From Gammaproteobacteria bacterium RIFCSPHIGHO2_12_FULL_36_30 (GTDB lineage: Bacteria; Pseudomonadota; Gammaproteobacteria; Coxiellales; Coxiellaceae), in assembly GCA_001801815.1 (NCBI GenBank), contig MGXU01000007.1:62001-126000 (forward strand): a stretch of DNA of 64,000 bases, given 5' to 3'. The notes below the pieces were generated by a model. That model saw nothing but the letters and a program-made list of their open reading frames with translations. It did no database searches and was not told the origin of the DNA. Below, in pieces: positions 1 through 64,000 of this stretch. Each line of letters opens with the position of its first letter. Positions within the stretch are counted from its first letter, which is position 1. The translations under genes and the position numbers were made by a program.

Positions 1-868
1 AGTATAAAAAACAGCCATAACTATTATTTCGACCGTATTTTTCCGCTTGTTTTAGCAATTGTGCGGTATCAGTAAAACCCATTCTCCATGAAATCTCTTC
101 AAGACACGCTATTTTAAGGCCTTGACGACGCTCGATAATTTCAACATATTGTCCTGCTTCGATAAGAGCGTTATGTGTTCCAACATCCATCCACGCTATT
201 CCGCGACTTAAAAATGTTACTTTTAATCGTTTTTCTTTTAAATAAATTTTATTAATATCGGTAATTTCAAGTTCATTTCTAGCGGATGGGCGCAATGCTT
301 TTGCAATTTGAATTGCATATGCATCGTATATATATAAACCGGGAACAGCATAATTTGAATCAGGCTCTAGTGGCTTTTCGATGATATCTTTTATTTTTCG
401 ATTTTCATCAAATGAAATAACGCCGTAACGTTCCGGATCACTGACATAGTAACCGAAAATGGTTGCGCCGATATTACATTGCACGGAAGCTTGCAACAAT
501 TTTGCTAAACCTTGTCCATAAAAAATATTATCTCCCAAGATTAAGCAAACAGAATCATTTCCAATAAAATCTTCAGCAATAATCAACGATTCAGCAATAC
601 CATTCGGCGATGATTGAATTTGATATTGCAGTGAAATTCCCCACTGCGCTCCATTACCCAACTGTTGCTTAAAAAGCTGTATGTCTTTTTCATTCGTAAT
701 AATTAATATTTCATGTATTCCAGCAAGCATCAATACGGACAGTGGATAATAAATAAGCGGTTTATCATAAACAGGCAAAAGTGATTTGTTGACACTAAAG
801 GTGAGTGGATATAATCGTGAACCAGTTCCTCCAGCAAGCAAAATCCCTTTTGTCTTTTTTGCTGACAT
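1..868 (-). CDS. rmlA: Glucose-1-phosphate thymidylyltransferase RmlA (C-terminus cut by window edge)
   Basis: Makes dTDP-glucose from dTTP and glucose-1-phosphate, the first step to dTDP-L-rhamnose, in the cytoplasm. The reading frame is open from ATG at 868 to the window edge and translates to a protein starting MSAKKTKGILLAGGTGSRLY, with the nucleotide-binding signature GGTGSRLYPLT and the downstream KSLLPVYDKPLIYYP and LGDNIFYG motifs typical of RmlA. About 289 codons are present, close to the full family length (about 290), so only the last few residues are missing. An AGGGGA ribosome site lies 5-10 bases before the ATG. Other rml genes would be expected to the left of the window. It is divergent from the next gene. 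Confidence 0.95.
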   Translation of the reverse strand, partial: MSAKKTKGILLAGGTGSRLYPLTFSVNKSLLPVYDKPLIYYPLSVLMLAGIHEILIITNEKDIQLFKQQLGNGAQWGISLQYQIQSSPNGIAESLIIAEDFIGNDSVCLILGDNIFYGQGLAKLLQASVQCNIGATIFGYYVSDPERYGVISFDENRKIKDIIEKPLEPDSNYAVPGLYIYDAYAIQIAKALRPSARNELEITDINKIYLKEKRLKVTFLSRGIAWMDVGTHNALIEAGQYVEIIERRQGLKIACLEEISWRMGFTDTAQLLKQAEKYGRNNSYGCFLY

Positions 869-1252
869 AATGTCCCCTGCGTACCGAGAGAAATAAAACA
901 CATCCCTCTGTTAAAAAAATTTATTTCCAATACTGCCAAAATTATTTTTTCTTGTCCATCAGTATAAAATTTTTTTGCGCCATCAGCAGTTACAAAAAAG
1001 TATTGTTAATATATACCAATTCCATCTGAAACTGCGAATTACATAAATATTAGGTGAGGTACAGCATAATCAAGAAAAATAAAAATAATTTTAGTATAAA
1101 TATTGTTGTGAGAAAACGTGTTATAGCTTTTAAACATTTACAGCAAATCATCATTTGTATATTATTCCAATGTTTTTATAAAAACAGGTAAAATAAATTG
1201 TTGCTGTGTGCGTGATTCAATCAATTATTTTTTCTTGGGGTAACCTTCTCGC
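869..1252. other. Divergent intergenic region between rmlA and the LIC12162-family gene
   Basis: This 384-base stretch is very AT-rich and holds no convincing gene. It must contain the promoters of rmlA (leftward) and of the 1253-6080 gene group (rightward), but I cannot pick a clear -35/-10 pair. A 16-base perfect palindrome, TGTTTTTATAAAAACA, lies at 1171-1186. It could be an operator or a chance product of AT-richness. A GGGGTAACC ribosome-site-like stretch precedes the ATG at 1253. Confidence 0.5.
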
Positions 1253-3049
1253 ATGAACTGCAAAACAAAGTTTTTAGCAACTACAGCGTTAACTAATTTT
1301 TGGGATATAACTCAACCAATTGTATTCTTAGGCGATTGGTGTGTAAAAAGCGAAGAGGAGCTGAAAAAAGCAGGGGTTCACGGAGAATTTTTAAGTGCGG
1401 ATTCAACTGACTCTAGCTGCTCAAAAGAAGCATTTTACTATACAAATAAAGTTTATGAATCCCTCTTGCCAAAAATTTCTGAGTGGTTAAACAACATTCA
1501 TCAGGAGACATACTCTCTGCAATATTGGAGAATGATAGTAGGTCCGTTTTTGCTCTGGTATATACAAGTTGTTCATCATCGTTTTGTGCATTTAAAGGCG
1601 GCATTTCAACTATATCCTAATATCAAAACGTTTGGTCTTGCCTCACATTCCTTTTTGACACCGATTGACACATCTGAATTTTATTTTTTTGCATCGGAGA
1701 GCGATGCATGGAATTTGCAATTAATAACACAGATCTTGGAGTGTACTTCTATGACCTCATTGAGGTATTTCCCGCATTACTGGGAGGCAGAACTAGCGTG
1801 CCGCGAAAAAAAATTATCGAATATTGTAAAATATAAAAATTCAACTCAATTAAAATTAAATATATTAAAGTATTTTTTGAAAATATGGCCATTTCGTAAA
1901 GTTGGACTTGCTTGTTGTATGCATGAATTTAGCAAGAGAAATATTTTAAAATTAATAATAAGGTCGGGTTTTAGAATATTTCCTGTCGTTGAAATGCAAA
2001 CAATGCGTTTTGAGCAAGAAAGAAAATATAATGTCGATTCTCAATTACGCCAAAGCTTAAAAAACTTATTAATTGGTGATGGGTTTATTGATTTAATCTT
2101 AAAAACTTTAGTTGTAAATATGCCGCTCAATTTTGTTGAGCATTACAAACAGGAAATAGATAGAAGCAAGAAACATTTTCCATATAAAATTGATGCTGTG
2201 ATCAGCACAACATGGATGCAACATGATTTACTTAAAATGTGGGGTGCATATCAAAAAAGTGAATTTTCTACAAAGTTGGTTAATATACAGCACGGGGGTG
2301 GTTATGGCATGGTGAACTATTGCACTTACGAGATATTAGAGCGAAAAAACTGTGATGTTTTTATTTCTTGGGGATGGACAGAAACAAAAGAAATTTTACC
2401 AGCCTCATCTATTCTGGCTTGTGAACGTTTTTTTGACAACAAGAAAAATAGATTACTAGAAAAAAATCCATCTCGAGCACTTTGGATAGCGAATGAAATA
2501 GTAAGATACACCCCATATATTTCCAGTTATTATCAAAGCCCTCGATCCCATTACTTGGAATGGCAGTCACGTTTTTTTCATTCTCTATCAAAATATACCG
2601 CCTCACAAGTTACAATGCGTTTAATGCCCGCATCTAAAAAAGTTGAGATTGTTAAAAAATATATGCCTAATTTGAACATCTATGCACCAAAAGAGAAAGG
2701 ATCTTTTTTTAATCAGCTTCGTGGGGTAAAAATTTTACTATGCGACACTCTCAACACAACTTTTTTGTATGCTTTTGTGTTTAATGTTCCTGTACTAATT
2801 TTTGCTTCACAGAAATTTTGGACGGTGCGACAAGAGGTTTCTGCTGATTTTAACGAATTAAAACGATTACATATATATCATGATACACCAGAGTCAGCAG
2901 CAAACTGGTTAAATGAAAATTATGATAATATTGATAAAATTTGGCACACTAAGGAAATTCAGTTAATCAGAAAAAATTTTGTTGATCGTTTTGCTAGAGT
3001 AAATGTAAATTGGGTTATTGAGTGGAAAAATATTCTGTTAAATTTGTGA
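1253..3049 (+). CDS. LIC12162-family surface-carbohydrate transferase
   Basis: A 598-residue protein matching, from memory of the family, the LIC12162 (TIGR04331) putative transferases found in O-antigen clusters. Seen here: an N-terminal LATTALTNFWD (residues about 8-18), then FLGDWC (25-30), and a central IQHGGGYG (about 345-352) like the phosphate-binding loop of GT-B-type transferases. The family is believed to build surface glycans, but the sugar transferred is unknown to me. It is the first gene of a short rightward group with a deacetylase (9-base gap), a methyltransferase and an amidinotransferase. There is no signal peptide or membrane segment, so it is probably cytoplasmic or peripheral. 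Confidence 0.8.
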   Translation: MNCKTKFLATTALTNFWDITQPIVFLGDWCVKSEEELKKAGVHGEFLSADSTDSSCSKEAFYYTNKVYESLLPKISEWLNNIHQETYSLQYWRMIVGPFLLWYIQVVHHRFVHLKAAFQLYPNIKTFGLASHSFLTPIDTSEFYFFASESDAWNLQLITQILECTSMTSLRYFPHYWEAELACREKKLSNIVKYKNSTQLKLNILKYFLKIWPFRKVGLACCMHEFSKRNILKLIIRSGFRIFPVVEMQTMRFEQERKYNVDSQLRQSLKNLLIGDGFIDLILKTLVVNMPLNFVEHYKQEIDRSKKHFPYKIDAVISTTWMQHDLLKMWGAYQKSEFSTKLVNIQHGGGYGMVNYCTYEILERKNCDVFISWGWTETKEILPASSILACERFFDNKKNRLLEKNPSRALWIANEIVRYTPYISSYYQSPRSHYLEWQSRFFHSLSKYTASQVTMRLMPASKKVEIVKKYMPNLNIYAPKEKGSFFNQLRGVKILLCDTLNTTFLYAFVFNVPVLIFASQKFWTVRQEVSADFNELKRLHIYHDTPESAANWLNENYDNIDKIWHTKEIQLIRKNFVDRFARVNVNWVIEWKNILLNL

Positions 3050-3058
3050 GTTATCATA

Positions 3059-4009
3059 ATGAAATATGCAGCAACTATTCCTCACGGTATTATGTTCCAT
3101 CATTTTCATAACGATTTTCATTATCGCGGTCAAGGATCTATTGATTCAGCTGAATTTGAAAAGTTGTTACTATTTGTTGGTGTCGAAAGAATTATTAACC
3201 CGGAGACATGGGTTGAACGTCTTAGCAATAATTCTTTAAAAGAAGATGATGTGTGCCTTACATTTGATGATGGATTGTTGTGTCAATTTGATATCGCACT
3301 CCCTATTCTAAAAAAATATAACTTAAAGGCCTTTTGGTTTGTATATTCTTGTGTTTTTGAATCCGGAATTGGAGAATTTGAAATATACCGTGTTTTTCGA
3401 ACCAAATATTTCAACACCATTGATGATTTTTATGGTGAGTTTCTTAAATTAATTAACAGTTCACCCTATTTCAAAAAATCAAAAAACGCCGTTAGTGAAT
3501 TTGATATTGATGCTTATCGAAAAATATTTCCTTTTTATTCTGAAAATGATGTTATTTTTAGAGTAATTAGAGACAGAGCGCTCACCAAAGATGAGTTTAA
3601 TCATGTTATGGAAACACTGATGGGTTTGTATAAAATAAATAAGAAAAATTTGTGTGAAAATATTTGGATGCATGATGATCACATAAGACAATTGTCCGAT
3701 CAGGGTCATCATATAGGATTACATTCATATACCCACCCAACCGCCCTATCCGACCTTCCATATGTAGAGCAAGAAAATGAATATTTGAAAAATTTTTCAC
3801 ATTTGAAAAAGATTTGTGGTAAATCTCCTATTTCCATGGCACACCCAGTCAATTCATATAACGAAAACACCATAAAAATTTTAAAAAAAATTGGTATTGA
3901 ATGTGGATTTCAATCTAACATGCAGATGAGAACAAAATCCACAGAAATTAAATATGAACTCCCACGAGAAGATCATACTAATATTTTAAAAACCATAAAA
4001 AATATTTGA
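3059..4009 (+). CDS. Polysaccharide deacetylase (NodB-fold, CE4-like)
   Basis: A 316-residue protein with the metal-binding motifs of NodB-type deacetylases: TFDDG at 68-72 (the second Asp usually binds metal) and HSYTH at 222-226, the HxxxH pair. Family members remove N- or O-acetyl groups from sugars. Here the substrate is likely a sugar nucleotide, lipid-linked intermediate or surface glycan. No signal peptide is seen (the start MKYAATIPHGIMFHH is not hydrophobic enough), so action in the cytoplasm is likelier than in the periplasm. It follows the LIC12162-family gene by 9 bases and is probably co-transcribed. Removing an acetyl group from an amino sugar would free an amine that the amidinotransferase two genes downstream could modify; that link is inference. 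Confidence 0.8.
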   Translation: MKYAATIPHGIMFHHFHNDFHYRGQGSIDSAEFEKLLLFVGVERIINPETWVERLSNNSLKEDDVCLTFDDGLLCQFDIALPILKKYNLKAFWFVYSCVFESGIGEFEIYRVFRTKYFNTIDDFYGEFLKLINSSPYFKKSKNAVSEFDIDAYRKIFPFYSENDVIFRVIRDRALTKDEFNHVMETLMGLYKINKKNLCENIWMHDDHIRQLSDQGHHIGLHSYTHPTALSDLPYVEQENEYLKNFSHLKKICGKSPISMAHPVNSYNENTIKILKKIGIECGFQSNMQMRTKSTEIKYELPREDHTNILKTIKNI

Positions 4010-4110
4010 TATAAATAAATTACATGATAAACTCCTCAATTCGATATTATTGCGTTTGTTACAAGGATTTTTTCGCGTTAAAAGATTTTTAAAAAACAGG
4101 GAGTAACAAT

Positions 4111-4809
4111 ATGTTGGATGTTGTCGAAAATCAAAATAAAATTACAGTCAATGCGTATGATAAAAAATACAAGGAGGGTTATGGGTTGCAATATCCTGAA
4201 GGGCATGTTATTCGTTTTCATCGATATATTTTAGAACATGACCTAAACATAAAAGGTGGAAATATACTTGATTATGGATGCGGAAACGGATCTCATTTGC
4301 AATATTTTCGTGATAACAATTTTGTACCGTTTGGTTGTGATACAAGCGAAACAGCCATCGCGCAGTGCAAAAAACGTTTACCTGAACATGCAGATCAATT
4401 TTTTGTTACTCCTGAATTACCGAATCTATCGGAGTATTTCTCTCAGAAATTTGATTTGATATTTTCAAATCAAGTTTTGTATTTTTTTAATGACAAACAA
4501 TTATCAAATATTTTAAAGCAGTTCCATTCGTTGCTTAAAGAGGATGGAATATTATTTGCAACCATGATGGCCCCGAATAATTATTATTCTCGTTACGCTA
4601 AAGAAAAAGAAGATGGGTTGACCCGCATTGAATTATTCACAGATCGTTTGCACGAAATTAATTATATTAATTTCAAAACACGTGAAGAAGTAAATGAATT
4701 TTTTACAAAACAGGGGTTTAAAAAATTGCATATTGGTTGGTACTCTTGTGTTATTCGAGAACAAGACGGTCCAAGCGATCATTGGCTATTTGTTGGAAAA
4801 AAAATATAA
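4111..4809 (+). CDS. SAM-dependent class I methyltransferase
   Basis: A 232-residue protein with the SAM-binding motif DYGCGNG at 54-60 and a following acidic residue in GCDTSETAI, which mark a Rossmann-type methyltransferase. A GGGAGT ribosome site precedes the ATG. Position in a glycan locus suggests O- or N-methylation of a sugar, but nothing in the sequence gives the substrate. It sits 101 bases after the deacetylase and 29 bases before the amidinotransferase. Confidence 0.8.
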   Translation: MLDVVENQNKITVNAYDKKYKEGYGLQYPEGHVIRFHRYILEHDLNIKGGNILDYGCGNGSHLQYFRDNNFVPFGCDTSETAIAQCKKRLPEHADQFFVTPELPNLSEYFSQKFDLIFSNQVLYFFNDKQLSNILKQFHSLLKEDGILFATMMAPNNYYSRYAKEKEDGLTRIELFTDRLHEINYINFKTREEVNEFFTKQGFKKLHIGWYSCVIREQDGPSDHWLFVGKKI

Positions 4810-4838
4810 TTTGTTTTTTAAATTGGAAGTATGGATTT

Positions 4839-6080
4839 ATGGATAGTATTACCGCAGTAAGGGTTTCTGATACGAACGCAGTCAATTCTCGGAATGAAGC
4901 TTCTAAAATCAATAGCCATAATGAATGGGATAAACTGTCAGAGATCATCGTTGGAACAGCTAAAGGTTCCATGGGGGTGATGACATGGACAAAGCCTTAT
5001 CCCATTCCAGAGGGTGTGCTTGATCATTCTTATTCGCTAGCGAGAAAAGCATTTCCGGAATGGTTTTTAGATGAAGTGTCGGAAGACTTAGAGGGTCTTT
5101 GTGATGTACTAAAGCAATTTGGCGCTGTAGTCCATCGACCAGATCCGCATGACATATCAAAAATGTATTCAAGCCCGTTTTGGTCCTCAACTGGAAATAA
5201 TATTTATAATACACGCGACTTACACTTAGTTGTTGGAAATAATGTTATTGAAAGCCCATCACACCTGAGATGTCGATATTTTGAAGCTTCCGCACTTTAC
5301 CCTATTTTTTACGATTACCTTAAGCAAGGTTTTCGTTGGATTGCTGCACCAAAACCAAGATTAATTGGTGAGATTTCATCGCCATATTATCGTGATGAAA
5401 ATGAAAAAAAATTATCTCCTGAGGATTTACGTTACCAAGAGCTAACGAATGGGAGAGTAGAAAAATTGTATCAGCTAAACGAAAGAGAAATTTTATTTGA
5501 AGCCGCAAATACCCTAAGAATGGGAAAAGATTTGTTGTATTTAGTTTCCTCATCTGGAAATTATTTAGGGGCAAAATGGTTACAATCTGTATTGGGCGAT
5601 GAATATAGAGTGCATACTACAGAAGAAATATATCGTTCAAGTCACATCGATTCCACAGCGATGTGTTTACGGCCTGGACTTGTGATGCTAAACAGTATTC
5701 GAGTCAATGAAAAAAATTGCCCTGCTCTTTTTGATAAATGGGACAAAATTTATTTTAGTGATGTTGCACCAACCTCAGAACAAGAATTAGAGTTTCAAAA
5801 AAACGTTAGAGATCCGATCGCGGCTCAACTAAAAACATTAGGTTTTGAAACAACGCTTTCTGATATGTCTTCTCCATGGGTTGGTATGAATTTTCTTTCA
5901 TTGGATCCAAACACAGTCATTGTGGATCAACGCCAAAAAAACTTAATTCGTATTTTAGAGCAAAGGAAGTTTATCGTTGTCCCAATACAAATGCGGCATA
6001 TTTACACTCAAGGAGGTGGCATACACTGTGCAACTTTGGACACCGTCAGAGAGAGCAAGCTAGAAAGTTATTTTGATTGA
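4839..6080 (+). CDS. Amidinotransferase (arginine:amine, AGAT/StrB-like)
   Basis: A 413-residue protein of the glycine/inosamine-phosphate amidinotransferase family, which moves the amidino group of arginine to a primary amine to give a guanidino compound. Catalytic elements seen: SSHIDSTA with His269 and GGGIHCATLDTVRE with Cys397 near the C-terminus. In the segment LFEAANTLRMGKD the positions that I recall as Asp in human AGAT (FDAAD) are Glu and Asn, a possible specificity change. I chose the ATG at 4839: it has GGAAGT just upstream and avoids a 73-base overlap with the methyltransferase that an earlier in-frame start at 4737 would cause. Its 3' end overlaps the convergent gene by 13 bases. 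The acceptor is unknown, and an amino sugar is the natural guess. Confidence 0.82.
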   Translation: MDSITAVRVSDTNAVNSRNEASKINSHNEWDKLSEIIVGTAKGSMGVMTWTKPYPIPEGVLDHSYSLARKAFPEWFLDEVSEDLEGLCDVLKQFGAVVHRPDPHDISKMYSSPFWSSTGNNIYNTRDLHLVVGNNVIESPSHLRCRYFEASALYPIFYDYLKQGFRWIAAPKPRLIGEISSPYYRDENEKKLSPEDLRYQELTNGRVEKLYQLNEREILFEAANTLRMGKDLLYLVSSSGNYLGAKWLQSVLGDEYRVHTTEEIYRSSHIDSTAMCLRPGLVMLNSIRVNEKNCPALFDKWDKIYFSDVAPTSEQELEFQKNVRDPIAAQLKTLGFETTLSDMSSPWVGMNFLSLDPNTVIVDQRQKNLIRILEQRKFIVVPIQMRHIYTQGGGIHCATLDTVRESKLESYFD

Positions 6081-7840
6081 ACTACCAATTTACGGAAGAC
6101 TGCTTTTGCCTCCACATCAGTAGTCTCACAAAGAAATAATTTTTTGTCGATGTTCGAGGGCAATAACTCGCTCGACAACGCTTTTCTTATTAAAGTACGC
6201 AACTCTTGTAAATTCTTCGCAAAATTAAAAATTTCGTGCGGTGCAATATGTTTTTTGAGTGGAAAATGTAACCAATCATAACTAATAACAGGTATTCCAG
6301 ATTTCACGCAATCCATGAAAACCGTTGAGAAATACATAATTGCTGCAGCCGCACCATTTAATAGGTCTGAAATATTTTCTTTGTAATTATATTCTACCTG
6401 TACATCAATCATATTATTTTTATACAGTTTTTTAATATGGTTTCTGTGTAATGTGATATGGTCGAGAGGATGGAATCGGATAATTAATTTTGCACCCGCA
6501 ACTGCCACCTCTCTTGCAATGCTTAGTAATTGTGAATCAGTTTCTACGTAAAATCTATTTTTTTTATCGACTTGAGCATAAAGTGGGGAAAAATAAACAA
6601 CAAAAGATTTCCTATTATTTTTTTTTGCAGTGTGGTGATTAACAACTGTCTTATTAGTAGCAGGATGGATAATTATCGCTCGCTTTTTCGCTGACGAAAC
6701 TAAAAAATTGCGCCAAAATTCTCCATACACAATATATGAAGAAACCTGGCTATCTAAAAATTGATAATAATCTCCTAATATTCCGTGTTGCAGCAAAATT
6801 GTGGGAATACCCTTTTCTCGGGCAATAGATAGTGCATAAGCTTCAAAAGCATTGTTTCCAACAATAATTGCTGAGGGATTTTCTAATGCAAACCAACGCA
6901 AGTGTAAACTTGTTGCATATAGACCAGCGGGCAAATGAATTAAAAAAAAATCTTTTAACAACGCATCTTTCAAAAATAATTTCCGCGCGATTACATTAAC
7001 ATTACACATAGGAAGCAAAGCAATATATTTTTCTATTTCACTTTTTACAAAATTAATCTCACCTTTCGAGGGAATTAAATTTTCTTTACCATAATCATAT
7101 AAATTAAAAAAGAAGCGCTTTTTTTTTACCAATGGTTTTCCGCCAGTCAAGACATCATCGATTAAAAAATTAAAACTATGCGGAAAAAATGGCTCGTAAA
7201 ACAATCCAATATTGGTATAGTTTCTTCCATACGAAACAAACCATAGATTATTTTTATCTCGCCTAACTTTTCTCTTAAAAAAATGAGAGATAAAAATGCG
7301 TCGTCGATGAAACCGATCAATTCTGTTTAAAATCCAGCTGGTATGTTGCATTAATTCAGATAAAGAAAAAAATGATGTGAAAAATATTCGTAGTCTTCTG
7401 AAAAATTTATTTTTTTCGGTAGGAGGTGGTGGAAATTCTACAATTAAAACAGATCTGTCGATCTTGCATAAATCAGATAGAATTTTAGCATATCGAGAAT
7501 AGCAGTAAAACCTGCATAAGGTGTAATGCTTATTTATCAAAAAATAGTAGAGGTGTATAATCTGAAAAATTTCAAAAATTCTGGATATAACCATTTCTTT
7601 AAAAATAGACAGTTGCTTGACACCACGAAATTTAGGCTCATTCTGAAAAATCTGATCTGCAAAATCACACGCCATTTTTTTCTTTTCATCAAATTCACCA
7701 AGTAATTCATCGATAAAAAATATGTTTTTATATTTATTTGCTATCATACTGTCTGGCGCACACTCCAAAAGTAAACCAACAGTATTTTCTGTTGGGCCTG
7801 GTAAGAAGTCTGCGTCTGTAACGATCTCAATAATTTTCAT
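6068..7840 (-). CDS. GT-B-like surface polysaccharide transferase, function unknown
   Basis: A 590-residue protein without signal peptide. The C-terminal half has features of CDP-glycerol/KDO-transferase-like GT-B folds: LLQHGILGDYYQ (about 349-360), an IIRFHPLDH stretch near 450, and AAIMYFSTVFMDCVKSGIPV near the end, resembling the donor-binding region. The N-terminal half is not recognised. It may belong to a Leptospira-type surface carbohydrate family (LIC13510-like), which I cannot confirm. It is the last gene of the long leftward block, one base after the methylase gene, and ends inside the convergent amidinotransferase gene. Confidence 0.6.
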   Translation of the reverse strand: MKIIEIVTDADFLPGPTENTVGLLLECAPDSMIANKYKNIFFIDELLGEFDEKKKMACDFADQIFQNEPKFRGVKQLSIFKEMVISRIFEIFQIIHLYYFLINKHYTLCRFYCYSRYAKILSDLCKIDRSVLIVEFPPPPTEKNKFFRRLRIFFTSFFSLSELMQHTSWILNRIDRFHRRRIFISHFFKRKVRRDKNNLWFVSYGRNYTNIGLFYEPFFPHSFNFLIDDVLTGGKPLVKKKRFFFNLYDYGKENLIPSKGEINFVKSEIEKYIALLPMCNVNVIARKLFLKDALLKDFFLIHLPAGLYATSLHLRWFALENPSAIIVGNNAFEAYALSIAREKGIPTILLQHGILGDYYQFLDSQVSSYIVYGEFWRNFLVSSAKKRAIIIHPATNKTVVNHHTAKKNNRKSFVVYFSPLYAQVDKKNRFYVETDSQLLSIAREVAVAGAKLIIRFHPLDHITLHRNHIKKLYKNNMIDVQVEYNYKENISDLLNGAAAAIMYFSTVFMDCVKSGIPVISYDWLHFPLKKHIAPHEIFNFAKNLQELRTLIRKALSSELLPSNIDKKLFLCETTDVEAKAVFRKLVVQSK

Positions 7841-7841
7841 T

Positions 7842-8459
7842 CTATTTTTTCAACAAAAACCAAGTAAGATCATCACACGGAAATAGATTATCTCTGCGAT
7901 AACAAAAGCCATAATTAATTAATTTTAATTCTTTATATTTATCAAGCATTTCACCCGCAAAATCTCGTTTATATAATTTTTCACTCCATCCTCTGTAAGG
8001 TATTTCAACTGGTGTTGGATTATAATATTCAGCGATACAGATATATTTTGAAGACGATTGATAAATCGTATCGTACACTCTTTGTAAATAATCTGGATTA
8101 ATGTGAATCAAAACACCTTTAGATAAGACAAAATCTCGCTGATAATCCAATTCAAATTCCAAAATAGATTGATGATAAATCTTAGAAATCCCATTTTTTT
8201 TCAGCGCCAAAACTGCCTTTTCGTTAATTTCAATTGCCGAAAGTTCGACATCGGGGATAAGTTGTTGAATAGCGGTTAAATTGAGCCCTATATTTGAGCC
8301 AAACTCTAAAACAGATTTTATTCCTTTTGTTGATGCAAAAACTTTAGAAAAAAAAGATAAGTTCGATGCTGCAATATTAAGACTATCATTTCTCTCTGCG
8401 TAAGAAATACCAAAATCTCCAGCCCAAAATTTTTCTTGCTCAGTTGCAAAATTTTTCAT
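7842..8459 (-). CDS. Pseudaminic acid biosynthesis-associated methylase
   Basis: A 205-residue SAM-dependent methyltransferase. The opening EQEKFWAGDFGISYAERN and the motif EFGSNIG (52-58) fit the methylase family that accompanies pseudaminic acid genes (TIGR03587-type). It probably methylates a pseudaminate derivative or another sugar of the chain. The start at 8459 has AAGGA upstream and lies 11 bases after the pseI stop; a longer form from 8516 would overlap pseI by 47 bases and is unlikely. Its place directly behind pseI supports the assignment. Confidence 0.83.
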   Translation of the reverse strand: MKNFATEQEKFWAGDFGISYAERNDSLNIAASNLSFFSKVFASTKGIKSVLEFGSNIGLNLTAIQQLIPDVELSAIEINEKAVLALKKNGISKIYHQSILEFELDYQRDFVLSKGVLIHINPDYLQRVYDTIYQSSSKYICIAEYYNPTPVEIPYRGWSEKLYKRDFAGEMLDKYKELKLINYGFCYRRDNLFPCDDLTWFLLKK

Positions 8460-8469
8460 AAATATCCTT

Positions 8470-9522
8470 TTAAAGAAACGTATTCCACTGTGCCGGTTGA
8501 CCACGCTTGACAGCATATTTTACAATTTTGCCAATAATATCAAAATAATATTTTGGAGCCAATCCATATCCCGGTCTAATACTACGAACAGCATCTTCAG
8601 TAATGATTTCACCTTCTTTCAAATCTTTTACAAAATAAAGTGAACGTCGAAATTGTTTTGATTTTTCTTCAATTTCACTTGCTGAATATTTTACAACACC
8701 TAATGCATTCCAAGCTTTTTCAGATTCTTCTACTAACATTTTTAATTCGTGTGGTTCTAATGAAAAATCGGAATCAACACCACCATCTGCTCTGCACAAT
8801 GTAAAATGTTTTTCAATAACAGTGGCACCCAATGTAACTGCAGCAAGTGGAACGCCAATCCCCATTGTGTGATCTGATAATCCAACTTGGCAATCAAACA
8901 TTTCTGATAAATGCGGAATTGTTTTCAAATTTGCATCTTCTGCGCGCGCAGGATAGGCGCTCGTACATTTTAATAAAACAAAATTGACGCAACCATTTTC
9001 TCGCAAAGTTTTTACCATCAATTGCAAATCTTGTAAGTCAGCCATGCCTGTTGAAACGATCACTGGCTTCCCTGTTTGCGCAACTTTTTTTAATAACCTC
9101 ACATCTGTATTTTCAAATGATGCAATTTTGTATGCTGGAACATTCAGTGTTTCTAAAAAATCAACCGCTGTTTCATCAAACGGTGTACTAAAACAAATTA
9201 ATCCTAATTCTTTTGCACGCTGCATAATTGGTGCGTGCCACTCCCAAGGCGTATGCGCTTCTTCATAAAGATCATATAAATGTCGTCCAGACCAAAGACT
9301 ATTTTTATCCATAATTTTAAAATCATCAAAATCAACTTTTAATGTCATTGTATCGGCAGTATAGGTTTGTAATTTAATCGCGTGGGCGCCTGCTTTTGCA
9401 GCTGCTTCCACAATTTCCAATGCGCGACCTAAAGATTGATTATGATTTCCTGACATTTCTGCAATAATGAAAGGGCGTTGATTTCTTCCGATCACCACAT
9501 CTGAAATTTTAAAATTTTTCAT
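8470..9522 (-). CDS. pseI: Pseudaminic acid synthase PseI
   Basis: Condenses 2,4-diacetamido-2,4,6-trideoxy-L-altrose with phosphoenolpyruvate to give pseudaminic acid. The 350-residue protein has the NeuB TIM-barrel start (FIIAEMSGNHNQSL), the KLQTYTADT and KIASFE motifs, DGGVDSDFSLEP (about 242-253), which separates PseI from NeuB and LegI, and a C-terminal SAF/antifreeze-like domain (about 290-350). It follows the pseGH fusion by 12 bases in the order B-C-F-GH-I. Family assignment is firm from motif and context. Confidence 0.95.
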   Translation of the reverse strand: MKNFKISDVVIGRNQRPFIIAEMSGNHNQSLGRALEIVEAAAKAGAHAIKLQTYTADTMTLKVDFDDFKIMDKNSLWSGRHLYDLYEEAHTPWEWHAPIMQRAKELGLICFSTPFDETAVDFLETLNVPAYKIASFENTDVRLLKKVAQTGKPVIVSTGMADLQDLQLMVKTLRENGCVNFVLLKCTSAYPARAEDANLKTIPHLSEMFDCQVGLSDHTMGIGVPLAAVTLGATVIEKHFTLCRADGGVDSDFSLEPHELKMLVEESEKAWNALGVVKYSASEIEEKSKQFRRSLYFVKDLKEGEIITEDAVRSIRPGYGLAPKYYFDIIGKIVKYAVKRGQPAQWNTFL

Positions 9523-9534
9523 AATGAATCCATT

Positions 9535-11049
9535 CTAATTATTTATTATTTTCTCAAAATGAGTAGTTTTGTTAATAAAACCGGCTTTTAAAAATAATTT
9601 TTGTGATACGATGTTTGCTGATTTTACCTTTGCAATAATATGTCTGCAGTGATAATTTTTCATCACCCATTCTATGCCTTGAGCCAAAATTTTTGTACCA
9701 TAGCCTTTGCCATGCACACCAGGATTAATATAAATACTCACTTCAGCAAAGTCTTTTTCAAAATCAAAACGAACTACACCAATCAATTCCTTCTTAAAAT
9801 TTTTTGCAATTAAAAGTTGCCGACTAGCATTTTTCAATAAACTATTAAACCAAGTTTTATGCTCATCAAATATTATTTCTTCTGATGAAAAGGAGTTTTT
9901 TCTTATCGCGGGGTGATTTCTTAAATGAAATATTGACTTAACATCATCTGGTGTCGCCTTTTTCAGATAAATTTCAGCCATTATCTTTTTTGACACTCTT
10001 TTCGTGCCACCACCATCTACTAAATTTTTAGCATTTTCTGATAATTTTTTCAATTTTTGCGGATTTAAAATTAATGCATTAATTGACGAAGTAATTAATT
10101 TTGTAGATACTTTTTTTAGTTCACCGAGATACTGTGCTGCGTTCATTGCAGCAAGAGCATTTGCCACAGATAATTGATTTTCTGCGACAGTAATAATTAA
10201 ACTGGGTAATCCTAAAAAACACCGTTCCCAACTATTAGTCCCACCAGCACCAATGCATAAATCAGCTTGCTTCATTAACTCTACTATATTTTCCACTTCT
10301 TGATAAAAGTAAATAAATTTGTGACGATCAAAATTTTTTTCAATTGCCATCGATCTGCTATTATTTTTCCCTAAAACCACATTTACAATCCCAGAAAACT
10401 TACTTTCTATAATACCTCTTAATACCATTTGAATAATGTTAACAGAGTCGCCACCGCCAAAAAAAACAAAAATATTTTGTAATAAATTTTTATTATTACT
10501 GCGCTGCTTAATTTTTAAAAATTCTGAGCGTAATAAAACATATTTTGTTCCCAACAATAATTCACACGAAGCTGGAACTAAATTTTTATAACGATCAGAC
10601 TGTAATTGCAAATTCTGATCCAATAATAAATCACAATCATGGTTTCTATTAGCTAAATCGTCAATGACCATTATTTTTTTACACAAAGTGCGCATGTGTT
10701 TTTCCCAGACGCTATCTAGCGAATAATGATCAATAATCAGTAAATCTACTTGCATTGATTGTAGAAAAAACGCTGTTTCATCTGCATCTTGTTGCTGAGA
10801 TACCCAAAGCCATTGACTGTATTTATCAGAATAAATTTGCTTCTGATACAGCTCTGCATCATCAAAACATAACTCTTTTAATTCATATTTATTTTTTAAA
10901 ATAACATGATTTAAACTTCCTGGGTATTTCCGACAAACAAACAAAACATGATGTCCTTCCGATCGCAAGACATTAGCCAATGTCAAGCATCGCATAATAT
11001 GCCCAGCTCCGATTAATGTAGAGGCATCAGTTCTAAACGCAATATTCAT
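9535..11049 (-). CDS. pseG: PseG-PseH fusion: UDP-sugar hydrolase plus N-acetyltransferase
   Basis: A 504-residue two-domain protein. Residues 1 to about 350 are PseG, which removes UDP from UDP-2,4-diacetamido-2,4,6-trideoxy-L-altrose: FRTDASTLIGAGHIMRC at the start and GAGGTNSWERCFLGLPS in the C-terminal GT-B-like half. Residues about 357-504 form a GNAT acetyltransferase (AEVSIYINPGVHGKGYGTKI is the acetyl-CoA loop) matching PseH, which acetylates the 4-amine one step before PseG acts. No stop or frameshift separates the domains. An internal ATG at 9981 begins the GNAT domain but has no clear ribosome site. It follows pseF by 6 bases. Confidence 0.93.
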   Translation of the reverse strand: MNIAFRTDASTLIGAGHIMRCLTLANVLRSEGHHVLFVCRKYPGSLNHVILKNKYELKELCFDDAELYQKQIYSDKYSQWLWVSQQQDADETAFFLQSMQVDLLIIDHYSLDSVWEKHMRTLCKKIMVIDDLANRNHDCDLLLDQNLQLQSDRYKNLVPASCELLLGTKYVLLRSEFLKIKQRSNNKNLLQNIFVFFGGGDSVNIIQMVLRGIIESKFSGIVNVVLGKNNSRSMAIEKNFDRHKFIYFYQEVENIVELMKQADLCIGAGGTNSWERCFLGLPSLIITVAENQLSVANALAAMNAAQYLGELKKVSTKLITSSINALILNPQKLKKLSENAKNLVDGGGTKRVSKKIMAEIYLKKATPDDVKSIFHLRNHPAIRKNSFSSEEIIFDEHKTWFNSLLKNASRQLLIAKNFKKELIGVVRFDFEKDFAEVSIYINPGVHGKGYGTKILAQGIEWVMKNYHCRHIIAKVKSANIVSQKLFLKAGFINKTTHFEKIINN

Positions 11050-11055
11050 GTATGT

Positions 11056-11750
11056 TTAAGTATTCTTTGTTTGATAAAGCAATCGATATTTTAACTCAGC
11101 TAAACCCCAATCACTGATGTTGTCAATATCCTGTACTTGATAGTCAGACAATACTATCCCGCTTGTTTTCTCAGAAAATAATGACTTTCTTTCCATAAAA
11201 GTTTTCACACGCGCCCAGTAGAACTGACCTGCGTCATGATACGCAGACTCTAAATCTTGTGATCGCGTCAAAATATATTCTGGATTAAAAAAACTAATTT
11301 TCTCTTCTTGGAAACGCAATGCGCGTTGAATTGGAAATGAAAATCGAACAACCGGAAGAATAATATCAATATCTTTATTCTGAAGTAGCTTATTAAACGC
11401 TGCCATTAAACTATCTAAACTCACTAAAGGCGCTGTTGGATATAGACAACACAAGTATTTTGGAAAAAATTGTCGCGCATGATATTCACTGACCACTCCA
11501 AATAAAACGTCAGCTGTTGTTGCAAAATCATCAGCTGTTTTAGTAGAACGCATAAACGGTACTTTAGCACCGTATTTTTTCGATATTTCTGCAATTTCAT
11601 CATCATCAGTTGAAACCATTACCTCATCAAACAAACCCGATTGCAAAGCAAGTTCAATCGAGTAAGCGATAATCGGTTTTCCACAAAAATCTCGAATATT
11701 TTTTCGTGGGATACGTTTGCTTCCGCCGCGCGCAGGTATTACTGCAAGAT

Positions 11751-11754
<4 letters not shown>
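11056..11754 (-). CDS. pseF: Pseudaminic acid cytidylyltransferase PseF
   Basis: Activates pseudaminic acid with CTP to CMP-pseudaminate, the glycosyltransferase donor. The 232-residue protein opens MNLAVIPARGGSKRIPRKN, the CMP-sugar synthetase signature, and carries VMVSTDDDEIA. The ATG at 11754 has AAAGGA 9 bases upstream and overlaps the pseC stop as ATGA; a TTG at 11763 is in frame but lacks spacing for that site. Confidence 0.94.
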
Positions 11755-13903
<2,149 letters not shown>

Positions 13904-13922
13904 TCATCTTGTCATTACTACA

Positions 13923-14987
13923 TCATTTGAGAGACAGAATTAAATCATCGCAACATCTTATCAACGCCCTCGCAATCTTCTTATCTTTCAAATCCTCAAC
14001 CGCCTGATTAATATCCTCTAACAAATATTTTTTACTGATTAATTTTTCCAATGGTAACAATTTTTTGTGATAATAATCATTAAATTTTCGAATATCTTGA
14101 TCTGGAACACTATCACCACCCCAGGTACCACAAATATGTTTTCCACAGATTAATTCGAATGGGTCAAGCGATATTTTTTCATGTGCAGGGGGATGTGATG
14201 CAAAAATACATTTTCCACCAAGCCGTTTTGTGATTTCAAATGCCAATTCAATCGTTTTACAACTACCCGCTGATTCAAAACAAAAATCAACACCAACATT
14301 ATTTGTTAATTTTTTTATTTCATCTTGCGTATTTTGATTTGCTGGATTAATCACATGCGTTGCACCTAATTCTTTTGCTAATAATAATTTTTCTGCATTA
14401 ATATCAATTGCAATAATTTTCTCAAAATGCCTTAATTTTGAGGATAAAAGTGCGCTCAAACCAATTCCACCTAATCCAACAAAACCAACTGTACCAGTAA
14501 ATTTTTCTGGCACTGCATTTAAAACCATTCCTAATCCTGTTGGAATTGCGCAACCATATAAAACAGCTAATTCATCAGGTGTGTGAATGGGTTTTTTTGT
14601 TAATCGATTCTCAGAAATAATTGCATAGTCGCTAAATGTAGTTACCGCGCCTGAATTAATAATTAACCCATCTTGCGTGTGATATTGAGATGCACCGCCA
14701 TCTAATCCATCACCTTTAATCCAACCCAGCACAACTGTATCATTTTTTTTTATTTTTGTAACACCTTCACCAACTTCGACAACAGTCCCGACACCTTCAT
14801 GTCCTAATAAATGTGGTAAATATTTATCTTCACCGCGAAGGCCAGAAATTTCCATTAATTGGCTGTGACATAATCCTGCAAATAATATTTTAACAAGTAC
14901 CTGACCCCTTTTTAATGTTGGAATTAAAATATTATTCAGTAAAACAAGCGGTTTATTTTGTTCTATTAATACAGCAGCAGTCATCAT
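13923..14987 (-). CDS. Zinc-dependent medium-chain alcohol dehydrogenase
   Basis: A 354-residue MDR-family oxidoreductase. Seen: GLCHSQL (catalytic zinc Cys), LLGHEGVGTVVEVGEGV (zinc-binding His-Glu and glycine motif), and the NAD-binding VGFVGLGGIGLSALL. I start at ATG 14987, one base past the stop of the E1 beta gene; an earlier start at 15026 would overlap that gene. Lying directly after the E1 alpha/beta pair, it may reduce the carbonyl compound those enzymes make. This is inference; the substrate cannot be read from sequence. Confidence 0.85.
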   Translation of the reverse strand: MMTAAVLIEQNKPLVLLNNILIPTLKRGQVLVKILFAGLCHSQLMEISGLRGEDKYLPHLLGHEGVGTVVEVGEGVTKIKKNDTVVLGWIKGDGLDGGASQYHTQDGLIINSGAVTTFSDYAIISENRLTKKPIHTPDELAVLYGCAIPTGLGMVLNAVPEKFTGTVGFVGLGGIGLSALLSSKLRHFEKIIAIDINAEKLLLAKELGATHVINPANQNTQDEIKKLTNNVGVDFCFESAGSCKTIELAFEITKRLGGKCIFASHPPAHEKISLDPFELICGKHICGTWGGDSVPDQDIRKFNDYYHKKLLPLEKLISKKYLLEDINQAVEDLKDKKIARALIRCCDDLILSLK

Positions 14988-14988
14988 A

Positions 14989-16035
14989 TTAAAATGGTCC
15001 CTTAAACCAATCACCTGGTACATCATGCGGGCGATTAGATACGGGCATCGCAGGAATTTTTACATTCAACATTTTCGCAACACGCTGCACAATATCTTCT
15101 GCTGTTGGATGATAATATTTTGTTAAACCAAAACTGGTTGGTTCTGGATTATCAGGATTGGCAATTAATTGTGGCGCAGATTGTAATTCAGAAAATAAAT
15201 TGCAACTGACGCGTGAAATGATTTCGCTCGCAACAGAGCACATTGGTTGACTTGTGTCTAATGCTAAAATACGCTTTGTTTTTCGAACCGAATTAAAAAT
15301 GGTTTCAAAATCTATCGGGCGAATGGATCGCAAATCAACCACTTCACAATCAATATTAAATTGTGATAAATAATTTGCAGCGCACATTGCTTCAACTGTC
15401 ATATATGACATTCCAATTAATGAAATATCTTTTCCTGCGTGCACTATTTTTGCTTTTCCTAATTCTATTTCGTAATTTTCATCCGGCACTTCGCTGATAC
15501 TATTATGCAACCAACGATGTTCTAAAAACACAACTGGATTTTGATCACGAATACTCGACAGTAACAAACCTTTTGCATCATACGCAGATGTTGGCGATAC
15601 CACTTTTAATCCCGGAATATGCGCAAACCACGATTGCAAATTTTGCGAATGCGTTGGACCTTGTCCGAAGCCGCGACCCATAATTAATCGAATCACAATT
15701 GGCACAGAATTTTGCGCGCCAAACATGTAATGCCATTTCGCTGCAGAATTAACGAGCTGATCCATTGCTAATAAAAAAAAGTCTAGTCTTTGATGTGACA
15801 TGACAGATGGAAATCCACCTAACGCCAATCCAACAGCAACACCTGTCATTGCATTTTCAGATGTGGGCATATCAAATACGCGATGCTCGCCAAATTTTTT
15901 TTGTAAATTTTGTGTGGTTCCAAAAATATTTTTTGGATCATCAGTTCCTAAACCATAACAAACTAATTTATTATTTTCTTGCATTGCAATGTGCATTGCT
16001 TCATTAATAGCAGCCGTAAAAGTTAATTGACGCAT
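14989..16035 (-). CDS. TPP-dependent 2-oxo acid dehydrogenase E1, beta subunit-like
   Basis: A 348-residue transketolase-pyrimidine-domain protein like the beta subunit of pyruvate/branched-chain E1. Landmarks: DMPTSENAMTGVAVGLAL with the Glu that normally activates TPP, then MGRGFGQGPTHSQ, and a C-terminal transketolase domain from about residue 195. It pairs with the alpha-subunit gene upstream (13-base overlap). No E2 (lipoyl) or E3 gene is nearby, so it is unlikely to be a catabolic dehydrogenase complex. A carboligase role in making a branched sugar is possible. Confidence 0.82.
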   Translation of the reverse strand: MRQLTFTAAINEAMHIAMQENNKLVCYGLGTDDPKNIFGTTQNLQKKFGEHRVFDMPTSENAMTGVAVGLALGGFPSVMSHQRLDFFLLAMDQLVNSAAKWHYMFGAQNSVPIVIRLIMGRGFGQGPTHSQNLQSWFAHIPGLKVVSPTSAYDAKGLLLSSIRDQNPVVFLEHRWLHNSISEVPDENYEIELGKAKIVHAGKDISLIGMSYMTVEAMCAANYLSQFNIDCEVVDLRSIRPIDFETIFNSVRKTKRILALDTSQPMCSVASEIISRVSCNLFSELQSAPQLIANPDNPEPTSFGLTKYYHPTAEDIVQRVAKMLNVKIPAMPVSNRPHDVPGDWFKGPF

Positions 16036-17012
16036 GCGATTTCCTCTCGCAATTTTTTTGCATATTCTCCAGTGATCGCTTCAATTTTATCTGGAAATGC
16101 AGACTTTTCTGCAAAATCAAAAGCAGCAATAATTTCTTGTGCAATATCCATTTTCATTTTTTCAAATTGATTTTCAGAAATAATATTTTTTTGTAAACAT
16201 TTTTTATAAAAAAAATTGATGGAATCTTTTTTAACCCAAGATTCATATTCTTCAACGGTTCGATAACCAATATCATTATCAAAATTAGGACCGCAATGTT
16301 CTCGATAACGATAATTATAAATTTCAACAAAACCAACACCATTTTTATTTCGAACATAATCTGTCATTTTTTGCAACGCATCAACGCAGGCTAAAACATC
16401 ATAACCATCTTCAACACAATCTGTTTTTGCACCGATTGCACGCACCATTTCAAAAATTTTTCGATTCATCGGTTGACGTTTATGCAATGGGGTATACACT
16501 GAATACAAATTATTTTCACAAATAAACAATATGGGTAATTTTTTTAATACTGCAAAATTTAATGACTCGTAAAACACACCTTCTTCAATTGCGCCATCGC
16601 CTAAATAAATACAACTAATTTTATCACTGCCCGCAAGCGAAATTGATAAACCCAAACCAACGCCGATCGGAATTGTGTTTCCAACAATCGCGGTGCTTCC
16701 CATAAATCCGACACTTTGGTCAATTAAATGCATTGAGCCACCACGTCCGCGACAACAGCCCGTTGCTTTTCCGTGAATTTCTGCAATCATTGCATTTAAA
16801 TTTCCACCTTTTGCTAAATAATGTGCGTGTGCACGGTGTGAGCTCACCGCAAAATCTTTTTTTTGCAACACAAAACCACTTGCAACTGCAGCCGCTTCTT
16901 GGCCAATTGATAAATGCACTGGCGTTCGCATTTTTTGTTTTGAATAATTATCTGCGATTGCTTCTTCGATCATGCGGATGCGAAGCATATTATATAATAA
17001 ATTTATTTTCAT
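16023..17012 (-). CDS. TPP-dependent 2-oxo acid dehydrogenase E1, alpha subunit-like
   Basis: A 329-residue protein with the TPP/Mg motif GDGAIEEGVFYES followed by CENN about 17 residues on, the usual GDG-NN signature, plus HLSIGQEAAAVASGF and RGRGGSMHL near the N-terminus. It forms a heterotetramer with the beta subunit in known relatives. The ATG at 17012 overlaps the upstream methyltransferase stop (ATGA), which decides against the TTG at 17024. Placement in a nucleotide-sugar operon implies a dedicated role, not central metabolism. Confidence 0.83.
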   Translation of the reverse strand: MKINLLYNMLRIRMIEEAIADNYSKQKMRTPVHLSIGQEAAAVASGFVLQKKDFAVSSHRAHAHYLAKGGNLNAMIAEIHGKATGCCRGRGGSMHLIDQSVGFMGSTAIVGNTIPIGVGLGLSISLAGSDKISCIYLGDGAIEEGVFYESLNFAVLKKLPILFICENNLYSVYTPLHKRQPMNRKIFEMVRAIGAKTDCVEDGYDVLACVDALQKMTDYVRNKNGVGFVEIYNYRYREHCGPNFDNDIGYRTVEEYESWVKKDSINFFYKKCLQKNIISENQFEKMKMDIAQEIIAAFDFAEKSAFPDKIEAITGEYAKKLREEIACVN

Positions 17013-17668
17013 GGGATGAACCAATAATAATCACCAGTATATCCAACTTCTTTAAATAATTTTTTCCATTCATCAACATGTAACACAGTTTTTGCAGTTA
17101 AATTCCAATCTTCCATGCGTTTTTTTTCTGCATCATCATGATATGCATCAACAGTAATAAAACTATGTTTTCGTTTTACGCGTTCAATTTCTTTTAATGC
17201 TTTTATTAATTCTGGTTTTTCTAAATTATGTAATGTTGTAATTGAAATCACACAATCAAAACTCTTGTCAGGAAATGGCAGTTGTGTTGCACAAGCAACA
17301 CTACAATCTTTTTTTACAGAATCCATTGCGTTTTCAATCGCATATTTCGAAATATCAATTCCTTTTACGGTAATACCCGGAATTAAACGCTGCATGTCAT
17401 GTAACATAAAACCTTTTGCACATCCAATATCTAAAACAGCACTTTTATCACTTAAATTATAGTGTTTTTTAAAATCAGGAATCACGGGTTCCCAATATTT
17501 TGGATTATAATTAAAACCACCATAACCTTGATCACGAGAGCCATCAAAAAAATCCTTTCCAAATTGTCGCGCTACTGCACGGTCTTCTGGTGTTTTTGTT
17601 TTGCCGCGCTCTTCTACATTGCGTTTTGTACGAGGGTAGTTTGCCAATAAATCAATTTCAATCCCCAT
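17009..17668 (-). CDS. SAM-dependent methyltransferase
   Basis: A 219-residue class I methyltransferase with DIGCAKGFML (SAM motif I) and VKGIDISKYAI (motif II acidic residue), then LPFPDKSFDCVIS. An N-terminal extension of about 80 residues with FDGSRDQGYGGFNYNPKYW is probably the substrate cap. Its partners (E1 pair downstream by ATGA overlap, TIGR04372 gene 15 bases downstream of the block start) suggest a sugar methyltransferase. Substrate unknown. Confidence 0.8.
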   Translation of the reverse strand: MGIEIDLLANYPRTKRNVEERGKTKTPEDRAVARQFGKDFFDGSRDQGYGGFNYNPKYWEPVIPDFKKHYNLSDKSAVLDIGCAKGFMLHDMQRLIPGITVKGIDISKYAIENAMDSVKKDCSVACATQLPFPDKSFDCVISITTLHNLEKPELIKALKEIERVKRKHSFITVDAYHDDAEKKRMEDWNLTAKTVLHVDEWKKLFKEVGYTGDYYWFIP

Positions 17669-17683
17669 GAAAACTCCAACTGT

Positions 17684-18919
17684 CTAATTCAACAATCCAT
17701 GATTCTGTTGCAAAAAATCTGCTCCAATTTTAATATAAATATCATTTACACTGATTGGATAATTTTTTTTATAGTTTTTCCAATAATGCATTTGCTGCAA
17801 TTTTATTTCACTTGTTTCATGCCATTCATTCGTTAAGTAACCCTCCATTTCCTTAACGACTTCCAGCAGCTCATCCTCATTATTCTCTACCATCGTCAAA
17901 TTCTGTTTTGCAAGCTCCATTAAAACATTATTTGATGCAAGTGAGCGACAAATTTCTGCGGTTTCACTTAATGTCAAAAACTGATTTGTCTCTATATTTT
18001 TAAGCAATTTTGGAATAAATAGCGTGCAAGGATACCACATTAACGTTTCTCCTAATCTCGGTGATATATTAGTTAGCAACACGGGTTTTCTAAAAATTTG
18101 CGAGACACAATCTAATCCAGTGCAGGTTGAAATACAAAAAAAACAATTTGCTGATAAATAAATATCCATAAAATCGGATCGCAAGGGATGATTTGCGTAA
18201 TCAATCACACAAGGATGTCCGACATCAAACGATTGGTTTACATATTTTCCCATTCGAAGGATGTAATAGCCTTTATTTGCCAGATAGAGCGCTGCCTTTC
18301 TATAAGATGCAACACTTGCGTCACGATGATTATGGTAACTCCAATCCTTTTCTGGATAATGCCGATTCAAGTAAGCAGAATCTCTAACCACCAAACAAAT
18401 AAATTGCGCATTATCAGCAATTCCTAACTGACGCATAATATTCCTTGCTTGTATTATTTCTTTTTCTGTGAAAAATAAGTGTGGCTTTTCAATTTTCTTT
18501 AGAAATCCATTTTTATCAATAGTACCAGTAGCACAGGATTCATACATTCTTTTTATTACATCATCTCGATATGATTTTCTGATAATCCATGACAAGCATT
18601 GATCCACTTGGATTGCTAATCTTGCAAATGGAAAAATAGGGATTACTCGACCCCACATCTTATACAATTGTATATTACATGGCTTTGACATGTTGTAGAA
18701 TATCGTTTTGATTTTTTGATCTAAGTTATTTAATTCGAGAGCACAAAGCATCAGCTCAGTTGTCAACGAATAATGACCGATTCGAAAAGATTGCAACCCG
18801 ACTATCCTGATTTTTATAAATGGTGATAGTAACACCAACATGAGTGCGACAGGGAAAGAAATTACATAAAGCAATCTGCGTAGGAAAGCTGTTAAAACGC
18901 GTTTTATAATTTTCAACAT
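17684..18919 (-). CDS. TIGR04372-family glycosyltransferase
   Basis: A 411-residue protein with one N-terminal hydrophobic segment (about 14-35). The segment ICLVVRDSAYL, then RDASVASYRKAALYLANKGY and ILRMGKYV, match my memory of the TIGR04372 glycosyltransferases, which occur in surface glycan loci. Activity and sugar are unassigned. It overlaps the upstream aminotransferase by 7 bases and lies 15 bases before the methyltransferase gene. Confidence 0.75.
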   Translation of the reverse strand: MLKIIKRVLTAFLRRLLYVISFPVALMLVLLSPFIKIRIVGLQSFRIGHYSLTTELMLCALELNNLDQKIKTIFYNMSKPCNIQLYKMWGRVIPIFPFARLAIQVDQCLSWIIRKSYRDDVIKRMYESCATGTIDKNGFLKKIEKPHLFFTEKEIIQARNIMRQLGIADNAQFICLVVRDSAYLNRHYPEKDWSYHNHRDASVASYRKAALYLANKGYYILRMGKYVNQSFDVGHPCVIDYANHPLRSDFMDIYLSANCFFCISTCTGLDCVSQIFRKPVLLTNISPRLGETLMWYPCTLFIPKLLKNIETNQFLTLSETAEICRSLASNNVLMELAKQNLTMVENNEDELLEVVKEMEGYLTNEWHETSEIKLQQMHYWKNYKKNYPISVNDIYIKIGADFLQQNHGLLN

Positions 18920-20034
18920 ACAAAAAATTCTTTTATCATTGAAACAACGTAAGTTACTTCTTTATCCCTTAACTCAGGACAAACCGGCAAACTCAACATT
19001 TGTTCCATTAATTTTTCCGCAACCGGAAAATCACCCATTTTATAATTTAAATTTTTTGCTGCCGGCTGTAAATGTAATGGGATAGGATAATGAACACGTG
19101 TATCGATTCCATTTTCTTTTAAATAATATGCTAACGTATCACGCTTTTCGGTTAAAATAACAAAATTATGATATACAGAAAATAAATTGTCTGGATCTGA
19201 AGGCACCATCACCACATCTCTTAAAGCATCTTGATATCGAAATGCATTTCTTCTACGTACAGCATTCCATTCGTCTAAATGATTTAATCCAAGCGACACA
19301 ATTTTCGCTTGCACACTATCCATTCGTGAATTCAAGCCCCACATTGCACACGTGTCACGATCTTTTAGACCATGGTTACGCAATAATTTTAATTGTTCAT
19401 AATAATCTTTATTGTTTGTTGTAATAATTCCAGCGTCTCCGTACGCATGCAAGTTTTTTAATGGATGTAAACTAAAGCAACCAAAATCGCCAATTGTTCC
19501 TGTGAATTTTCCATCATATGATGCGCCAATCGATTGCGCTGCATCTTCAATCACAAATAAATTATATGCTCGTGCAATTTTTGTAATCGCATTCATTTCG
19601 GCAGGGCGACCCGTTAAATGAACTGGCAATATTGCTTTAGTTTTTTTTGTTATTAATTTTTCAATGTTGCTTACATCGATATTTAAATCATTACATACAT
19701 CGCAAAAAACAGGCGTTGCACCAACAGCCGCAACCGCTCCTGCTGATGCAATAAATGAATTAACAGGAATAATAACTTCATCACCTGCACCAATATTTAA
19801 AACTTTTAATGCCAAAATAATTGCGTCTGTGCCATTTGCTAATGTTAAAACATAGGGGCAATTTAAATAATCAGATAATCCTTTTTCTAATTTTTCTACA
19901 TATTCGCCTAAAATATATGAGCCTGATGAAAACACCTCATCAACGCCTTTTAAAATCTCATCTCGCTGCAAAACGTAGCGCTTTTGAAAGTTAACAAAAG
20001 GAATGGTTAATTTATTTTCTGTGATAACGCTCAT
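18913..20034 (-). CDS. DegT/DnrJ/EryC1/StrS sugar aminotransferase (copy 1)
   Basis: A 373-residue PLP enzyme that aminates a keto sugar nucleotide. Seen: ANGTDAIILALK (cofactor loop), IEDAAQSIGASY and the PLP lysine in FSLHPLKNLHAYGDAG. C-terminal HYPIPLHLQPA is typical of the FdtB/QdtB/DesV-like branch. The start at 20034 overlaps the stop of copy 2 as ATGA. It is a clear paralogue of its upstream neighbour, with the same motif order, so two amination steps or two substrates are implied. Confidence 0.88.
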   Translation of the reverse strand: MSVITENKLTIPFVNFQKRYVLQRDEILKGVDEVFSSGSYILGEYVEKLEKGLSDYLNCPYVLTLANGTDAIILALKVLNIGAGDEVIIPVNSFIASAGAVAAVGATPVFCDVCNDLNIDVSNIEKLITKKTKAILPVHLTGRPAEMNAITKIARAYNLFVIEDAAQSIGASYDGKFTGTIGDFGCFSLHPLKNLHAYGDAGIITTNNKDYYEQLKLLRNHGLKDRDTCAMWGLNSRMDSVQAKIVSLGLNHLDEWNAVRRRNAFRYQDALRDVVMVPSDPDNLFSVYHNFVILTEKRDTLAYYLKENGIDTRVHYPIPLHLQPAAKNLNYKMGDFPVAEKLMEQMLSLPVCPELRDKEVTYVVSMIKEFFVC

Positions 20035-21179
20035 GCATAAAATTCCTTAATAAGATCTATCATATAATCTAAATCATCCTGCGAAATAAATTCATGTACG
20101 GGTAATGATAATGTTTGCGAACAAATTTTTTCTGTTTTTGGAAAATCACCCTGCTTATATCCATATGCTTTTGCTGCAGGCTGTAAATGCATTGGAATAG
20201 GATAATGTATTTTTGCATCAACACCATTTTCAATTAAATAATTTTTTAGCTCATCACGATTTTCGCATCGAACAGAATACAAATGGTAAACTTGTTTAAT
20301 ATCATTTTCTCTTGTTGGAATAATAATTTCAGGTATGGTTTTTAAGCCGTGATCTAAATAATTTGCATTACGAATTCGAGACTCAGTGATATAATTTAAT
20401 TTAGTTGATAAAACATGATCAGCAACCACCGCTTGAATTGTGTCTAAACGTGAATTATAAGAAAATAAAACGCACTCGTCACGACCTTTTAATCCGTGAT
20501 TGCGTATTAACTGCAATTGATTTGCAATTTCGTCAGAGTGAGTTGTAATAATGCCACCATCGCCCCATACATTTAAATTTTTAAGCGGATGAAAACTAAA
20601 ACAACCAATATCTCCTAATGTTCCGGCAAATTTATTTTTATACGTTGCTTGAATTGCATGACACGCATCTTCCACAACAAATAAATTATATTTTTTTGCA
20701 ATTAAATTAATCTCATCCATGTGACATGGTTTTCCAGCCCAATGCACTGGTATAATTGCTTTTGTTCTTGCTGTAATTTTTGACTCAATTTCTGCGGGAT
20801 TAATATTATAATCATCTAAAATATCTGCGAAAACAGGTTTTGCACCTGCCGTTACGATTGCGCCAATCGTTGCATAAAAAGTAAATGGTGTTGTAATAAT
20901 TTCATCACCTTCTTTAATTTCTAATGCTTTTAAGCTTAAAAACAAGGCATCTGTACCACTGCCAACTCCAATTGCATGTCGTGCATTTATTATAATTTTA
21001 AATTTTTCTTCAAACTCATCAACTGCTTTTCCCAACGTAAAATCATTACCCATCACAACGTTTTTTATTTTTTGTAAAATTACATCACAATCTGAAAATT
21101 GCTGCGATAAATAATTGTGATTGATATTTAATTTGTTGTCTTGTTGGTATTGTTTTGGTAAAAAGTTTATGACCGTCAT
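20031..21179 (-). CDS. DegT/DnrJ/EryC1/StrS sugar aminotransferase (copy 2)
   Basis: A 382-residue paralogue of the downstream aminotransferase. Motifs: GVGSGTDALFLSLKAL, VEDACHAIQATY, PLP lysine in FSFHPLKNLNVWGDGG, and HYPIPMHLQPAAK. The ATG at 21179 has AGGA 10 bases upstream; an earlier start at 21206 would run 14 bases into the PhyH gene. The two copies have diverged throughout, so duplication is not recent. Substrate probably a 3-keto or 4-keto sugar nucleotide. Confidence 0.87.
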   Translation of the reverse strand: MTVINFLPKQYQQDNKLNINHNYLSQQFSDCDVILQKIKNVVMGNDFTLGKAVDEFEEKFKIIINARHAIGVGSGTDALFLSLKALEIKEGDEIITTPFTFYATIGAIVTAGAKPVFADILDDYNINPAEIESKITARTKAIIPVHWAGKPCHMDEINLIAKKYNLFVVEDACHAIQATYKNKFAGTLGDIGCFSFHPLKNLNVWGDGGIITTHSDEIANQLQLIRNHGLKGRDECVLFSYNSRLDTIQAVVADHVLSTKLNYITESRIRNANYLDHGLKTIPEIIIPTRENDIKQVYHLYSVRCENRDELKNYLIENGVDAKIHYPIPMHLQPAAKAYGYKQGDFPKTEKICSQTLSLPVHEFISQDDLDYMIDLIKEFYA

Positions 21180-21192
21180 AAGCAATCTATCC

Positions 21193-21945
21193 TTATTTTT
21201 TAACAAAAATCATAAATTCCATGCTAACGCGGGTGTACCGACCGCGGTTTAATGCACCAGCATGTAATAATCTTTCATGAAATAGTACTGCATCGCCCGG
21301 TTGAGTGTTAAGAAGAATGGAAGGTAAACCATCTTCGTCTTCATCAATTTTAGGTTTGATAAAACTATGACGAAATTCACCATGATATCGCCATTTCTTT
21401 TTTTGTGAATTGGGTACAACTTTTAAACCATTTAAACTAGGCTCACAACATAAAGCAACCCAAACTTTAATTGCCTTCATATTCTCTGGCGGTGCTACAC
21501 CATGTCCCAATTCAAGAAACCAAGAATCCGCATGAAAAGGTCCTACATCACCAGGTTGATTTGGCCTTACTAATCTCCAATCTATTTCTTCATAACCTAT
21601 TTTTTCTTCATCAACGATAATAATAGATCCATATTCCGCTTCAATTTTTTTTATTAATGACATTGACCTAATTTTTGCAACAATATTTTTCGGAAGCATT
21701 CTAGCTTCTTTTGCCCATGTGGACCCATGATCTAAAAGATGCGCTAGTTCATGATAACGTTTAATGCCTATTTCAGAAAATTGTTGCCAATGTTCTTTAC
21801 TTTTTTGTTTGATTCGATTTAACCATTGTTCTTCAATAAAACAAATAATCTGTTGTAATTCATCTTGCTGAAATTTAAATTCGTGAAAATAACCACATCC
21901 CTTTTCTAGTATTTCATCCACACTCAATTTTAAATCCATTTCCAT
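21193..21945 (-). CDS. Phytanoyl-CoA dioxygenase (PhyH)-family oxygenase, copy A
   Basis: A 250-residue Fe(II)/2-oxoglutarate oxygenase-like protein. The iron triad is visible: HAD in VGPFHADSWFL (His and Asp) and the distal His in AVLFHERLLHAG, followed by an Arg in YTRVSME that would bind 2-oxoglutarate. It is a close paralogue of copy B at 24516-25265: both are 250/249 residues and share RLVRPNQP, NSQKK/HSQKK and KIDEDE/QIDEDE blocks. In a sugar operon it may hydroxylate or epimerise a sugar or its acyl group. Confidence 0.82.
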   Translation of the reverse strand: MEMDLKLSVDEILEKGCGYFHEFKFQQDELQQIICFIEEQWLNRIKQKSKEHWQQFSEIGIKRYHELAHLLDHGSTWAKEARMLPKNIVAKIRSMSLIKKIEAEYGSIIIVDEEKIGYEEIDWRLVRPNQPGDVGPFHADSWFLELGHGVAPPENMKAIKVWVALCCEPSLNGLKVVPNSQKKKWRYHGEFRHSFIKPKIDEDEDGLPSILLNTQPGDAVLFHERLLHAGALNRGRYTRVSMEFMIFVKK

Positions 21946-21959
21946 TTATTTTTCTCTGG

Positions 21960-22946
21960 TTAGATTTTATGAATATATTCTAAAGGTAGATTTTTAATAG
22001 TATCTACATTGTTACGCACCCATTCTACTGTTTTATTTATTCCTTGCTCTAAACTCACGGCGGGTTTCCATGACAATTCTTTTTCAGCTCTATTCGTTTT
22101 CATGCTGTACAAAGCATCTTTTCCAGGTCGATCAGAAGTTATCTGCGCAAATAAATCAAAATCAACATTCATATTTTCACAAATTTTTTCAACTAAATGT
22201 TTAATTGAAATCGTTTCACCTACAGAAAAATGATAAGTTTCTCCACATTGTCCATTTTTAATTGCACAATCAATTCCACTTGCCACATCATCACCATAAA
22301 TAAATGCACGTTGCGATAATCCCCCGCCATGCAATTGCAATTTTTTTCTAAGTAGGCAATATAAAATAGTACGAGGAATAATGCGATATAATTGCTGATG
22401 CGGTCCATAAAAATTTGCAAATCGTGTTAAAACAACTGGAAATTGGTATTGTTGATAAAATGCTTTTAAGCTCATATCAATTGCTGCATGTGAAACTGCG
22501 TATGGTGTTGATGGATTAAAAAATTGATTCTCATCAACTGCACCATTTGTATTGCCATATACTTCAGGTGTTGAAACACGAATATATTTTTCCAAAAAAT
22601 CGCACTGTCTTAAATAATTATGTAAACGCACTTTTGAAACAAAATTAGTTTGATACCACTGCTCTGGATTTTTCCAACTTTCAGCAACCATTCCCTGCCC
22701 CACTAAATCCACAATATAATTCGGCTTTTCTTTTTCAATTAGCGCAATCAATTCATTAAAATGTGAATTAATGTCGTATTGAAAAAATTGAAATAATTTT
22801 TTATTAAGATTATTTGAATAAGATAACAAAACTGGATTCGGCTCTGTTGAACGACTTGCGCCAATTACATTTTGTTCACGCGTTAATAAATAATTAACTA
22901 ACGATGACCCAGCAAAAGAATTACTACCTAAAATTAAATATTTCAA
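21960..22946 (-). CDS. NAD-dependent sugar epimerase/dehydratase with YxxxH instead of YxxxK
   Basis: A 328-residue extended SDR. The N-terminal cofactor motif is LGSNSFAGSSLV; the active-site segment reads TPYAVSHAAIDMSLK, so the usual catalytic Lys of YxxxK is a His. RFANFYGPHQQLYRIIP is typical of GDP-mannose/dTDP-glucose dehydratase relatives. It overlaps the upstream epimerase gene by ATGA. Possible roles are epimerisation, reduction or 4,6-dehydration; the altered residue makes a standard dehydratase assignment unsafe. Confidence 0.78.
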   Translation of the reverse strand: MKYLILGSNSFAGSSLVNYLLTREQNVIGASRSTEPNPVLLSYSNNLNKKLFQFFQYDINSHFNELIALIEKEKPNYIVDLVGQGMVAESWKNPEQWYQTNFVSKVRLHNYLRQCDFLEKYIRVSTPEVYGNTNGAVDENQFFNPSTPYAVSHAAIDMSLKAFYQQYQFPVVLTRFANFYGPHQQLYRIIPRTILYCLLRKKLQLHGGGLSQRAFIYGDDVASGIDCAIKNGQCGETYHFSVGETISIKHLVEKICENMNVDFDLFAQITSDRPGKDALYSMKTNRAEKELSWKPAVSLEQGINKTVEWVRNNVDTIKNLPLEYIHKI

Positions 22947-23884
22947 ACGCCTACACCTAAATTTTTCATTGTTTTTAAATTATAAAAACGCTCTTCGTTT
23001 TTTAATCGACCCTGTTGAAACTGTGCAACCATTTCGGCAATAGCATTTTCTACTGTTTTTTTAGGCTTGAAATTACTTTGTAATAATTTATCAGAACATA
23101 AACGATAACAACGTGGATCGTTTGATGGTGTAATTTTAATTTCTGCTTTTACATATTTTTGAACTAATTGTGCAATTTCCAAAATCGATAAATTTTCAAA
23201 TCCAGCATTGTAAATTCCACTAATACTTTTATTTTCTAATAAAAATAAATACAAATCAGTAATATCATCGATGTGGATATTCGGACGAACCTGATCACCG
23301 CCAAATACGGTCATCACACCATTTGTTAACGCTTGAATCGTCATCATATTAACAGACACATCCAAACGCATTCTATTTGAAAGTCCGCACACCGTTGCAG
23401 GACGAACAATTTGCATAATGATTTTATCTGCATAACTTAACAAAACACGCTCGGTTACCATTTTTGTTTTATTGTACTCAGTTAATGGATTAAGCGGTAA
23501 ATTTTCTGTTACTTTTTCTGCATCATTCACGCCATAAACGCTACCTGATGACGCATAAATAAATTGTTTTACATTATTTGAAATCGCCATTTCACATAAA
23601 CGCATCGTTGCAAGCGGTCCAATTTCCCAACTTAATTTTGGATTTAAATCAGAACAGGGGTCATTTGCAACGGATGCCAAATGAATAATTGCATCAATAT
23701 TTTTAAACCATTCTTGTTTTGGTTCGCGAATATCAGCCTTCATTACTGTTAAATTTTCATGCGGCTCTAAATAATTTCCAAACCATTGTGTATCAACTAC
23801 AATTACTTTATAGCTATTTTTAAGTAGTTTTGGCACTAAAACTGTGCCTTTGTATCCGCATCCACCCGTCACTAAAATTTTCAT
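22943..23884 (-). CDS. NAD-dependent nucleotide-sugar epimerase/dehydratase
   Basis: A 313-residue extended SDR with GGCGYKGTVLV (cofactor loop), SSGSVYG and YNKTKMVTE (intact YxxxK). It follows the GmhA-like gene with an ATGA overlap and precedes the second epimerase by another. The pair suggests two consecutive steps, for example on a heptose or 6-deoxy sugar nucleotide. Confidence 0.85.
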   Translation of the reverse strand: MKILVTGGCGYKGTVLVPKLLKNSYKVIVVDTQWFGNYLEPHENLTVMKADIREPKQEWFKNIDAIIHLASVANDPCSDLNPKLSWEIGPLATMRLCEMAISNNVKQFIYASSGSVYGVNDAEKVTENLPLNPLTEYNKTKMVTERVLLSYADKIIMQIVRPATVCGLSNRMRLDVSVNMMTIQALTNGVMTVFGGDQVRPNIHIDDITDLYLFLLENKSISGIYNAGFENLSILEIAQLVQKYVKAEIKITPSNDPRCYRLCSDKLLQSNFKPKKTVENAIAEMVAQFQQGRLKNEERFYNLKTMKNLGVGV

Positions 23885-24501
23885 ATTTTTTCCTCAACAC
23901 AACATTCTTTCAAGCGATCGGTTAAATAATGCAACATAAAAGCGTGACCAATTTCAACTTGACCATAATCAGTTGAATTGAGCCACAAATTATAATGTCC
24001 AATTTGACGCAGTGCATTATTTTCCGAAAATCCACTGAGCGTAATAATTTTTGCATTTTTATTTTTTGCAACATGAACTGCATTGACAATATTTTGCGAT
24101 CTACCTGAGCTACTAATTGCAATTAACACATCTTCTTTCTGAATAAAACGTGAAAGTTGTTTTGCATAAATATGTTCATAACCATAATCATTTGAAATAC
24201 AAGTTGTAACTGCTGGATCTAACATCGCAGTTGCTTTCATCCTTGCCATATTTAAAAAATCAATTACTGCATGACTTGCGATTGCAGCACTCCCACCATT
24301 TCCTGCTATGTATACAGCACCATTTTGATTGCGACAGTGGATTAAAATTTGGAGTATGGATTGCATACCGCTTTCAATAGGTAAGTTTTCATGAGTTTCT
24401 GTAGTGATTTTAGTATTGATTAATGTATTTGAAAAAAGCGTGATGCAGGATGCGAGTGTAATTGAACTGAATTTAATTTCATTTAAGTCGAGACAGTCCA
24501 T
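23881..24501 (-). CDS. SIS-domain phosphosugar isomerase, GmhA-like
   Basis: A 206-residue protein with the SIS phosphosugar-binding loop GNGGSAAIASH and SISSSGRSQNIV-type second loop, matching the sedoheptulose-7-phosphate isomerase family. That would feed D,D-heptose-7-phosphate synthesis, the precursor of GDP-heptoses used in O-antigens and capsules. A heptose kinase/phosphatase is not seen in this window, though a nucleotidyltransferase of suitable type lies at 46178-46945. It starts 14 bases after PhyH copy B. Confidence 0.82.
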   Translation of the reverse strand: MDCLDLNEIKFSSITLASCITLFSNTLINTKITTETHENLPIESGMQSILQILIHCRNQNGAVYIAGNGGSAAIASHAVIDFLNMARMKATAMLDPAVTTCISNDYGYEHIYAKQLSRFIQKEDVLIAISSSGRSQNIVNAVHVAKNKNAKIITLSGFSENNALRQIGHYNLWLNSTDYGQVEIGHAFMLHYLTDRLKECCVEEKI

Positions 24502-24515
24502 GTTTTTCTAATCCT

Positions 24516-25265
24516 TTATTTGTTTTTCACAAACATCGTAAACTCTATGCTTACTCGAGTATTATTACTTTTATTTAATGCACCACCATGCAATAGTTTA
24601 TCGTGAAATACAATAGCATCACCTGGTTTTGTATTAACTAGTATCACTGGTAATTTTGTTTCATCTTCATCAATTTGCGGTTTTGAAAAACCATCACGAT
24701 ATTCACCATGATATTCCCAATTTTTTTTCTGTGAGTGCGGAACAATGCGTAAACCATTTAAACCAGGCTCACAATAAATAGCGATCCATACTTTAACACG
24801 CGTAACATTTGGTGGCGTTGTACCATGATCTAAATCCCAAAACCAGGCGTCTGCATGTAGCGGCCCCACATCTGAAGGTTGATTTGGTCGAACTAAACGC
24901 CAATAAATTTCTTCACGACCAATATTTTCTTCATCAGAAATTTCAAATTTTCCATAAATATTTTCTAGTGATTTAATCAATGAAGTTGAGCGAATATAAT
25001 TAATTGCATTTTGAGGCAAAATTCTATTTTTTTTTGGCCATAGAGTTGAATGGTCAATTAAATGTGATAACTGATGATATTGAGTCATTTCAGTTGCAGA
25101 AAATTTTTCTGCGTACTGTGACGCAACCTGATTAATATTGTCAAGCCATTGTGTTTTTATTAATGTGCGAACAATATCTAATTCATTTGGCTGAAAATAA
25201 AATCCTAAATGGTAACCTTGCTCTATTTCTAACTCATCGAGTACATTTATTTTTAATTCATTCAT
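24516..25265 (-). CDS. Phytanoyl-CoA dioxygenase (PhyH)-family oxygenase, copy B
   Basis: A 249-residue paralogue of the oxygenase at 21193-21945. Iron-binding HAD lies in VGPLHADAWFW, distal His in AIVFHDKLLHGG and the 2-oxoglutarate Arg in NTRVSIE. The ATG at 25265 has GGAG upstream and overlaps the ABC transporter stop by 8 bases; a longer form from 25313 would overlap it by 56 and is rejected. Substrate unknown. Confidence 0.82.
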   Translation of the reverse strand: MNELKINVLDELEIEQGYHLGFYFQPNELDIVRTLIKTQWLDNINQVASQYAEKFSATEMTQYHQLSHLIDHSTLWPKKNRILPQNAINYIRSTSLIKSLENIYGKFEISDEENIGREEIYWRLVRPNQPSDVGPLHADAWFWDLDHGTTPPNVTRVKVWIAIYCEPGLNGLRIVPHSQKKNWEYHGEYRDGFSKPQIDEDETKLPVILVNTKPGDAIVFHDKLLHGGALNKSNNTRVSIEFTMFVKNK

Positions 25266-27054
25266 TACTATCTCCAGAAACAGCATTTGAAAAAATAAAT
25301 TCTTTACTTCCAACTACCTCATTAAACGTGCCTTTAGCAACAATTTTGCCTTTTTCTAGTTTATAAATAACATCGCAATGTTGAATAGTTGATAATCGGT
25401 GCGCAATAACAATTAATGTTTTCACGCCATGCAGTTTTTTAATAGCGTTAATCACTTCATGTTCTGTTTCATTATCTAAAGATGAAGTTGCTTCATCCAT
25501 CACGATAATTTCACGCTCATAATATAATGCACGTGCTAATGCAACACGTTGACGTTGACCACCTGATAAACGCACACCATTTTCACCAATCAAAGTATTA
25601 ACACCATCTGGCAAATCAGAAATTACTTCGGATAGTTGCGCCATTTCAATGGCATGAAATAATTTTTGATCATCAATTTCATTATCTTCGGTGCCCATTG
25701 CAATATTACGTTTTAATGTGTCGTCTAATAAAAAAATGGATTGTGGGATGTAAGCAAAATTATTGAGCCATGCGCGTAAATTTTTTATTGGCAGATCATC
25801 AACTAGTAAGTTTCCAAAATCAGGGGTTAATAATCCCAATATAACGCTGACCAATGTGCTTTTTCCAGCGCCCGAGGGACCAATTAATCCAATTGATTGC
25901 CCACGAAAAAGTGTTAGCTCGATATTATGCAAAGCATCATGTTTTGCATGTTGGTAATGAAATGTAACGTTATTAACAGAAAGTTGTGAAAAAAATTGAC
26001 GTTCACCTGTATTTATATCACTGAGATTTGTTTTGTATTGCCCCTCAATTGCATAAATTTCATCATAAAGCATATTAGTTACATAGCCCGAACCTCTTAA
26101 TTGACTAAACTGACTAATTAACTGGCTGATTGTTGGCAATAATCGAATACATGCTGCAGCAAAAATTCCCAAGGTCGGTATCATGCTGACTGGACTTGTT
26201 CCAACGAACAATGCGCCTAACACCAAGGTAACTAGAAAAATAGACGCTGCCGATTCTACAGCATAACGCGGGATCACTTGCAATGAATAAGAATTTGCGA
26301 TGGCATTCGAATAGTCTCGCGTAATGACTTTTACTTTATTTAAAAAAAAGGATTCCCTTCCTAAGACGCGAATTTCCTTCAATCCACCAAGTGCTTGTAA
26401 TACTGATTTGTTAATTTCACCTCCAAATATAGCAATTGTCTCCCCCATTTTAGTAATACTGCTTTTCATAAAAATTTCGTATGCACCAAAAATCAATCCA
26501 ATCAAGATAGTAAGAAAAAGCGTGGCTATTGGATGCATAAAGACGAGACAAATAATAACACCAAAAATAACCAAGAATGATGAGAGAATATTTAGTGAGG
26601 CGGCTACAACATTATTTGAAAAATTACCCGCTAGTGAAACTTTATTCATTATATAGGCTGAATTTTGCTTAAGATGAAATGCATAAGCCGCATTTTGATA
26701 TCCTGATACTAATCGCATTTGCAATCGTACAGAAAACAGCGCTGTAAAGTTAGAAATTTTTTTTTGTGAGTAAATTCCCCAAAAAGCCTTAAAAATAAAG
26801 GCGAGGACAAGACCCGCTCCGATAAAAAAAATAATTTCATTTTCATTGAAATGTCCCAGTATGCGCTGGATATCCAGCGGTAATTTGTGCATCATGCTAG
26901 TAAAATTAACGATAAATAGCAGGAAAATACCAACCAAGCCAATACCAACCACATCCAACAATGATGCAGAAAAAAAAATGAGGAATAGAACAGGGAACCC
27001 ACGTCTTGCGTTGATATCCAATAAAAATAGACACCGTCTGAGAAACTTTTTCAT
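25258..27054 (-). CDS. ABC transporter (membrane plus ATPase domains), MsbA/PglK-like flippase
   Basis: A 598-residue half-transporter. Residues 1-330 hold about six membrane segments. The ATPase part has Walker A GPSGAGKSTL (about 390), signature LSGGQRQR (about 498), Walker B IIVMDEATSSLD (about 520) and an H-loop IVIAHRLS. The type is that of MsbA, or PglK, which flips lipid-linked oligosaccharides. Its place between wzc and the sugar genes favours a role with this glycan instead of lipid A. A Wzx is also present in the locus (31428), so two lipid-linked glycan routes may coexist. Confidence 0.87.
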   Translation of the reverse strand: MKKFLRRCLFLLDINARRGFPVLFLIFFSASLLDVVGIGLVGIFLLFIVNFTSMMHKLPLDIQRILGHFNENEIIFFIGAGLVLAFIFKAFWGIYSQKKISNFTALFSVRLQMRLVSGYQNAAYAFHLKQNSAYIMNKVSLAGNFSNNVVAASLNILSSFLVIFGVIICLVFMHPIATLFLTILIGLIFGAYEIFMKSSITKMGETIAIFGGEINKSVLQALGGLKEIRVLGRESFFLNKVKVITRDYSNAIANSYSLQVIPRYAVESAASIFLVTLVLGALFVGTSPVSMIPTLGIFAAACIRLLPTISQLISQFSQLRGSGYVTNMLYDEIYAIEGQYKTNLSDINTGERQFFSQLSVNNVTFHYQHAKHDALHNIELTLFRGQSIGLIGPSGAGKSTLVSVILGLLTPDFGNLLVDDLPIKNLRAWLNNFAYIPQSIFLLDDTLKRNIAMGTEDNEIDDQKLFHAIEMAQLSEVISDLPDGVNTLIGENGVRLSGGQRQRVALARALYYEREIIVMDEATSSLDNETEHEVINAIKKLHGVKTLIVIAHRLSTIQHCDVIYKLEKGKIVAKGTFNEVVGSKEFIFSNAVSGDSNE

Positions 27055-27076
27055 GATTTATTAAGTTTCCACTTAT

Positions 27077-29284
27077 TTATTTTTTTCCATAATGATAGTG
27101 ATAATTTGTATAATCATAATTATATCCAAACCCAGATTTCTGCTGTTTCAATGTATTAAATACAATACCAGAAAGTATGACACCCGCCTTTTCCAACATG
27201 TTTTTTGCATGCTGCACTTCTTTCATCTGATCCTTCCCAATACCAACAACCATGAAATTAATTGATGAATAGCGTAATATTAACGCTGGATCTGTAACAG
27301 CAAGAATGGGTGGGGTATCGATTAGAACAAAATCATAACGGTTACTCAGCAATTGAATTAACTCACCTACCATTTTCTGAGACAGTAGTTCAGACGGGTT
27401 GTTTGGATAAATGCCAGTGGCAATAAAATCCAATCTTTCTGGGATCACATTCTGAATAATTTTGTCAAGTGGTGCGTCGTTTTTCAAATAATTCGATAAT
27501 CCGGGTGCTTTTATTTTCCCAAAGCACTGGCTTAATTTACCAAGGCGCATATCAGCATCGACAACGATGACTCGTTTTTCTAACTCTGACAAAAGCGTTG
27601 ATAAATTACTTGAAAGGAAGCTTTTACCAATGGATGGGCTGCATCCAGTGATGGCAATTACATTATTTTTTGCTTCCATCGATATCATTTGAATGGTTGT
27701 TCGTAAACTGCGAATGCTTTCTATTGATATATCATTGGCGTTATCACGTGCCAGCAAGAATGGATTGTTATGGGCGTACAGCTTGTCGTGCTTAATTTTT
27801 TTGTTATAATCCATCTGCTTTTGACTATATGGGATGATGGCAGAAACAGGAATACCAAGCTTATGCTCAACATCACTAGGATCTTCAACTATTGGTGACA
27901 ACGCATGTCTCACAAAGACCACAACAAGTGAAATCATTAAACCAATAAGAGTGCTCGTAAAAATAATCGCCCTTTTTTGAACTGGAATGCGTGAAACTGG
28001 GTAAGACGCCATACTCAGAATTCGCACGCTACTAACTGTGCTTGCCTTCATCATTTCCATACTTTGTGCGTCCTTTACTAAAGCAGTGTAAATACCTGCT
28101 TGAATTCTAGCATCACGTTGCATGTCATCTTCTTTTTCACCCCTTATTGGAAATTGATTAAGTTGCGCTTTGATTTTTGTTATTTGAGATTTCACTTCAT
28201 TTTCTTTTTGCGTGATCGCAATAACCAACGGATGGACTGGAGTATATTTTTGCAATAAAATCATTTTCTTAAATTTCAATTTCTCTAAAATTTTTTGTAA
28301 GCTAGAAATTCTAACTGCCAAAATTTGACCGTATGATTTTGAATTAAATACACCCGTTTTAACGCTATATTTATCAAGTCTAGATTCTGCAGTTTGCAAG
28401 TGGTGTTCTGAAATAGGTAACTGATGGGAAATAAACTGGAGTGTTTTAGCAGCTTCTTGTGATTTTACTTTCATATTTTTTGCAACTGCAACAACCAAAA
28501 TATGATTTAGCAACTTTTGCGCTTGCTCTGGACTGTCAGTGGTATAACGCAATTGCAATATCCCGGTATTATCACCTTCCGATTTAATATGTAAATTACT
28601 TGCCATACCATTTGCTACATCAGACACCGGTTGTTTCACCACATCAAATTGCTCACCAGGCCGCGCATTTATTGAATTCACTCGAATTTGAAGTGGTGCT
28701 GAAGAATAAGTTGTCGATTCTAATTGGCCAACTACACCATCTAAGATTTTTTTTCCATCCTCTGTTGTCAAAGAATATTGATTGTCGCTCTTAATCTTCA
28801 CAATTAATGGCTTCGCTAATAAATCATTTGGTACGTTCAAAAGAGAAACTATAATATTACCGGTGTTAATTCGCTGCAATCTAGCCACTACTCGCGCAAA
28901 TAGATCTTGGAAATGGGGCGAAACAGAAATATCTAGTTTTAATTGACGAACCACTTCACCTAATAAATATGGGGTTTGCAATAAAACAGTTTCAACATCT
29001 GCGGATGATGCTTGTTGCGATACCAAACCTGATAAAACTGCACTTGTCCCACCATTAGATCCTGAAACAGCAAGACCACCATCTACCGCAACCATCGCAA
29101 TAGATTGGTAGACTGGCGGTCTTGTTTGTGCATAATATATTCCGAAAACTAGGAAAATTACTGTCAGAATCACAATTATTTTATAACTGTGTTTTATTAA
29201 ATTTAGAATTTGTTTTAAATCAATTTCAACATTTTCAGATTGTTTAGAAGTTACATTTAAATGCCGCTGAGTTGATCTTTCCAT
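27077..29284 (-). CDS. wzc: Tyrosine autokinase/chain-length regulator Wzc
   Basis: A 735-residue inner-membrane protein. Order of parts: N-terminal Wzz domain with membrane segment about 36-55, long periplasmic coiled-coil region, second membrane segment about 435-460, and a cytoplasmic BY-kinase with Walker A GCSPSIGKSFLSSN (about 551), A' VVDADMR and Walker B FVLIDTPP. The C-terminus is a tyrosine cluster (YDYTNYHYHY) that is the autophosphorylation site in relatives. Wzc controls polymerisation and export of Wzy-type polymers. It follows wza by 24 bases. Confidence 0.93.
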   Translation of the reverse strand: MERSTQRHLNVTSKQSENVEIDLKQILNLIKHSYKIIVILTVIFLVFGIYYAQTRPPVYQSIAMVAVDGGLAVSGSNGGTSAVLSGLVSQQASSADVETVLLQTPYLLGEVVRQLKLDISVSPHFQDLFARVVARLQRINTGNIIVSLLNVPNDLLAKPLIVKIKSDNQYSLTTEDGKKILDGVVGQLESTTYSSAPLQIRVNSINARPGEQFDVVKQPVSDVANGMASNLHIKSEGDNTGILQLRYTTDSPEQAQKLLNHILVVAVAKNMKVKSQEAAKTLQFISHQLPISEHHLQTAESRLDKYSVKTGVFNSKSYGQILAVRISSLQKILEKLKFKKMILLQKYTPVHPLVIAITQKENEVKSQITKIKAQLNQFPIRGEKEDDMQRDARIQAGIYTALVKDAQSMEMMKASTVSSVRILSMASYPVSRIPVQKRAIIFTSTLIGLMISLVVVFVRHALSPIVEDPSDVEHKLGIPVSAIIPYSQKQMDYNKKIKHDKLYAHNNPFLLARDNANDISIESIRSLRTTIQMISMEAKNNVIAITGCSPSIGKSFLSSNLSTLLSELEKRVIVVDADMRLGKLSQCFGKIKAPGLSNYLKNDAPLDKIIQNVIPERLDFIATGIYPNNPSELLSQKMVGELIQLLSNRYDFVLIDTPPILAVTDPALILRYSSINFMVVGIGKDQMKEVQHAKNMLEKAGVILSGIVFNTLKQQKSGFGYNYDYTNYHYHYGKK

Positions 29285-29308
29285 TATTTAACTCATCCCA
29301 TAACCCAT

Positions 29309-30103
29309 TTACAAAGTATTTACTGTCGACTGAACTGTTTGATTCGCACTAAAGCTTGGTAGCAATTGATTAATCACGCGGTTCCAGTTTGTAATACCAA
29401 GTGGTGATACATAAACAATATCGTTATTTCTTAGAATAAATCTTTGCGCCACCATCATTGCCTGTGGTGATTTTGCATTGAGTGCAAATACAGTCAACCG
29501 TTTCAAATTTCCGCGAATCACATAAATACGAGAAGTATTAGCAGTACTCACGCTAGTACCACCAACAAAGTTCATTGCGTCCAATAACGAAGTAGGTTTG
29601 TCGGTGAGTGGAATTGTTCGCTGACCACCCAATTCTCCCATCACTTGTATTTCCTGACTTCTAAATTGAACAACACGCACTGTCACTTGTGGATTACGAA
29701 TATACTTTGAAAGTTTTTTTGCAATAACAATTTGAATTTGGGGCAATGTCAAGCCAGCAACATGAACTGTTCCTGCGAGTGGAAAAGAAATCGTACCTTG
29801 AAAACTGACTAGAAAACCAGATTGTGTAGGAGAACTCATTTGTGTGGTCGGCGTTGTGAGTTCAGCATGCTGCCACACAATCACATTTAAAATATCATAA
29901 GGTCCAATACAATAAGGTGGTGGCGGTTCATCGTGTTGCACAATCCATGTCGGATTTAATTGAATTAATTTCGTTTGAACAACATGTCCATTAACATAAT
30001 ACTGTGGTGCTGGATTTTGCGGATCCATGTAAGTGCCGAGTAACGTGCACCCAGGCAAAACTAATACAGTCAATAATAAAAAAATCCGTCTTATCCATTC
30101 CAT
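29309..30103 (-). CDS. wza: Outer-membrane polysaccharide export lipoprotein Wza
   Basis: A 264-residue protein with a lipoprotein signal: hydrophobic stretch then LPGC, the Cys at residue 19. It has a Poly_export domain (PYDILNVIVWQHAELT), one SLBB-like domain (VMGELGGQRTIPLTD) and a C-terminal amphipathic stretch (NWNRVINQLLPS). It is much shorter than E. coli Wza (379), with one SLBB region instead of two. It forms the outer-membrane pore of the export machine with Wzc. It overlaps wzb by 13 bases. Confidence 0.9.
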   Translation of the reverse strand: MEWIRRIFLLLTVLVLPGCTLLGTYMDPQNPAPQYYVNGHVVQTKLIQLNPTWIVQHDEPPPPYCIGPYDILNVIVWQHAELTTPTTQMSSPTQSGFLVSFQGTISFPLAGTVHVAGLTLPQIQIVIAKKLSKYIRNPQVTVRVVQFRSQEIQVMGELGGQRTIPLTDKPTSLLDAMNFVGGTSVSTANTSRIYVIRGNLKRLTVFALNAKSPQAMMVAQRFILRNNDIVYVSPLGITNWNRVINQLLPSFSANQTVQSTVNTL

Positions 30104-30540
30104 AACTTAGTCTGCCACAATCCCCAATTCTTTTTTATTGATTCAAAAACATTTTCGAATATTGCTTGTTCTTTTCGATAAGGATCAACTATTTCTTCAT
30201 TAGACCATTTTCCAAGATTGAAAATCTTACCACGGCTACTTGGAAAAGCAAACGCTAATTTTTCTTTCTGCCACGTCTCCATTGTAAAAATAATTTCAGC
30301 GTGTGCAACATCATTTTTATCAATTTGCTTTGCAGAATGTTTGCTTGCATCAATTTGAAATTGATTTAAAATAATCTGCATTTCTGGTGCGATGGATTCT
30401 GACTGCATTGCATGAATCCCTGCAGAAGCAACTTGAATTCCTGAAAAACCTTTTTTAATTAGTTGATCACGCGCCCAATATTCTGCAACTGGACTTCTAC
30501 AAATATTTCCGACACACACAAACAAAATATTTTTAAACAT
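30091..30540 (-). CDS. wzb: Low-molecular-weight protein tyrosine phosphatase Wzb
   Basis: A 149-residue phosphatase with the catalytic loop CVGNICRS (Cys9, Arg15) and the general-acid loop IVDPYRK. It dephosphorylates the Wzc tyrosine tail, allowing cycling of Wzc assembly. It is the first gene of the 24 kb leftward block. The 55 bases to the divergent gene at 30596 must hold promoters for both directions, though none is clear. No ops/JUMPstart element (RfaH site) is visible upstream. Confidence 0.92.
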   Translation of the reverse strand: MFKNILFVCVGNICRSPVAEYWARDQLIKKGFSGIQVASAGIHAMQSESIAPEMQIILNQFQIDASKHSAKQIDKNDVAHAEIIFTMETWQKEKLAFAFPSSRGKIFNLGKWSNEEIVDPYRKEQAIFENVFESIKKNWGLWQTKLWNG

Positions 30541-30595
30541 TTGAACACCCCGCTGCTATGTGCTAAAACTGTATGCCCGTTAAAAGAAGAAGTAA

Positions 30596-31393
30596 ATGAG
30601 ATTTTATAATATGGATTTTTATTATTTTTCACACTTCTTGCAAATATGGATATTGCCTCCAGGTTTAAATTTATTGTTGATGGGTGTTGGACTAATATTT
30701 TTGACACGCACACAATATCTGGGAAAAAGTTTAATTGCGATTTCCGGTATTAGCTTTTGGTTGTTTTGCACGCCAGCTGTTGCACAATTATTAATAAATT
30801 ATTTACAAGAACAGTATCCACGATTACAAGTAGGTCAAATAACAAAAAAAAAATCGAGTGCTATTATTGTGTTGGGCGGTGGTCATACAATCTCCACCGA
30901 AACGAGTAGTGGTTATATTTTAAGTGGTTCTACCGAATTTAGATTACGATATGCAGTCTATCTGTATCGTCATACACATTTTCCAATTATCGTATCCGGC
31001 GGTGCAACACATAAATCCTCTCCAGCTGAATCTCACTTTATGAAGGTAGAAATGAAAAACTATTTTAAAACACCAGTTGCCTGGCAGGAAAATCAAAGTA
31101 TTAATACGAGAGATGAAGGAAATCTCATGGTGCCTATATTAGAAAAACACAATATAAGAATAGCTTATTTAATTACAAATGCTTGGCATATGCCGCGTGC
31201 CATGTATACATTTCATTATTCTTTTAGACATACAGATATTAAAATCATCGCGGCCCCGATGGGATATAGTACGTTTCAAAGAAATCAAGGGGTATTAAAT
31301 TTTTTACCATCTCTTGGTGGGTTAGATACAAGTGAGTTAGCAATACATGAATATATTGGAATATTAGCATATCGCCTAAATAATTTAATTTGA
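30596..31393 (+). CDS. YdcF/ElyC-family (DUF218) membrane protein
   Basis: A 265-residue protein with two N-terminal membrane segments (about 20-39 and 46-66) and a periplasmic DUF218 domain beginning SAIIVLGGGH. Relatives (ElyC, SanA, YdcF) act in envelope integrity and peptidoglycan/undecaprenyl lipid metabolism. It is the start of the rightward glycan group; an ATG at 30611 could also serve as start. The link with glycan assembly is by neighbourhood. Confidence 0.83.
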   Translation: MRFYNMDFYYFSHFLQIWILPPGLNLLLMGVGLIFLTRTQYLGKSLIAISGISFWLFCTPAVAQLLINYLQEQYPRLQVGQITKKKSSAIIVLGGGHTISTETSSGYILSGSTEFRLRYAVYLYRHTHFPIIVSGGATHKSSPAESHFMKVEMKNYFKTPVAWQENQSINTRDEGNLMVPILEKHNIRIAYLITNAWHMPRAMYTFHYSFRHTDIKIIAAPMGYSTFQRNQGVLNFLPSLGGLDTSELAIHEYIGILAYRLNNLI

Positions 31394-31427
31394 AATACAC
31401 AAACGGAATACGGTAAACAGTGCACGC

Positions 31428-32951
31428 ATGAGTTTTAAAAAAAATATATTTGCTAATTATTGTGGTCATTTTTATACCTTATTTGTTTGTATCACAATTG
31501 TACCTCTATATTTACAATATCTTGGTGCTGCTGCTTTTGGTTTAATTAGTATATATGTCATGCTGCAGTCTTGGTTAAGCTTGCTTAATATTGGATTAAC
31601 GCCCGCAATGTCACGAGAAGTTACCTGTCTTCGTGATCGAAAGAACGGTTTTTTTAAAATTAAAAAATTACTACGCAGTTTAGAAATTATTTTTTTGTTT
31701 ATTAATCTATTGATAATGCTCGGCGTAGCGCTTTGCAGTTACTGGATAACGCACCATTGGTTAAAAGTACAAAATTTATCTTACATTGAGGTAATACATT
31801 GCGTCATGCTAATGGGGGTAATGGTTAGCTTTCGTTTTTTCGCTGATCTTTACCGCGCGGGCATTATGGGTTTGGAGCAACAGGTTTGGTTAAATGGTGT
31901 TGGTATCATTCTTACCACGTTGCGATACTGCGGCGCTTATATTTTGTTGCGCTGGGTAACAAGAACTCCCGTGCATTTTTTTGAGTATCAACTATTGATC
32001 GCCGTGATTGAACCAATTTTATTAGGGTTGAAATGCTATAATATTATACCTACTTCGGTAAATTATTTATTAGGTTTTACTATCTCATGGGATTTGATTA
32101 GAAAAATATTTCCTTTTGCGTGTAGTCTTTTTTACACTGCATTTCTTTGGATATTGCTGTCTCAATCAGACAAACTTATTCTGTCTCATGTTTTATCTTT
32201 AACAAACTACGGATATTTTGGATTGGTTACGATTATATCAGGTGGAATATTGCAATTTTCAATGCCAATTAATTTAGCACTTTTACCGAGAATGACACGT
32301 CTATTGTCGCAAGGAAAAAAAGAAGAAATGCTACAACTCTATCGAAATGTAACGCAAATTGTGGTTGTTATTATGCTGCCGCTGATAGGCATCATCGCGA
32401 TTTTTAGTACTCATGTTATCTATATTTGGACGGGGAATAAAATAGCCGCGAACTGGGCTGGCCCTATCCTTTTTTGGTATTCGCTCGGAAATGGATTTTT
32501 TGCTATTTCATTTTTTCCATTCTATCTGCAGTATGTACACGGTAAACTAAAATTACAGGTCATCATTGATACCTTATTTACGCTAATTTCTTTCCCGTTA
32601 ATTGTTTTTTTTGCTTATCATTACGGCGCCAAAGGAACTGCAATCATCTGGTTTATAACGCGCAGTATATTATTTCTCATTTGGGCTCCGATCGTACATT
32701 ATAAATATGCACCAGGTCTCCATTGGAAATGGCTTATGAAAGATATTTTTCCAATCGCAGCAACAACATTAGTAGTATTATGTTTTATTAAAAAAATCCA
32801 TGTTGATTTTGAATTGATAAGCAGAGATGAAGGCTTTATAATCCTGTGCGGTTTTACTTTTATTGTATTAATGGCTAGTGCGGCTGCCTCGAGTACATGT
32901 CGACATTTTTTTTCAAAATTTATTCGTGAGAGAAGGAATTCTGTTGCATGA
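31428..32951 (+). CDS. wzx: Wzx-type oligosaccharide flippase
   Basis: A 507-residue membrane protein with about 12-14 hydrophobic segments and no soluble domain, with the MATE/MVF-like N-terminus of polysaccharide synthase (FANYCGHFYTLFVCI, LGAAAFGLISIYVM). Wzx flips undecaprenyl-PP-linked repeat units to the periplasm. It overlaps the next gene by 4 bases (ATGA). Confidence 0.88.
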   Translation: MSFKKNIFANYCGHFYTLFVCITIVPLYLQYLGAAAFGLISIYVMLQSWLSLLNIGLTPAMSREVTCLRDRKNGFFKIKKLLRSLEIIFLFINLLIMLGVALCSYWITHHWLKVQNLSYIEVIHCVMLMGVMVSFRFFADLYRAGIMGLEQQVWLNGVGIILTTLRYCGAYILLRWVTRTPVHFFEYQLLIAVIEPILLGLKCYNIIPTSVNYLLGFTISWDLIRKIFPFACSLFYTAFLWILLSQSDKLILSHVLSLTNYGYFGLVTIISGGILQFSMPINLALLPRMTRLLSQGKKEEMLQLYRNVTQIVVVIMLPLIGIIAIFSTHVIYIWTGNKIAANWAGPILFWYSLGNGFFAISFFPFYLQYVHGKLKLQVIIDTLFTLISFPLIVFFAYHYGAKGTAIIWFITRSILFLIWAPIVHYKYAPGLHWKWLMKDIFPIAATTLVVLCFIKKIHVDFELISRDEGFIILCGFTFIVLMASAAASSTCRHFFSKFIRERRNSVA

Positions 32952-33973
32952 TGGCAAGGACAGAGGCACAAATTGTAGAAAGCTGGTTACACACAGAATC
33001 TCCACTCGTTAGTGTCATATGCATTACATATAATCATGAACCTTATATCGCCGACGCAATTGAAAGTTTTTTAAAACAAAAAACCACTTTTCCATTTGAA
33101 ATTATTATACATGATGATGCTTCCACAGATAAAACATCTGAGATTGTAAAAAGCTATACTGAAAAGTATCCCCGTATTATTAAACCCATTTTTCAAAAAG
33201 AAAATCAGTCATCACAATTTAAAAAAAATGTTTTACTACCCATCATCTTAACTGCTGTCTCTTATGCGCGAGGAAAATTTATTGCATATTGTGATGGTGA
33301 TGATTATTGGACTGACGAAAATAAACTTGAAATTCAAATTGCAGTGATGCAAAAAAATCCAAATTGCGATATGAGTTTTCATCCGGTGTTTCGTAAGAGC
33401 AGCGATAGAAAAAAACGAAATAGAATTATTGCCAAACATAGCTCGCAGAATAAAATATTTTTTACAAAGCAGCTTGTTTTAGGTGCGGCACAATTTTGCC
33501 CAACAACATCTTTTATTTTTAAAAGCAATATATTTAAATCTATACCACAGTGGTTATTTGATGCACCTTGTACTGATTATTTTTTACAAATACTTGCCTC
33601 ACTTAGAGGAGGCGCCATTTACATCAGCAGAGTCATGGCTGTATACAGAGCTTTTTCTCTTGGGTCATGGTCAGGAAGAATGACAAAAGAAGAAAACTTG
33701 GTTAATGATTATTTTGTTGGGATGTTACAATCACTTAAAGATATTAATTTACATACTGCATATCAATATGATAAAGAAATTGCCATTATCACCAAGAAAC
33801 TTTGTTTTTATATGTGTATTAACCCAACACTTTCGTTAAAAAGAAGAAAAAAAATTTTTAGTGAAAATAAAAAACTGCTCAATATAAGCAGAAGAATATT
33901 GTGGTTTCTACTCTTTAACAATACAAAATTACCTCGATTTTTTTTTAATGCAAAAAACTATATTTTTCATTAG
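32948..33973 (+). CDS. GT2-family glycosyltransferase
   Basis: A 341-residue GT-A glycosyltransferase: VSVICITYNHEPYI (donor-binding start), HDDASTDKTSEI, and the metal-binding triplet in YCDGDDYWTDENK. It lies between wzx and asnB, so it probably adds one sugar of the repeat unit. The start is one of two ATGs in tandem (32948 or 32951). Sugar specificity cannot be read. Confidence 0.87.
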   Translation: MMARTEAQIVESWLHTESPLVSVICITYNHEPYIADAIESFLKQKTTFPFEIIIHDDASTDKTSEIVKSYTEKYPRIIKPIFQKENQSSQFKKNVLLPIILTAVSYARGKFIAYCDGDDYWTDENKLEIQIAVMQKNPNCDMSFHPVFRKSSDRKKRNRIIAKHSSQNKIFFTKQLVLGAAQFCPTTSFIFKSNIFKSIPQWLFDAPCTDYFLQILASLRGGAIYISRVMAVYRAFSLGSWSGRMTKEENLVNDYFVGMLQSLKDINLHTAYQYDKEIAIITKKLCFYMCINPTLSLKRRKKIFSENKKLLNISRRILWFLLFNNTKLPRFFFNAKNYIFH

Positions 33974-33993
33974 AGTAAATACATGGCGAGAAA

Positions 33994-35871
33994 ATGTGCG
34001 CAATAACCGGCATTATTAGCAATATCTTTGAATATAATCAATCACGATTTTTAAATCCAATATTATCCGCAATGCATCACCGCGGACCTGACGCAACAGC
34101 GCAAGAAACTTTTAATCATGCCGGATGCTTTGGACATAATCGTCTTTCAATTATTGATTTAAATGAACGCGCAACACAACCAATGTGGGATGCATCACAT
34201 CGTTATTGTTTAACATTTAATGGTGAAATTTATAATTATCTTTTAATAAAAAAAGAATTAATACAGTCAGGACATTTTTTTCGAACAGAATCTGACAGTG
34301 AAGTATTAATTGAAGCATGGGCAGAATGGGGGATCAATGCGATTGAAAAATTAGTCGGTATGTTTGCATTTGCAGTTTGGGATAATCATCTTAAACATCT
34401 ATTTTTAGTACGTGATCGCATGGGTGAAAAGCCCTTATTTTATGCGCCGATTAATAAAAATTTTAAAAATGGTTTAGTTTTTGCTTCTGAATTAAAAGGA
34501 TTAACACGATACCCTTTTATTGAAAAGAAATTATCCATGACAGCGTTAAATCATTACATTAGTTTTAATTATACATCAACTAATGATTGCATTTTTGAAG
34601 GCATTTACAAACTACCTCCTGCATCTTATTTATTTTATAATTTAAATACGCATGAATATAAAATTTCACAATATTGGATATTAGAAAATTATTTTAAAAA
34701 TAAAAAAATAATTAGCGCGCCAGACGCACAGGATCAATTAAATTCTTTATTAAAAAATTCTGTTGCAGAGCAATCAATAGCTGATGTTCCATTGGGCGCA
34801 TTTTTATCTGGCGGAATTGATTCATCATCTATTGTTGCGAATATGTCACATAATAATGCGAATCAAGTGAACACATTTAGTATTGGATTTAAAGAAAAAA
34901 CATACAGTGAATTAGAAAATAGCCAAAAAGTTGCCGATTATTTATCTGTAAAACATCATGCAGAAATTTTATTTCCAAATATATCTAATCAATTATCAAA
35001 AATTGTATGTGCATTTGACGAACCATTTGCAGATACATCAATGATTCCAACTTATCTTTTGTCAAAATTTTCTAAGGAATTTGTAAAGGTGAGTTTGTCA
35101 GGTGATGGAGGTGATGAATTATTCGGCGGATATATTACTTATCAAGCAGATCGGTATCATCAAATATTTAAATATTTACCAACTACTGCAAAAAAATTAT
35201 TAATGAGCTTGATAAATTATTTACCCACTTCATTTAATAAAATTAGCCTTGACTATAAAGCAAAACAATTTTTGCGTGGATCTTTTTTGACTGCGCAACA
35301 AGCACATTTAAGTTGGCGTGAGATTTTTAATGCGCAACAAAAAAATAAATTATTTAAAAGTGAGTTTCATCTAAATAATTTCAATAACAGTAATTTGGAT
35401 TGGTTTAATAATGTTTCTGACTGTCATTATCTTGATCAAGCTATGTATGTCGATATGAAAACATGGCTGACTGATGATATTTTAGTAAAAGTAGATCAGG
35501 CTAGCATGGCACATTCTTTGGAAGTCAGAGCGCCATTTTTAGATCATCGTTTAGTAGAATTTGCAGCGAGTTTGCCCGTTTCTTATAAACTAAATAAAAA
35601 AATTTTAAAAAATAGTCAGAATAAAACATTGCCTGCTTTTGTTTTACAGCAATCTAAAAAAGGTTTTAATAGTCCAGTTTCACATTGGCTAAAAAATGAT
35701 TTATTTTCTATGGCGTACGATATTACCACAAGCCGAAATTTAACAAATTTTTTTGATAAAATGGCAATTGAAAAACTATGGCTTGAGCATCAGAATAGCG
35801 TGTGCGACAATGGCTACCGTTTATTTAATTTATTGTGTTTAGGTTTGTGGCTGCAAGGACGTCATGTTTAA
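33994..35871 (+). CDS. asnB: Asparagine synthetase-like amidotransferase (AsnB family)
   Basis: A 625-residue enzyme. The mature N-terminal Cys2 of CAITGIISN is the glutaminase nucleophile, HHRGPDA and RLSIIDL complete that domain, and GAFLSGGIDSSSI near residue 268-280 is the ATP pyrophosphatase loop of the synthetase half. Full length is as in AsnB. In O-antigen loci such genes (WbpS-like) amidate uronic acids, which fits with the UDP-HexNAc dehydrogenase at 56379-57623. A housekeeping role in asparagine synthesis is the alternative. Stop overlaps the next gene by 8 bases. Confidence 0.88.
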   Translation: MCAITGIISNIFEYNQSRFLNPILSAMHHRGPDATAQETFNHAGCFGHNRLSIIDLNERATQPMWDASHRYCLTFNGEIYNYLLIKKELIQSGHFFRTESDSEVLIEAWAEWGINAIEKLVGMFAFAVWDNHLKHLFLVRDRMGEKPLFYAPINKNFKNGLVFASELKGLTRYPFIEKKLSMTALNHYISFNYTSTNDCIFEGIYKLPPASYLFYNLNTHEYKISQYWILENYFKNKKIISAPDAQDQLNSLLKNSVAEQSIADVPLGAFLSGGIDSSSIVANMSHNNANQVNTFSIGFKEKTYSELENSQKVADYLSVKHHAEILFPNISNQLSKIVCAFDEPFADTSMIPTYLLSKFSKEFVKVSLSGDGGDELFGGYITYQADRYHQIFKYLPTTAKKLLMSLINYLPTSFNKISLDYKAKQFLRGSFLTAQQAHLSWREIFNAQQKNKLFKSEFHLNNFNNSNLDWFNNVSDCHYLDQAMYVDMKTWLTDDILVKVDQASMAHSLEVRAPFLDHRLVEFAASLPVSYKLNKKILKNSQNKTLPAFVLQQSKKGFNSPVSHWLKNDLFSMAYDITTSRNLTNFFDKMAIEKLWLEHQNSVCDNGYRLFNLLCLGLWLQGRHV

Positions 35872-36745
35872 TCAAGCTATTTCTATCATAGTTCCTGCTT
35901 ACAATGAAGAAAACGCAATTGTTGAAACTGTTAATGAAATTAATATTGTTTGTAAAAATGCAAAAATAAATACGTATGAAATTATTATTGTGAATGATGG
36001 TTCAACCGATAACACAGCTGAAAAATTAAAACAAACAAACGCGATGATTATTAATCATCCGCACAATATTGGTTATGGAAAATCTTTAAAAGATGGGATT
36101 AAAGCAGCGCAATATGACACGATTGTGATTACCGATGCCGATTGTACTTACCCTTTTGACCAAACACCTAAACTACTTGAGGAATATCAAAAGGGATTTG
36201 ATATGGTTGTAGGTGCACGCACTGGAAAACATTATCAAGAATCAATAGTAAAGGCACCCTTACGTCGTATTTTACGAGGTATTGTTGAATTTGCAGCGGA
36301 GCGTAAAATTCCTGATATTAATTCTGGATTAAGAATATTTAGCAAAACTAAAATTACACCGATGTTATCTCGATTATGTAATACATTTAGTTTTACAACT
36401 TCAATGACATTGGGTTTTATGATGTCGGGTTTTTTTGTTAAATATGTTGAGATTCCTTATCATGAACGAAATGGAAAAACTAAAGTAAAATTATTGAAAG
36501 ATTCATTGCGCACGATGCAATATATTTTGCAGGCGATTAATTACTACAATCCCATTAAAATTTTCTTATTATTTACTGGTTTTTGTTTATTTCTATCCTT
36601 TTGGTTTTTTGTGATTGCGTTAATTACTCACTTAAAAACATTATTTGTATTTGGTGTTGGAACAGCGTTGTGCGGTTTAATGGTTTTGTGTTTTGGGTTG
36701 TTGGCTGATTTGTTGAAGCAGATTATGGATAGTAAGGCGGGATAA
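35864..36745 (+). CDS. GT2 glycosyltransferase, dolichyl-phosphate mannose synthase-like
   Basis: A 293-residue protein: GT-A domain with SIIVPAYNEENAIV, EIIIVNDGSTDNTAE and VITDADCTYPF (metal-binding Asp residues), then two membrane segments at the C-terminus (about 225-285). This layout is that of DPM1/ArnC/GtrB-like enzymes that load a sugar onto undecaprenyl phosphate for periplasmic use. The GT-C-like proteins at 39720 and 42264 could be its partners. Overlaps asnB by 8 bases. Confidence 0.86.
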   Translation: MFNQAISIIVPAYNEENAIVETVNEINIVCKNAKINTYEIIIVNDGSTDNTAEKLKQTNAMIINHPHNIGYGKSLKDGIKAAQYDTIVITDADCTYPFDQTPKLLEEYQKGFDMVVGARTGKHYQESIVKAPLRRILRGIVEFAAERKIPDINSGLRIFSKTKITPMLSRLCNTFSFTTSMTLGFMMSGFFVKYVEIPYHERNGKTKVKLLKDSLRTMQYILQAINYYNPIKIFLLFTGFCLFLSFWFFVIALITHLKTLFVFGVGTALCGLMVLCFGLLADLLKQIMDSKAG

Positions 36746-36748
36746 TTC

Positions 36749-37420
36749 ATGTCACAAAAAAATTATGCCCTACAAAACTCAGGTGGTTATATTGATAATT
36801 TTATTTTAGAAAAACGTCTTGAAATGTATAAGATTTTTTCCAACGAATTTCCTGAACATGGTTATGAAAGTATTCTTGATGTTGGTGTTACTGCTGAAAA
36901 GAATGCTATTTCAGCTAATTTTTTTGAGGAAAATTTTCCGGATAAGAAAAAAATTATAGCACTATCAAATCAAGATGGTTCTTTTTTAGAGGCAATTTAT
37001 CCAGGTTTAAAATTTCAATCGGGCAATGCAAAGCAACTTCCGTTTAAAGATAATAGTATCGATGTTGTTTTTTCATCTGCTGTCATTGAGCATGTTGGAT
37101 CATTAGACGAACAAGCAAAAATGATTAAAGAATGTTTTAGAGTTTGTAAAAAAGGCGTGTTTATAACAACACCGAATCGGTGGTTTCCAATTGATCCTCA
37201 CACTTTTATTCCATTTATTCATTGGCTGCCAAAAAAATGGCACAGAAGTATTTTAAAAAAAATAGGATTGCAATTTTTTGCTTTAGAAGAAAATTTAAAT
37301 CTTCTAGAAACAAAGGCAATTCAAAAGATATGCGAAAGTTTATATATAAAAAATGTTATCATAAAAAAATTAATTACTTTTGGATTTATTAGTAATTTAA
37401 TAATTATTATCAGAAAATAA
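36749..37420 (+). CDS. SAM-dependent methyltransferase (type 11-like)
   Basis: A 223-residue protein with LDVGVTAEKNAI in place of the usual DxGxGxG, SGNAKQLPFKDNSIDVVFSS (motifs II/III), and IEHVGSLDEQ. The weakened motif I (VGVT) is typical of a subfamily I recall in glycan loci. Starts 3 bases after the GT2 gene, so co-transcribed. Substrate unknown. Confidence 0.72.
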   Translation: MSQKNYALQNSGGYIDNFILEKRLEMYKIFSNEFPEHGYESILDVGVTAEKNAISANFFEENFPDKKKIIALSNQDGSFLEAIYPGLKFQSGNAKQLPFKDNSIDVVFSSAVIEHVGSLDEQAKMIKECFRVCKKGVFITTPNRWFPIDPHTFIPFIHWLPKKWHRSILKKIGLQFFALEENLNLLETKAIQKICESLYIKNVIIKKLITFGFISNLIIIIRK

Positions 37421-37499
37421 GATGGTACTTTCTTAATTTTTTCAACTAAAGCAATAAGTCAAACTGATAATAACTTAATTTACTATGAAAAATAAAATT

Positions 37500-39483
37500 T
37501 TAAAATGGATTTGGGTATTTTTTTAAATATAGGTGCGCTATTTTAGTTGAAGCTGCCGCCGTTAAGTGGCCATTGTTTTGTACCCCTACATTACGCATAT
37601 TATCAAAATATATTGGTATCTTTTTAATTTCTGAAAAACAAGTTTTGTTGTCACACATTACTTTGCTGGAATCAATAAGGATAAGGGTAGGAAATTTTCG
37701 TTTTAAGCCTATAATCATTTTTCTTGAAGGATCTTGTATTTTATGCACTAAAGATACTTTTATTTTACAGGTCAAATTAAGATTAAATGCTTCGGAAATA
37801 ATTGGGCATTTTGGATTTAAATATAAGGGGGGGGGGTGTGTCCAAAATAATCACAGGAATTGCTGATTGGCTAGTAATAATACTTAATGCGGTTATTAAT
37901 CCTTTTCTGAGTAAAGAATAGTCTTCACTTTTACATAACTTAACATTCACTAAGTCATTATTATAAGCAGCCCATATTCCGCCCATCACAACATATTTAA
38001 AATCATGTTTTTTTATGATATTTGTTATAGCAGAATTGCGAGCACGCATCGCCTTTGTTTCATACGATGGAGATGAAACTCCTGGTAAATAAGCAGCGGC
38101 ACCAAGAGTAACTACATACCCCTTTAATTTTGCTCGCTTTAACATATCACTAATCATATTAATGTCTGCAGCCGCGTGGGAATCTCCAACAAGCAATACT
38201 TTTGTTCGGCTTTTTGTCTTGTCGCCAATAAAACAATCTTTTTCTGGTGTTGGTTTTTCTGGATCTCCACCAAAACAATCCCCCAACACACTGTACCCTG
38301 GAGTAATAGATAAATTATAAATTTTATCTATTTTATTGCTAAATCGACGTTCGTAGCCATGTGTCACTCGCACAAAAAACATAAAAGTAATCGCACAAAG
38401 AATCGGTATAACCAAAAGATAAATGAAAGTTTTACTGAAGCTAAATTTTTTAGTTTTTCTAAATGGGTTCTCAATAAACTTCCATGAAAGAAATGCTAGC
38501 AAAATAGATACAAGAAAGATTAGCAGTTTAATTTGAGCAGTCATTTGAATATTTAGATCATGCGTATAAGCAAGAATAGGCCAGTGCCAAAGATAGAGAG
38601 AATAAGAGATCAACCCAATAAAATAAAATACACGAGAACTCAATAAGCTACTTACTATTGTTTCATGATGTGTTCCAGAATAAATAAGCAGCAGCGTCCC
38701 AAAACAAGTTATCACTTCCCAACAACCTGATAATGCACTATTAGGGTTGGTAAAGCACGTAGTAAAAATAATCACCGATAAGCCAAATAATGAACACCAT
38801 TGATTCCAAACGTTAGTCAAGCGAGGGATTTTCAAACCATACAACGCAAACATACAACCAAACAACAGTTCAAATGCTCTGGAGGTTGGTGAATAAAATG
38901 CGACACTAGTGTGGCCATAGATCCATAGACAGACTGAACTTAAGGCAGAAATTACAGTAATAAGACCCAATACAATACAAAATGTTTTCCTTGAAAGAAA
39001 TTTTATTCCATAAAAAAGCAGAAGCGGCCAAAATATATAAAACTGTTCCTCTACTCCTAAAGACCATATATGAATCAACGGGACGTAGTGGGTATTATCT
39101 TGAAAATAACCAGTAGGCACTATTCTCCAGAAGTAAATATTAGCAACAGATGTCAAGGAGGCAAGAAGCGATGAGCTATAATGCGCAAGGTCTTGCGGAA
39201 GTAAAATAATAACGGCAACTAGGGTCGTAAAAAAAAGCACCGTTAACAAAGCCGGGAGAATTCTGCGCATCCGACGAAGATAGAAGATACGGAATTGAAA
39301 ATTACCATTTATAATATCTCTGTTAATAATTGATGTTATCAAAAAACCAGATATAACAAAAAAAATATCTACGCCCAAGAGTCCACCAGAAACACAAGTG
39401 ATGCCAAGATGAAAAAAAATAACTAGCAGGACTGCTATAGCCCGCATTCCTTGAATGTCTTTTCGATATGTATTTTTCTTCAT
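37500..39483 (-). pseudogene. O-acyltransferase (acyltransferase-3 plus SGNH), out of frame at a C10 tract
   Basis: OafA-type transferase that would acylate a surface sugar. The first frame (39483-37783) gives 566 residues: RAIAVLLVIFFHLG (catalytic His), GVDIFFVISGFLI, about ten membrane segments, then an SGNH domain with GDSH at 433-436. It changes frame at ten C on the coding strand (plus strand 37827-37836) and stops early. The remaining frame (37775-37500) carries the missing SGNH end: MCDNKTCF, HLTAAAS and the C-terminus. With nine C the frame is 661 codons including stop, a normal length. So one base separates on from off. Phase variation or an assembly error in the homopolymer are both possible. 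An extra 10 residues sits between the Asp and His of the C-terminal motif (see findings). Confidence 0.85.
37827..37836. repeat. Homopolymeric G/C tract, ten bases, inside the acyltransferase gene
   Basis: Ten consecutive G on the plus strand, in an otherwise AT-rich region where long G runs are rare. It encodes consecutive Pro codons (TPPP) on the minus strand and coincides exactly with the frame change. Slipped-strand mispairing at such tracts is the classic phase-variation mechanism. Confidence 0.9.
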
Positions 39484-39719
39484 AAGAAAATCTTAATCGA
39501 GTATTGATTGATAGATGTGTATCAGCTATAAACAAGAACAAATCTTTCAGGTTGAAACCTCAGTATGCTTATTTTCAAATAAGCTGCATATAATTACTAC
39601 AGGCTAAAAAAAGAAATTTGTTATCATGTCGATGAAAATGCTATCATCATTCTTTTGCGTAGCCAAGGAAGATAAAAATCGGGGATCATGCAACAGCAAT
39701 ATTCTCATTAAAAAAATAA
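39484..39719. promoter_or_regulatory. Divergent intergenic region with two inverted repeats
   Basis: This 236-base stretch separates the acyltransferase (leftward) from the GT-C-like gene (rightward). It contains AGGTTgaAACCT at 39549-39560 and an 8-base stem GCTTATTT/AAATAAGC with a 2-base spacer at 39567-39584. These may bind a regulator or form a hairpin; no clear -35/-10 pair is seen. Confidence 0.4.
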
Positions 39720-40991
39720 ATGGCCACTTCTTTAAAAAAAAAATATCTGCATAAAACTCCATACACCATTCTTGCTTTAGTGGTTATTTTTTTTCTCTGT
39801 TCGCATACACCCAATACCGGATACGATACACCTTCATATGTTCAATTTAGCATTGTGAGACCTCCTATTTATCCATTATTTATTTGGCTTTTTCACTGGG
39901 CAGGTAAATATCAATTTCAATTCGTCATGTGGGCACAAAGTATTTTAACATTTTCATCTTTACTCTATGCGAGATATTGGCTTATAAAAAATTTAAAGGT
40001 ATCTGATTTCTTAATTTTTTTTGTATTTTTATTTGTCTTAATCACTATCTGCTTTCATTTTCAAATGTGGTACATAGAATCAGAAGGTCTATCATTTCCG
40101 TTTTTTATATTTACATTTTTTTTATTAATGCGGTGTGTTCAGGAATTCAATATAAAAAGAATCGTGTACTTAGCATTGTGGGTTGCGCTTTTGATATTAA
40201 CAAGGCTACAATTTTATTATTTTTATGGTGTTTTTATATTATTGTGTGGGTGGTATTTATGGAGAAAAGTACCAATAAAATCCATGGGCATTTGTGTTTT
40301 AATATTGTTAGGATCAATTTTATTAACCTTTTTAGCTGACAGAAGTTATCATTATCTTAAGCAAGGTGTTTTTGAAGGTGAGCCTACTTCCGGTGTGCAG
40401 TTTGTTATTCAACCTCTTTTTTTAGCAAACACAAATGCAATTGATTATTTTAAAAATGCAACTCAAAAAGCAATCGTTCAAAAAATGCTGTATAAAATCA
40501 GGGAACAAAAATTAAACCAAACTGTTTCTGCCTTAAAAACATTTAAGTTGCAGCATTACGAATATGCTTATGAAGAATATAATAAAAATTATTTATCGAT
40601 ACAGTCAATTGTATATAATACTTTTACTGATCTAACTGCCGCAAAACAAAATAAAATTACACTATCTATTGCAAAAATATTAACTTGTTATGAAATGAAG
40701 AGGAATTTCTATTTTTATTGCTGGAAAGTAATCGATTCAATGGGTGGAGTACCGTGGTTTTTATTTTTTTGTTTATTATTATTTTCTACCGCTTTTAAGA
40801 TTTTTAGAAACAGAAATGATAATTTAAATTTGACGCAAGTGCTTGTCGCATCAGCAGTTGTAATTACTTTCTGTAACGCACTACTTGTGGCAGTCGTTGA
40901 ACCTGCTCTCCCTCCTTATTTTTGCTACACACAATTTTTGCTTTACTGCTTAGTCGCCCTCTTTGCTGATAGGATTTTTTTTAAAACATAA
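39720..40991 (+). CDS. GT-C/GT39-like multi-spanning membrane protein
   Basis: A 423-residue membrane protein with about nine hydrophobic segments. After the first one comes HTPNTGYDTPSYV and then RPPIYPLFI, like the first periplasmic loop (catalytic Asp) of GT-C transferases that use polyprenyl-phosphate sugars. A soluble stretch at about 220-320 is not recognised. There is no clear ribosome site at 39720, so the start is uncertain. A Wzy polymerase is an alternative but its fold is less well matched. It overlaps the next gene by one base (TAATG). Confidence 0.55.
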   Translation: MATSLKKKYLHKTPYTILALVVIFFLCSHTPNTGYDTPSYVQFSIVRPPIYPLFIWLFHWAGKYQFQFVMWAQSILTFSSLLYARYWLIKNLKVSDFLIFFVFLFVLITICFHFQMWYIESEGLSFPFFIFTFFLLMRCVQEFNIKRIVYLALWVALLILTRLQFYYFYGVFILLCGWYLWRKVPIKSMGICVLILLGSILLTFLADRSYHYLKQGVFEGEPTSGVQFVIQPLFLANTNAIDYFKNATQKAIVQKMLYKIREQKLNQTVSALKTFKLQHYEYAYEEYNKNYLSIQSIVYNTFTDLTAAKQNKITLSIAKILTCYEMKRNFYFYCWKVIDSMGGVPWFLFFCLLLFSTAFKIFRNRNDNLNLTQVLVASAVVITFCNALLVAVVEPALPPYFCYTQFLLYCLVALFADRIFFKT

Positions 40992-42157
40992 TGGGTAACG
41001 TGTCACTGAAAATTTTAGTAGTAATAGAAAAAAACACTTGGATGGATATTCATCTTGCAAATAGTCTTGAATCAATGGGACACATAGTAACTCGCTTCTA
41101 CTATGGTGATTGCATAGGTGAGTTCTATGGAGTAAGTCGACACAACGAACGAAAAAAAAAGAACAACTCATTATTTAATTTGGTAAAAAATCTAAAAAAA
41201 GAGCAAGATCTTAATTTGATTTTTTGTTGTGTTTATGACGATTTTTTGTTACCAAAATATGCAAAAGCATTATCAATGCTAAATATTCCGATGGTAAATT
41301 ACAATGTTGATATGCCAACTCATTGGTTTCGACAAATTCGTACAGCAAAATATTTTGACATTGTATTATGCGCTCATCAGAATAATATGGGGCATTTAAA
41401 AAAATATGCGAAAAAAGTTCTTTACTTCCCAATGGCCGCACAACAATCACATCTTATTTATACTGCATCACAATTAGAGAAAAAATATGATGTTACATTT
41501 TTAGGAATGGCTTATCCCTATAGACAACAGATACTATCTGAATTAATAAAATCAGATATACCGCTATTTATTTTTGGGAAAAACTGGAACTCTGATCAAT
41601 CAAATGTTTATGTAAAAAATATTTCTGAAACATTATATTATATGTTTCATTATGCTTGGCCGCGATTTAAAGCAGAGGGGTTGATCAGTTTGTGGAAAGC
41701 ATTTCTAAATCGCTTTTGTTTAAAACATGACACAAAACCCATTCCCTTTATTCCTCAAAAGGCAATTAAAGGCGTGCTATCTCAAACTGAATTATCAGCT
41801 CTATTTTATCAATCTAAAATTAATATTGGCTTTACTCGATATGCAAATTTTCATCACAATAAACCGGGTCAATGCCAAATGAAATTGCGTGATTTTGAAG
41901 TCCCAATGGCTGGTGGTTTTTATTTAGTTGAGAAAGCACCGGGATATGAGCAAGAATTTATTGATGGTGAAGAAGTAGTCACATGGAAAACTACTGCGGA
42001 TTTATTAGAAAAAATTCGTTATTACCTCAAGCATGATATAGAAAGAGATGCAATTGCTCTACGAGGACAAAAAAGAGCACTACAAGATCACACGTGGGAA
42101 AAAAGATTTAACATCTTATTTGTGGAATTGGGATTTTTAAATAAAAATGGGGGGTGA
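40991..42157 (+). CDS. GT-B glycosyltransferase, CgeB/family-1-like
   Basis: A 388-residue cytoplasmic protein. Seen: IFCCVYDDFLLPK, VNYNVDMPTHWF, YDVTFLGMAYPYRQQIL (second Rossmann domain), and FEVPMAGGFYLVEKAPG with a following EEVVTW, the donor-site region of CgeB-type glycosyltransferases. It starts within the stop of the GT-C-like gene. Its sugar is unknown. Confidence 0.78.
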   Translation: MGNVSLKILVVIEKNTWMDIHLANSLESMGHIVTRFYYGDCIGEFYGVSRHNERKKKNNSLFNLVKNLKKEQDLNLIFCCVYDDFLLPKYAKALSMLNIPMVNYNVDMPTHWFRQIRTAKYFDIVLCAHQNNMGHLKKYAKKVLYFPMAAQQSHLIYTASQLEKKYDVTFLGMAYPYRQQILSELIKSDIPLFIFGKNWNSDQSNVYVKNISETLYYMFHYAWPRFKAEGLISLWKAFLNRFCLKHDTKPIPFIPQKAIKGVLSQTELSALFYQSKINIGFTRYANFHHNKPGQCQMKLRDFEVPMAGGFYLVEKAPGYEQEFIDGEEVVTWKTTADLLEKIRYYLKHDIERDAIALRGQKRALQDHTWEKRFNILFVELGFLNKNGG

Positions 42158-42263
42158 AATTGAATGACATCACTTCTTTTTGTAGATGCTTGTATGTAAT
42201 TATTCATTGCTATATGCTCTCTCGCTGAAAAACATTATGTTGTTCATCTAAAAGGAATTGTCT

Positions 42264-43457
42264 ATGCAGGGAAAAACTGCTTTAACGATAACATCATTTT
42301 CAAACAGCGATATTTTTTCGTCAAATAAAATTATTTATATTTTTTTGTTACTATTCTGTCTTCAACTTCCTTCATTGGCACCTATTATCAGATATCTTCA
42401 TATTGGCATGTATTGGTTTTTACCATCTTATTTGATTATTTTTGTTATTTTCTATTTTTTTTTATTATCTAAATCGTTACAATCATTATACTTTCAAAAA
42501 TTACTAGACTCATCTTTTACTACATTAATATTATTGCTATTTCTTCTCATAATAAATGCAATTTTATACCATCATGAGCTTGTCTTACAGTCTATTGGTC
42601 GCGGAACTGATGCTCGTGATGCGCTAACTTTCACAGGTTATAATTTAGTACATGGTTACTTCCCATATTCGCACTTAACATATTTAAAGAATCCTGAAAG
42701 CGCAGGTCCTGGTCTCATCATTTTTGCACTTCCTTTTACTTATAGTGGATCATATGGTTTATTAATACCATTGCTAATCACTACGTCAGCTTTTGCTATC
42801 AAAATAATTACGCGTAGTGCATTCAATACAAATTTATATTTACTTTGTTTATTCTCATCCCCTGCTGTCATGCAATTCTTAGCTGAAGCAAATGATTATC
42901 TTATTATTGGGCTAGTATATGGCTTAATAGCGGTAGTGCTTTTTTATTTTTGGGGGAAAAACTGGTTGTATGATATTAGTTTTATTGTTTTTATTGGAGT
43001 ACTAGCTACTGCACGATTAAATTTTTTTTATTTAGCGCCACTGCTTGGTTTTTTTATTTGGAAAAGAAATAAAAAACAAGGGATATATTTTGCATTAACA
43101 GGTTTGCTGATCACGCTATCAATACATATTGGATTTTATTTATGGAATCCACATCACTATACACCTTTGTATGTAATACATTATGCGCGTTATACATTTA
43201 ACAATGCTTATGGCTTAAGCATATTAATATCTGCTTGTGTACTTTCAGGAATAATAACTATTGCAGCTGTAAAAAATACCTTGGGATCATGGTTATTTTT
43301 TTTGTGGCTTTGTTTAACTACCCCATTAGCGGTTGGCGCTCTTTTTTGCTTAATGAACGAGCACTGGAATATTCAAGGAATTGGGCTTGGTTATATCACT
43401 TTAACCGCACCCATTTTAATTATGTGGATTAGCATGTGTCACAAAAATAAAATTTAA
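42264..43457 (+). CDS. GT-C-like multi-spanning membrane protein
   Basis: A 397-residue protein with about ten membrane segments. An acidic residue in GRGTDARDAL and the sequence GYFPYSHLTYL, followed by SAGPGLIIFALPF, recall the first loop of GT-C/DUF2029-type transferases. AAGG stands 6-9 bases before ATG 42264, deciding that start over an in-frame TTG at 42258. It overlaps the convergent GT2-FkbM gene by 4 bases. Wzy polymerase is the alternative. Confidence 0.55.
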   Translation: MQGKTALTITSFSNSDIFSSNKIIYIFLLLFCLQLPSLAPIIRYLHIGMYWFLPSYLIIFVIFYFFLLSKSLQSLYFQKLLDSSFTTLILLLFLLIINAILYHHELVLQSIGRGTDARDALTFTGYNLVHGYFPYSHLTYLKNPESAGPGLIIFALPFTYSGSYGLLIPLLITTSAFAIKIITRSAFNTNLYLLCLFSSPAVMQFLAEANDYLIIGLVYGLIAVVLFYFWGKNWLYDISFIVFIGVLATARLNFFYLAPLLGFFIWKRNKKQGIYFALTGLLITLSIHIGFYLWNPHHYTPLYVIHYARYTFNNAYGLSILISACVLSGIITIAAVKNTLGSWLFFLWLCLTTPLAVGALFCLMNEHWNIQGIGLGYITLTAPILIMWISMCHKNKI

Positions 43458-45013
43458 TTCAAGTTTTTTTTAGAGCACAGGATATCGCAATAGACTTCAG
43501 ATGAGTTTAGAATATTTCTGTGATCTGTTCCCAGTTCTAAAAGTACCAATCTGTTAGCTTTATTTAGCCGGTAGAAAAAATATTCTTTCGTATAAAAAAA
43601 CTCAACGAGGTCTTCGGCTCTATAACCTAATACATTCATCATACTGGGACAATACTCGAACCATACCACACAGTCCGGGTTTTGCTCCAAAGTTTTTTCC
43701 ATTCCTCGGCACACTGCCAGCTCGTATCCCTGCACATCAATTTTTATAAATGAGATCGGGGTTATCATTTGATATTTTGTTTTTAGTAAATGATCTATGG
43801 TAATGACAGATACCATTTGTGCTTGAATATTATCACTCATCTGGGCACGAAACTTATCTGTCAACACGCGATGATCTCCGTGATGAGCATCATTTTCCCA
43901 CAATTCTAACCCTCCTGTTTTGTCACCTACCGCTGTCGCATGAATATTTATTTTGTCAGCAAAACAATAGCGCTTCACCACCCTTTTTAGCATATTAACA
44001 TTTCGCATTTCAGGTTCAAATGCGAGTACTTTGTATGGCGAAGTAATTGCTTGTGCATAAATACAAGCTGTATATCCAATATTCGAACCAATATCTAAAA
44101 TATAGCCGTTTTGAAAAAACTCAGGGTAATTTCTAACAAGTTTTGCGCTGCAATCTTCAACATATTTTTTATAAAAAAAGTATGTTGAAATAAATGCAGA
44201 CTGCACCCAAGCAAAATTTAATAAACCAGCTCGATTTATTCTTTTGTATAGTGATAGAAAAATAGCAATTAATCGATCTTTTCGTGTCGATGGACTCACG
44301 AATAATCTTGATTTTATTTCACTTAAAAAACGCCAAATAAATTGCAATCCGGTTTTAAAATTTGGCAACCCGGATTCACCAGCGACACGCTGTCCTTCTA
44401 TTGTCGGAAATTCCACAATATTCATGCTATTTTTAAAAGCACGAATTGTCATTTGATATTCAATTGTATGATCATAAGCATTTAACTGTAGTTTTTTACC
44501 TGCTTCTCGCGTAATCGCCCTGTAACCATTAATTGAATCCGTTATAAATGATCCGCTTCGTCTAAAGAAAATATTGGCAAGTATATTAAATGCGTTATTT
44601 ACCCATTTTCTCCATTTAAAGATCAAATGATCTTCTTCATTTACTGCGCCTTTCATCATACGTGACGCAATCACGAGGTCCGCCCCTTTTTCTAACTCTA
44701 AACGAAATCGTGCTAAATCATTTGGATCTTCATTGCCATCTGGGGAAAAAAAAATATAAGCATCCGCATCAATTTTTTCGATTGCATCTTGGAAAGCTTT
44801 TCCTCTCCCTGTCACGTTTTGTGTTAAAACAGGAATTCCTCTTTGTCTATAATATTCAACAGTGCCATCAGTTGATCCGCCATCAATCAGATAAATTTCA
44901 TCATAAGAGTTTTTATCTTGTTTTTCTACTATAGGCTGAATAATTTTTACACATTCAATTTCATTGCGCGCCAATATACAAAGTGCAATTTTTTTTCTTC
45001 CTATCCGTGACAT
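43454..45013 (-). CDS. Fusion of GT2 glycosyltransferase and FkbM methyltransferase
   Basis: A 519-residue protein. Residues about 1-230: GT-A domain, KIALCILARNEIE, YLIDGGSTDGTVE, GRGKAFQDAI and FFSPDGNEDP (donor/metal region). Residues about 290-519: FkbM-type SAM methyltransferase with LDIGSNIGYTACI, LAFEPE and FIKIDVQGYELAVC. No break lies between the halves. A bifunctional enzyme that adds a sugar and methylates it is implied. The ATG at 45013 is preferred over a GTG at 45064, although its ribosome site is weak. Confidence 0.85.
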   Translation of the reverse strand: MSRIGRKKIALCILARNEIECVKIIQPIVEKQDKNSYDEIYLIDGGSTDGTVEYYRQRGIPVLTQNVTGRGKAFQDAIEKIDADAYIFFSPDGNEDPNDLARFRLELEKGADLVIASRMMKGAVNEEDHLIFKWRKWVNNAFNILANIFFRRSGSFITDSINGYRAITREAGKKLQLNAYDHTIEYQMTIRAFKNSMNIVEFPTIEGQRVAGESGLPNFKTGLQFIWRFLSEIKSRLFVSPSTRKDRLIAIFLSLYKRINRAGLLNFAWVQSAFISTYFFYKKYVEDCSAKLVRNYPEFFQNGYILDIGSNIGYTACIYAQAITSPYKVLAFEPEMRNVNMLKRVVKRYCFADKINIHATAVGDKTGGLELWENDAHHGDHRVLTDKFRAQMSDNIQAQMVSVITIDHLLKTKYQMITPISFIKIDVQGYELAVCRGMEKTLEQNPDCVVWFEYCPSMMNVLGYRAEDLVEFFYTKEYFFYRLNKANRLVLLELGTDHRNILNSSEVYCDILCSKKNLN

Positions 45014-45115
45014 ACCAAACCCCAAAAAATAGACATATAAATCACATAGCGTACAGTAATTCACTATGCTTTAATAAGCAAATATTATTAAGTCCTATAA
45101 AATATCGGGGATATT

Positions 45116-46054
45116 TTGGAATCGAATAAATACAAAATAAATTTTAAGATTGAATATCAACAATGGTTGCAATATTTTTCGTCTGTAGAAAAGCCAAATT
45201 TGTCTCAATCTTGGCATTATGGCGATGCCAAAATGAAAAGCCACCGCTGGAAAATAATTCGGGCTATCGTCAGCGAAAATGAAAAGCCAATAGCTCTGAT
45301 TCAAGTATGGTATAAAAAAATTTTATTTTTCAAATTTGCTAGAATTAGTTATGGTCCTTTGTGGATTATTCCAACTCCGTCATTAGAACAAATTCAAGCT
45401 ATATTTTACATTATTAAAAAACAATGGTGTTTGAAAAAATTGTGCGTGTTATCAATTGCACCTAATCTCAAAAATTCATCAGAAAATAATAATGTATTGG
45501 AAAATTTAGGCTTTTTCAAACGCAAAGGTATGCAATATGAATCTGGATTAATTGATTTAACACAATCTATAGAAACGTTACGTTGCAACCTTCGTCAAAA
45601 TTGGCGCAATCAATTAAATTTTGCTGAAAAAAAGGAATTAATATTTACGGTTAGCGATTATGATTCTGATTTCCAGTGGCTTATAGCTTGTTTTAATACA
45701 TTTCGAAACGAGAAAAATTTCTATGGTCACTCAGTAAAATTATTGAGGGCATTATGGCAGTCTAATACCGAATATCAGAAAACCAATGTAGGATTTGTAA
45801 CTCATCATAATGAAAAGGTAGCGGGTATATTAATTGCTCAATCAGGAGCATCATGCGTTCCACTGATAATCTGGGTAAACAAAAATGGTCGTAAATTGAA
45901 TGCGGGAAATTTTTTATTATGGAATAGTGTATTGTACTCAAAAAAACAAGGTACTTTATGGTTTGATCTTGGCAGCATCATCAACAACACATTTAAAACA
46001 GGGCTACCTCACATACCATTTCAGCTCATTGGTGAATATTATGGATTTATTTAA
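45116..46054 (+). CDS. FemAB-like acyl/aminoacyl transferase
   Basis: A 312-residue protein with the GNAT-type double domain of FemAB/BioF2-like proteins: QSWHYGDAK at the start, RISYGPLWI, and LIDLTQSIETLRCNLRQNWRNQLNFAEK in the middle. In glycan loci such proteins are thought to attach an aminoacyl or acyl group to a sugar. The start is TTG at 45116, with GGGGA 5-9 bases before it; the next Met is about 40 residues in, too late for the conserved N-terminus. I am fairly sure of the fold, not of the substrate. Confidence 0.7.
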   Translation: MESNKYKINFKIEYQQWLQYFSSVEKPNLSQSWHYGDAKMKSHRWKIIRAIVSENEKPIALIQVWYKKILFFKFARISYGPLWIIPTPSLEQIQAIFYIIKKQWCLKKLCVLSIAPNLKNSSENNNVLENLGFFKRKGMQYESGLIDLTQSIETLRCNLRQNWRNQLNFAEKKELIFTVSDYDSDFQWLIACFNTFRNEKNFYGHSVKLLRALWQSNTEYQKTNVGFVTHHNEKVAGILIAQSGASCVPLIIWVNKNGRKLNAGNFLLWNSVLYSKKQGTLWFDLGSIINNTFKTGLPHIPFQLIGEYYGFI

Positions 46055-46151
46055 TTCTACTTTATTTCTTCGCGGTTAAATTATCTTACTTATTTGTATG
46101 TTGTACAGTCCAAATATATTCTGAATATAACATATTATGCACAAACTACTC

Positions 46152-46172
46152 AGAATACCATCTGGGTATTCT
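46152..46172. terminator. Possible transcription hairpin between convergent genes
   Basis: AGAATACC and GGTATTCT form an 8-base perfect stem with a 5-base loop in the 123 bases between two convergent genes. There is no good T run on either side, so it may be a weak or bidirectional terminator or an mRNA end-stabilising hairpin. Confidence 0.4.
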
Positions 46173-46177
46173 TAAAA

Positions 46178-46945
46178 TCACAATATCACAATTTTTTTTT
46201 GCTCAATCAGTTTATTTGCGACTACAAAACATTCTGGTGTATCTAGTCCCAAACAATAACCATCAATAATATAAGAATTTAATGGTACATTTTCACGCAA
46301 TAATTTTGGAAAAATGTCTTTTCCAAAATCACAAAATTGATCTGATGGTATATGGTCAATTATCTCTGGCGCTAATAAATAAACACCGGCATTTACATAT
46401 GGCGAAAGAATACCATTTTTCCCTTCAACAAATTCCGTTATATATAAGTGATTGTCAAGAAGCGCCTTCCCCCCAGCAATTCCTGTGTGCGTATTTAATC
46501 GATCATCAAATACTGCAATTGTGACCTTATTCTTTTTTCTATAATGTGTTTCAATAAAATCATTTAAATCAAAATTAAATAAATTATCTGCATAAATGAC
46601 TAAGGTGTGGGAATCTTTTGAAGTTTGATTTGAGATATTTTTTAATGCGCCGGCTGTGCCCATAATATTTTTTTCATATACAAATTTTATTTGTAAATTT
46701 GAAATCTGTTTAGAAAAATTTTCTATTTTGCGCTGCATTAATTTGTGTTTATAATGTAAATTAATCCATACTGGATTGGGTTGTGCAAAACGATTAATCC
46801 ATCGCAAGTTTCTAAAAATAATTGCCTCATTAGCAATCGGCATAAGTGGTTTTGGCAATCCATTTGCAATCTTTGCAATACGCAAACTTTTTCCTGCGGC
46901 TAACAATAAAGTATTTAATGCTGGCATTTTATTTTCATTTTTCAT
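46178..46945 (-). CDS. Sugar-1-phosphate nucleotidyltransferase (MurU/HddC-like)
   Basis: A 255-residue GT-A-fold nucleotidyltransferase: LLLAAGKSLRIAKIANG then LPKPLMPI (usual LAAGxGxRL...PKPL, with the second Gly missing), MGTAGALKNI, and VIYADNLFNFD with the metal Asp. MurU and HddC relatives activate MurNAc-1-P with UTP and heptose-1-P with GTP. With the GmhA-like isomerase of the left block a heptose role is plausible, but unproven. Confidence 0.72.
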   Translation of the reverse strand: MKNENKMPALNTLLLAAGKSLRIAKIANGLPKPLMPIANEAIIFRNLRWINRFAQPNPVWINLHYKHKLMQRKIENFSKQISNLQIKFVYEKNIMGTAGALKNISNQTSKDSHTLVIYADNLFNFDLNDFIETHYRKKNKVTIAVFDDRLNTHTGIAGGKALLDNHLYITEFVEGKNGILSPYVNAGVYLLAPEIIDHIPSDQFCDFGKDIFPKLLRENVPLNSYIIDGYCLGLDTPECFVVANKLIEQKKIVIL

Positions 46946-46993
46946 TAATAAAGATTAAAAATAATTGTATATTGAGTATAATTTTTATTTTTA

Positions 46994-48868
46994 TCAACCC
47001 ATTAATTCCGTCTCAACCATTTTTATTTTTTCTAGGAAATTTCCATCCGAACCAAAGATTGTTAACATTATTTGAATTAATAGTTTTTCATCATAGTGTA
47101 AACAGCATTTTTCAAATTGTAAAAATATATCTATCATATTATTTTCATTATAATGCAATTTTCCATTCACCCTGAAAATCTTCTTCTGTATCGTCTCACT
47201 CAACGCTTCCTTCTCATAAAACAATTCCTCATACATCTTCTCACCCGGTCTTAATCCTGTAAAAACAATACCAATATCATCAATATTTTTTCCAGACAAT
47301 TTAATTAAATGTTTCGCTAAATCCACAATTTTTATAGGTTGGCCCATATCCAACACAAAAATCTCACCACCTTCACCTAACGCGCCTGCCTGCAATATTA
47401 ACTGTGCTGCTTCTTTAATTGTCATAAAATATCGCGTTATATCAGGATGCGTAACAGTAATAGGACCACCACTTGCAATTTGTTTCTTAAATAATGGAAT
47501 AACACTACCTGTTGAGCCAATTACATTGCCAAAACGCACAGCAATAAAACGTGTTTTTGAAATTGCATTACAGCTTTGACAAAATAATTCAGCAATTCGC
47601 TTTGTTGCGCCCATAATATTAGTTGGGTTAACTGCTTTATCACTTGAAACTAAAACAAATTTCTTTATGTTATTTTCAATAGCAGATTCAGCTAGTATTT
47701 TTGTACCAAAAACATTATTTTTAACCGCTTGGAACGGCTGAAATTCTAAAATAGGAACATGTTTATAAGCAGCTGCATGAAAAACAATATCAGGTTTATG
47801 TTTCTGCATCACATAATTTACAGCACTTTTATCTGTGATAGTTAACAACTCAATATGAATATTATCTGCTCCAATATCTTGCAATTCTTTTTCTATTTGA
47901 TACAAATTAAATTCTGAGTGATCAATAATAATTAATTTTTTTGGATTAAGTTGTAATATTTGATGGCATAATTCAGAACCAATTGATCCACCACCGCCAC
48001 TCACCAAAACGACTTGATTGTCTAAAAATGTTTTTATACCATCCCAATCTAATTGCACAGGATCTCGTCCTAATAAATCTTCTAAAGACACTTCGCGTGG
48101 CTGAAAATGAGCATCTTGATTTTCTTTAAATTCAGATAAAGAAGGGAGTACGCGAACCTGAACATTAATCTGTTCACACATCTCAACTATTTTTCTCAAT
48201 GCTGTCGTTTTAATAGATGGAATTGCAATAACGACCAATTCAATTTTTTCATTTTTTACTATTTCAGAAAGCTGCGCCACTTTTCCAACAATGGGCACGC
48301 TTCGAATTTCTTTTCCTTTTAGTGTCACATCATCATCTAAACAGGCGATGGGTTGATATTGCTTTTCTGGCCAACGAGTAATTTCACGCAAGAAAAGCTC
48401 CGCCCCTTTTCCTGCACCGATAATTAATATCCGTTTTAACGCTGCAGTTGCTGTTTGTTTATCACCAGTATATCGAATGATAAATCGACTTAAACCCAAA
48501 ATTAAAATTAACCATAATGGATAAATAAACCAAATACTCACAGGAACAGTAATTAAATCATGCAATAAAAAAAGAATGCCGATATTTACTATCCATGCAA
48601 AAAAAATTGCTTTTGTAAGACGAAATAACTCAGGTGAAGAAAAAAATCGCCACAATGGGCGATAAGTTTTGTAATACCAATAGAAAAAAATGTGCGTGGC
48701 AACAATAAGACTTTGTACTTTTAAGCTATGCTCCAACACCCTTAACGAAGCTGCACTTAAATCAAATCTCACGAAAAAAGCGACCCACCATGCGAGTATC
48801 ACCGCACAAATATCATGCGTAAAAACAATGGGAACGGAATATTTACGTAGGAATTTAAGATCCATCAT
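46994..48868 (-). CDS. Membrane-bound nucleotide-sugar dehydratase (WbpM/FlaA1/PglF/CapD type)
   Basis: A 624-residue protein. N-terminal four membrane segments (about 12-115), a CoA-binding-like Rossmann domain (ILIIGAGKGAELFLREI), then the SDR catalytic domain with SGGGGSIGSELCHQI and SSDKAVNPTNIMGATKR. The Tyr of YxxxK is Met (MGATK), as known for the WbpM family, which confirms the type. It makes UDP-4-keto-6-deoxy-HexNAc for QuiNAc, FucNAc or bacillosamine. Start ATG 48868, a second ATG follows at 48865. Confidence 0.92.
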   Translation of the reverse strand: MMDLKFLRKYSVPIVFTHDICAVILAWWVAFFVRFDLSAASLRVLEHSLKVQSLIVATHIFFYWYYKTYRPLWRFFSSPELFRLTKAIFFAWIVNIGILFLLHDLITVPVSIWFIYPLWLILILGLSRFIIRYTGDKQTATAALKRILIIGAGKGAELFLREITRWPEKQYQPIACLDDDVTLKGKEIRSVPIVGKVAQLSEIVKNEKIELVVIAIPSIKTTALRKIVEMCEQINVQVRVLPSLSEFKENQDAHFQPREVSLEDLLGRDPVQLDWDGIKTFLDNQVVLVSGGGGSIGSELCHQILQLNPKKLIIIDHSEFNLYQIEKELQDIGADNIHIELLTITDKSAVNYVMQKHKPDIVFHAAAYKHVPILEFQPFQAVKNNVFGTKILAESAIENNIKKFVLVSSDKAVNPTNIMGATKRIAELFCQSCNAISKTRFIAVRFGNVIGSTGSVIPLFKKQIASGGPITVTHPDITRYFMTIKEAAQLILQAGALGEGGEIFVLDMGQPIKIVDLAKHLIKLSGKNIDDIGIVFTGLRPGEKMYEELFYEKEALSETIQKKIFRVNGKLHYNENNMIDIFLQFEKCCLHYDEKLLIQIMLTIFGSDGNFLEKIKMVETELMG

Positions 48869-48907
48869 CTAATATTGCGTCCTTACAATATCTATCATCA
48901 AACAACT

Positions 48908-49924
48908 CTAACCAATATTGTATTGTCGTGTAATAAAAAACCATGCTAGCCAAAAAATACTAGCTATTGTAACAAAATAAAGAATCATTAAAATATCATT
49001 GTGTAAATGGGAATAAATATCAACCGCAGGCAAGCAAATAAGTAGATTAATGACAAAAATACTTAACGTCATATGTTTATGTGTAACTCCTGCTTGCGTT
49101 AACCGCTGATAAGCATGCTCACGATGCGCTTGCTTCCAATTTTTTTTCTGAATCATACGATAAATTAACGTATAGCTTGCATCACCAATAAAAACACTTA
49201 ATAAAATCCACCAAAAAGGAAATGATAACTGATGATAGTTATTTGTAATCCACATTAAATCAGCAAAAATAAATCCTAAAAAACCACTACCGACATCACC
49301 CATAAAAATTTTTGCAGGTGGCCAATTAAAAAATAAAAACCCCAATACAGAAAATGTGAGGGCAAAACAAATAAATGAAATGGCATAAAAACCGTGAGAT
49401 ATTAAAATACATCCTGCGACAAAACTGACAAAAACAGCCTCCATGCCAGCTAAACCATCAATTCCATCCATAAAATTATATAAATTTACAAACCACACAG
49501 TAATAAAAACCGCTAAAATAGAACATAGAACAGGCGCATAAAAAATATGTCCGTTAAAATTCAAAAAAGAAACGCCATGCAACCACGCGATACTCCAAAT
49601 AGCCGATAAAAGATGAATGGTAGCTCTCCATAATGCATTGACACTCAACACATCATCGCAATATCCAATAACTGCAATTGGAACACCACCCAATAGCGAC
49701 ATAAATATTTTCAGCTGAATAAAATGGGTAAAATATAGTATAAAAACGACCGTATAAAATAAAAAAACAAACACTAAACCACCACCTCTTGGCGTTGGTA
49801 AGGCGTGCGAACTACGCTGATTTGGAACATCCACTATATTTTTTTTCAGTGAAAATTGGCGTACTAAAAATGTAAAGAATAACGATAAAGCAAACAATGT
49901 AAAAGCGACGACGACAAATATCAT
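48908..49924 (-). CDS. Undecaprenyl-phosphate sugar-1-phosphate transferase (WecA/WbpL/MraY family)
   Basis: A 338-residue membrane protein with about ten segments. Key motifs: PNQRSSHALPTPRGGGLV, GYCDDV (metal Asp pair), NLYNFMDGIDGLAG and a HREHAYQRL His motif late in the protein. These mark the polyprenyl-phosphate HexNAc-1-phosphate transferases. It starts the lipid-linked glycan, probably with QuiNAc, FucNAc or a GlcNAc made by the neighbouring dehydratase. AAAGGT precedes the ATG. Confidence 0.9.
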   Translation of the reverse strand: MIFVVVAFTLFALSLFFTFLVRQFSLKKNIVDVPNQRSSHALPTPRGGGLVFVFLFYTVVFILYFTHFIQLKIFMSLLGGVPIAVIGYCDDVLSVNALWRATIHLLSAIWSIAWLHGVSFLNFNGHIFYAPVLCSILAVFITVWFVNLYNFMDGIDGLAGMEAVFVSFVAGCILISHGFYAISFICFALTFSVLGFLFFNWPPAKIFMGDVGSGFLGFIFADLMWITNNYHQLSFPFWWILLSVFIGDASYTLIYRMIQKKNWKQAHREHAYQRLTQAGVTHKHMTLSIFVINLLICLPAVDIYSHLHNDILMILYFVTIASIFWLAWFFITRQYNIG

Positions 49925-50125
49925 TATTTACCTTTTGATTTCTAGAGATAATGTATCTTTAATACCAAGTATGACCGAATTGTAACTCATTTTTTAGTAA
50001 TTGTGATCAATAAATTAATTAGCTGCTATTCTCATATTTTAATCAGAACAACTTAAACTTATTACTTACTTTAATAAAAGCATCTGGTAAAATTTTATTT
50101 TATATGAAAACATGAAGACGATTGG
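49925..50125. promoter_or_regulatory. Divergent intergenic region
   Basis: 201 AT-rich bases between the leftward transferase gene and the rightward GT4 gene. Both need promoters here. I see no strong -35/-10 pair, palindrome or RNA gene. Confidence 0.4.
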
Positions 50126-51301
50126 ATGACAAAAAAAATTCTGATTTTGAGTTTTTATTTTCCACCTGATTTATGCGCCGGTTCTTTTCGCGCAAAAGCA
50201 TTGATTGAATCACTAGAACCAATGGCGCAAGCAGAAAATCTTCAAATTGATATTATTACTACATTACCTAATCGATATGCAAATTTTCAAGCAAGCGCAC
50301 ACGAGACAGAAACAAAAGGTTGCGCAACAATTTATCGCGTTAAGATACCAGCACATCAAAGCGGTTTCATTGATCAAGCCAAAGCATTTACATACTATTT
50401 TTTTAAAGCGTTAAAAATAACACGAAATAAAAAATATGATGTAGTGTATGCAACTTCATCTCGACTCTTTACTGCTTTTTTAGGTGCACGTATTGCTACA
50501 AAGAAAAAAATACCTCTTTTTTTAGATATACGAGATATTTTTACTGATACGATGCAATCCATTTTGAAATTTCCGTTGAAATTATGCCTTCCATTTTTTA
50601 ACTATATTGAGTTTTATACAATCAAAAAAGCACATGCTCTTAATTTGGTTTCAAATGGATTCCTCCCATACTTTAAACCCAATAAAGAATGCAAAGTGAC
50701 TACTATTTCACATGGTGTTGACCTTTGCTTTCGAGATATTCAATCAGACACACAAAAAAAACGTGCTATTAAACGAGTGTTATATGCGGGTAATATTGGA
50801 CAAGGTCAGGGAATTGAAAAAATAATTCCGGCTTTAGCACATACTTTTAAAAAGCAGTGTGAATTTTATATTATTGGCAGTGGTGGTCAACAAAAAGAAT
50901 TAGAAAAGTCATGTCGTGATTTAGAAAATGTAAAAATTTTTTCGCCAGTTGATCGAGAAACATTAATTCAATATTATAAAGATGCTGATATTCTATTTTT
51001 ACACTTAAATAATTTATCTGCCTTTAATAAAGTATTACCATCTAAAATATTTGAATATGCAATGACAGGAAAGCCGATTTTAGCGGGTGTATCTGGTTAT
51101 GCTGCAGATTTTTTAAATTTCGAAGTATCGAACAGTTATATTTTCCAACCATGCAATCTAAAAGAAGCAATAACACAGCTCAACTACATATTAGAAAATA
51201 ATATAAAAATCGAAAATAGAGATGCGTTTTATGAAAAATTTAATCGTGAAAAATTGATGCGTAGACTGGCAGCAAAAATTATTTCAAGTACGACATCTTA
51301 A
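50126..51301 (+). CDS. GT4-family glycosyltransferase (WbuB-like)
   Basis: A 391-residue GT-B glycosyltransferase. ILSFYFPPDLCAGSFRA is the acceptor-domain start, and VLYAGNIGQGQGIEKII and IFEYAMTGKPILAGVSG are the donor-site motifs with the EX7E-like Glu. WbuB relatives often add GlcNAc, FucNAc or L-FucNAc to the lipid-linked primer. It overlaps the convergent MBL-fold gene by 4 bases. Confidence 0.88.
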   Translation: MTKKILILSFYFPPDLCAGSFRAKALIESLEPMAQAENLQIDIITTLPNRYANFQASAHETETKGCATIYRVKIPAHQSGFIDQAKAFTYYFFKALKITRNKKYDVVYATSSRLFTAFLGARIATKKKIPLFLDIRDIFTDTMQSILKFPLKLCLPFFNYIEFYTIKKAHALNLVSNGFLPYFKPNKECKVTTISHGVDLCFRDIQSDTQKKRAIKRVLYAGNIGQGQGIEKIIPALAHTFKKQCEFYIIGSGGQQKELEKSCRDLENVKIFSPVDRETLIQYYKDADILFLHLNNLSAFNKVLPSKIFEYAMTGKPILAGVSGYAADFLNFEVSNSYIFQPCNLKEAITQLNYILENNIKIENRDAFYEKFNREKLMRRLAAKIISSTTS

Positions 51302-52617
51302 TCTAGTTGACGTACATAACGATGCTTAATTTGGCGTAGCAGCCCATTAAAACGTTTCGATATCCATCTTAAATTGCGCACATTGAAAAATAAAATAAAT
51401 TTCAGCCATATTTCAGCATTATTAAGTGCAAATAAAATTCGATGGCGTCTATAATTTCCGTAATTATTTATGACTTTACATCGCGCAGAAACACCTAATG
51501 TTTGAAATCCCCAATCAAATTGCATAGCAAAATAAAGCGGCTGAGAATAAACAACTAAATCAAAATCATTTTTCTTTACCTGTTGAAATTGATTTTTAGT
51601 TAAATCAAAAATAAAAGTTATTTGCAAGTCTGGGACACGAATATACATTGGTTTCAAAAATAATTTAATCAAAAATTTGTAGTAACGCTTATGGATTCGT
51701 AGATACAAACTGTTAAAAGCTTTGTTTAATTCTTCTAGCATTACAATATCTGGTTGTGAATAACTCATTGTAGTTTGCATATTAAATTTATCATGATATT
51801 TGGTGAGTGCTAATGTATTATTATGTTGTTCATTGATCGTGTGTTCATCACCTGGATACATTACCAACACATCGTTAGGTCGACTTTTATTTTTAAAATA
51901 TTCACAAACGGAGAGCGGTTGATTTGCATATTTATTTATATATTTATTATCCTCAGCAGAAAAATAAATCATGCTTGCAAATGGGATTGTTTTGTTTGCT
52001 TGCAGTGCAATGTGAGCATTGTAAACTTTTTTTAATAGCGATTGCGCCATTTTTGGTAAATGAGTCTGATAGTCACTATAACCATTATAGCCAGCCATCG
52101 AAAATTGGTTGAGTAAGATATCAATTTTTCCCAATTTTTTCTTTATTACCTTGGTATCATACGAATTTATTTCTGCATCATTTAAATTAAGCACTGTTTG
52201 AGTGTTGTTACATATACCCAAAATGGAATCCATTTGCCCTACTTGGTAATTCCACACGATAGTATTGGCAGTTATTTTTACAAATTGTTTATGTGGCAAG
52301 CGAACAATATTTTTGTACCCCATTTTTTTCAATGCAATTGGCAATTTATCGCTATTATTTTTTTGGAATAAAATAGTAACGCTTTCTTTAAAAGAATCGG
52401 GTAATGATTTTAAAGTAGGTATGTGAAAATGATCTGGATGCTCATGTGAAATCCAAATATAATCAATTGAATTAAACCATTGATTATCAAAATAGGCTTC
52501 TGGAAACAATGACCATGAGTCATTAAATGCTTTTCCAAATAGCCAAGGATCAGACCATATCACAGCATCACTTGTAGTTACTATAACTGATGCGTGCGAT
52601 ACAAATTTGACCTTCAT
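51298..52617 (-). CDS. Metallo-beta-lactamase-fold hydrolase in glycan locus
   Basis: A 439-residue protein with the MBL metal motif HEHPDH in WISHEHPDHFHIPTL and an N-terminal FVSHASVIV beta strand. UlaG-like and CMP-NeuAc hydroxylase-like proteins share this start. The long second half with FDLTKNQFQQ is unassigned. It starts in an ATGA overlap with the heparinase-fold gene, so the two are likely co-translated. Substrate unknown. Confidence 0.72.
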   Translation of the reverse strand: MKVKFVSHASVIVTTSDAVIWSDPWLFGKAFNDSWSLFPEAYFDNQWFNSIDYIWISHEHPDHFHIPTLKSLPDSFKESVTILFQKNNSDKLPIALKKMGYKNIVRLPHKQFVKITANTIVWNYQVGQMDSILGICNNTQTVLNLNDAEINSYDTKVIKKKLGKIDILLNQFSMAGYNGYSDYQTHLPKMAQSLLKKVYNAHIALQANKTIPFASMIYFSAEDNKYINKYANQPLSVCEYFKNKSRPNDVLVMYPGDEHTINEQHNNTLALTKYHDKFNMQTTMSYSQPDIVMLEELNKAFNSLYLRIHKRYYKFLIKLFLKPMYIRVPDLQITFIFDLTKNQFQQVKKNDFDLVVYSQPLYFAMQFDWGFQTLGVSARCKVINNYGNYRRHRILFALNNAEIWLKFILFFNVRNLRWISKRFNGLLRQIKHRYVRQLD

Positions 52618-54290
52618 GTTACGTTGCCTGCTAGTAATGTTAATTTTTCATTAATCTGACATAGTTTATTAGAAAAGAGAAGTGTAGCAATTTGTCTTTT
52701 ATGAGTAAGGTGATTTATATTGATTTTTAATGATCTCGTTCCATACAAAAACCCAAATGTACTCACATAGAAATTTTCAACAATGGTGCATTTATTATCT
52801 ATTTCAAATTGAATCTCATCATAATTTTTCAACATAATTCTTATCTTTCTTTCTGAATCAAAAGTGATTTTACAATCAGGATGTAAGTGAAAATAGATAT
52901 AAGCATTATCAACTGACCTATTAATATAATCTGATATTGTAATTTTGTTTTCTGAAATTTCCCATGCTCGCTCATGATATAAATTTTTTTGAAATCTGGA
53001 ATAACCATCATGAGAAGCTTTTATAAAATAAGAATTATTTTTTTCATCAACATTTATATTTTTAATTCTTGCTCTTTTTCCAACACGAAATCCACTCCAG
53101 ATTTCTGATGAATTTTTTTCATTGATAACGACTGTATTATGTGCAGAAGTGCCTCGCTCAAATAATCTTCGATCAGAATTTCCATAGCAAGATGTACCTA
53201 AATTAACAAATACTGGAATATCATCTATCATTAATTCAAAAGATAGAACATCAGCATGCCCATGACCTGGCAAATAATCAGAGCCAATATTTCCTACGTC
53301 AGCAATTAATTTAAATCGACTGTTTTTTACGACAATATAGCCTGAATCTGAAAAATGTTTTATACCATTTTCTTCTGGTAATATTTTATAATCAAGATTA
53401 AGTGCCTGCGAGAAAATTTTTTCTGGGGTCGCTGCAATATCATTTGCAGCATCATTAAAATAGCTTATTTCATGATTTGATCTCTTCATTGCATTTAACC
53501 ATTGCAGCATTTTTTCAACTTCACCACTCCAAATAAATTCTTTTTTGTAAAATTTAAAAATGATATTCAAATCTAATAAATCTTCTAAAATAATATTATG
53601 GTACATTGTACTTAATTCAAAATGTCCACCATCGTTAAGAATTTGCTCTTTTATTTCTTTTTTTAATCCTTGAAAACCTTTTTGAAACCATTTCTGTGAT
53701 TCGTCTGTATCAAAAAATAATCCTGCTATACATAATGATTTATAATTTTCAAATAAATGGTTTCCCAGTAAATGATGCTCACATTTTTTGTTTAAAAATC
53801 GCGCTTGTAAATATAGAAAATGTATTATTTTCTCAGATAAATTATTTCCTGAAAGTGCATATTTAATAATATTTACAATTCGCAGTGAAATAGGAAATGC
53901 TTCCCATCCAATTCCTAAAAAGGGTGGGTTTTCATCAACGCATCGTTTCAATAATTGGTATGCAATTTTTTTCTGATCCAAATCCGCCGCATTTAATGCA
54001 TCAAAATAATGTAAATTATACAACCATAATTTTTCCAATGTCTTATCATTCCATATATTTTTATTAGAAATGTCTGCTGCGTGATTTAAAAATTCAGCAT
54101 CATTATTTTTGAAATAAATTTTTTCTTTTAAAATAAAATGACATGGCGATACGCTTTTTGTTTTATTAAGATTAATTTTTTGAATATCAATAGAAACTGA
54201 TGGTTTATAAAAAAAATAATATAATCTAAAAAAAATTTGTTTTAACTTTAAATATTTTATTGTGTGGAAATACAATAAAAACTTTTTCAT
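52614..54290 (-). CDS. Heparinase II/III-fold (alginate lyase-like) protein
   Basis: A 558-residue protein. The N-terminal half has the all-helical lyase domain (HHLLGNHLFENYKSL, HFELSTMYHNIILED), the C-terminal half the beta domain with PGHGHADVLSFEL and RGTSAHNTVV. No signal peptide (starts MKKFLLYFHTIKYLK), which is unusual for a lyase that acts on an exported polymer. In LPS loci such proteins often sit with an MBL protein and a two-domain oxidoreductase, exactly as here. ATGA overlaps at both ends. Confidence 0.82.
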   Translation of the reverse strand: MKKFLLYFHTIKYLKLKQIFFRLYYFFYKPSVSIDIQKINLNKTKSVSPCHFILKEKIYFKNNDAEFLNHAADISNKNIWNDKTLEKLWLYNLHYFDALNAADLDQKKIAYQLLKRCVDENPPFLGIGWEAFPISLRIVNIIKYALSGNNLSEKIIHFLYLQARFLNKKCEHHLLGNHLFENYKSLCIAGLFFDTDESQKWFQKGFQGLKKEIKEQILNDGGHFELSTMYHNIILEDLLDLNIIFKFYKKEFIWSGEVEKMLQWLNAMKRSNHEISYFNDAANDIAATPEKIFSQALNLDYKILPEENGIKHFSDSGYIVVKNSRFKLIADVGNIGSDYLPGHGHADVLSFELMIDDIPVFVNLGTSCYGNSDRRLFERGTSAHNTVVINEKNSSEIWSGFRVGKRARIKNINVDEKNNSYFIKASHDGYSRFQKNLYHERAWEISENKITISDYINRSVDNAYIYFHLHPDCKITFDSERKIRIMLKNYDEIQFEIDNKCTIVENFYVSTFGFLYGTRSLKININHLTHKRQIATLLFSNKLCQINEKLTLLAGNVT

Positions 54291-56404
54291 CTTCTTAAAT
54301 ACTCTGCAATTTCAATTGAGATGCGCGATACTTCCATAATTTCGTTAAATGGGACAGGTGATGATTGTCCATTTTTTATAGCACCAACAAATGCTTGCAC
54401 ACATTCTACTTGACCTTTATTTTGTTTAAATAGTTTTTTTCTTTTAAAATTTGAAAATCCAAATCCAATTAATTTTTTAAAATTATCCAATTGTAAAATT
54501 TTACCATCACAAAAAATTTCCAATTTTTCTTTTGAAAATTTTTTATTACCATTAGATAAATAATGAATGGTCCCGCATGAACCATCTTCAAAACTTAATG
54601 TGATTGTTGCGTTGTCATCCTGTGTTTCATAATCAGATTTTAAACAAATAGCATGCCAATTTTTAATTGGACTTCCAGATAAATATCGTAATAAATCGAT
54701 AAAATGACAAGCCTCACCAATAATACGTCCGCCACCAACGTGAATATCTTGCGACCAATGTGTTTTCGAAATAAAACCCGCATTAACAGTCATAATAAAA
54801 GATTTTAAGGATTTTTCACTGCTTAATAATGTTTTAATAGTTCGTGTCAGCGGTGAAAAGCGACGATTAAATCCAATCATCAATAAATTATTTTTGCTAT
54901 TTTGATAAACGGATTTTATTTTTTCAAGATCATTTAAATTAGTTGCAAGTGGTTTTTCAACAAAGACATGTTTATTATTTTCTAACGCACAAATAACTTG
55001 TTCGGCATGTGCATTATGTCTTGTTGCAATCACCACAACATTTAATTTTGCATCATCAAAAATAGTTTTCTGATCTGTTAATGCATTTTGAAATCCGCAT
55101 TTTTTTGCCAGTTGTTTTGCACTTATTCCTTCGCTTGAAACAACACTCTGTAATAATACACCTGCTTTTTGAAATGCTGGCGCCAATATCATTCCCGCGT
55201 AATTACCTGCACCTAAAAATCCCGCTGAAATATTTTCTAATGCTGCATCACTACTTTTTTTATTTTCAATTACTATCGATGTTTTTATTTTTTCAGAAAA
55301 ATTTTCAGTAGAATAATCAATTAAAATTCCCAAAACTGATTTATTTTTTTCTAAATCAGCATACGCATCAAAAATATAATCAATGCTAACTCGTTTTGAA
55401 ATAAGTGGTTTTACATTTAATAATTTTTGCGACATCATATCCAACACAGCTTCAAAATTTCGCTGCTCGGTCCAACGCACGAATCCAATTGGATAATCTA
55501 ATCCTAACTTTTCATAATTTTCATCATATCGACCTGGACCATAAGAACATGATACTTGAAAACTTAATTCTTTTTCATAAAAATCAGCGCGAGAAAATGT
55601 ATTTCCAATCACGCCAATTAAAATAATGCGGGCGCGTTTGCGACAAATAGTGGCTGCTTGATGTAATAATGTATCGCTGTTTGTAGCGGCTGTAATAATA
55701 ACTGCATCAATTCCATTCCCACGCGAAAAAATTTCAGCATCTAAAATAATATTATCAGGATGTGAAATTTCTGCACCAAATTCTTTTGCTAATGCACATT
55801 TTTCACTATCAAAATCAACACCCAATACACGACAACCGTGTGCTTTTAATAATTGCACGGTCAATAAACCAATTAACCCTAATCCAAAAACAACATAACG
55901 CTCACCCAACGTGGGTTGCGATAAACGAATACCCTGTAAGCTTATTGCAGAAACAACTACAAAAGCAGCCTCTTCATCGCTTACAGTATCTGGAATTTTT
56001 GCGCAACAATTTTTTGGAACGCGTACAATTTCTGCGTGATGGCCATTCGAGATCACGCGATCACCGACAGAAAATCCAACAATATTTTTACCCACTTCAA
56101 TCACGTGACCAACATTACAATATCCCAATGCAATCGGTTTATCTAATTTTGCTCTAACGGCATTTAATGTTGCATATAATCCATCTGTTTTTATTTTTTC
56201 AAAAACCATTTTTACTTTATCAGGTTGCTGTTTTATTTTTCCCAACAAATTTGCTTTACCAAATTCAAGCAACATTCTTTCTGTTCCAGCAGAAACTAAT
56301 GTTTTTGTTGTTTCTATTAATAATGTGCTGGCCATATTTTTAGGACACGGCACATCTTCTAAAATAGTTTCGCCAGAATTAAGCGATTGCAAAACTTGTA
56401 GCAT
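54287..56404 (-). CDS. Two-domain oxidoreductase: zinc alcohol dehydrogenase plus Gfo/Idh/MocA
   Basis: A 705-residue fusion. Residues about 1-365: MDR dehydrogenase with FGLGLIGLLTVQLLKAHG and VLGVDFDSEK. Residues about 390-705: Gfo/Idh/MocA with FLGAGNYAGMIL, NNKHVFVEKPLATNL (EKP motif) and GGGRIIGEACHFIDLLRYL. This fusion is known in O-antigen loci. The second domain resembles WbpB-type sugar 3-oxidases. It overlaps the upstream dehydrogenase gene by 26 bases. Confidence 0.88.
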   Translation of the reverse strand: MLQVLQSLNSGETILEDVPCPKNMASTLLIETTKTLVSAGTERMLLEFGKANLLGKIKQQPDKVKMVFEKIKTDGLYATLNAVRAKLDKPIALGYCNVGHVIEVGKNIVGFSVGDRVISNGHHAEIVRVPKNCCAKIPDTVSDEEAAFVVVSAISLQGIRLSQPTLGERYVVFGLGLIGLLTVQLLKAHGCRVLGVDFDSEKCALAKEFGAEISHPDNIILDAEIFSRGNGIDAVIITAATNSDTLLHQAATICRKRARIILIGVIGNTFSRADFYEKELSFQVSCSYGPGRYDENYEKLGLDYPIGFVRWTEQRNFEAVLDMMSQKLLNVKPLISKRVSIDYIFDAYADLEKNKSVLGILIDYSTENFSEKIKTSIVIENKKSSDAALENISAGFLGAGNYAGMILAPAFQKAGVLLQSVVSSEGISAKQLAKKCGFQNALTDQKTIFDDAKLNVVVIATRHNAHAEQVICALENNKHVFVEKPLATNLNDLEKIKSVYQNSKNNLLMIGFNRRFSPLTRTIKTLLSSEKSLKSFIMTVNAGFISKTHWSQDIHVGGGRIIGEACHFIDLLRYLSGSPIKNWHAICLKSDYETQDDNATITLSFEDGSCGTIHYLSNGNKKFSKEKLEIFCDGKILQLDNFKKLIGFGFSNFKRKKLFKQNKGQVECVQAFVGAIKNGQSSPVPFNEIMEVSRISIEIAEYLRR

Positions 56405-57623
56405 ATTCTTTTCCTATTAATCCAACCGCGTCGATTAATTTTCCGCTTGTTAATGTTATAATTTTTTCTTTGGTAAATGCAGAATGCGCAACCAATATAA
56501 TAACCACATCAGCTGCACTTAACGCTTCATCTAATGAAGTTAATAATACATTTTTGTAAGGTGATAAAGATTTTGGCAGCTCTGCAATATGAGGTTCCAC
56601 TACTAAAATTTTCCCCGATGTTTTTTCTGCTAATTGATTTACGATCATTAATGCAGGACTTTCGCGTAAGTCATCTACATCTTTTTTAAATGAAATTCCT
56701 AAACAAGCAATCGTTGGTTGTTGTAATGTACTTGCAATTTTTAGCACATTTTGAAGCACATATCTTGCTTTATAATCATTTACTTCACGTGCAGTGCGAA
56801 TTAATTTTGCTTGGCTCGGATTGGATGCAACAATAAACCAAGGATCAACTGCAATGCAATGTCCACCAACACCAGGACCTGGTTGTAAAATTTTCACGCG
56901 CGGATGACGATTTGCGAGTGCAATTAATTCCCATACATTAATATTTTCTGCATCACAAATCATCGACAATTCATTTGCAAAAGCAATATTGACGTCTCGA
57001 AATGCATTTTCTGTAAGCTTTGTCATTTCAGCTGTTTTTGCAGTCGTTGCAATGCATTCACCTGTTACAAATAATTTATAAAATGCAATTGCTTTTTGTG
57101 TTGAAGCACTATCAATGCCACCAACAACACGATCATTTTCAATTAATTCTCGAATAATTTGTCCTGGCATTACGCGCTCAGGACAATATGCTAAATAAAT
57201 ATCACTTAATTCGGGGCGTAATTGTAAAATCCATTTTTTTGCTAGTTCTGTTGTGCCAACAGGCGATGTAGATTCAATAATGACTAAATTGTTTTTTTGT
57301 AATTGTGACGCAATGGATTCTATAGCTATTTTTACGTAAGAAATATCAGGTTCATTTTTTTCAGTGACTGGTGTTGGAACAGTAACAATATAAATATCTG
57401 CTGTTGGAATAGATAATTGTGCGGATAATTTTCCACTTATTACTGCATCATGCACTATTTTTTCTAATCCTGGCTCATGTAAATGCACTTTTCCTGCGTT
57501 AATGGTATTAACAACACGTTGTTGAATATCACATCCAATTACACGATGACCGCGTGACGCTAATAACGCTGCCGAAGGCAAACCAATATAACCCAATCCA
57601 ACAAAACAAATTATATTATCCAT
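56379..57623 (-). CDS. wecC: UDP-N-acetylhexosamine 6-dehydrogenase (WecC/WbpA type)
   Basis: A 414-residue enzyme of the UDP-glucose/UDP-ManNAc dehydrogenase family: ICFVGLGYIGLPSAALLA (NAD site), STSPVGTT and the catalytic-domain GPGVGGHCIAVDPWF with the active-site Cys of GGHC. It oxidises C6 of a UDP-HexNAc to a uronic acid. No WecB epimerase is in the window, so UDP-GlcNAc (WbpA-like) instead of UDP-ManNAc could be the substrate. The gene symbol is tentative for that reason. Confidence 0.88.
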   Translation of the reverse strand: MDNIICFVGLGYIGLPSAALLASRGHRVIGCDIQQRVVNTINAGKVHLHEPGLEKIVHDAVISGKLSAQLSIPTADIYIVTVPTPVTEKNEPDISYVKIAIESIASQLQKNNLVIIESTSPVGTTELAKKWILQLRPELSDIYLAYCPERVMPGQIIRELIENDRVVGGIDSASTQKAIAFYKLFVTGECIATTAKTAEMTKLTENAFRDVNIAFANELSMICDAENINVWELIALANRHPRVKILQPGPGVGGHCIAVDPWFIVASNPSQAKLIRTAREVNDYKARYVLQNVLKIASTLQQPTIACLGISFKKDVDDLRESPALMIVNQLAEKTSGKILVVEPHIAELPKSLSPYKNVLLTSLDEALSAADVVIILVAHSAFTKEKIITLTSGKLIDAVGLIGKEYATSFAIA

Positions 57624-57627
57624 ATTA

Positions 57628-59064
57628 TTAATCCGTTAATCGATAATTAATACCAATCTCTAATGTTTGAGAATGAAATCCACCGCTCACTGCCATTAAA
57701 TATCCTGTTGATGCTTGTAATGCAAACACGGAATTTATTTGATATTGCAAACCAACAATCGGTTCAACTAATGCGCCACCACCGATACTTAATCCCCCGC
57801 CTCCCCCTGTTCCACCCAAAATTTCAGAAAATAATTGAATGGGTGTTTTTAAAATTGGTTGTGTAATCGCGCCAAGGCCGAACATACCTGAAGTATATCC
57901 ACCTGTATTTTGACCTTTATATGCGAATGCCACTTGTCCTGTTACATATAAATAATGCAGCAGATAATAATCAAAATCGATATCGAGTAATTGCATAGTA
58001 GGATTAATGGTGCCATCACTTGAACGCGGCTCAAAATAAGTTTGATTTAAAATACGAATTCGCCATGCATGTTGATCGGAATGCAACGCATTATGATTTG
58101 AAAAATAATATTTTAATAATACACTCGCTTGCTTCGCAGCAAAATCACCTTGCGGCGCATCAAGATATCCACCATCAATTTCTACACCAATTGAATGCAA
58201 ACGATATTCCAAACCCAATAATGGATTATATAAAAATCCACCACCTGTATTTACATTTCCACCACCACCTGATCCAGCTGCCATTTTAATTGAACCGCTA
58301 AAATAAGGGGAATGGAATAATGGAAATTGATATCCGATTCCCAATAATTCATCTGCATATCCATTTTCATTTCCATGAAATGCGCCAGAAAAATTAAAAA
58401 ATAAAAAAAATCGTTTCGAAATAAAATGTCCGAATTCTGCACCCAACATTTCCATATGTGCATTCATCGCTTGATTTGCAAGATTTAAAACACCATTATT
58501 GAAAAAATATATTTTTGAAAGTGCGGCGATATAATTTTGTGAATCATGATTTCCCGCTGAAAATGAAATAGCATTAAATGCGCAACCCATCATCAATCCA
58601 AATTGATCACTGGAAATTTGACCATCTACAAAATCAATATAGCTGTAATAAATTTCCGCATATAATTTTCCAAAATCATATTGCAAGCCTGCGTAAGGCT
58701 CATAAAATAATCCACCGCCGACTGGAACAGAATGTCCACCACCGCCGCCAACACGCGCACCCACATCCCATTTAAATTGCGAAAACAAATGATGTTGCAC
58801 ACCACCTTCCAAAGCTAGTGCAAAATATCCGCCCTTTTCACCTGCAACAGAACTATATAATCCCACGCCACCGTAAAACCAATTATTAAAATCTGCCAAT
58901 CCGCGCACACCCAACACACCCATTGGTTTAATACCATTTGGCATTTTCCATTGTTCATAACTGATGCCAGGATAAATATTAGGTTGTTTCGCAAACGTAA
59001 AACTGGGCAAAAAACAAAGTGAGCAAATCAAAAAATAAATACTTTTTTTAATTTTCTTGATCAT
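57628..59064 (-). CDS. Outer-membrane beta-barrel-like protein with three internal repeats
   Basis: A 478-residue protein. Sec signal peptide at about 1-25 (FLICSLCFLPSFTFAK). The rest alternates aromatic and polar residues like beta strands and ends in YRLTD, with Tyr third from the end of a final strand. Three glycine-rich turns, at about 105-118, 264-276 and 417-430, recur every 155-160 residues, each followed by an EP..GLQY/NP..GLEY block. I do not recognise the family. It lies 4 bases upstream of wecC and may be co-transcribed with it. A role in export or anchoring of glycan is only a guess. Confidence 0.72.
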   Translation of the reverse strand: MIKKIKKSIYFLICSLCFLPSFTFAKQPNIYPGISYEQWKMPNGIKPMGVLGVRGLADFNNWFYGGVGLYSSVAGEKGGYFALALEGGVQHHLFSQFKWDVGARVGGGGGHSVPVGGGLFYEPYAGLQYDFGKLYAEIYYSYIDFVDGQISSDQFGLMMGCAFNAISFSAGNHDSQNYIAALSKIYFFNNGVLNLANQAMNAHMEMLGAEFGHFISKRFFLFFNFSGAFHGNENGYADELLGIGYQFPLFHSPYFSGSIKMAAGSGGGGNVNTGGGFLYNPLLGLEYRLHSIGVEIDGGYLDAPQGDFAAKQASVLLKYYFSNHNALHSDQHAWRIRILNQTYFEPRSSDGTINPTMQLLDIDFDYYLLHYLYVTGQVAFAYKGQNTGGYTSGMFGLGAITQPILKTPIQLFSEILGGTGGGGGLSIGGGALVEPIVGLQYQINSVFALQASTGYLMAVSGGFHSQTLEIGINYRLTD

Positions 59065-59226
59065 GATGTAATCCTGTCATCGAAAACATTCGTGATTGTA
59101 TTACAATTATTCTTTTTACGCATGTATTTCATTTGTGTTGCTAAAGAAAAAAAGTTATGGAAATATAGGCGAGATTAACAAAGCCATTCAACGCAATTTT
59201 TCGCATGATGGAACAAAGCGATCACT

Positions 59227-59952
59227 ATGACAAAATCAAATAATAATCCAAAACATATTGCTATTGTCATGGATGGTAATGGACGTTGGGCAAAACAACG
59301 TTTGATGCCGCGCATTGCTGGGCATCGATCTGGTGTTAAATCTGTTCGAATGGTAATCGATTTTTGTGTGGAAAATAATATTGAAGTATTATCACTGTTT
59401 GCGCTGAGTGTTGAAAATTTTCAAGCGCGTCCAAAGTTAGAAGTTCAGTTTTTAACAGCATTATTATCTGATTCGTTATTAAAAAATTTAGATGATATGC
59501 ATCGTAATCGTGTTCGAATTCGCATTGTCGGAGATCTATCTGTTTTTAACCACGGCGCACAATTAGAAATGCGACGAGCGGAGACTGTAACGAAAGACAA
59601 TAATGGGCTCAACTTAGTAATTGCGATCAATTACAGTGGGCGCTGGGATATTTTGCAGGCAACACAACGATTTGCTCAACACATAATTGATCAAAAAATT
59701 AATATTGCAACTACAACCGAACAAGATTTTGCACCGTTTTTATGTTTACATGATTTACCAGAACCTGATTTATTAATTCGCACCAGCGGTGAACAGCGCA
59801 TTAGTAATTTTATGTTGTGGCAATTAGCTTACACTGAACTTTTTTTTACGAATGCATGCTGGCCTGATTTTGATGAGCAAATTCTCAATACCGCCATTGC
59901 AACTTTTCAAAAACGTGATAGACGATTTGGAAAAATCGCTGAAAAAATTTAA
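59227..59952 (+). CDS. uppS: Undecaprenyl diphosphate synthase UppS
   Basis: Makes C55-PP, the lipid carrier of all glycans in this locus, from FPP and isopentenyl-PP. The 241-residue protein has MDGNGRWAKQR (Asp16), SVENFQARP, and RTSGEQRISNFMLWQLAYTELFF near residue 190-215. Length is normal. It is separated from its usual neighbours (frr, cdsA, dxr), so it may be a stand-alone or second copy. It diverges from the barrel protein gene over 162 bases. Confidence 0.95.
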   Translation: MTKSNNNPKHIAIVMDGNGRWAKQRLMPRIAGHRSGVKSVRMVIDFCVENNIEVLSLFALSVENFQARPKLEVQFLTALLSDSLLKNLDDMHRNRVRIRIVGDLSVFNHGAQLEMRRAETVTKDNNGLNLVIAINYSGRWDILQATQRFAQHIIDQKINIATTTEQDFAPFLCLHDLPEPDLLIRTSGEQRISNFMLWQLAYTELFFTNACWPDFDEQILNTAIATFQKRDRRFGKIAEKI

Positions 59953-60011
59953 TCTATTTTTAAAATCTTTGCGCTCGCTCGTTTAATATTTTTTATATAC
60001 AACTCCTATTT

Positions 60012-61289
60012 TTATAAAACCAGTAATAATTCATTCCATTGTGTAGTATATCGCGGACTGCGACGCGCTGATTTTACCGACCACAATTTCTGTGTTCCTT
60101 CTGCCGCAAGGAATAAAGATTTTTTGCCCCATTGCTCATTCATAACATCCAATAAATTCATCAATATTTTATTATCATCATTATTTTTATTTTCAAATAA
60201 ATCATTTTGTTTGATATTTTCATCTATTAAATTTAATAAAATCACACCGACTTTTTGATAATCATAATTTGATTTAAATAATTTTTTTAGTAAATCGTGT
60301 GCGATTGTTGTAATTAAAACAGTATCATTACTTGGCAATAATAATATTTTCTGATCACTCGCACTATAAAATGGTTTTGTTTTATTAAATAAACTGGTGC
60401 GCAAATAAACACAGATCCCTTGTGCTTTTATTTTTTGTAGTCGTGCTTTTTTGCAAGCATTCGCACAATAAGTACTCACCGCTTCTAATAAATCAGATAA
60501 TGTGGTCACCGGTTTTCCAAATGATCGCGAACACATAATATTTTTTACAGAATGCACTTCCTCTAATGATAAACAGGAAATGCCATTTAATTCATTTATA
60601 ATACGCATCATCATCACACCAAATCTTTTCTTTAAATAGGTTGATGGAGTTGCGCATAATTGTGATGTCATATGAATTTTAGAATAATGTAATTGCGTTG
60701 CAGTTTGTTTTCCAATTCCCCAAATTTCTTCAACTGGAAATGTCTGTAAAATAATTTCTCGAGCATTTTCTGATCGTAAATCATAAATACCCGATGTCAA
60801 ATTTTGTTTTGCAAGATGGCTCGCCATTTTCGCTAATGTTTTGGTAGGCGCAATACCAATTGAAACAGGAATGCCGATATTTTTCCAAATAGTTTCTTTT
60901 ATTTTTTTTGCATACTCTACTACATTAATTGACATTTTATCTAATCGTAAAAATGCTTCATCAATAGAATAAATTTCGCTATCCAAACAAAAATCAAATA
61001 ATGTTGTCATCACACGTTTTGAAATATCACCATATAATTCAAAATTAGATGAAAAAATATGAACGTGATTTTGTCGGCATAATTTTTCAATCTGAAAATA
61101 AGGTTGTCCCATTTTAATGCCAAGTAATTTTGCTTCATTCGAGCGCGCAACTACACAACCATCATTGCTTGACAAAACAATCGTTGGCTTGTTGATTAAT
61201 CGTGGATTAAAAATACGCTCACACGAAACGAAAAAATTATTGCAATCGACGAGTGCAAAACAAGTTTGATTAAAACGAGTGGATAACAT
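60012..61289 (-). CDS. umuC: Translesion DNA polymerase V subunit UmuC
   Basis: A 425-residue Y-family polymerase, close to E. coli UmuC (422). Catalytic features: FALVDCNNFFVSCERIF (first metal Asp), VARSNEAKLLGI, and YSIDEAFLRL (second metal Asp-Glu). It overlaps umuD by 20 bases, the usual operon arrangement. Acts in SOS-type error-prone repair. Confidence 0.95.
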   Translation of the reverse strand: MLSTRFNQTCFALVDCNNFFVSCERIFNPRLINKPTIVLSSNDGCVVARSNEAKLLGIKMGQPYFQIEKLCRQNHVHIFSSNFELYGDISKRVMTTLFDFCLDSEIYSIDEAFLRLDKMSINVVEYAKKIKETIWKNIGIPVSIGIAPTKTLAKMASHLAKQNLTSGIYDLRSENAREIILQTFPVEEIWGIGKQTATQLHYSKIHMTSQLCATPSTYLKKRFGVMMMRIINELNGISCLSLEEVHSVKNIMCSRSFGKPVTTLSDLLEAVSTYCANACKKARLQKIKAQGICVYLRTSLFNKTKPFYSASDQKILLLPSNDTVLITTIAHDLLKKLFKSNYDYQKVGVILLNLIDENIKQNDLFENKNNDDNKILMNLLDVMNEQWGKKSLFLAAEGTQKLWSVKSARRSPRYTTQWNELLLVL

Positions 61290-61785
61290 TGGTCACCACG
61301 CCCCAAATATTTAAATCTTGCATTTCTTTAATTGCAATCGGTTTAAATGCTGGATTTTCAGGCATTAGATACACAGCATCTTTTTCTTTCTTTAATCGCT
61401 TCACGGTTAATTCACCATCAATTGCCGCAATTACAATTTTTCCATCAACAGGATCAATACTGCGATCCACAATTAAAATATCATTTGGAAAAATACCAAT
61501 GTCTTTCATTGATTCACCTGAAACGCGCACTAAAAAAGTGCTCGTCGGATTTTTAATTAAATGTGTATTTAAATCTAATTGCACTTCAATATGATCATCC
61601 GCAGGCGACGGAAATCCAGCAGCCACTTTATTGCTAAACAAAGGTAACTGAAATCCCTTTGTTTCAAGATAAGACACCACTTGATCAATCATCCCAACTG
61701 GAATACGCATCACTTTTGTTGTATCTTGATATTTTCCAGTTCCAATTGGACGCCCTGCGCCACGTCTTTTACCACCATGTTTCAT
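61270..61785 (-). CDS. umuD: UmuD, LexA-like autoprotease
   Basis: A 171-residue protein with intact Ser92 (GESMKDIGIFPND) and Lys129 (TVKRLKK), spaced 37 as in E. coli UmuD (60/97). The cleavage site is Ala56-Gly57 (VAAGFPSP), also at the E. coli distance from the Ser. The N-terminus is about 32 residues longer than in E. coli and starts with a basic, AT-hook-like stretch (GKRRGAGRPIGTG). GAGG precedes the ATG. The upstream 35-bp repeat may regulate it; no E. coli-type LexA box is seen. Confidence 0.94.
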   Translation of the reverse strand: MKHGGKRRGAGRPIGTGKYQDTTKVMRIPVGMIDQVVSYLETKGFQLPLFSNKVAAGFPSPADDHIEVQLDLNTHLIKNPTSTFLVRVSGESMKDIGIFPNDILIVDRSIDPVDGKIVIAAIDGELTVKRLKKEKDAVYLMPENPAFKPIAIKEMQDLNIWGVVTNVIHSF

Positions 61786-61795
61786 AAAAACCTCG

Positions 61796-61830
61796 TTTGA
61801 ATTTTGTTACATTATTCAAAATAGCAAATT
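61796..61830. repeat. 35-bp imperfect direct repeat, left copy (upstream of umuD)
   Basis: A 35-base sequence with TTTGAAT and ATTCAAA arms 11 bases apart (61796-61820), matching the copy at 62655-62689 at 30 of 35 positions by eye. It lies 11-45 bases upstream of the umuD start. The two copies bracket the toxin-antitoxin module. Confidence 0.8.
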
Positions 61831-61858
61831 CTATGCGAGAACGCAATGAAAATGTTAA

Positions 61859-62200
61859 TCAAGATTCGTATACCAAAATCTGCAACCCCAAATGATCTAT
61901 TAAATCTAATAATTTCATTGCGATAGAATTTGGTTTTCGCACACCCTGTTCCCACTGTTTCACTGTATTGGGACTCGTGTTTAAATAAGCTGCTAAAACA
62001 GGCTGACTAATATTAAAACGTTTGCGTAATTTTTTAATTTGCGGTGCGGTGTACTGCTTCACCGGCGGCAAACATAACGCATCAAATTCTGCCATTGTTT
62101 TTGCATCAATAAGTCCCGCTCTGTGCAAACCAACCGCTGAATCATGAACAGTCTCTAATATTTTATTTGGTTTTTTCTTCGATATTTTATGTAACTTCAT
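61859..62200 (-). CDS. higA: HigA-like antitoxin, XRE-family regulator
   Basis: A 113-residue protein with a central helix-turn-helix, FNISQPVLAAYLNTSPNTVK, and QWEQGVRKPNS, the Cro/CI hallmark. It would bind the palindrome upstream of the toxin and neutralise the toxin. The ATG at 62200 has AAGGTGA upstream and overlaps the toxin gene by 14 bases; the start at 62224 would overlap it more. Toxin-first order is typical of higBA. Confidence 0.84.
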   Translation of the reverse strand: MKLHKISKKKPNKILETVHDSAVGLHRAGLIDAKTMAEFDALCLPPVKQYTAPQIKKLRKRFNISQPVLAAYLNTSPNTVKQWEQGVRKPNSIAMKLLDLIDHLGLQILVYES

Positions 62201-62552
62201 ATAATTCACCTTTTTTAATCGCATTTTTTATCTCAATTTCAGAATACAAAAACAACTGTTTTGATAGTGCTTTTAATGCATCTAATTCCTTTGTAGTAAT
62301 ATTTTCAATTTCATTTTTTGAAAATCCGTAAATAAAAAATGATTTATCGTCTGCAATAAATGCCACAATCAATCTTGCTCCGCCACGTTTACCTTTTCCG
62401 CCCAAAGCGATTCGCTGCTTAAATAAACGACCACCCAAACTTGCCTCAACTTGTCCATTTTCCATATCAATAATAATATCGCGTAAATTCTGATCCTTGA
62501 TACCCGATTTTTTAGTCCACTTTGCAAATGAACGAGTTTTAAATATTCTCAT
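62187..62552 (-). CDS. higB: HigB-like toxin of a type II toxin-antitoxin module
   Basis: A 121-residue RelE/HigB-superfamily protein: FKTRSFAKWTKKSGI at the start, GGRLFKQRIALGGKGKRGG and ARLIVAFIADDKSFFIYGFSKNE, the core beta sheet with basic residues that in relatives cleave mRNA at the ribosome. The first gene of the two-gene leftward operon, with an operator right upstream. The symbol is by family resemblance. Confidence 0.85.
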   Translation of the reverse strand: MRIFKTRSFAKWTKKSGIKDQNLRDIIIDMENGQVEASLGGRLFKQRIALGGKGKRGGARLIVAFIADDKSFFIYGFSKNEIENITTKELDALKALSKQLFLYSEIEIKNAIKKGELYEVT

Positions 62553-62571
62553 TTTATATGTACCTCTTTGA

Positions 62572-62592
62572 ATTATACCTCAATGAGGTATA
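62572..62592 (-). promoter_or_regulatory. Autoregulatory operator and -10 box of the higBA operon
   Basis: A perfect 19-base palindrome, TATACCTCAATGAGGTATA (62574-62592), lies 22 bases from the toxin start. On the minus strand a consensus -10 TATAAT (62572-62577) overlaps it, so bound antitoxin would block RNA polymerase. A weak -35 (TGGAAA) sits 17 bases upstream. An additional half site TACCTC is at 62561-62566. Typical for an antitoxin binding site. Confidence 0.72.
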
Positions 62593-62654
62593 TTTTTCCA
62601 CATAATATTTAAATTATTTCCCAACTTAACGGTAAAATTTTCCTGTATATCATA

Positions 62655-62689
62655 TTTGAAATATGTAACGTTATTCAAAATAACAAATT
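62655..62689. repeat. 35-bp imperfect direct repeat, right copy (upstream of birA)
   Basis: Same element and orientation as at 61796-61830 (30 of 35 identical by eye). Within and beside it are two perfect 15-base palindromes: CATATTTGAAATATG at 62651-62665 and GTTATTCAAAATAAC at 62670-62684. It lies about 90-125 bases upstream of the birA start. Confidence 0.8.
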
Positions 62690-62780
62690 ACTTAAAGAAA
62701 TGCAACAACATTTAGGAAACTTTAAATAAAACAAATTTACATATACAATCGTGACAACAAACAGAAGCAGCAAAATAAAA

Positions 62781-63749
62781 ATGAAAACCTCCAACTCAGT
62801 TTTTACCAATTTAATTTCTATATTAAATGATTGTAAATATCACGATGGAACCGGCATCGGCGAAAAATTAAATATTACGCGAAGCGCTGTGTGGAAAGCG
62901 ATTCAAAAATTAGAATTGTATGGCATTGAAGTGGATTCGATAAAAGGTAAAGGGTATGCATTTATGCAGCCATTAATATTACTTGATAAAAAAATAATTA
63001 AAAAAGAAATTAAAAATAAAAATATCGAGATTGATATTTTTGAAACTTTAGATTCAACTAATGAATATTTAAAATCATTTTTAAACGATAAAAAAATAAA
63101 AATTTGTTTGGCGGAACAACAAACGCAAGGCAAAGGCAGACTGAATCGACATTGGCACTCACCATTTGGTTTAAATATTTATTTTTCGCTGTTGTATACA
63201 TTTCATCAAGATATCAGTGAGCTTGCGGGCTTAAGTTTAGTGGTGAGTTTAGCCGTTGTAAAAACATTACAATCTTACTTACCCAAAAAATTAACAGTAA
63301 AATGGCCGAACGATATTTTTTATGATGACAAAAAATTATCGGGCATTCTAATTGAAACGCAAGCTGAAACGAATGGCGGCTGTTCTGTGATTATCGGTAT
63401 TGGAATGAATGTCAATATGATTACCGATAAAACACAAGAAATATCGCAAGCATGGACCTCATTGCGCAGCATTACCAATAATAATTTTGATCGTAATTTA
63501 ATTTGTACATCACTTACTAATAATTTAATACATTATCTCGAACAATTTAATCAACATGGATTAACTTATTTTCAAAATGAATGGAATGCAGTGGATTGTT
63601 TGTATAATAAAAAGATTACGGTTAAAAATACAAAAACAAAAATAGGCGGTGTTGCAAAAGGTATTAATGATCATGGGTTTTTATTAATAAAAACAGATGA
63701 TGGTAAAACGATTGCGGTTTCATCGGGTGATGCGAGTATTGTTAAATAA
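62781..63749 (+). CDS. birA: Biotin-acetyl-CoA-carboxylase ligase BirA (with repressor HTH)
   Basis: A 322-residue protein. N-terminal helix-turn-helix (GIGEKLNITRSAVWKAIQKL), then the catalytic core: EQQTQGKGRLNRHWHSPFG (biotinyl-AMP loop), KWPNDIFYDDKKLSGILIE, and a C-terminal SH3-like domain. It attaches biotin to carboxylases and can repress biotin genes. The ATG at 62781 is likelier than a GTG at 62751, which has no ribosome site; this start also sits on a weak AGAAG. Confidence 0.93.
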   Translation: MKTSNSVFTNLISILNDCKYHDGTGIGEKLNITRSAVWKAIQKLELYGIEVDSIKGKGYAFMQPLILLDKKIIKKEIKNKNIEIDIFETLDSTNEYLKSFLNDKKIKICLAEQQTQGKGRLNRHWHSPFGLNIYFSLLYTFHQDISELAGLSLVVSLAVVKTLQSYLPKKLTVKWPNDIFYDDKKLSGILIETQAETNGGCSVIIGIGMNVNMITDKTQEISQAWTSLRSITNNNFDRNLICTSLTNNLIHYLEQFNQHGLTYFQNEWNAVDCLYNKKITVKNTKTKIGGVAKGINDHGFLLIKTDDGKTIAVSSGDASIVK

Positions 63750-63799
63750 TTTTCTGATATCCAATATCCTTGATGCATCAGCTTGATATAAAATAATTC

Positions 63800-64000
63800 G
63801 GTTTTGTCGCAAATTTTTTATTCATCCATTAAAAACCGTAGATGAGTTTCAGTGGACACAATTATGCTGCTAATGAATAAAATTGTTCAAAAATATTTAT
63901 ATTGTTACTGTTCTGATGCTGACCTTTTTGTAACATGTGATGCAATTCAATTCCGATGAATGTTGCGCTTGCAGAGTAGAAAGATTTAAAACCCATCATT
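63800..64000 (-). mobile_element. End of an IS6-family-like insertion sequence, running off the window
   Basis: The element's end at about 63800 reads GGTTTTGTCGCAAATTTT, close to the IS6-family terminal repeat (GGnnCTGTTGCAAA type). Inside it is the last part of a transposase reading toward this end. The rest of the element, and the other end, lie right of the window, so target duplication cannot be checked. Confidence 0.75.
63862..64000 (-). CDS. IS6-like transposase, C-terminal fragment
   Basis: A frame open from the window edge to a TAA at 63862-63864, about 45 codons. It translates to GFKSFYSASATFIGIELHHM, then LQKGQH, and ends FEQFYSLAA. The GFKSF-GIE-KGQ order is that of the extreme C-terminus of IS6-type DDE transposases. 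It is partial only because the window ends. Confidence 0.78.
   Translation of the reverse strand, partial: MMGFKSFYSASATFIGIELHHMLQKGQHQNSNNINIFEQFYSLAA

Follow-up and report, generated by a model that had tools for sequence, protein, structure and literature searches.

Why does an acyltransferase gene lose its reading frame exactly at a run of ten C? The gene lies on the minus strand, from 39483 to 37500, of the 64,000-nucleotide stretch of Gammaproteobacteria bacterium RIFCSPHIGHO2_12_FULL_36_30 (Coxiellaceae) that was analysed here (the window). Low GC (33%), a genome size of 1.74 Mb, DUF3757 proteins and a family that includes single-contig genomes as small as 0.6 Mb likewise point to a gammaproteobacterium of Coxiellaceae type. 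It encodes an AT3-SGNH acyltransferase whose frame is lost at a C10 tract; the plus strand reads ten G there, that is, ten C on the coding strand. A sequence-only reading of this DNA had proposed a phase-variable switch, caught in its off position. On balance we lean towards the same answer, a real slipped-strand contingency gene caught off and functionally like meningococcal pglI. A consensus error of a single base or a recent fixed loss would leave an identical sequence picture.

An acyltransferase split at a homopolymer

The longer open reading frame (Table 1) contains a complete AT3 domain (PF01757, Acyl_transf_3, residues 9-332, 1.7e-25, exceeding the Pfam cut-off) followed by an incomplete SGNH match (PF19040 model positions 2-154 of 248, residues 403-553, 1.8e-14), and its final 14 residues, downstream of the tract, are out of frame. 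The end of the SGNH domain is matched by Pfam in a separate frame (37500-37775, PF19040 positions 178-247, 3.4e-5). Codon-usage scores calculated per frame and trained on the other genes of the window point to frame 0 before the tract and to frame 1 after it, where usage is still coding-like, though weak. The two Pfam matches to SGNH in different frames and the switch in codon usage place the break exactly at the tract, as the sequence-only reading had it, and together with PF01757 they bear out its identification of an acyltransferase whose SGNH end lies in another frame. Joining the halves gives 661 codons, stop included. The coordinates and arithmetic of this earlier claim are right, and the size is indeed normal, since intact relatives measure 658-681 aa.

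No further stop or frameshift is found across the gene's length of about 2 kb. The SGNH domain of the sequenced copy is not fused to AT3 in one frame but split at the tract; the copy is a broken homologue of the AT3-SGNH family (OafB/PglI type), and a one-frame fusion arises only if the frames are joined. With SGNH interrupted in this way, the description of this copy as off is supported. A frame break at the tract, with the gene intact onward in another frame, is a mark of homopolymer contingency genes and is present here. At codon about 550 of 660, or 83% of the gene, the tract is neither at the 5' end nor in the promoter, which are the usual though not obligatory places in such genes.

The gene sits in a cluster with chain-length/export proteins, a flippase, glycosyltransferases, an asparagine synthase-like protein and a methyltransferase (all by inspection); the genes flanking the acyltransferase are on the other strand. 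Judging from the family and this neighbourhood, the enzyme probably adds an acyl group, usually acetyl, to a glycan.

Table 1. Features of the acyltransferase locus (window positions) and G/C tracts elsewhere in the genome and genus.
Feature	Position or promoter layout	Strand	Remarks
Polysaccharide cluster around the acyltransferase	27077..46054		ORF translations; functions by inspection
ORF of 566 aa	37783..39483	-	AT3 membrane domain and first two thirds of the SGNH domain
C10 homopolymer	37827..37836	-	Codons about 550-553; frame change point; from sequence and codon usage
Rest of SGNH C-terminal part, other frame	37500..37826	-	PF19040 match; ends N-G-H-L-T ... stop
L210 (congener)	TTGACA-17-TAAAAT		G9 in spacer; before small signal-peptide protein
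L183 (congener)	TTGACA-17-CATGAT		Promoter with tract in spacer; before small signal-peptide protein
L144 (congener)	TTGACT-16-TACAAT		G/C8-9 tract in spacer; before small signal-peptide protein
L191 (this genome)	TTGACA-16-CACACT		Promoter with tract in spacer; before small signal-peptide protein
L201 (congener)	TTGACA-19-TATTTT		G/C8-9 tract in spacer; before small signal-peptide protein
In-frame enzymes with G/C runs of 8-9			Short-chain dehydrogenase (SDR), methyltransferase, gpmI, FAD-oxidase-like, pyrB-like, gltX, uppS; named by inspection

The tract compared with chance

Apart from the tract, no G/C run in the window is longer than 6, so that lengths 7, 8 and 9 do not occur, and no other C8 match is found, with 0.04 expected from window shuffles. 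Markov models (orders 1-4) fitted to the window predict about 0.05-0.1 G/C runs of at least 10 in 1.74 Mb, the size of this genome, which holds two, one of them a terminator hairpin. The claim that such a run is rare in this AT-rich DNA is upheld by these counts. A coding G/C tract of at least nine that exceeds chance, a mark of homopolymer contingency genes, is present here.

Could the protein sequence force the tract? Additional relatives were taken from a public genome collection, and in the 89 compared at the tract position a single Pro is strongly conserved (80 of 89), while the residues after it vary. The closest relatives read DVPPLLNVSKYC, DFPPLYNVPKIC and DVPSLFHVRRVC there, with mixed codons, and no C run occurs at this position in any of the eight relatives examined at codon level. 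For three Pro codons all to be CCC has a probability of about 8e-4 under local usage (CCC is 9.4% of Pro codons). On the single conserved Pro and the mixed codons of relatives, constraint by the protein was rejected, as was a link to a missing tRNA-Pro, the GGG, TGG and CGG isoacceptors all being present.

Runs of CCC are prone to +1 slippage and to polyproline stalling. Ribosomes might then change frame at CCC-CCC-CCC-C and make a short and a full-length enzyme from one DNA, and the direction of the frame change matches +1 slippage at CCC. We consider such a translational bypass very unlikely, however: relatives are normally fused without a site of this kind, and the cognate decoder, tRNA-Pro GGG, is available together with TGG and CGG.

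Relatives and catalytic motifs

Homologues were sought at E <= 1e-20 in the window's genome and 54 related genomes. At this threshold the acyltransferase is present in one of six congeners (G003). Three further genomes of the family also have it, two with close relatives of the gene (about 40% identity) and one with a weak match, as do four genomes at a greater distance. Intact relatives share the pattern D-x-P-P/S-L-x-x-V-x-x-x-C, and in the window gene, once its frames are joined, D and C stand equally many residues apart. Identity to the four closest intact relatives is 39-40% before the break and 27-39% after it. Because there is no second lesion and the C-terminal part is conserved nearly as well as the N-terminal part, the gene was either intact until recently or is still intact in some cells.

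These observations bear on a one-way slippage frameshift that was recently fixed in a dispensable gene, an event common in the reduced genomes of host-associated bacteria. The genome, at 1.74 Mb, would suit such a pseudogene, and so would the absence of the gene from most congeners, the late position of the tract and the missing Asp of SGNH block V. Nevertheless, about 2 kb without a second lesion, a C-terminal identity to relatives near that of the N-terminal part and the weakly coding-like codon usage downstream speak against decay, and a fixed loss appears improbable.

The RX10H motif, which characterizes TMH1 of the AT3 domain, is present as R14..H25 (by inspection). The catalytic Ser (GDSH, block I) in the N-terminal part and the block V His (NGHL) in the C-terminal part align with those of relatives. 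The Asp of the block V DxxH is absent, the gene reading NNGH with Asn in its place. The closest relatives read QNSH, PDSH and GSCH, and DxxH is found only in more distant ones. Since the nearest relatives deviate at the same site, the Asn is a trait of the subgroup and not a sign of decay. The whole close subgroup is unusual in block V; in one AT3-SGNH relative (L013, genome G014), which has PDSH, the GDS serine also reads GDC. In Salmonella OafA, mutants of the catalytic His or Ser are almost inactive and D587A retains about 10% activity (PMC7448272).

Could the short form be an enzyme in its own right? Switching of the C-terminus has been proposed for late tracts of Helicobacter canadensis, and the short form would then function as an AT3 enzyme that acts on another acceptor. 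The late position of the tract fits this, C-terminal phase variation is on record (PMC2823697), and AT3-only enzymes exist (PMC9558356). On the other hand, the SGNH domain is required for the activity of the fused enzymes OafA and OafB (PMC7448272), and the short form severs SGNH in mid-domain instead of removing it cleanly. This explanation is the most remote of those weighed here.

Other G/C runs in the genome and genus

If the acyltransferase tract were a contingency locus, would it stand alone? The genome has four G/C runs of at least 8 in all. Besides the acyltransferase C10 there is a second C10, which forms one arm of a hairpin after ileS, and a C8 (L191, G000:C5:5737-5744) directly behind a TTGACA box and 64 nt upstream of a 153-aa secreted DUF3757 protein. 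The same arrangement, with C9, is found in a congener (L183), and L191 is a candidate promoter-spacer switch. The remaining run, a C9 (L184, G000:C3:85813-85821), covers codons 11-13 of an orphan ORF without disturbing its frame. The product, 162 aa long and membrane-anchored, has no Pfam match and was not found in congeners; the ORF is a possible second coding contingency gene of this genome.

A census of seven genomes of the genus yielded 40 G/C runs of at least 8. All were classified by inspection, and each was tested, against resampled flanks, for a position inside the spacer of a sigma70-type promoter (80 strand tests). Five runs lie in a near-consensus sigma70 spacer (Table 1), each with p <= 0.004, where fewer than one of the 80 tests is expected at p <= 0.01. 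All five are 64-173 nt upstream of a small signal-peptide protein. Across the census, a signal-peptide gene begins 40-180 nt downstream of a run in six cases against 0.9 expected at random positions, with a P of 3e-4 that is indicative, as the signal-peptide rule was set after the cases had been seen and the null comes from this genome only. Furthermore, in two congeners G/C9 tracts break the frame in or just after the signal peptide of small secreted proteins (L207, about 1500-1508, and L137:1520-1528). This pattern is the one expected of contingency loci, which makes it more likely that the acyltransferase tract is one too. Tracts of contingency type elsewhere in the same lineage are a supporting and not a defining feature, and they are present. 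They also strengthen one part of the earlier claim of a phase-variable switch, namely that a slippage-prone tract is the cause; the late position of the tract in the gene weighs against the claim.

Not every G/C run can be counted as a contingency locus. In three species a G-run/C-run hairpin with T behind it stands after ileS, and the C9-C11 runs at L204, L187 and L202/L208 form arms of it; their use is that of a terminator. These hairpin arms, in this genome and two congeners, and the harmless runs inside enzymes rule out so general a reading. The motif TTGACAACCCCCC was likewise rejected as a family-wide module, since it occurs in only four of 36 family genomes and, in the one of these that lies outside the genus, no secreted gene follows it.

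The census also revealed two further arrangements. Reverse transcriptase genes of two congeners and perhaps a third genome (L195, L199, L215, possibly L150; RVT_1 by Pfam in L199) each shift frame close to a tract of G8-9 that lies after the RT domain and before a conserved C-terminal piece (VPHPRTLRKAREQVKWMV...); a switch, a programmed shift or overlapping genes are the three options. At L190:1502-1509 a G8, read on the reverse strand, lies right before a type IV pilin-like ATG, in the position of the ribosome-binding site.

The runs inside enzymes are informative for one further explanation, a consensus or assembly error, in which the organism's own tract would be in the joined phase and the gene simply on. 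A C10 is the most error-prone type of site, and the joined phase keeps the spacing of the relatives. However, the 158 homopolymers (A/T of at least 7, G/C of at least 6) inside intact window ORFs are all unbroken, and the congener enzymes with runs of 8-9 are all in frame, C8-C9 runs included. An error is therefore unlikely, and a slippery tract would remain even if it were true.

Comparison with known switches

The closest known case is pglI of Neisseria meningitidis. Its product is an O-acetyltransferase of AT3-SGNH type (PMC9558356), the gene contains a G9-15 tract (PMC5953494), and O-acetylation of the pilin glycan is on/off (PMC11130364). The two genes share the AT3-SGNH plan and a genic poly-G/C tract, and would share on/off O-acetylation of a surface glycan. 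They differ in lineage and glycan, and the window gene has one known tract length and a tract that comes late, at 83% of its length.

Two other phase-variable O-acetyltransferases, Haemophilus influenzae OafA and Escherichia coli K1 NeuO, acetylate surface LOS or capsule in a stochastic on/off manner, and the window gene would resemble them in this. The H. influenzae switch is a tetranucleotide repeat, and NeuO, which is not an AT3 protein, uses a repeat of another kind. H. influenzae oafA is an AT3 gene encoding a phase-variable O-acetyltransferase (PMC9558356, PMC3938747). Salmonella OafB and OafA, AT3-SGNH enzymes of the O-antigen, resemble the window gene in domain plan and in having both the GDS serine and the block V histidine, whereas their block V Asp is not conserved in it; oafB is switched epigenetically, from upstream, and not through a coding homopolymer (PMC9558356). 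Chlamydia trachomatis, an obligate intracellular bacterium, has an on/off gene with a poly-G tract and, in a promoter spacer, a poly-A tract (PMC4514472).

In a literature search, no account of phase variation by homopolymers turned up for this order. The kind of switch is thus already known, and the lineage appears to be new.

A probable contingency gene caught off

How would such a switch work? The gene is one for an OafB/PglI-type AT3-SGNH acyltransferase, which would modify the surface glycan of the surrounding cluster, and its SGNH-coding part has acquired a slippage-prone poly-C tract. Slipped-strand mispairing at replication may then alter the length of the tract, so that cells would vary. 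Some lengths would join AT3 to the full SGNH domain, giving a working enzyme and an acylated glycan. At other lengths, including the one sequenced, translation ends 14 residues beyond the tract and the product lacks the last part of SGNH, catalytic His included; the modification would then be off. The truncated enzyme is presumed inactive by analogy with the OafA catalytic-residue mutants. The changed modification may in turn alter recognition by host or phage.

We favour slipped-strand contingency because the break falls at the tract, the tract exceeds chance, the remainder of the gene is undecayed and intact relatives have the spacing of the joined phase. Promoter-spacer and signal-peptide tracts in the genus, in-frame runs in conserved enzymes and the phase-variable AT3-SGNH pglI of N. 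meningitidis (genic G9-15) agree with it. The preference is a modest one, as several points stand on the other side. A single tract length is known, and the species is represented by one genome. In contingency genes the tracts cluster towards the 5' end, and late coding tracts such as this one are atypical, although known in H. canadensis (PMC2823697). Genomes of N. meningitidis, N. gonorrhoeae and N. lactamica each have 15-19 poly-G tracts (PMC5953494), against four G/C runs of at least 8 in this one. Finally, the block V Asp is replaced by Asn, in a site where the nearest relatives deviate too.

A broader proposal, which we hold tentatively and place a little short of probable, is that the acyltransferase belongs to an undescribed poly-G/C contingency repertoire of this gammaproteobacterial genus, in which small secreted proteins, DUF3757 among them, would be tuned by the length of tracts in promoter spacers, while coding tracts would turn surface-glycan acylation and secreted proteins on and off.

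Implications

If slipped-strand switching is confirmed, single consensus genomes of these bacteria would misreport such genes as broken, and a simple read-based assay would become available for variation within the host. Moreover, a little-studied and probably host-associated group would be seen to rely, like Neisseria and Campylobacter, on slipped-strand mispairing to vary its secreted proteins and its surface glycan.
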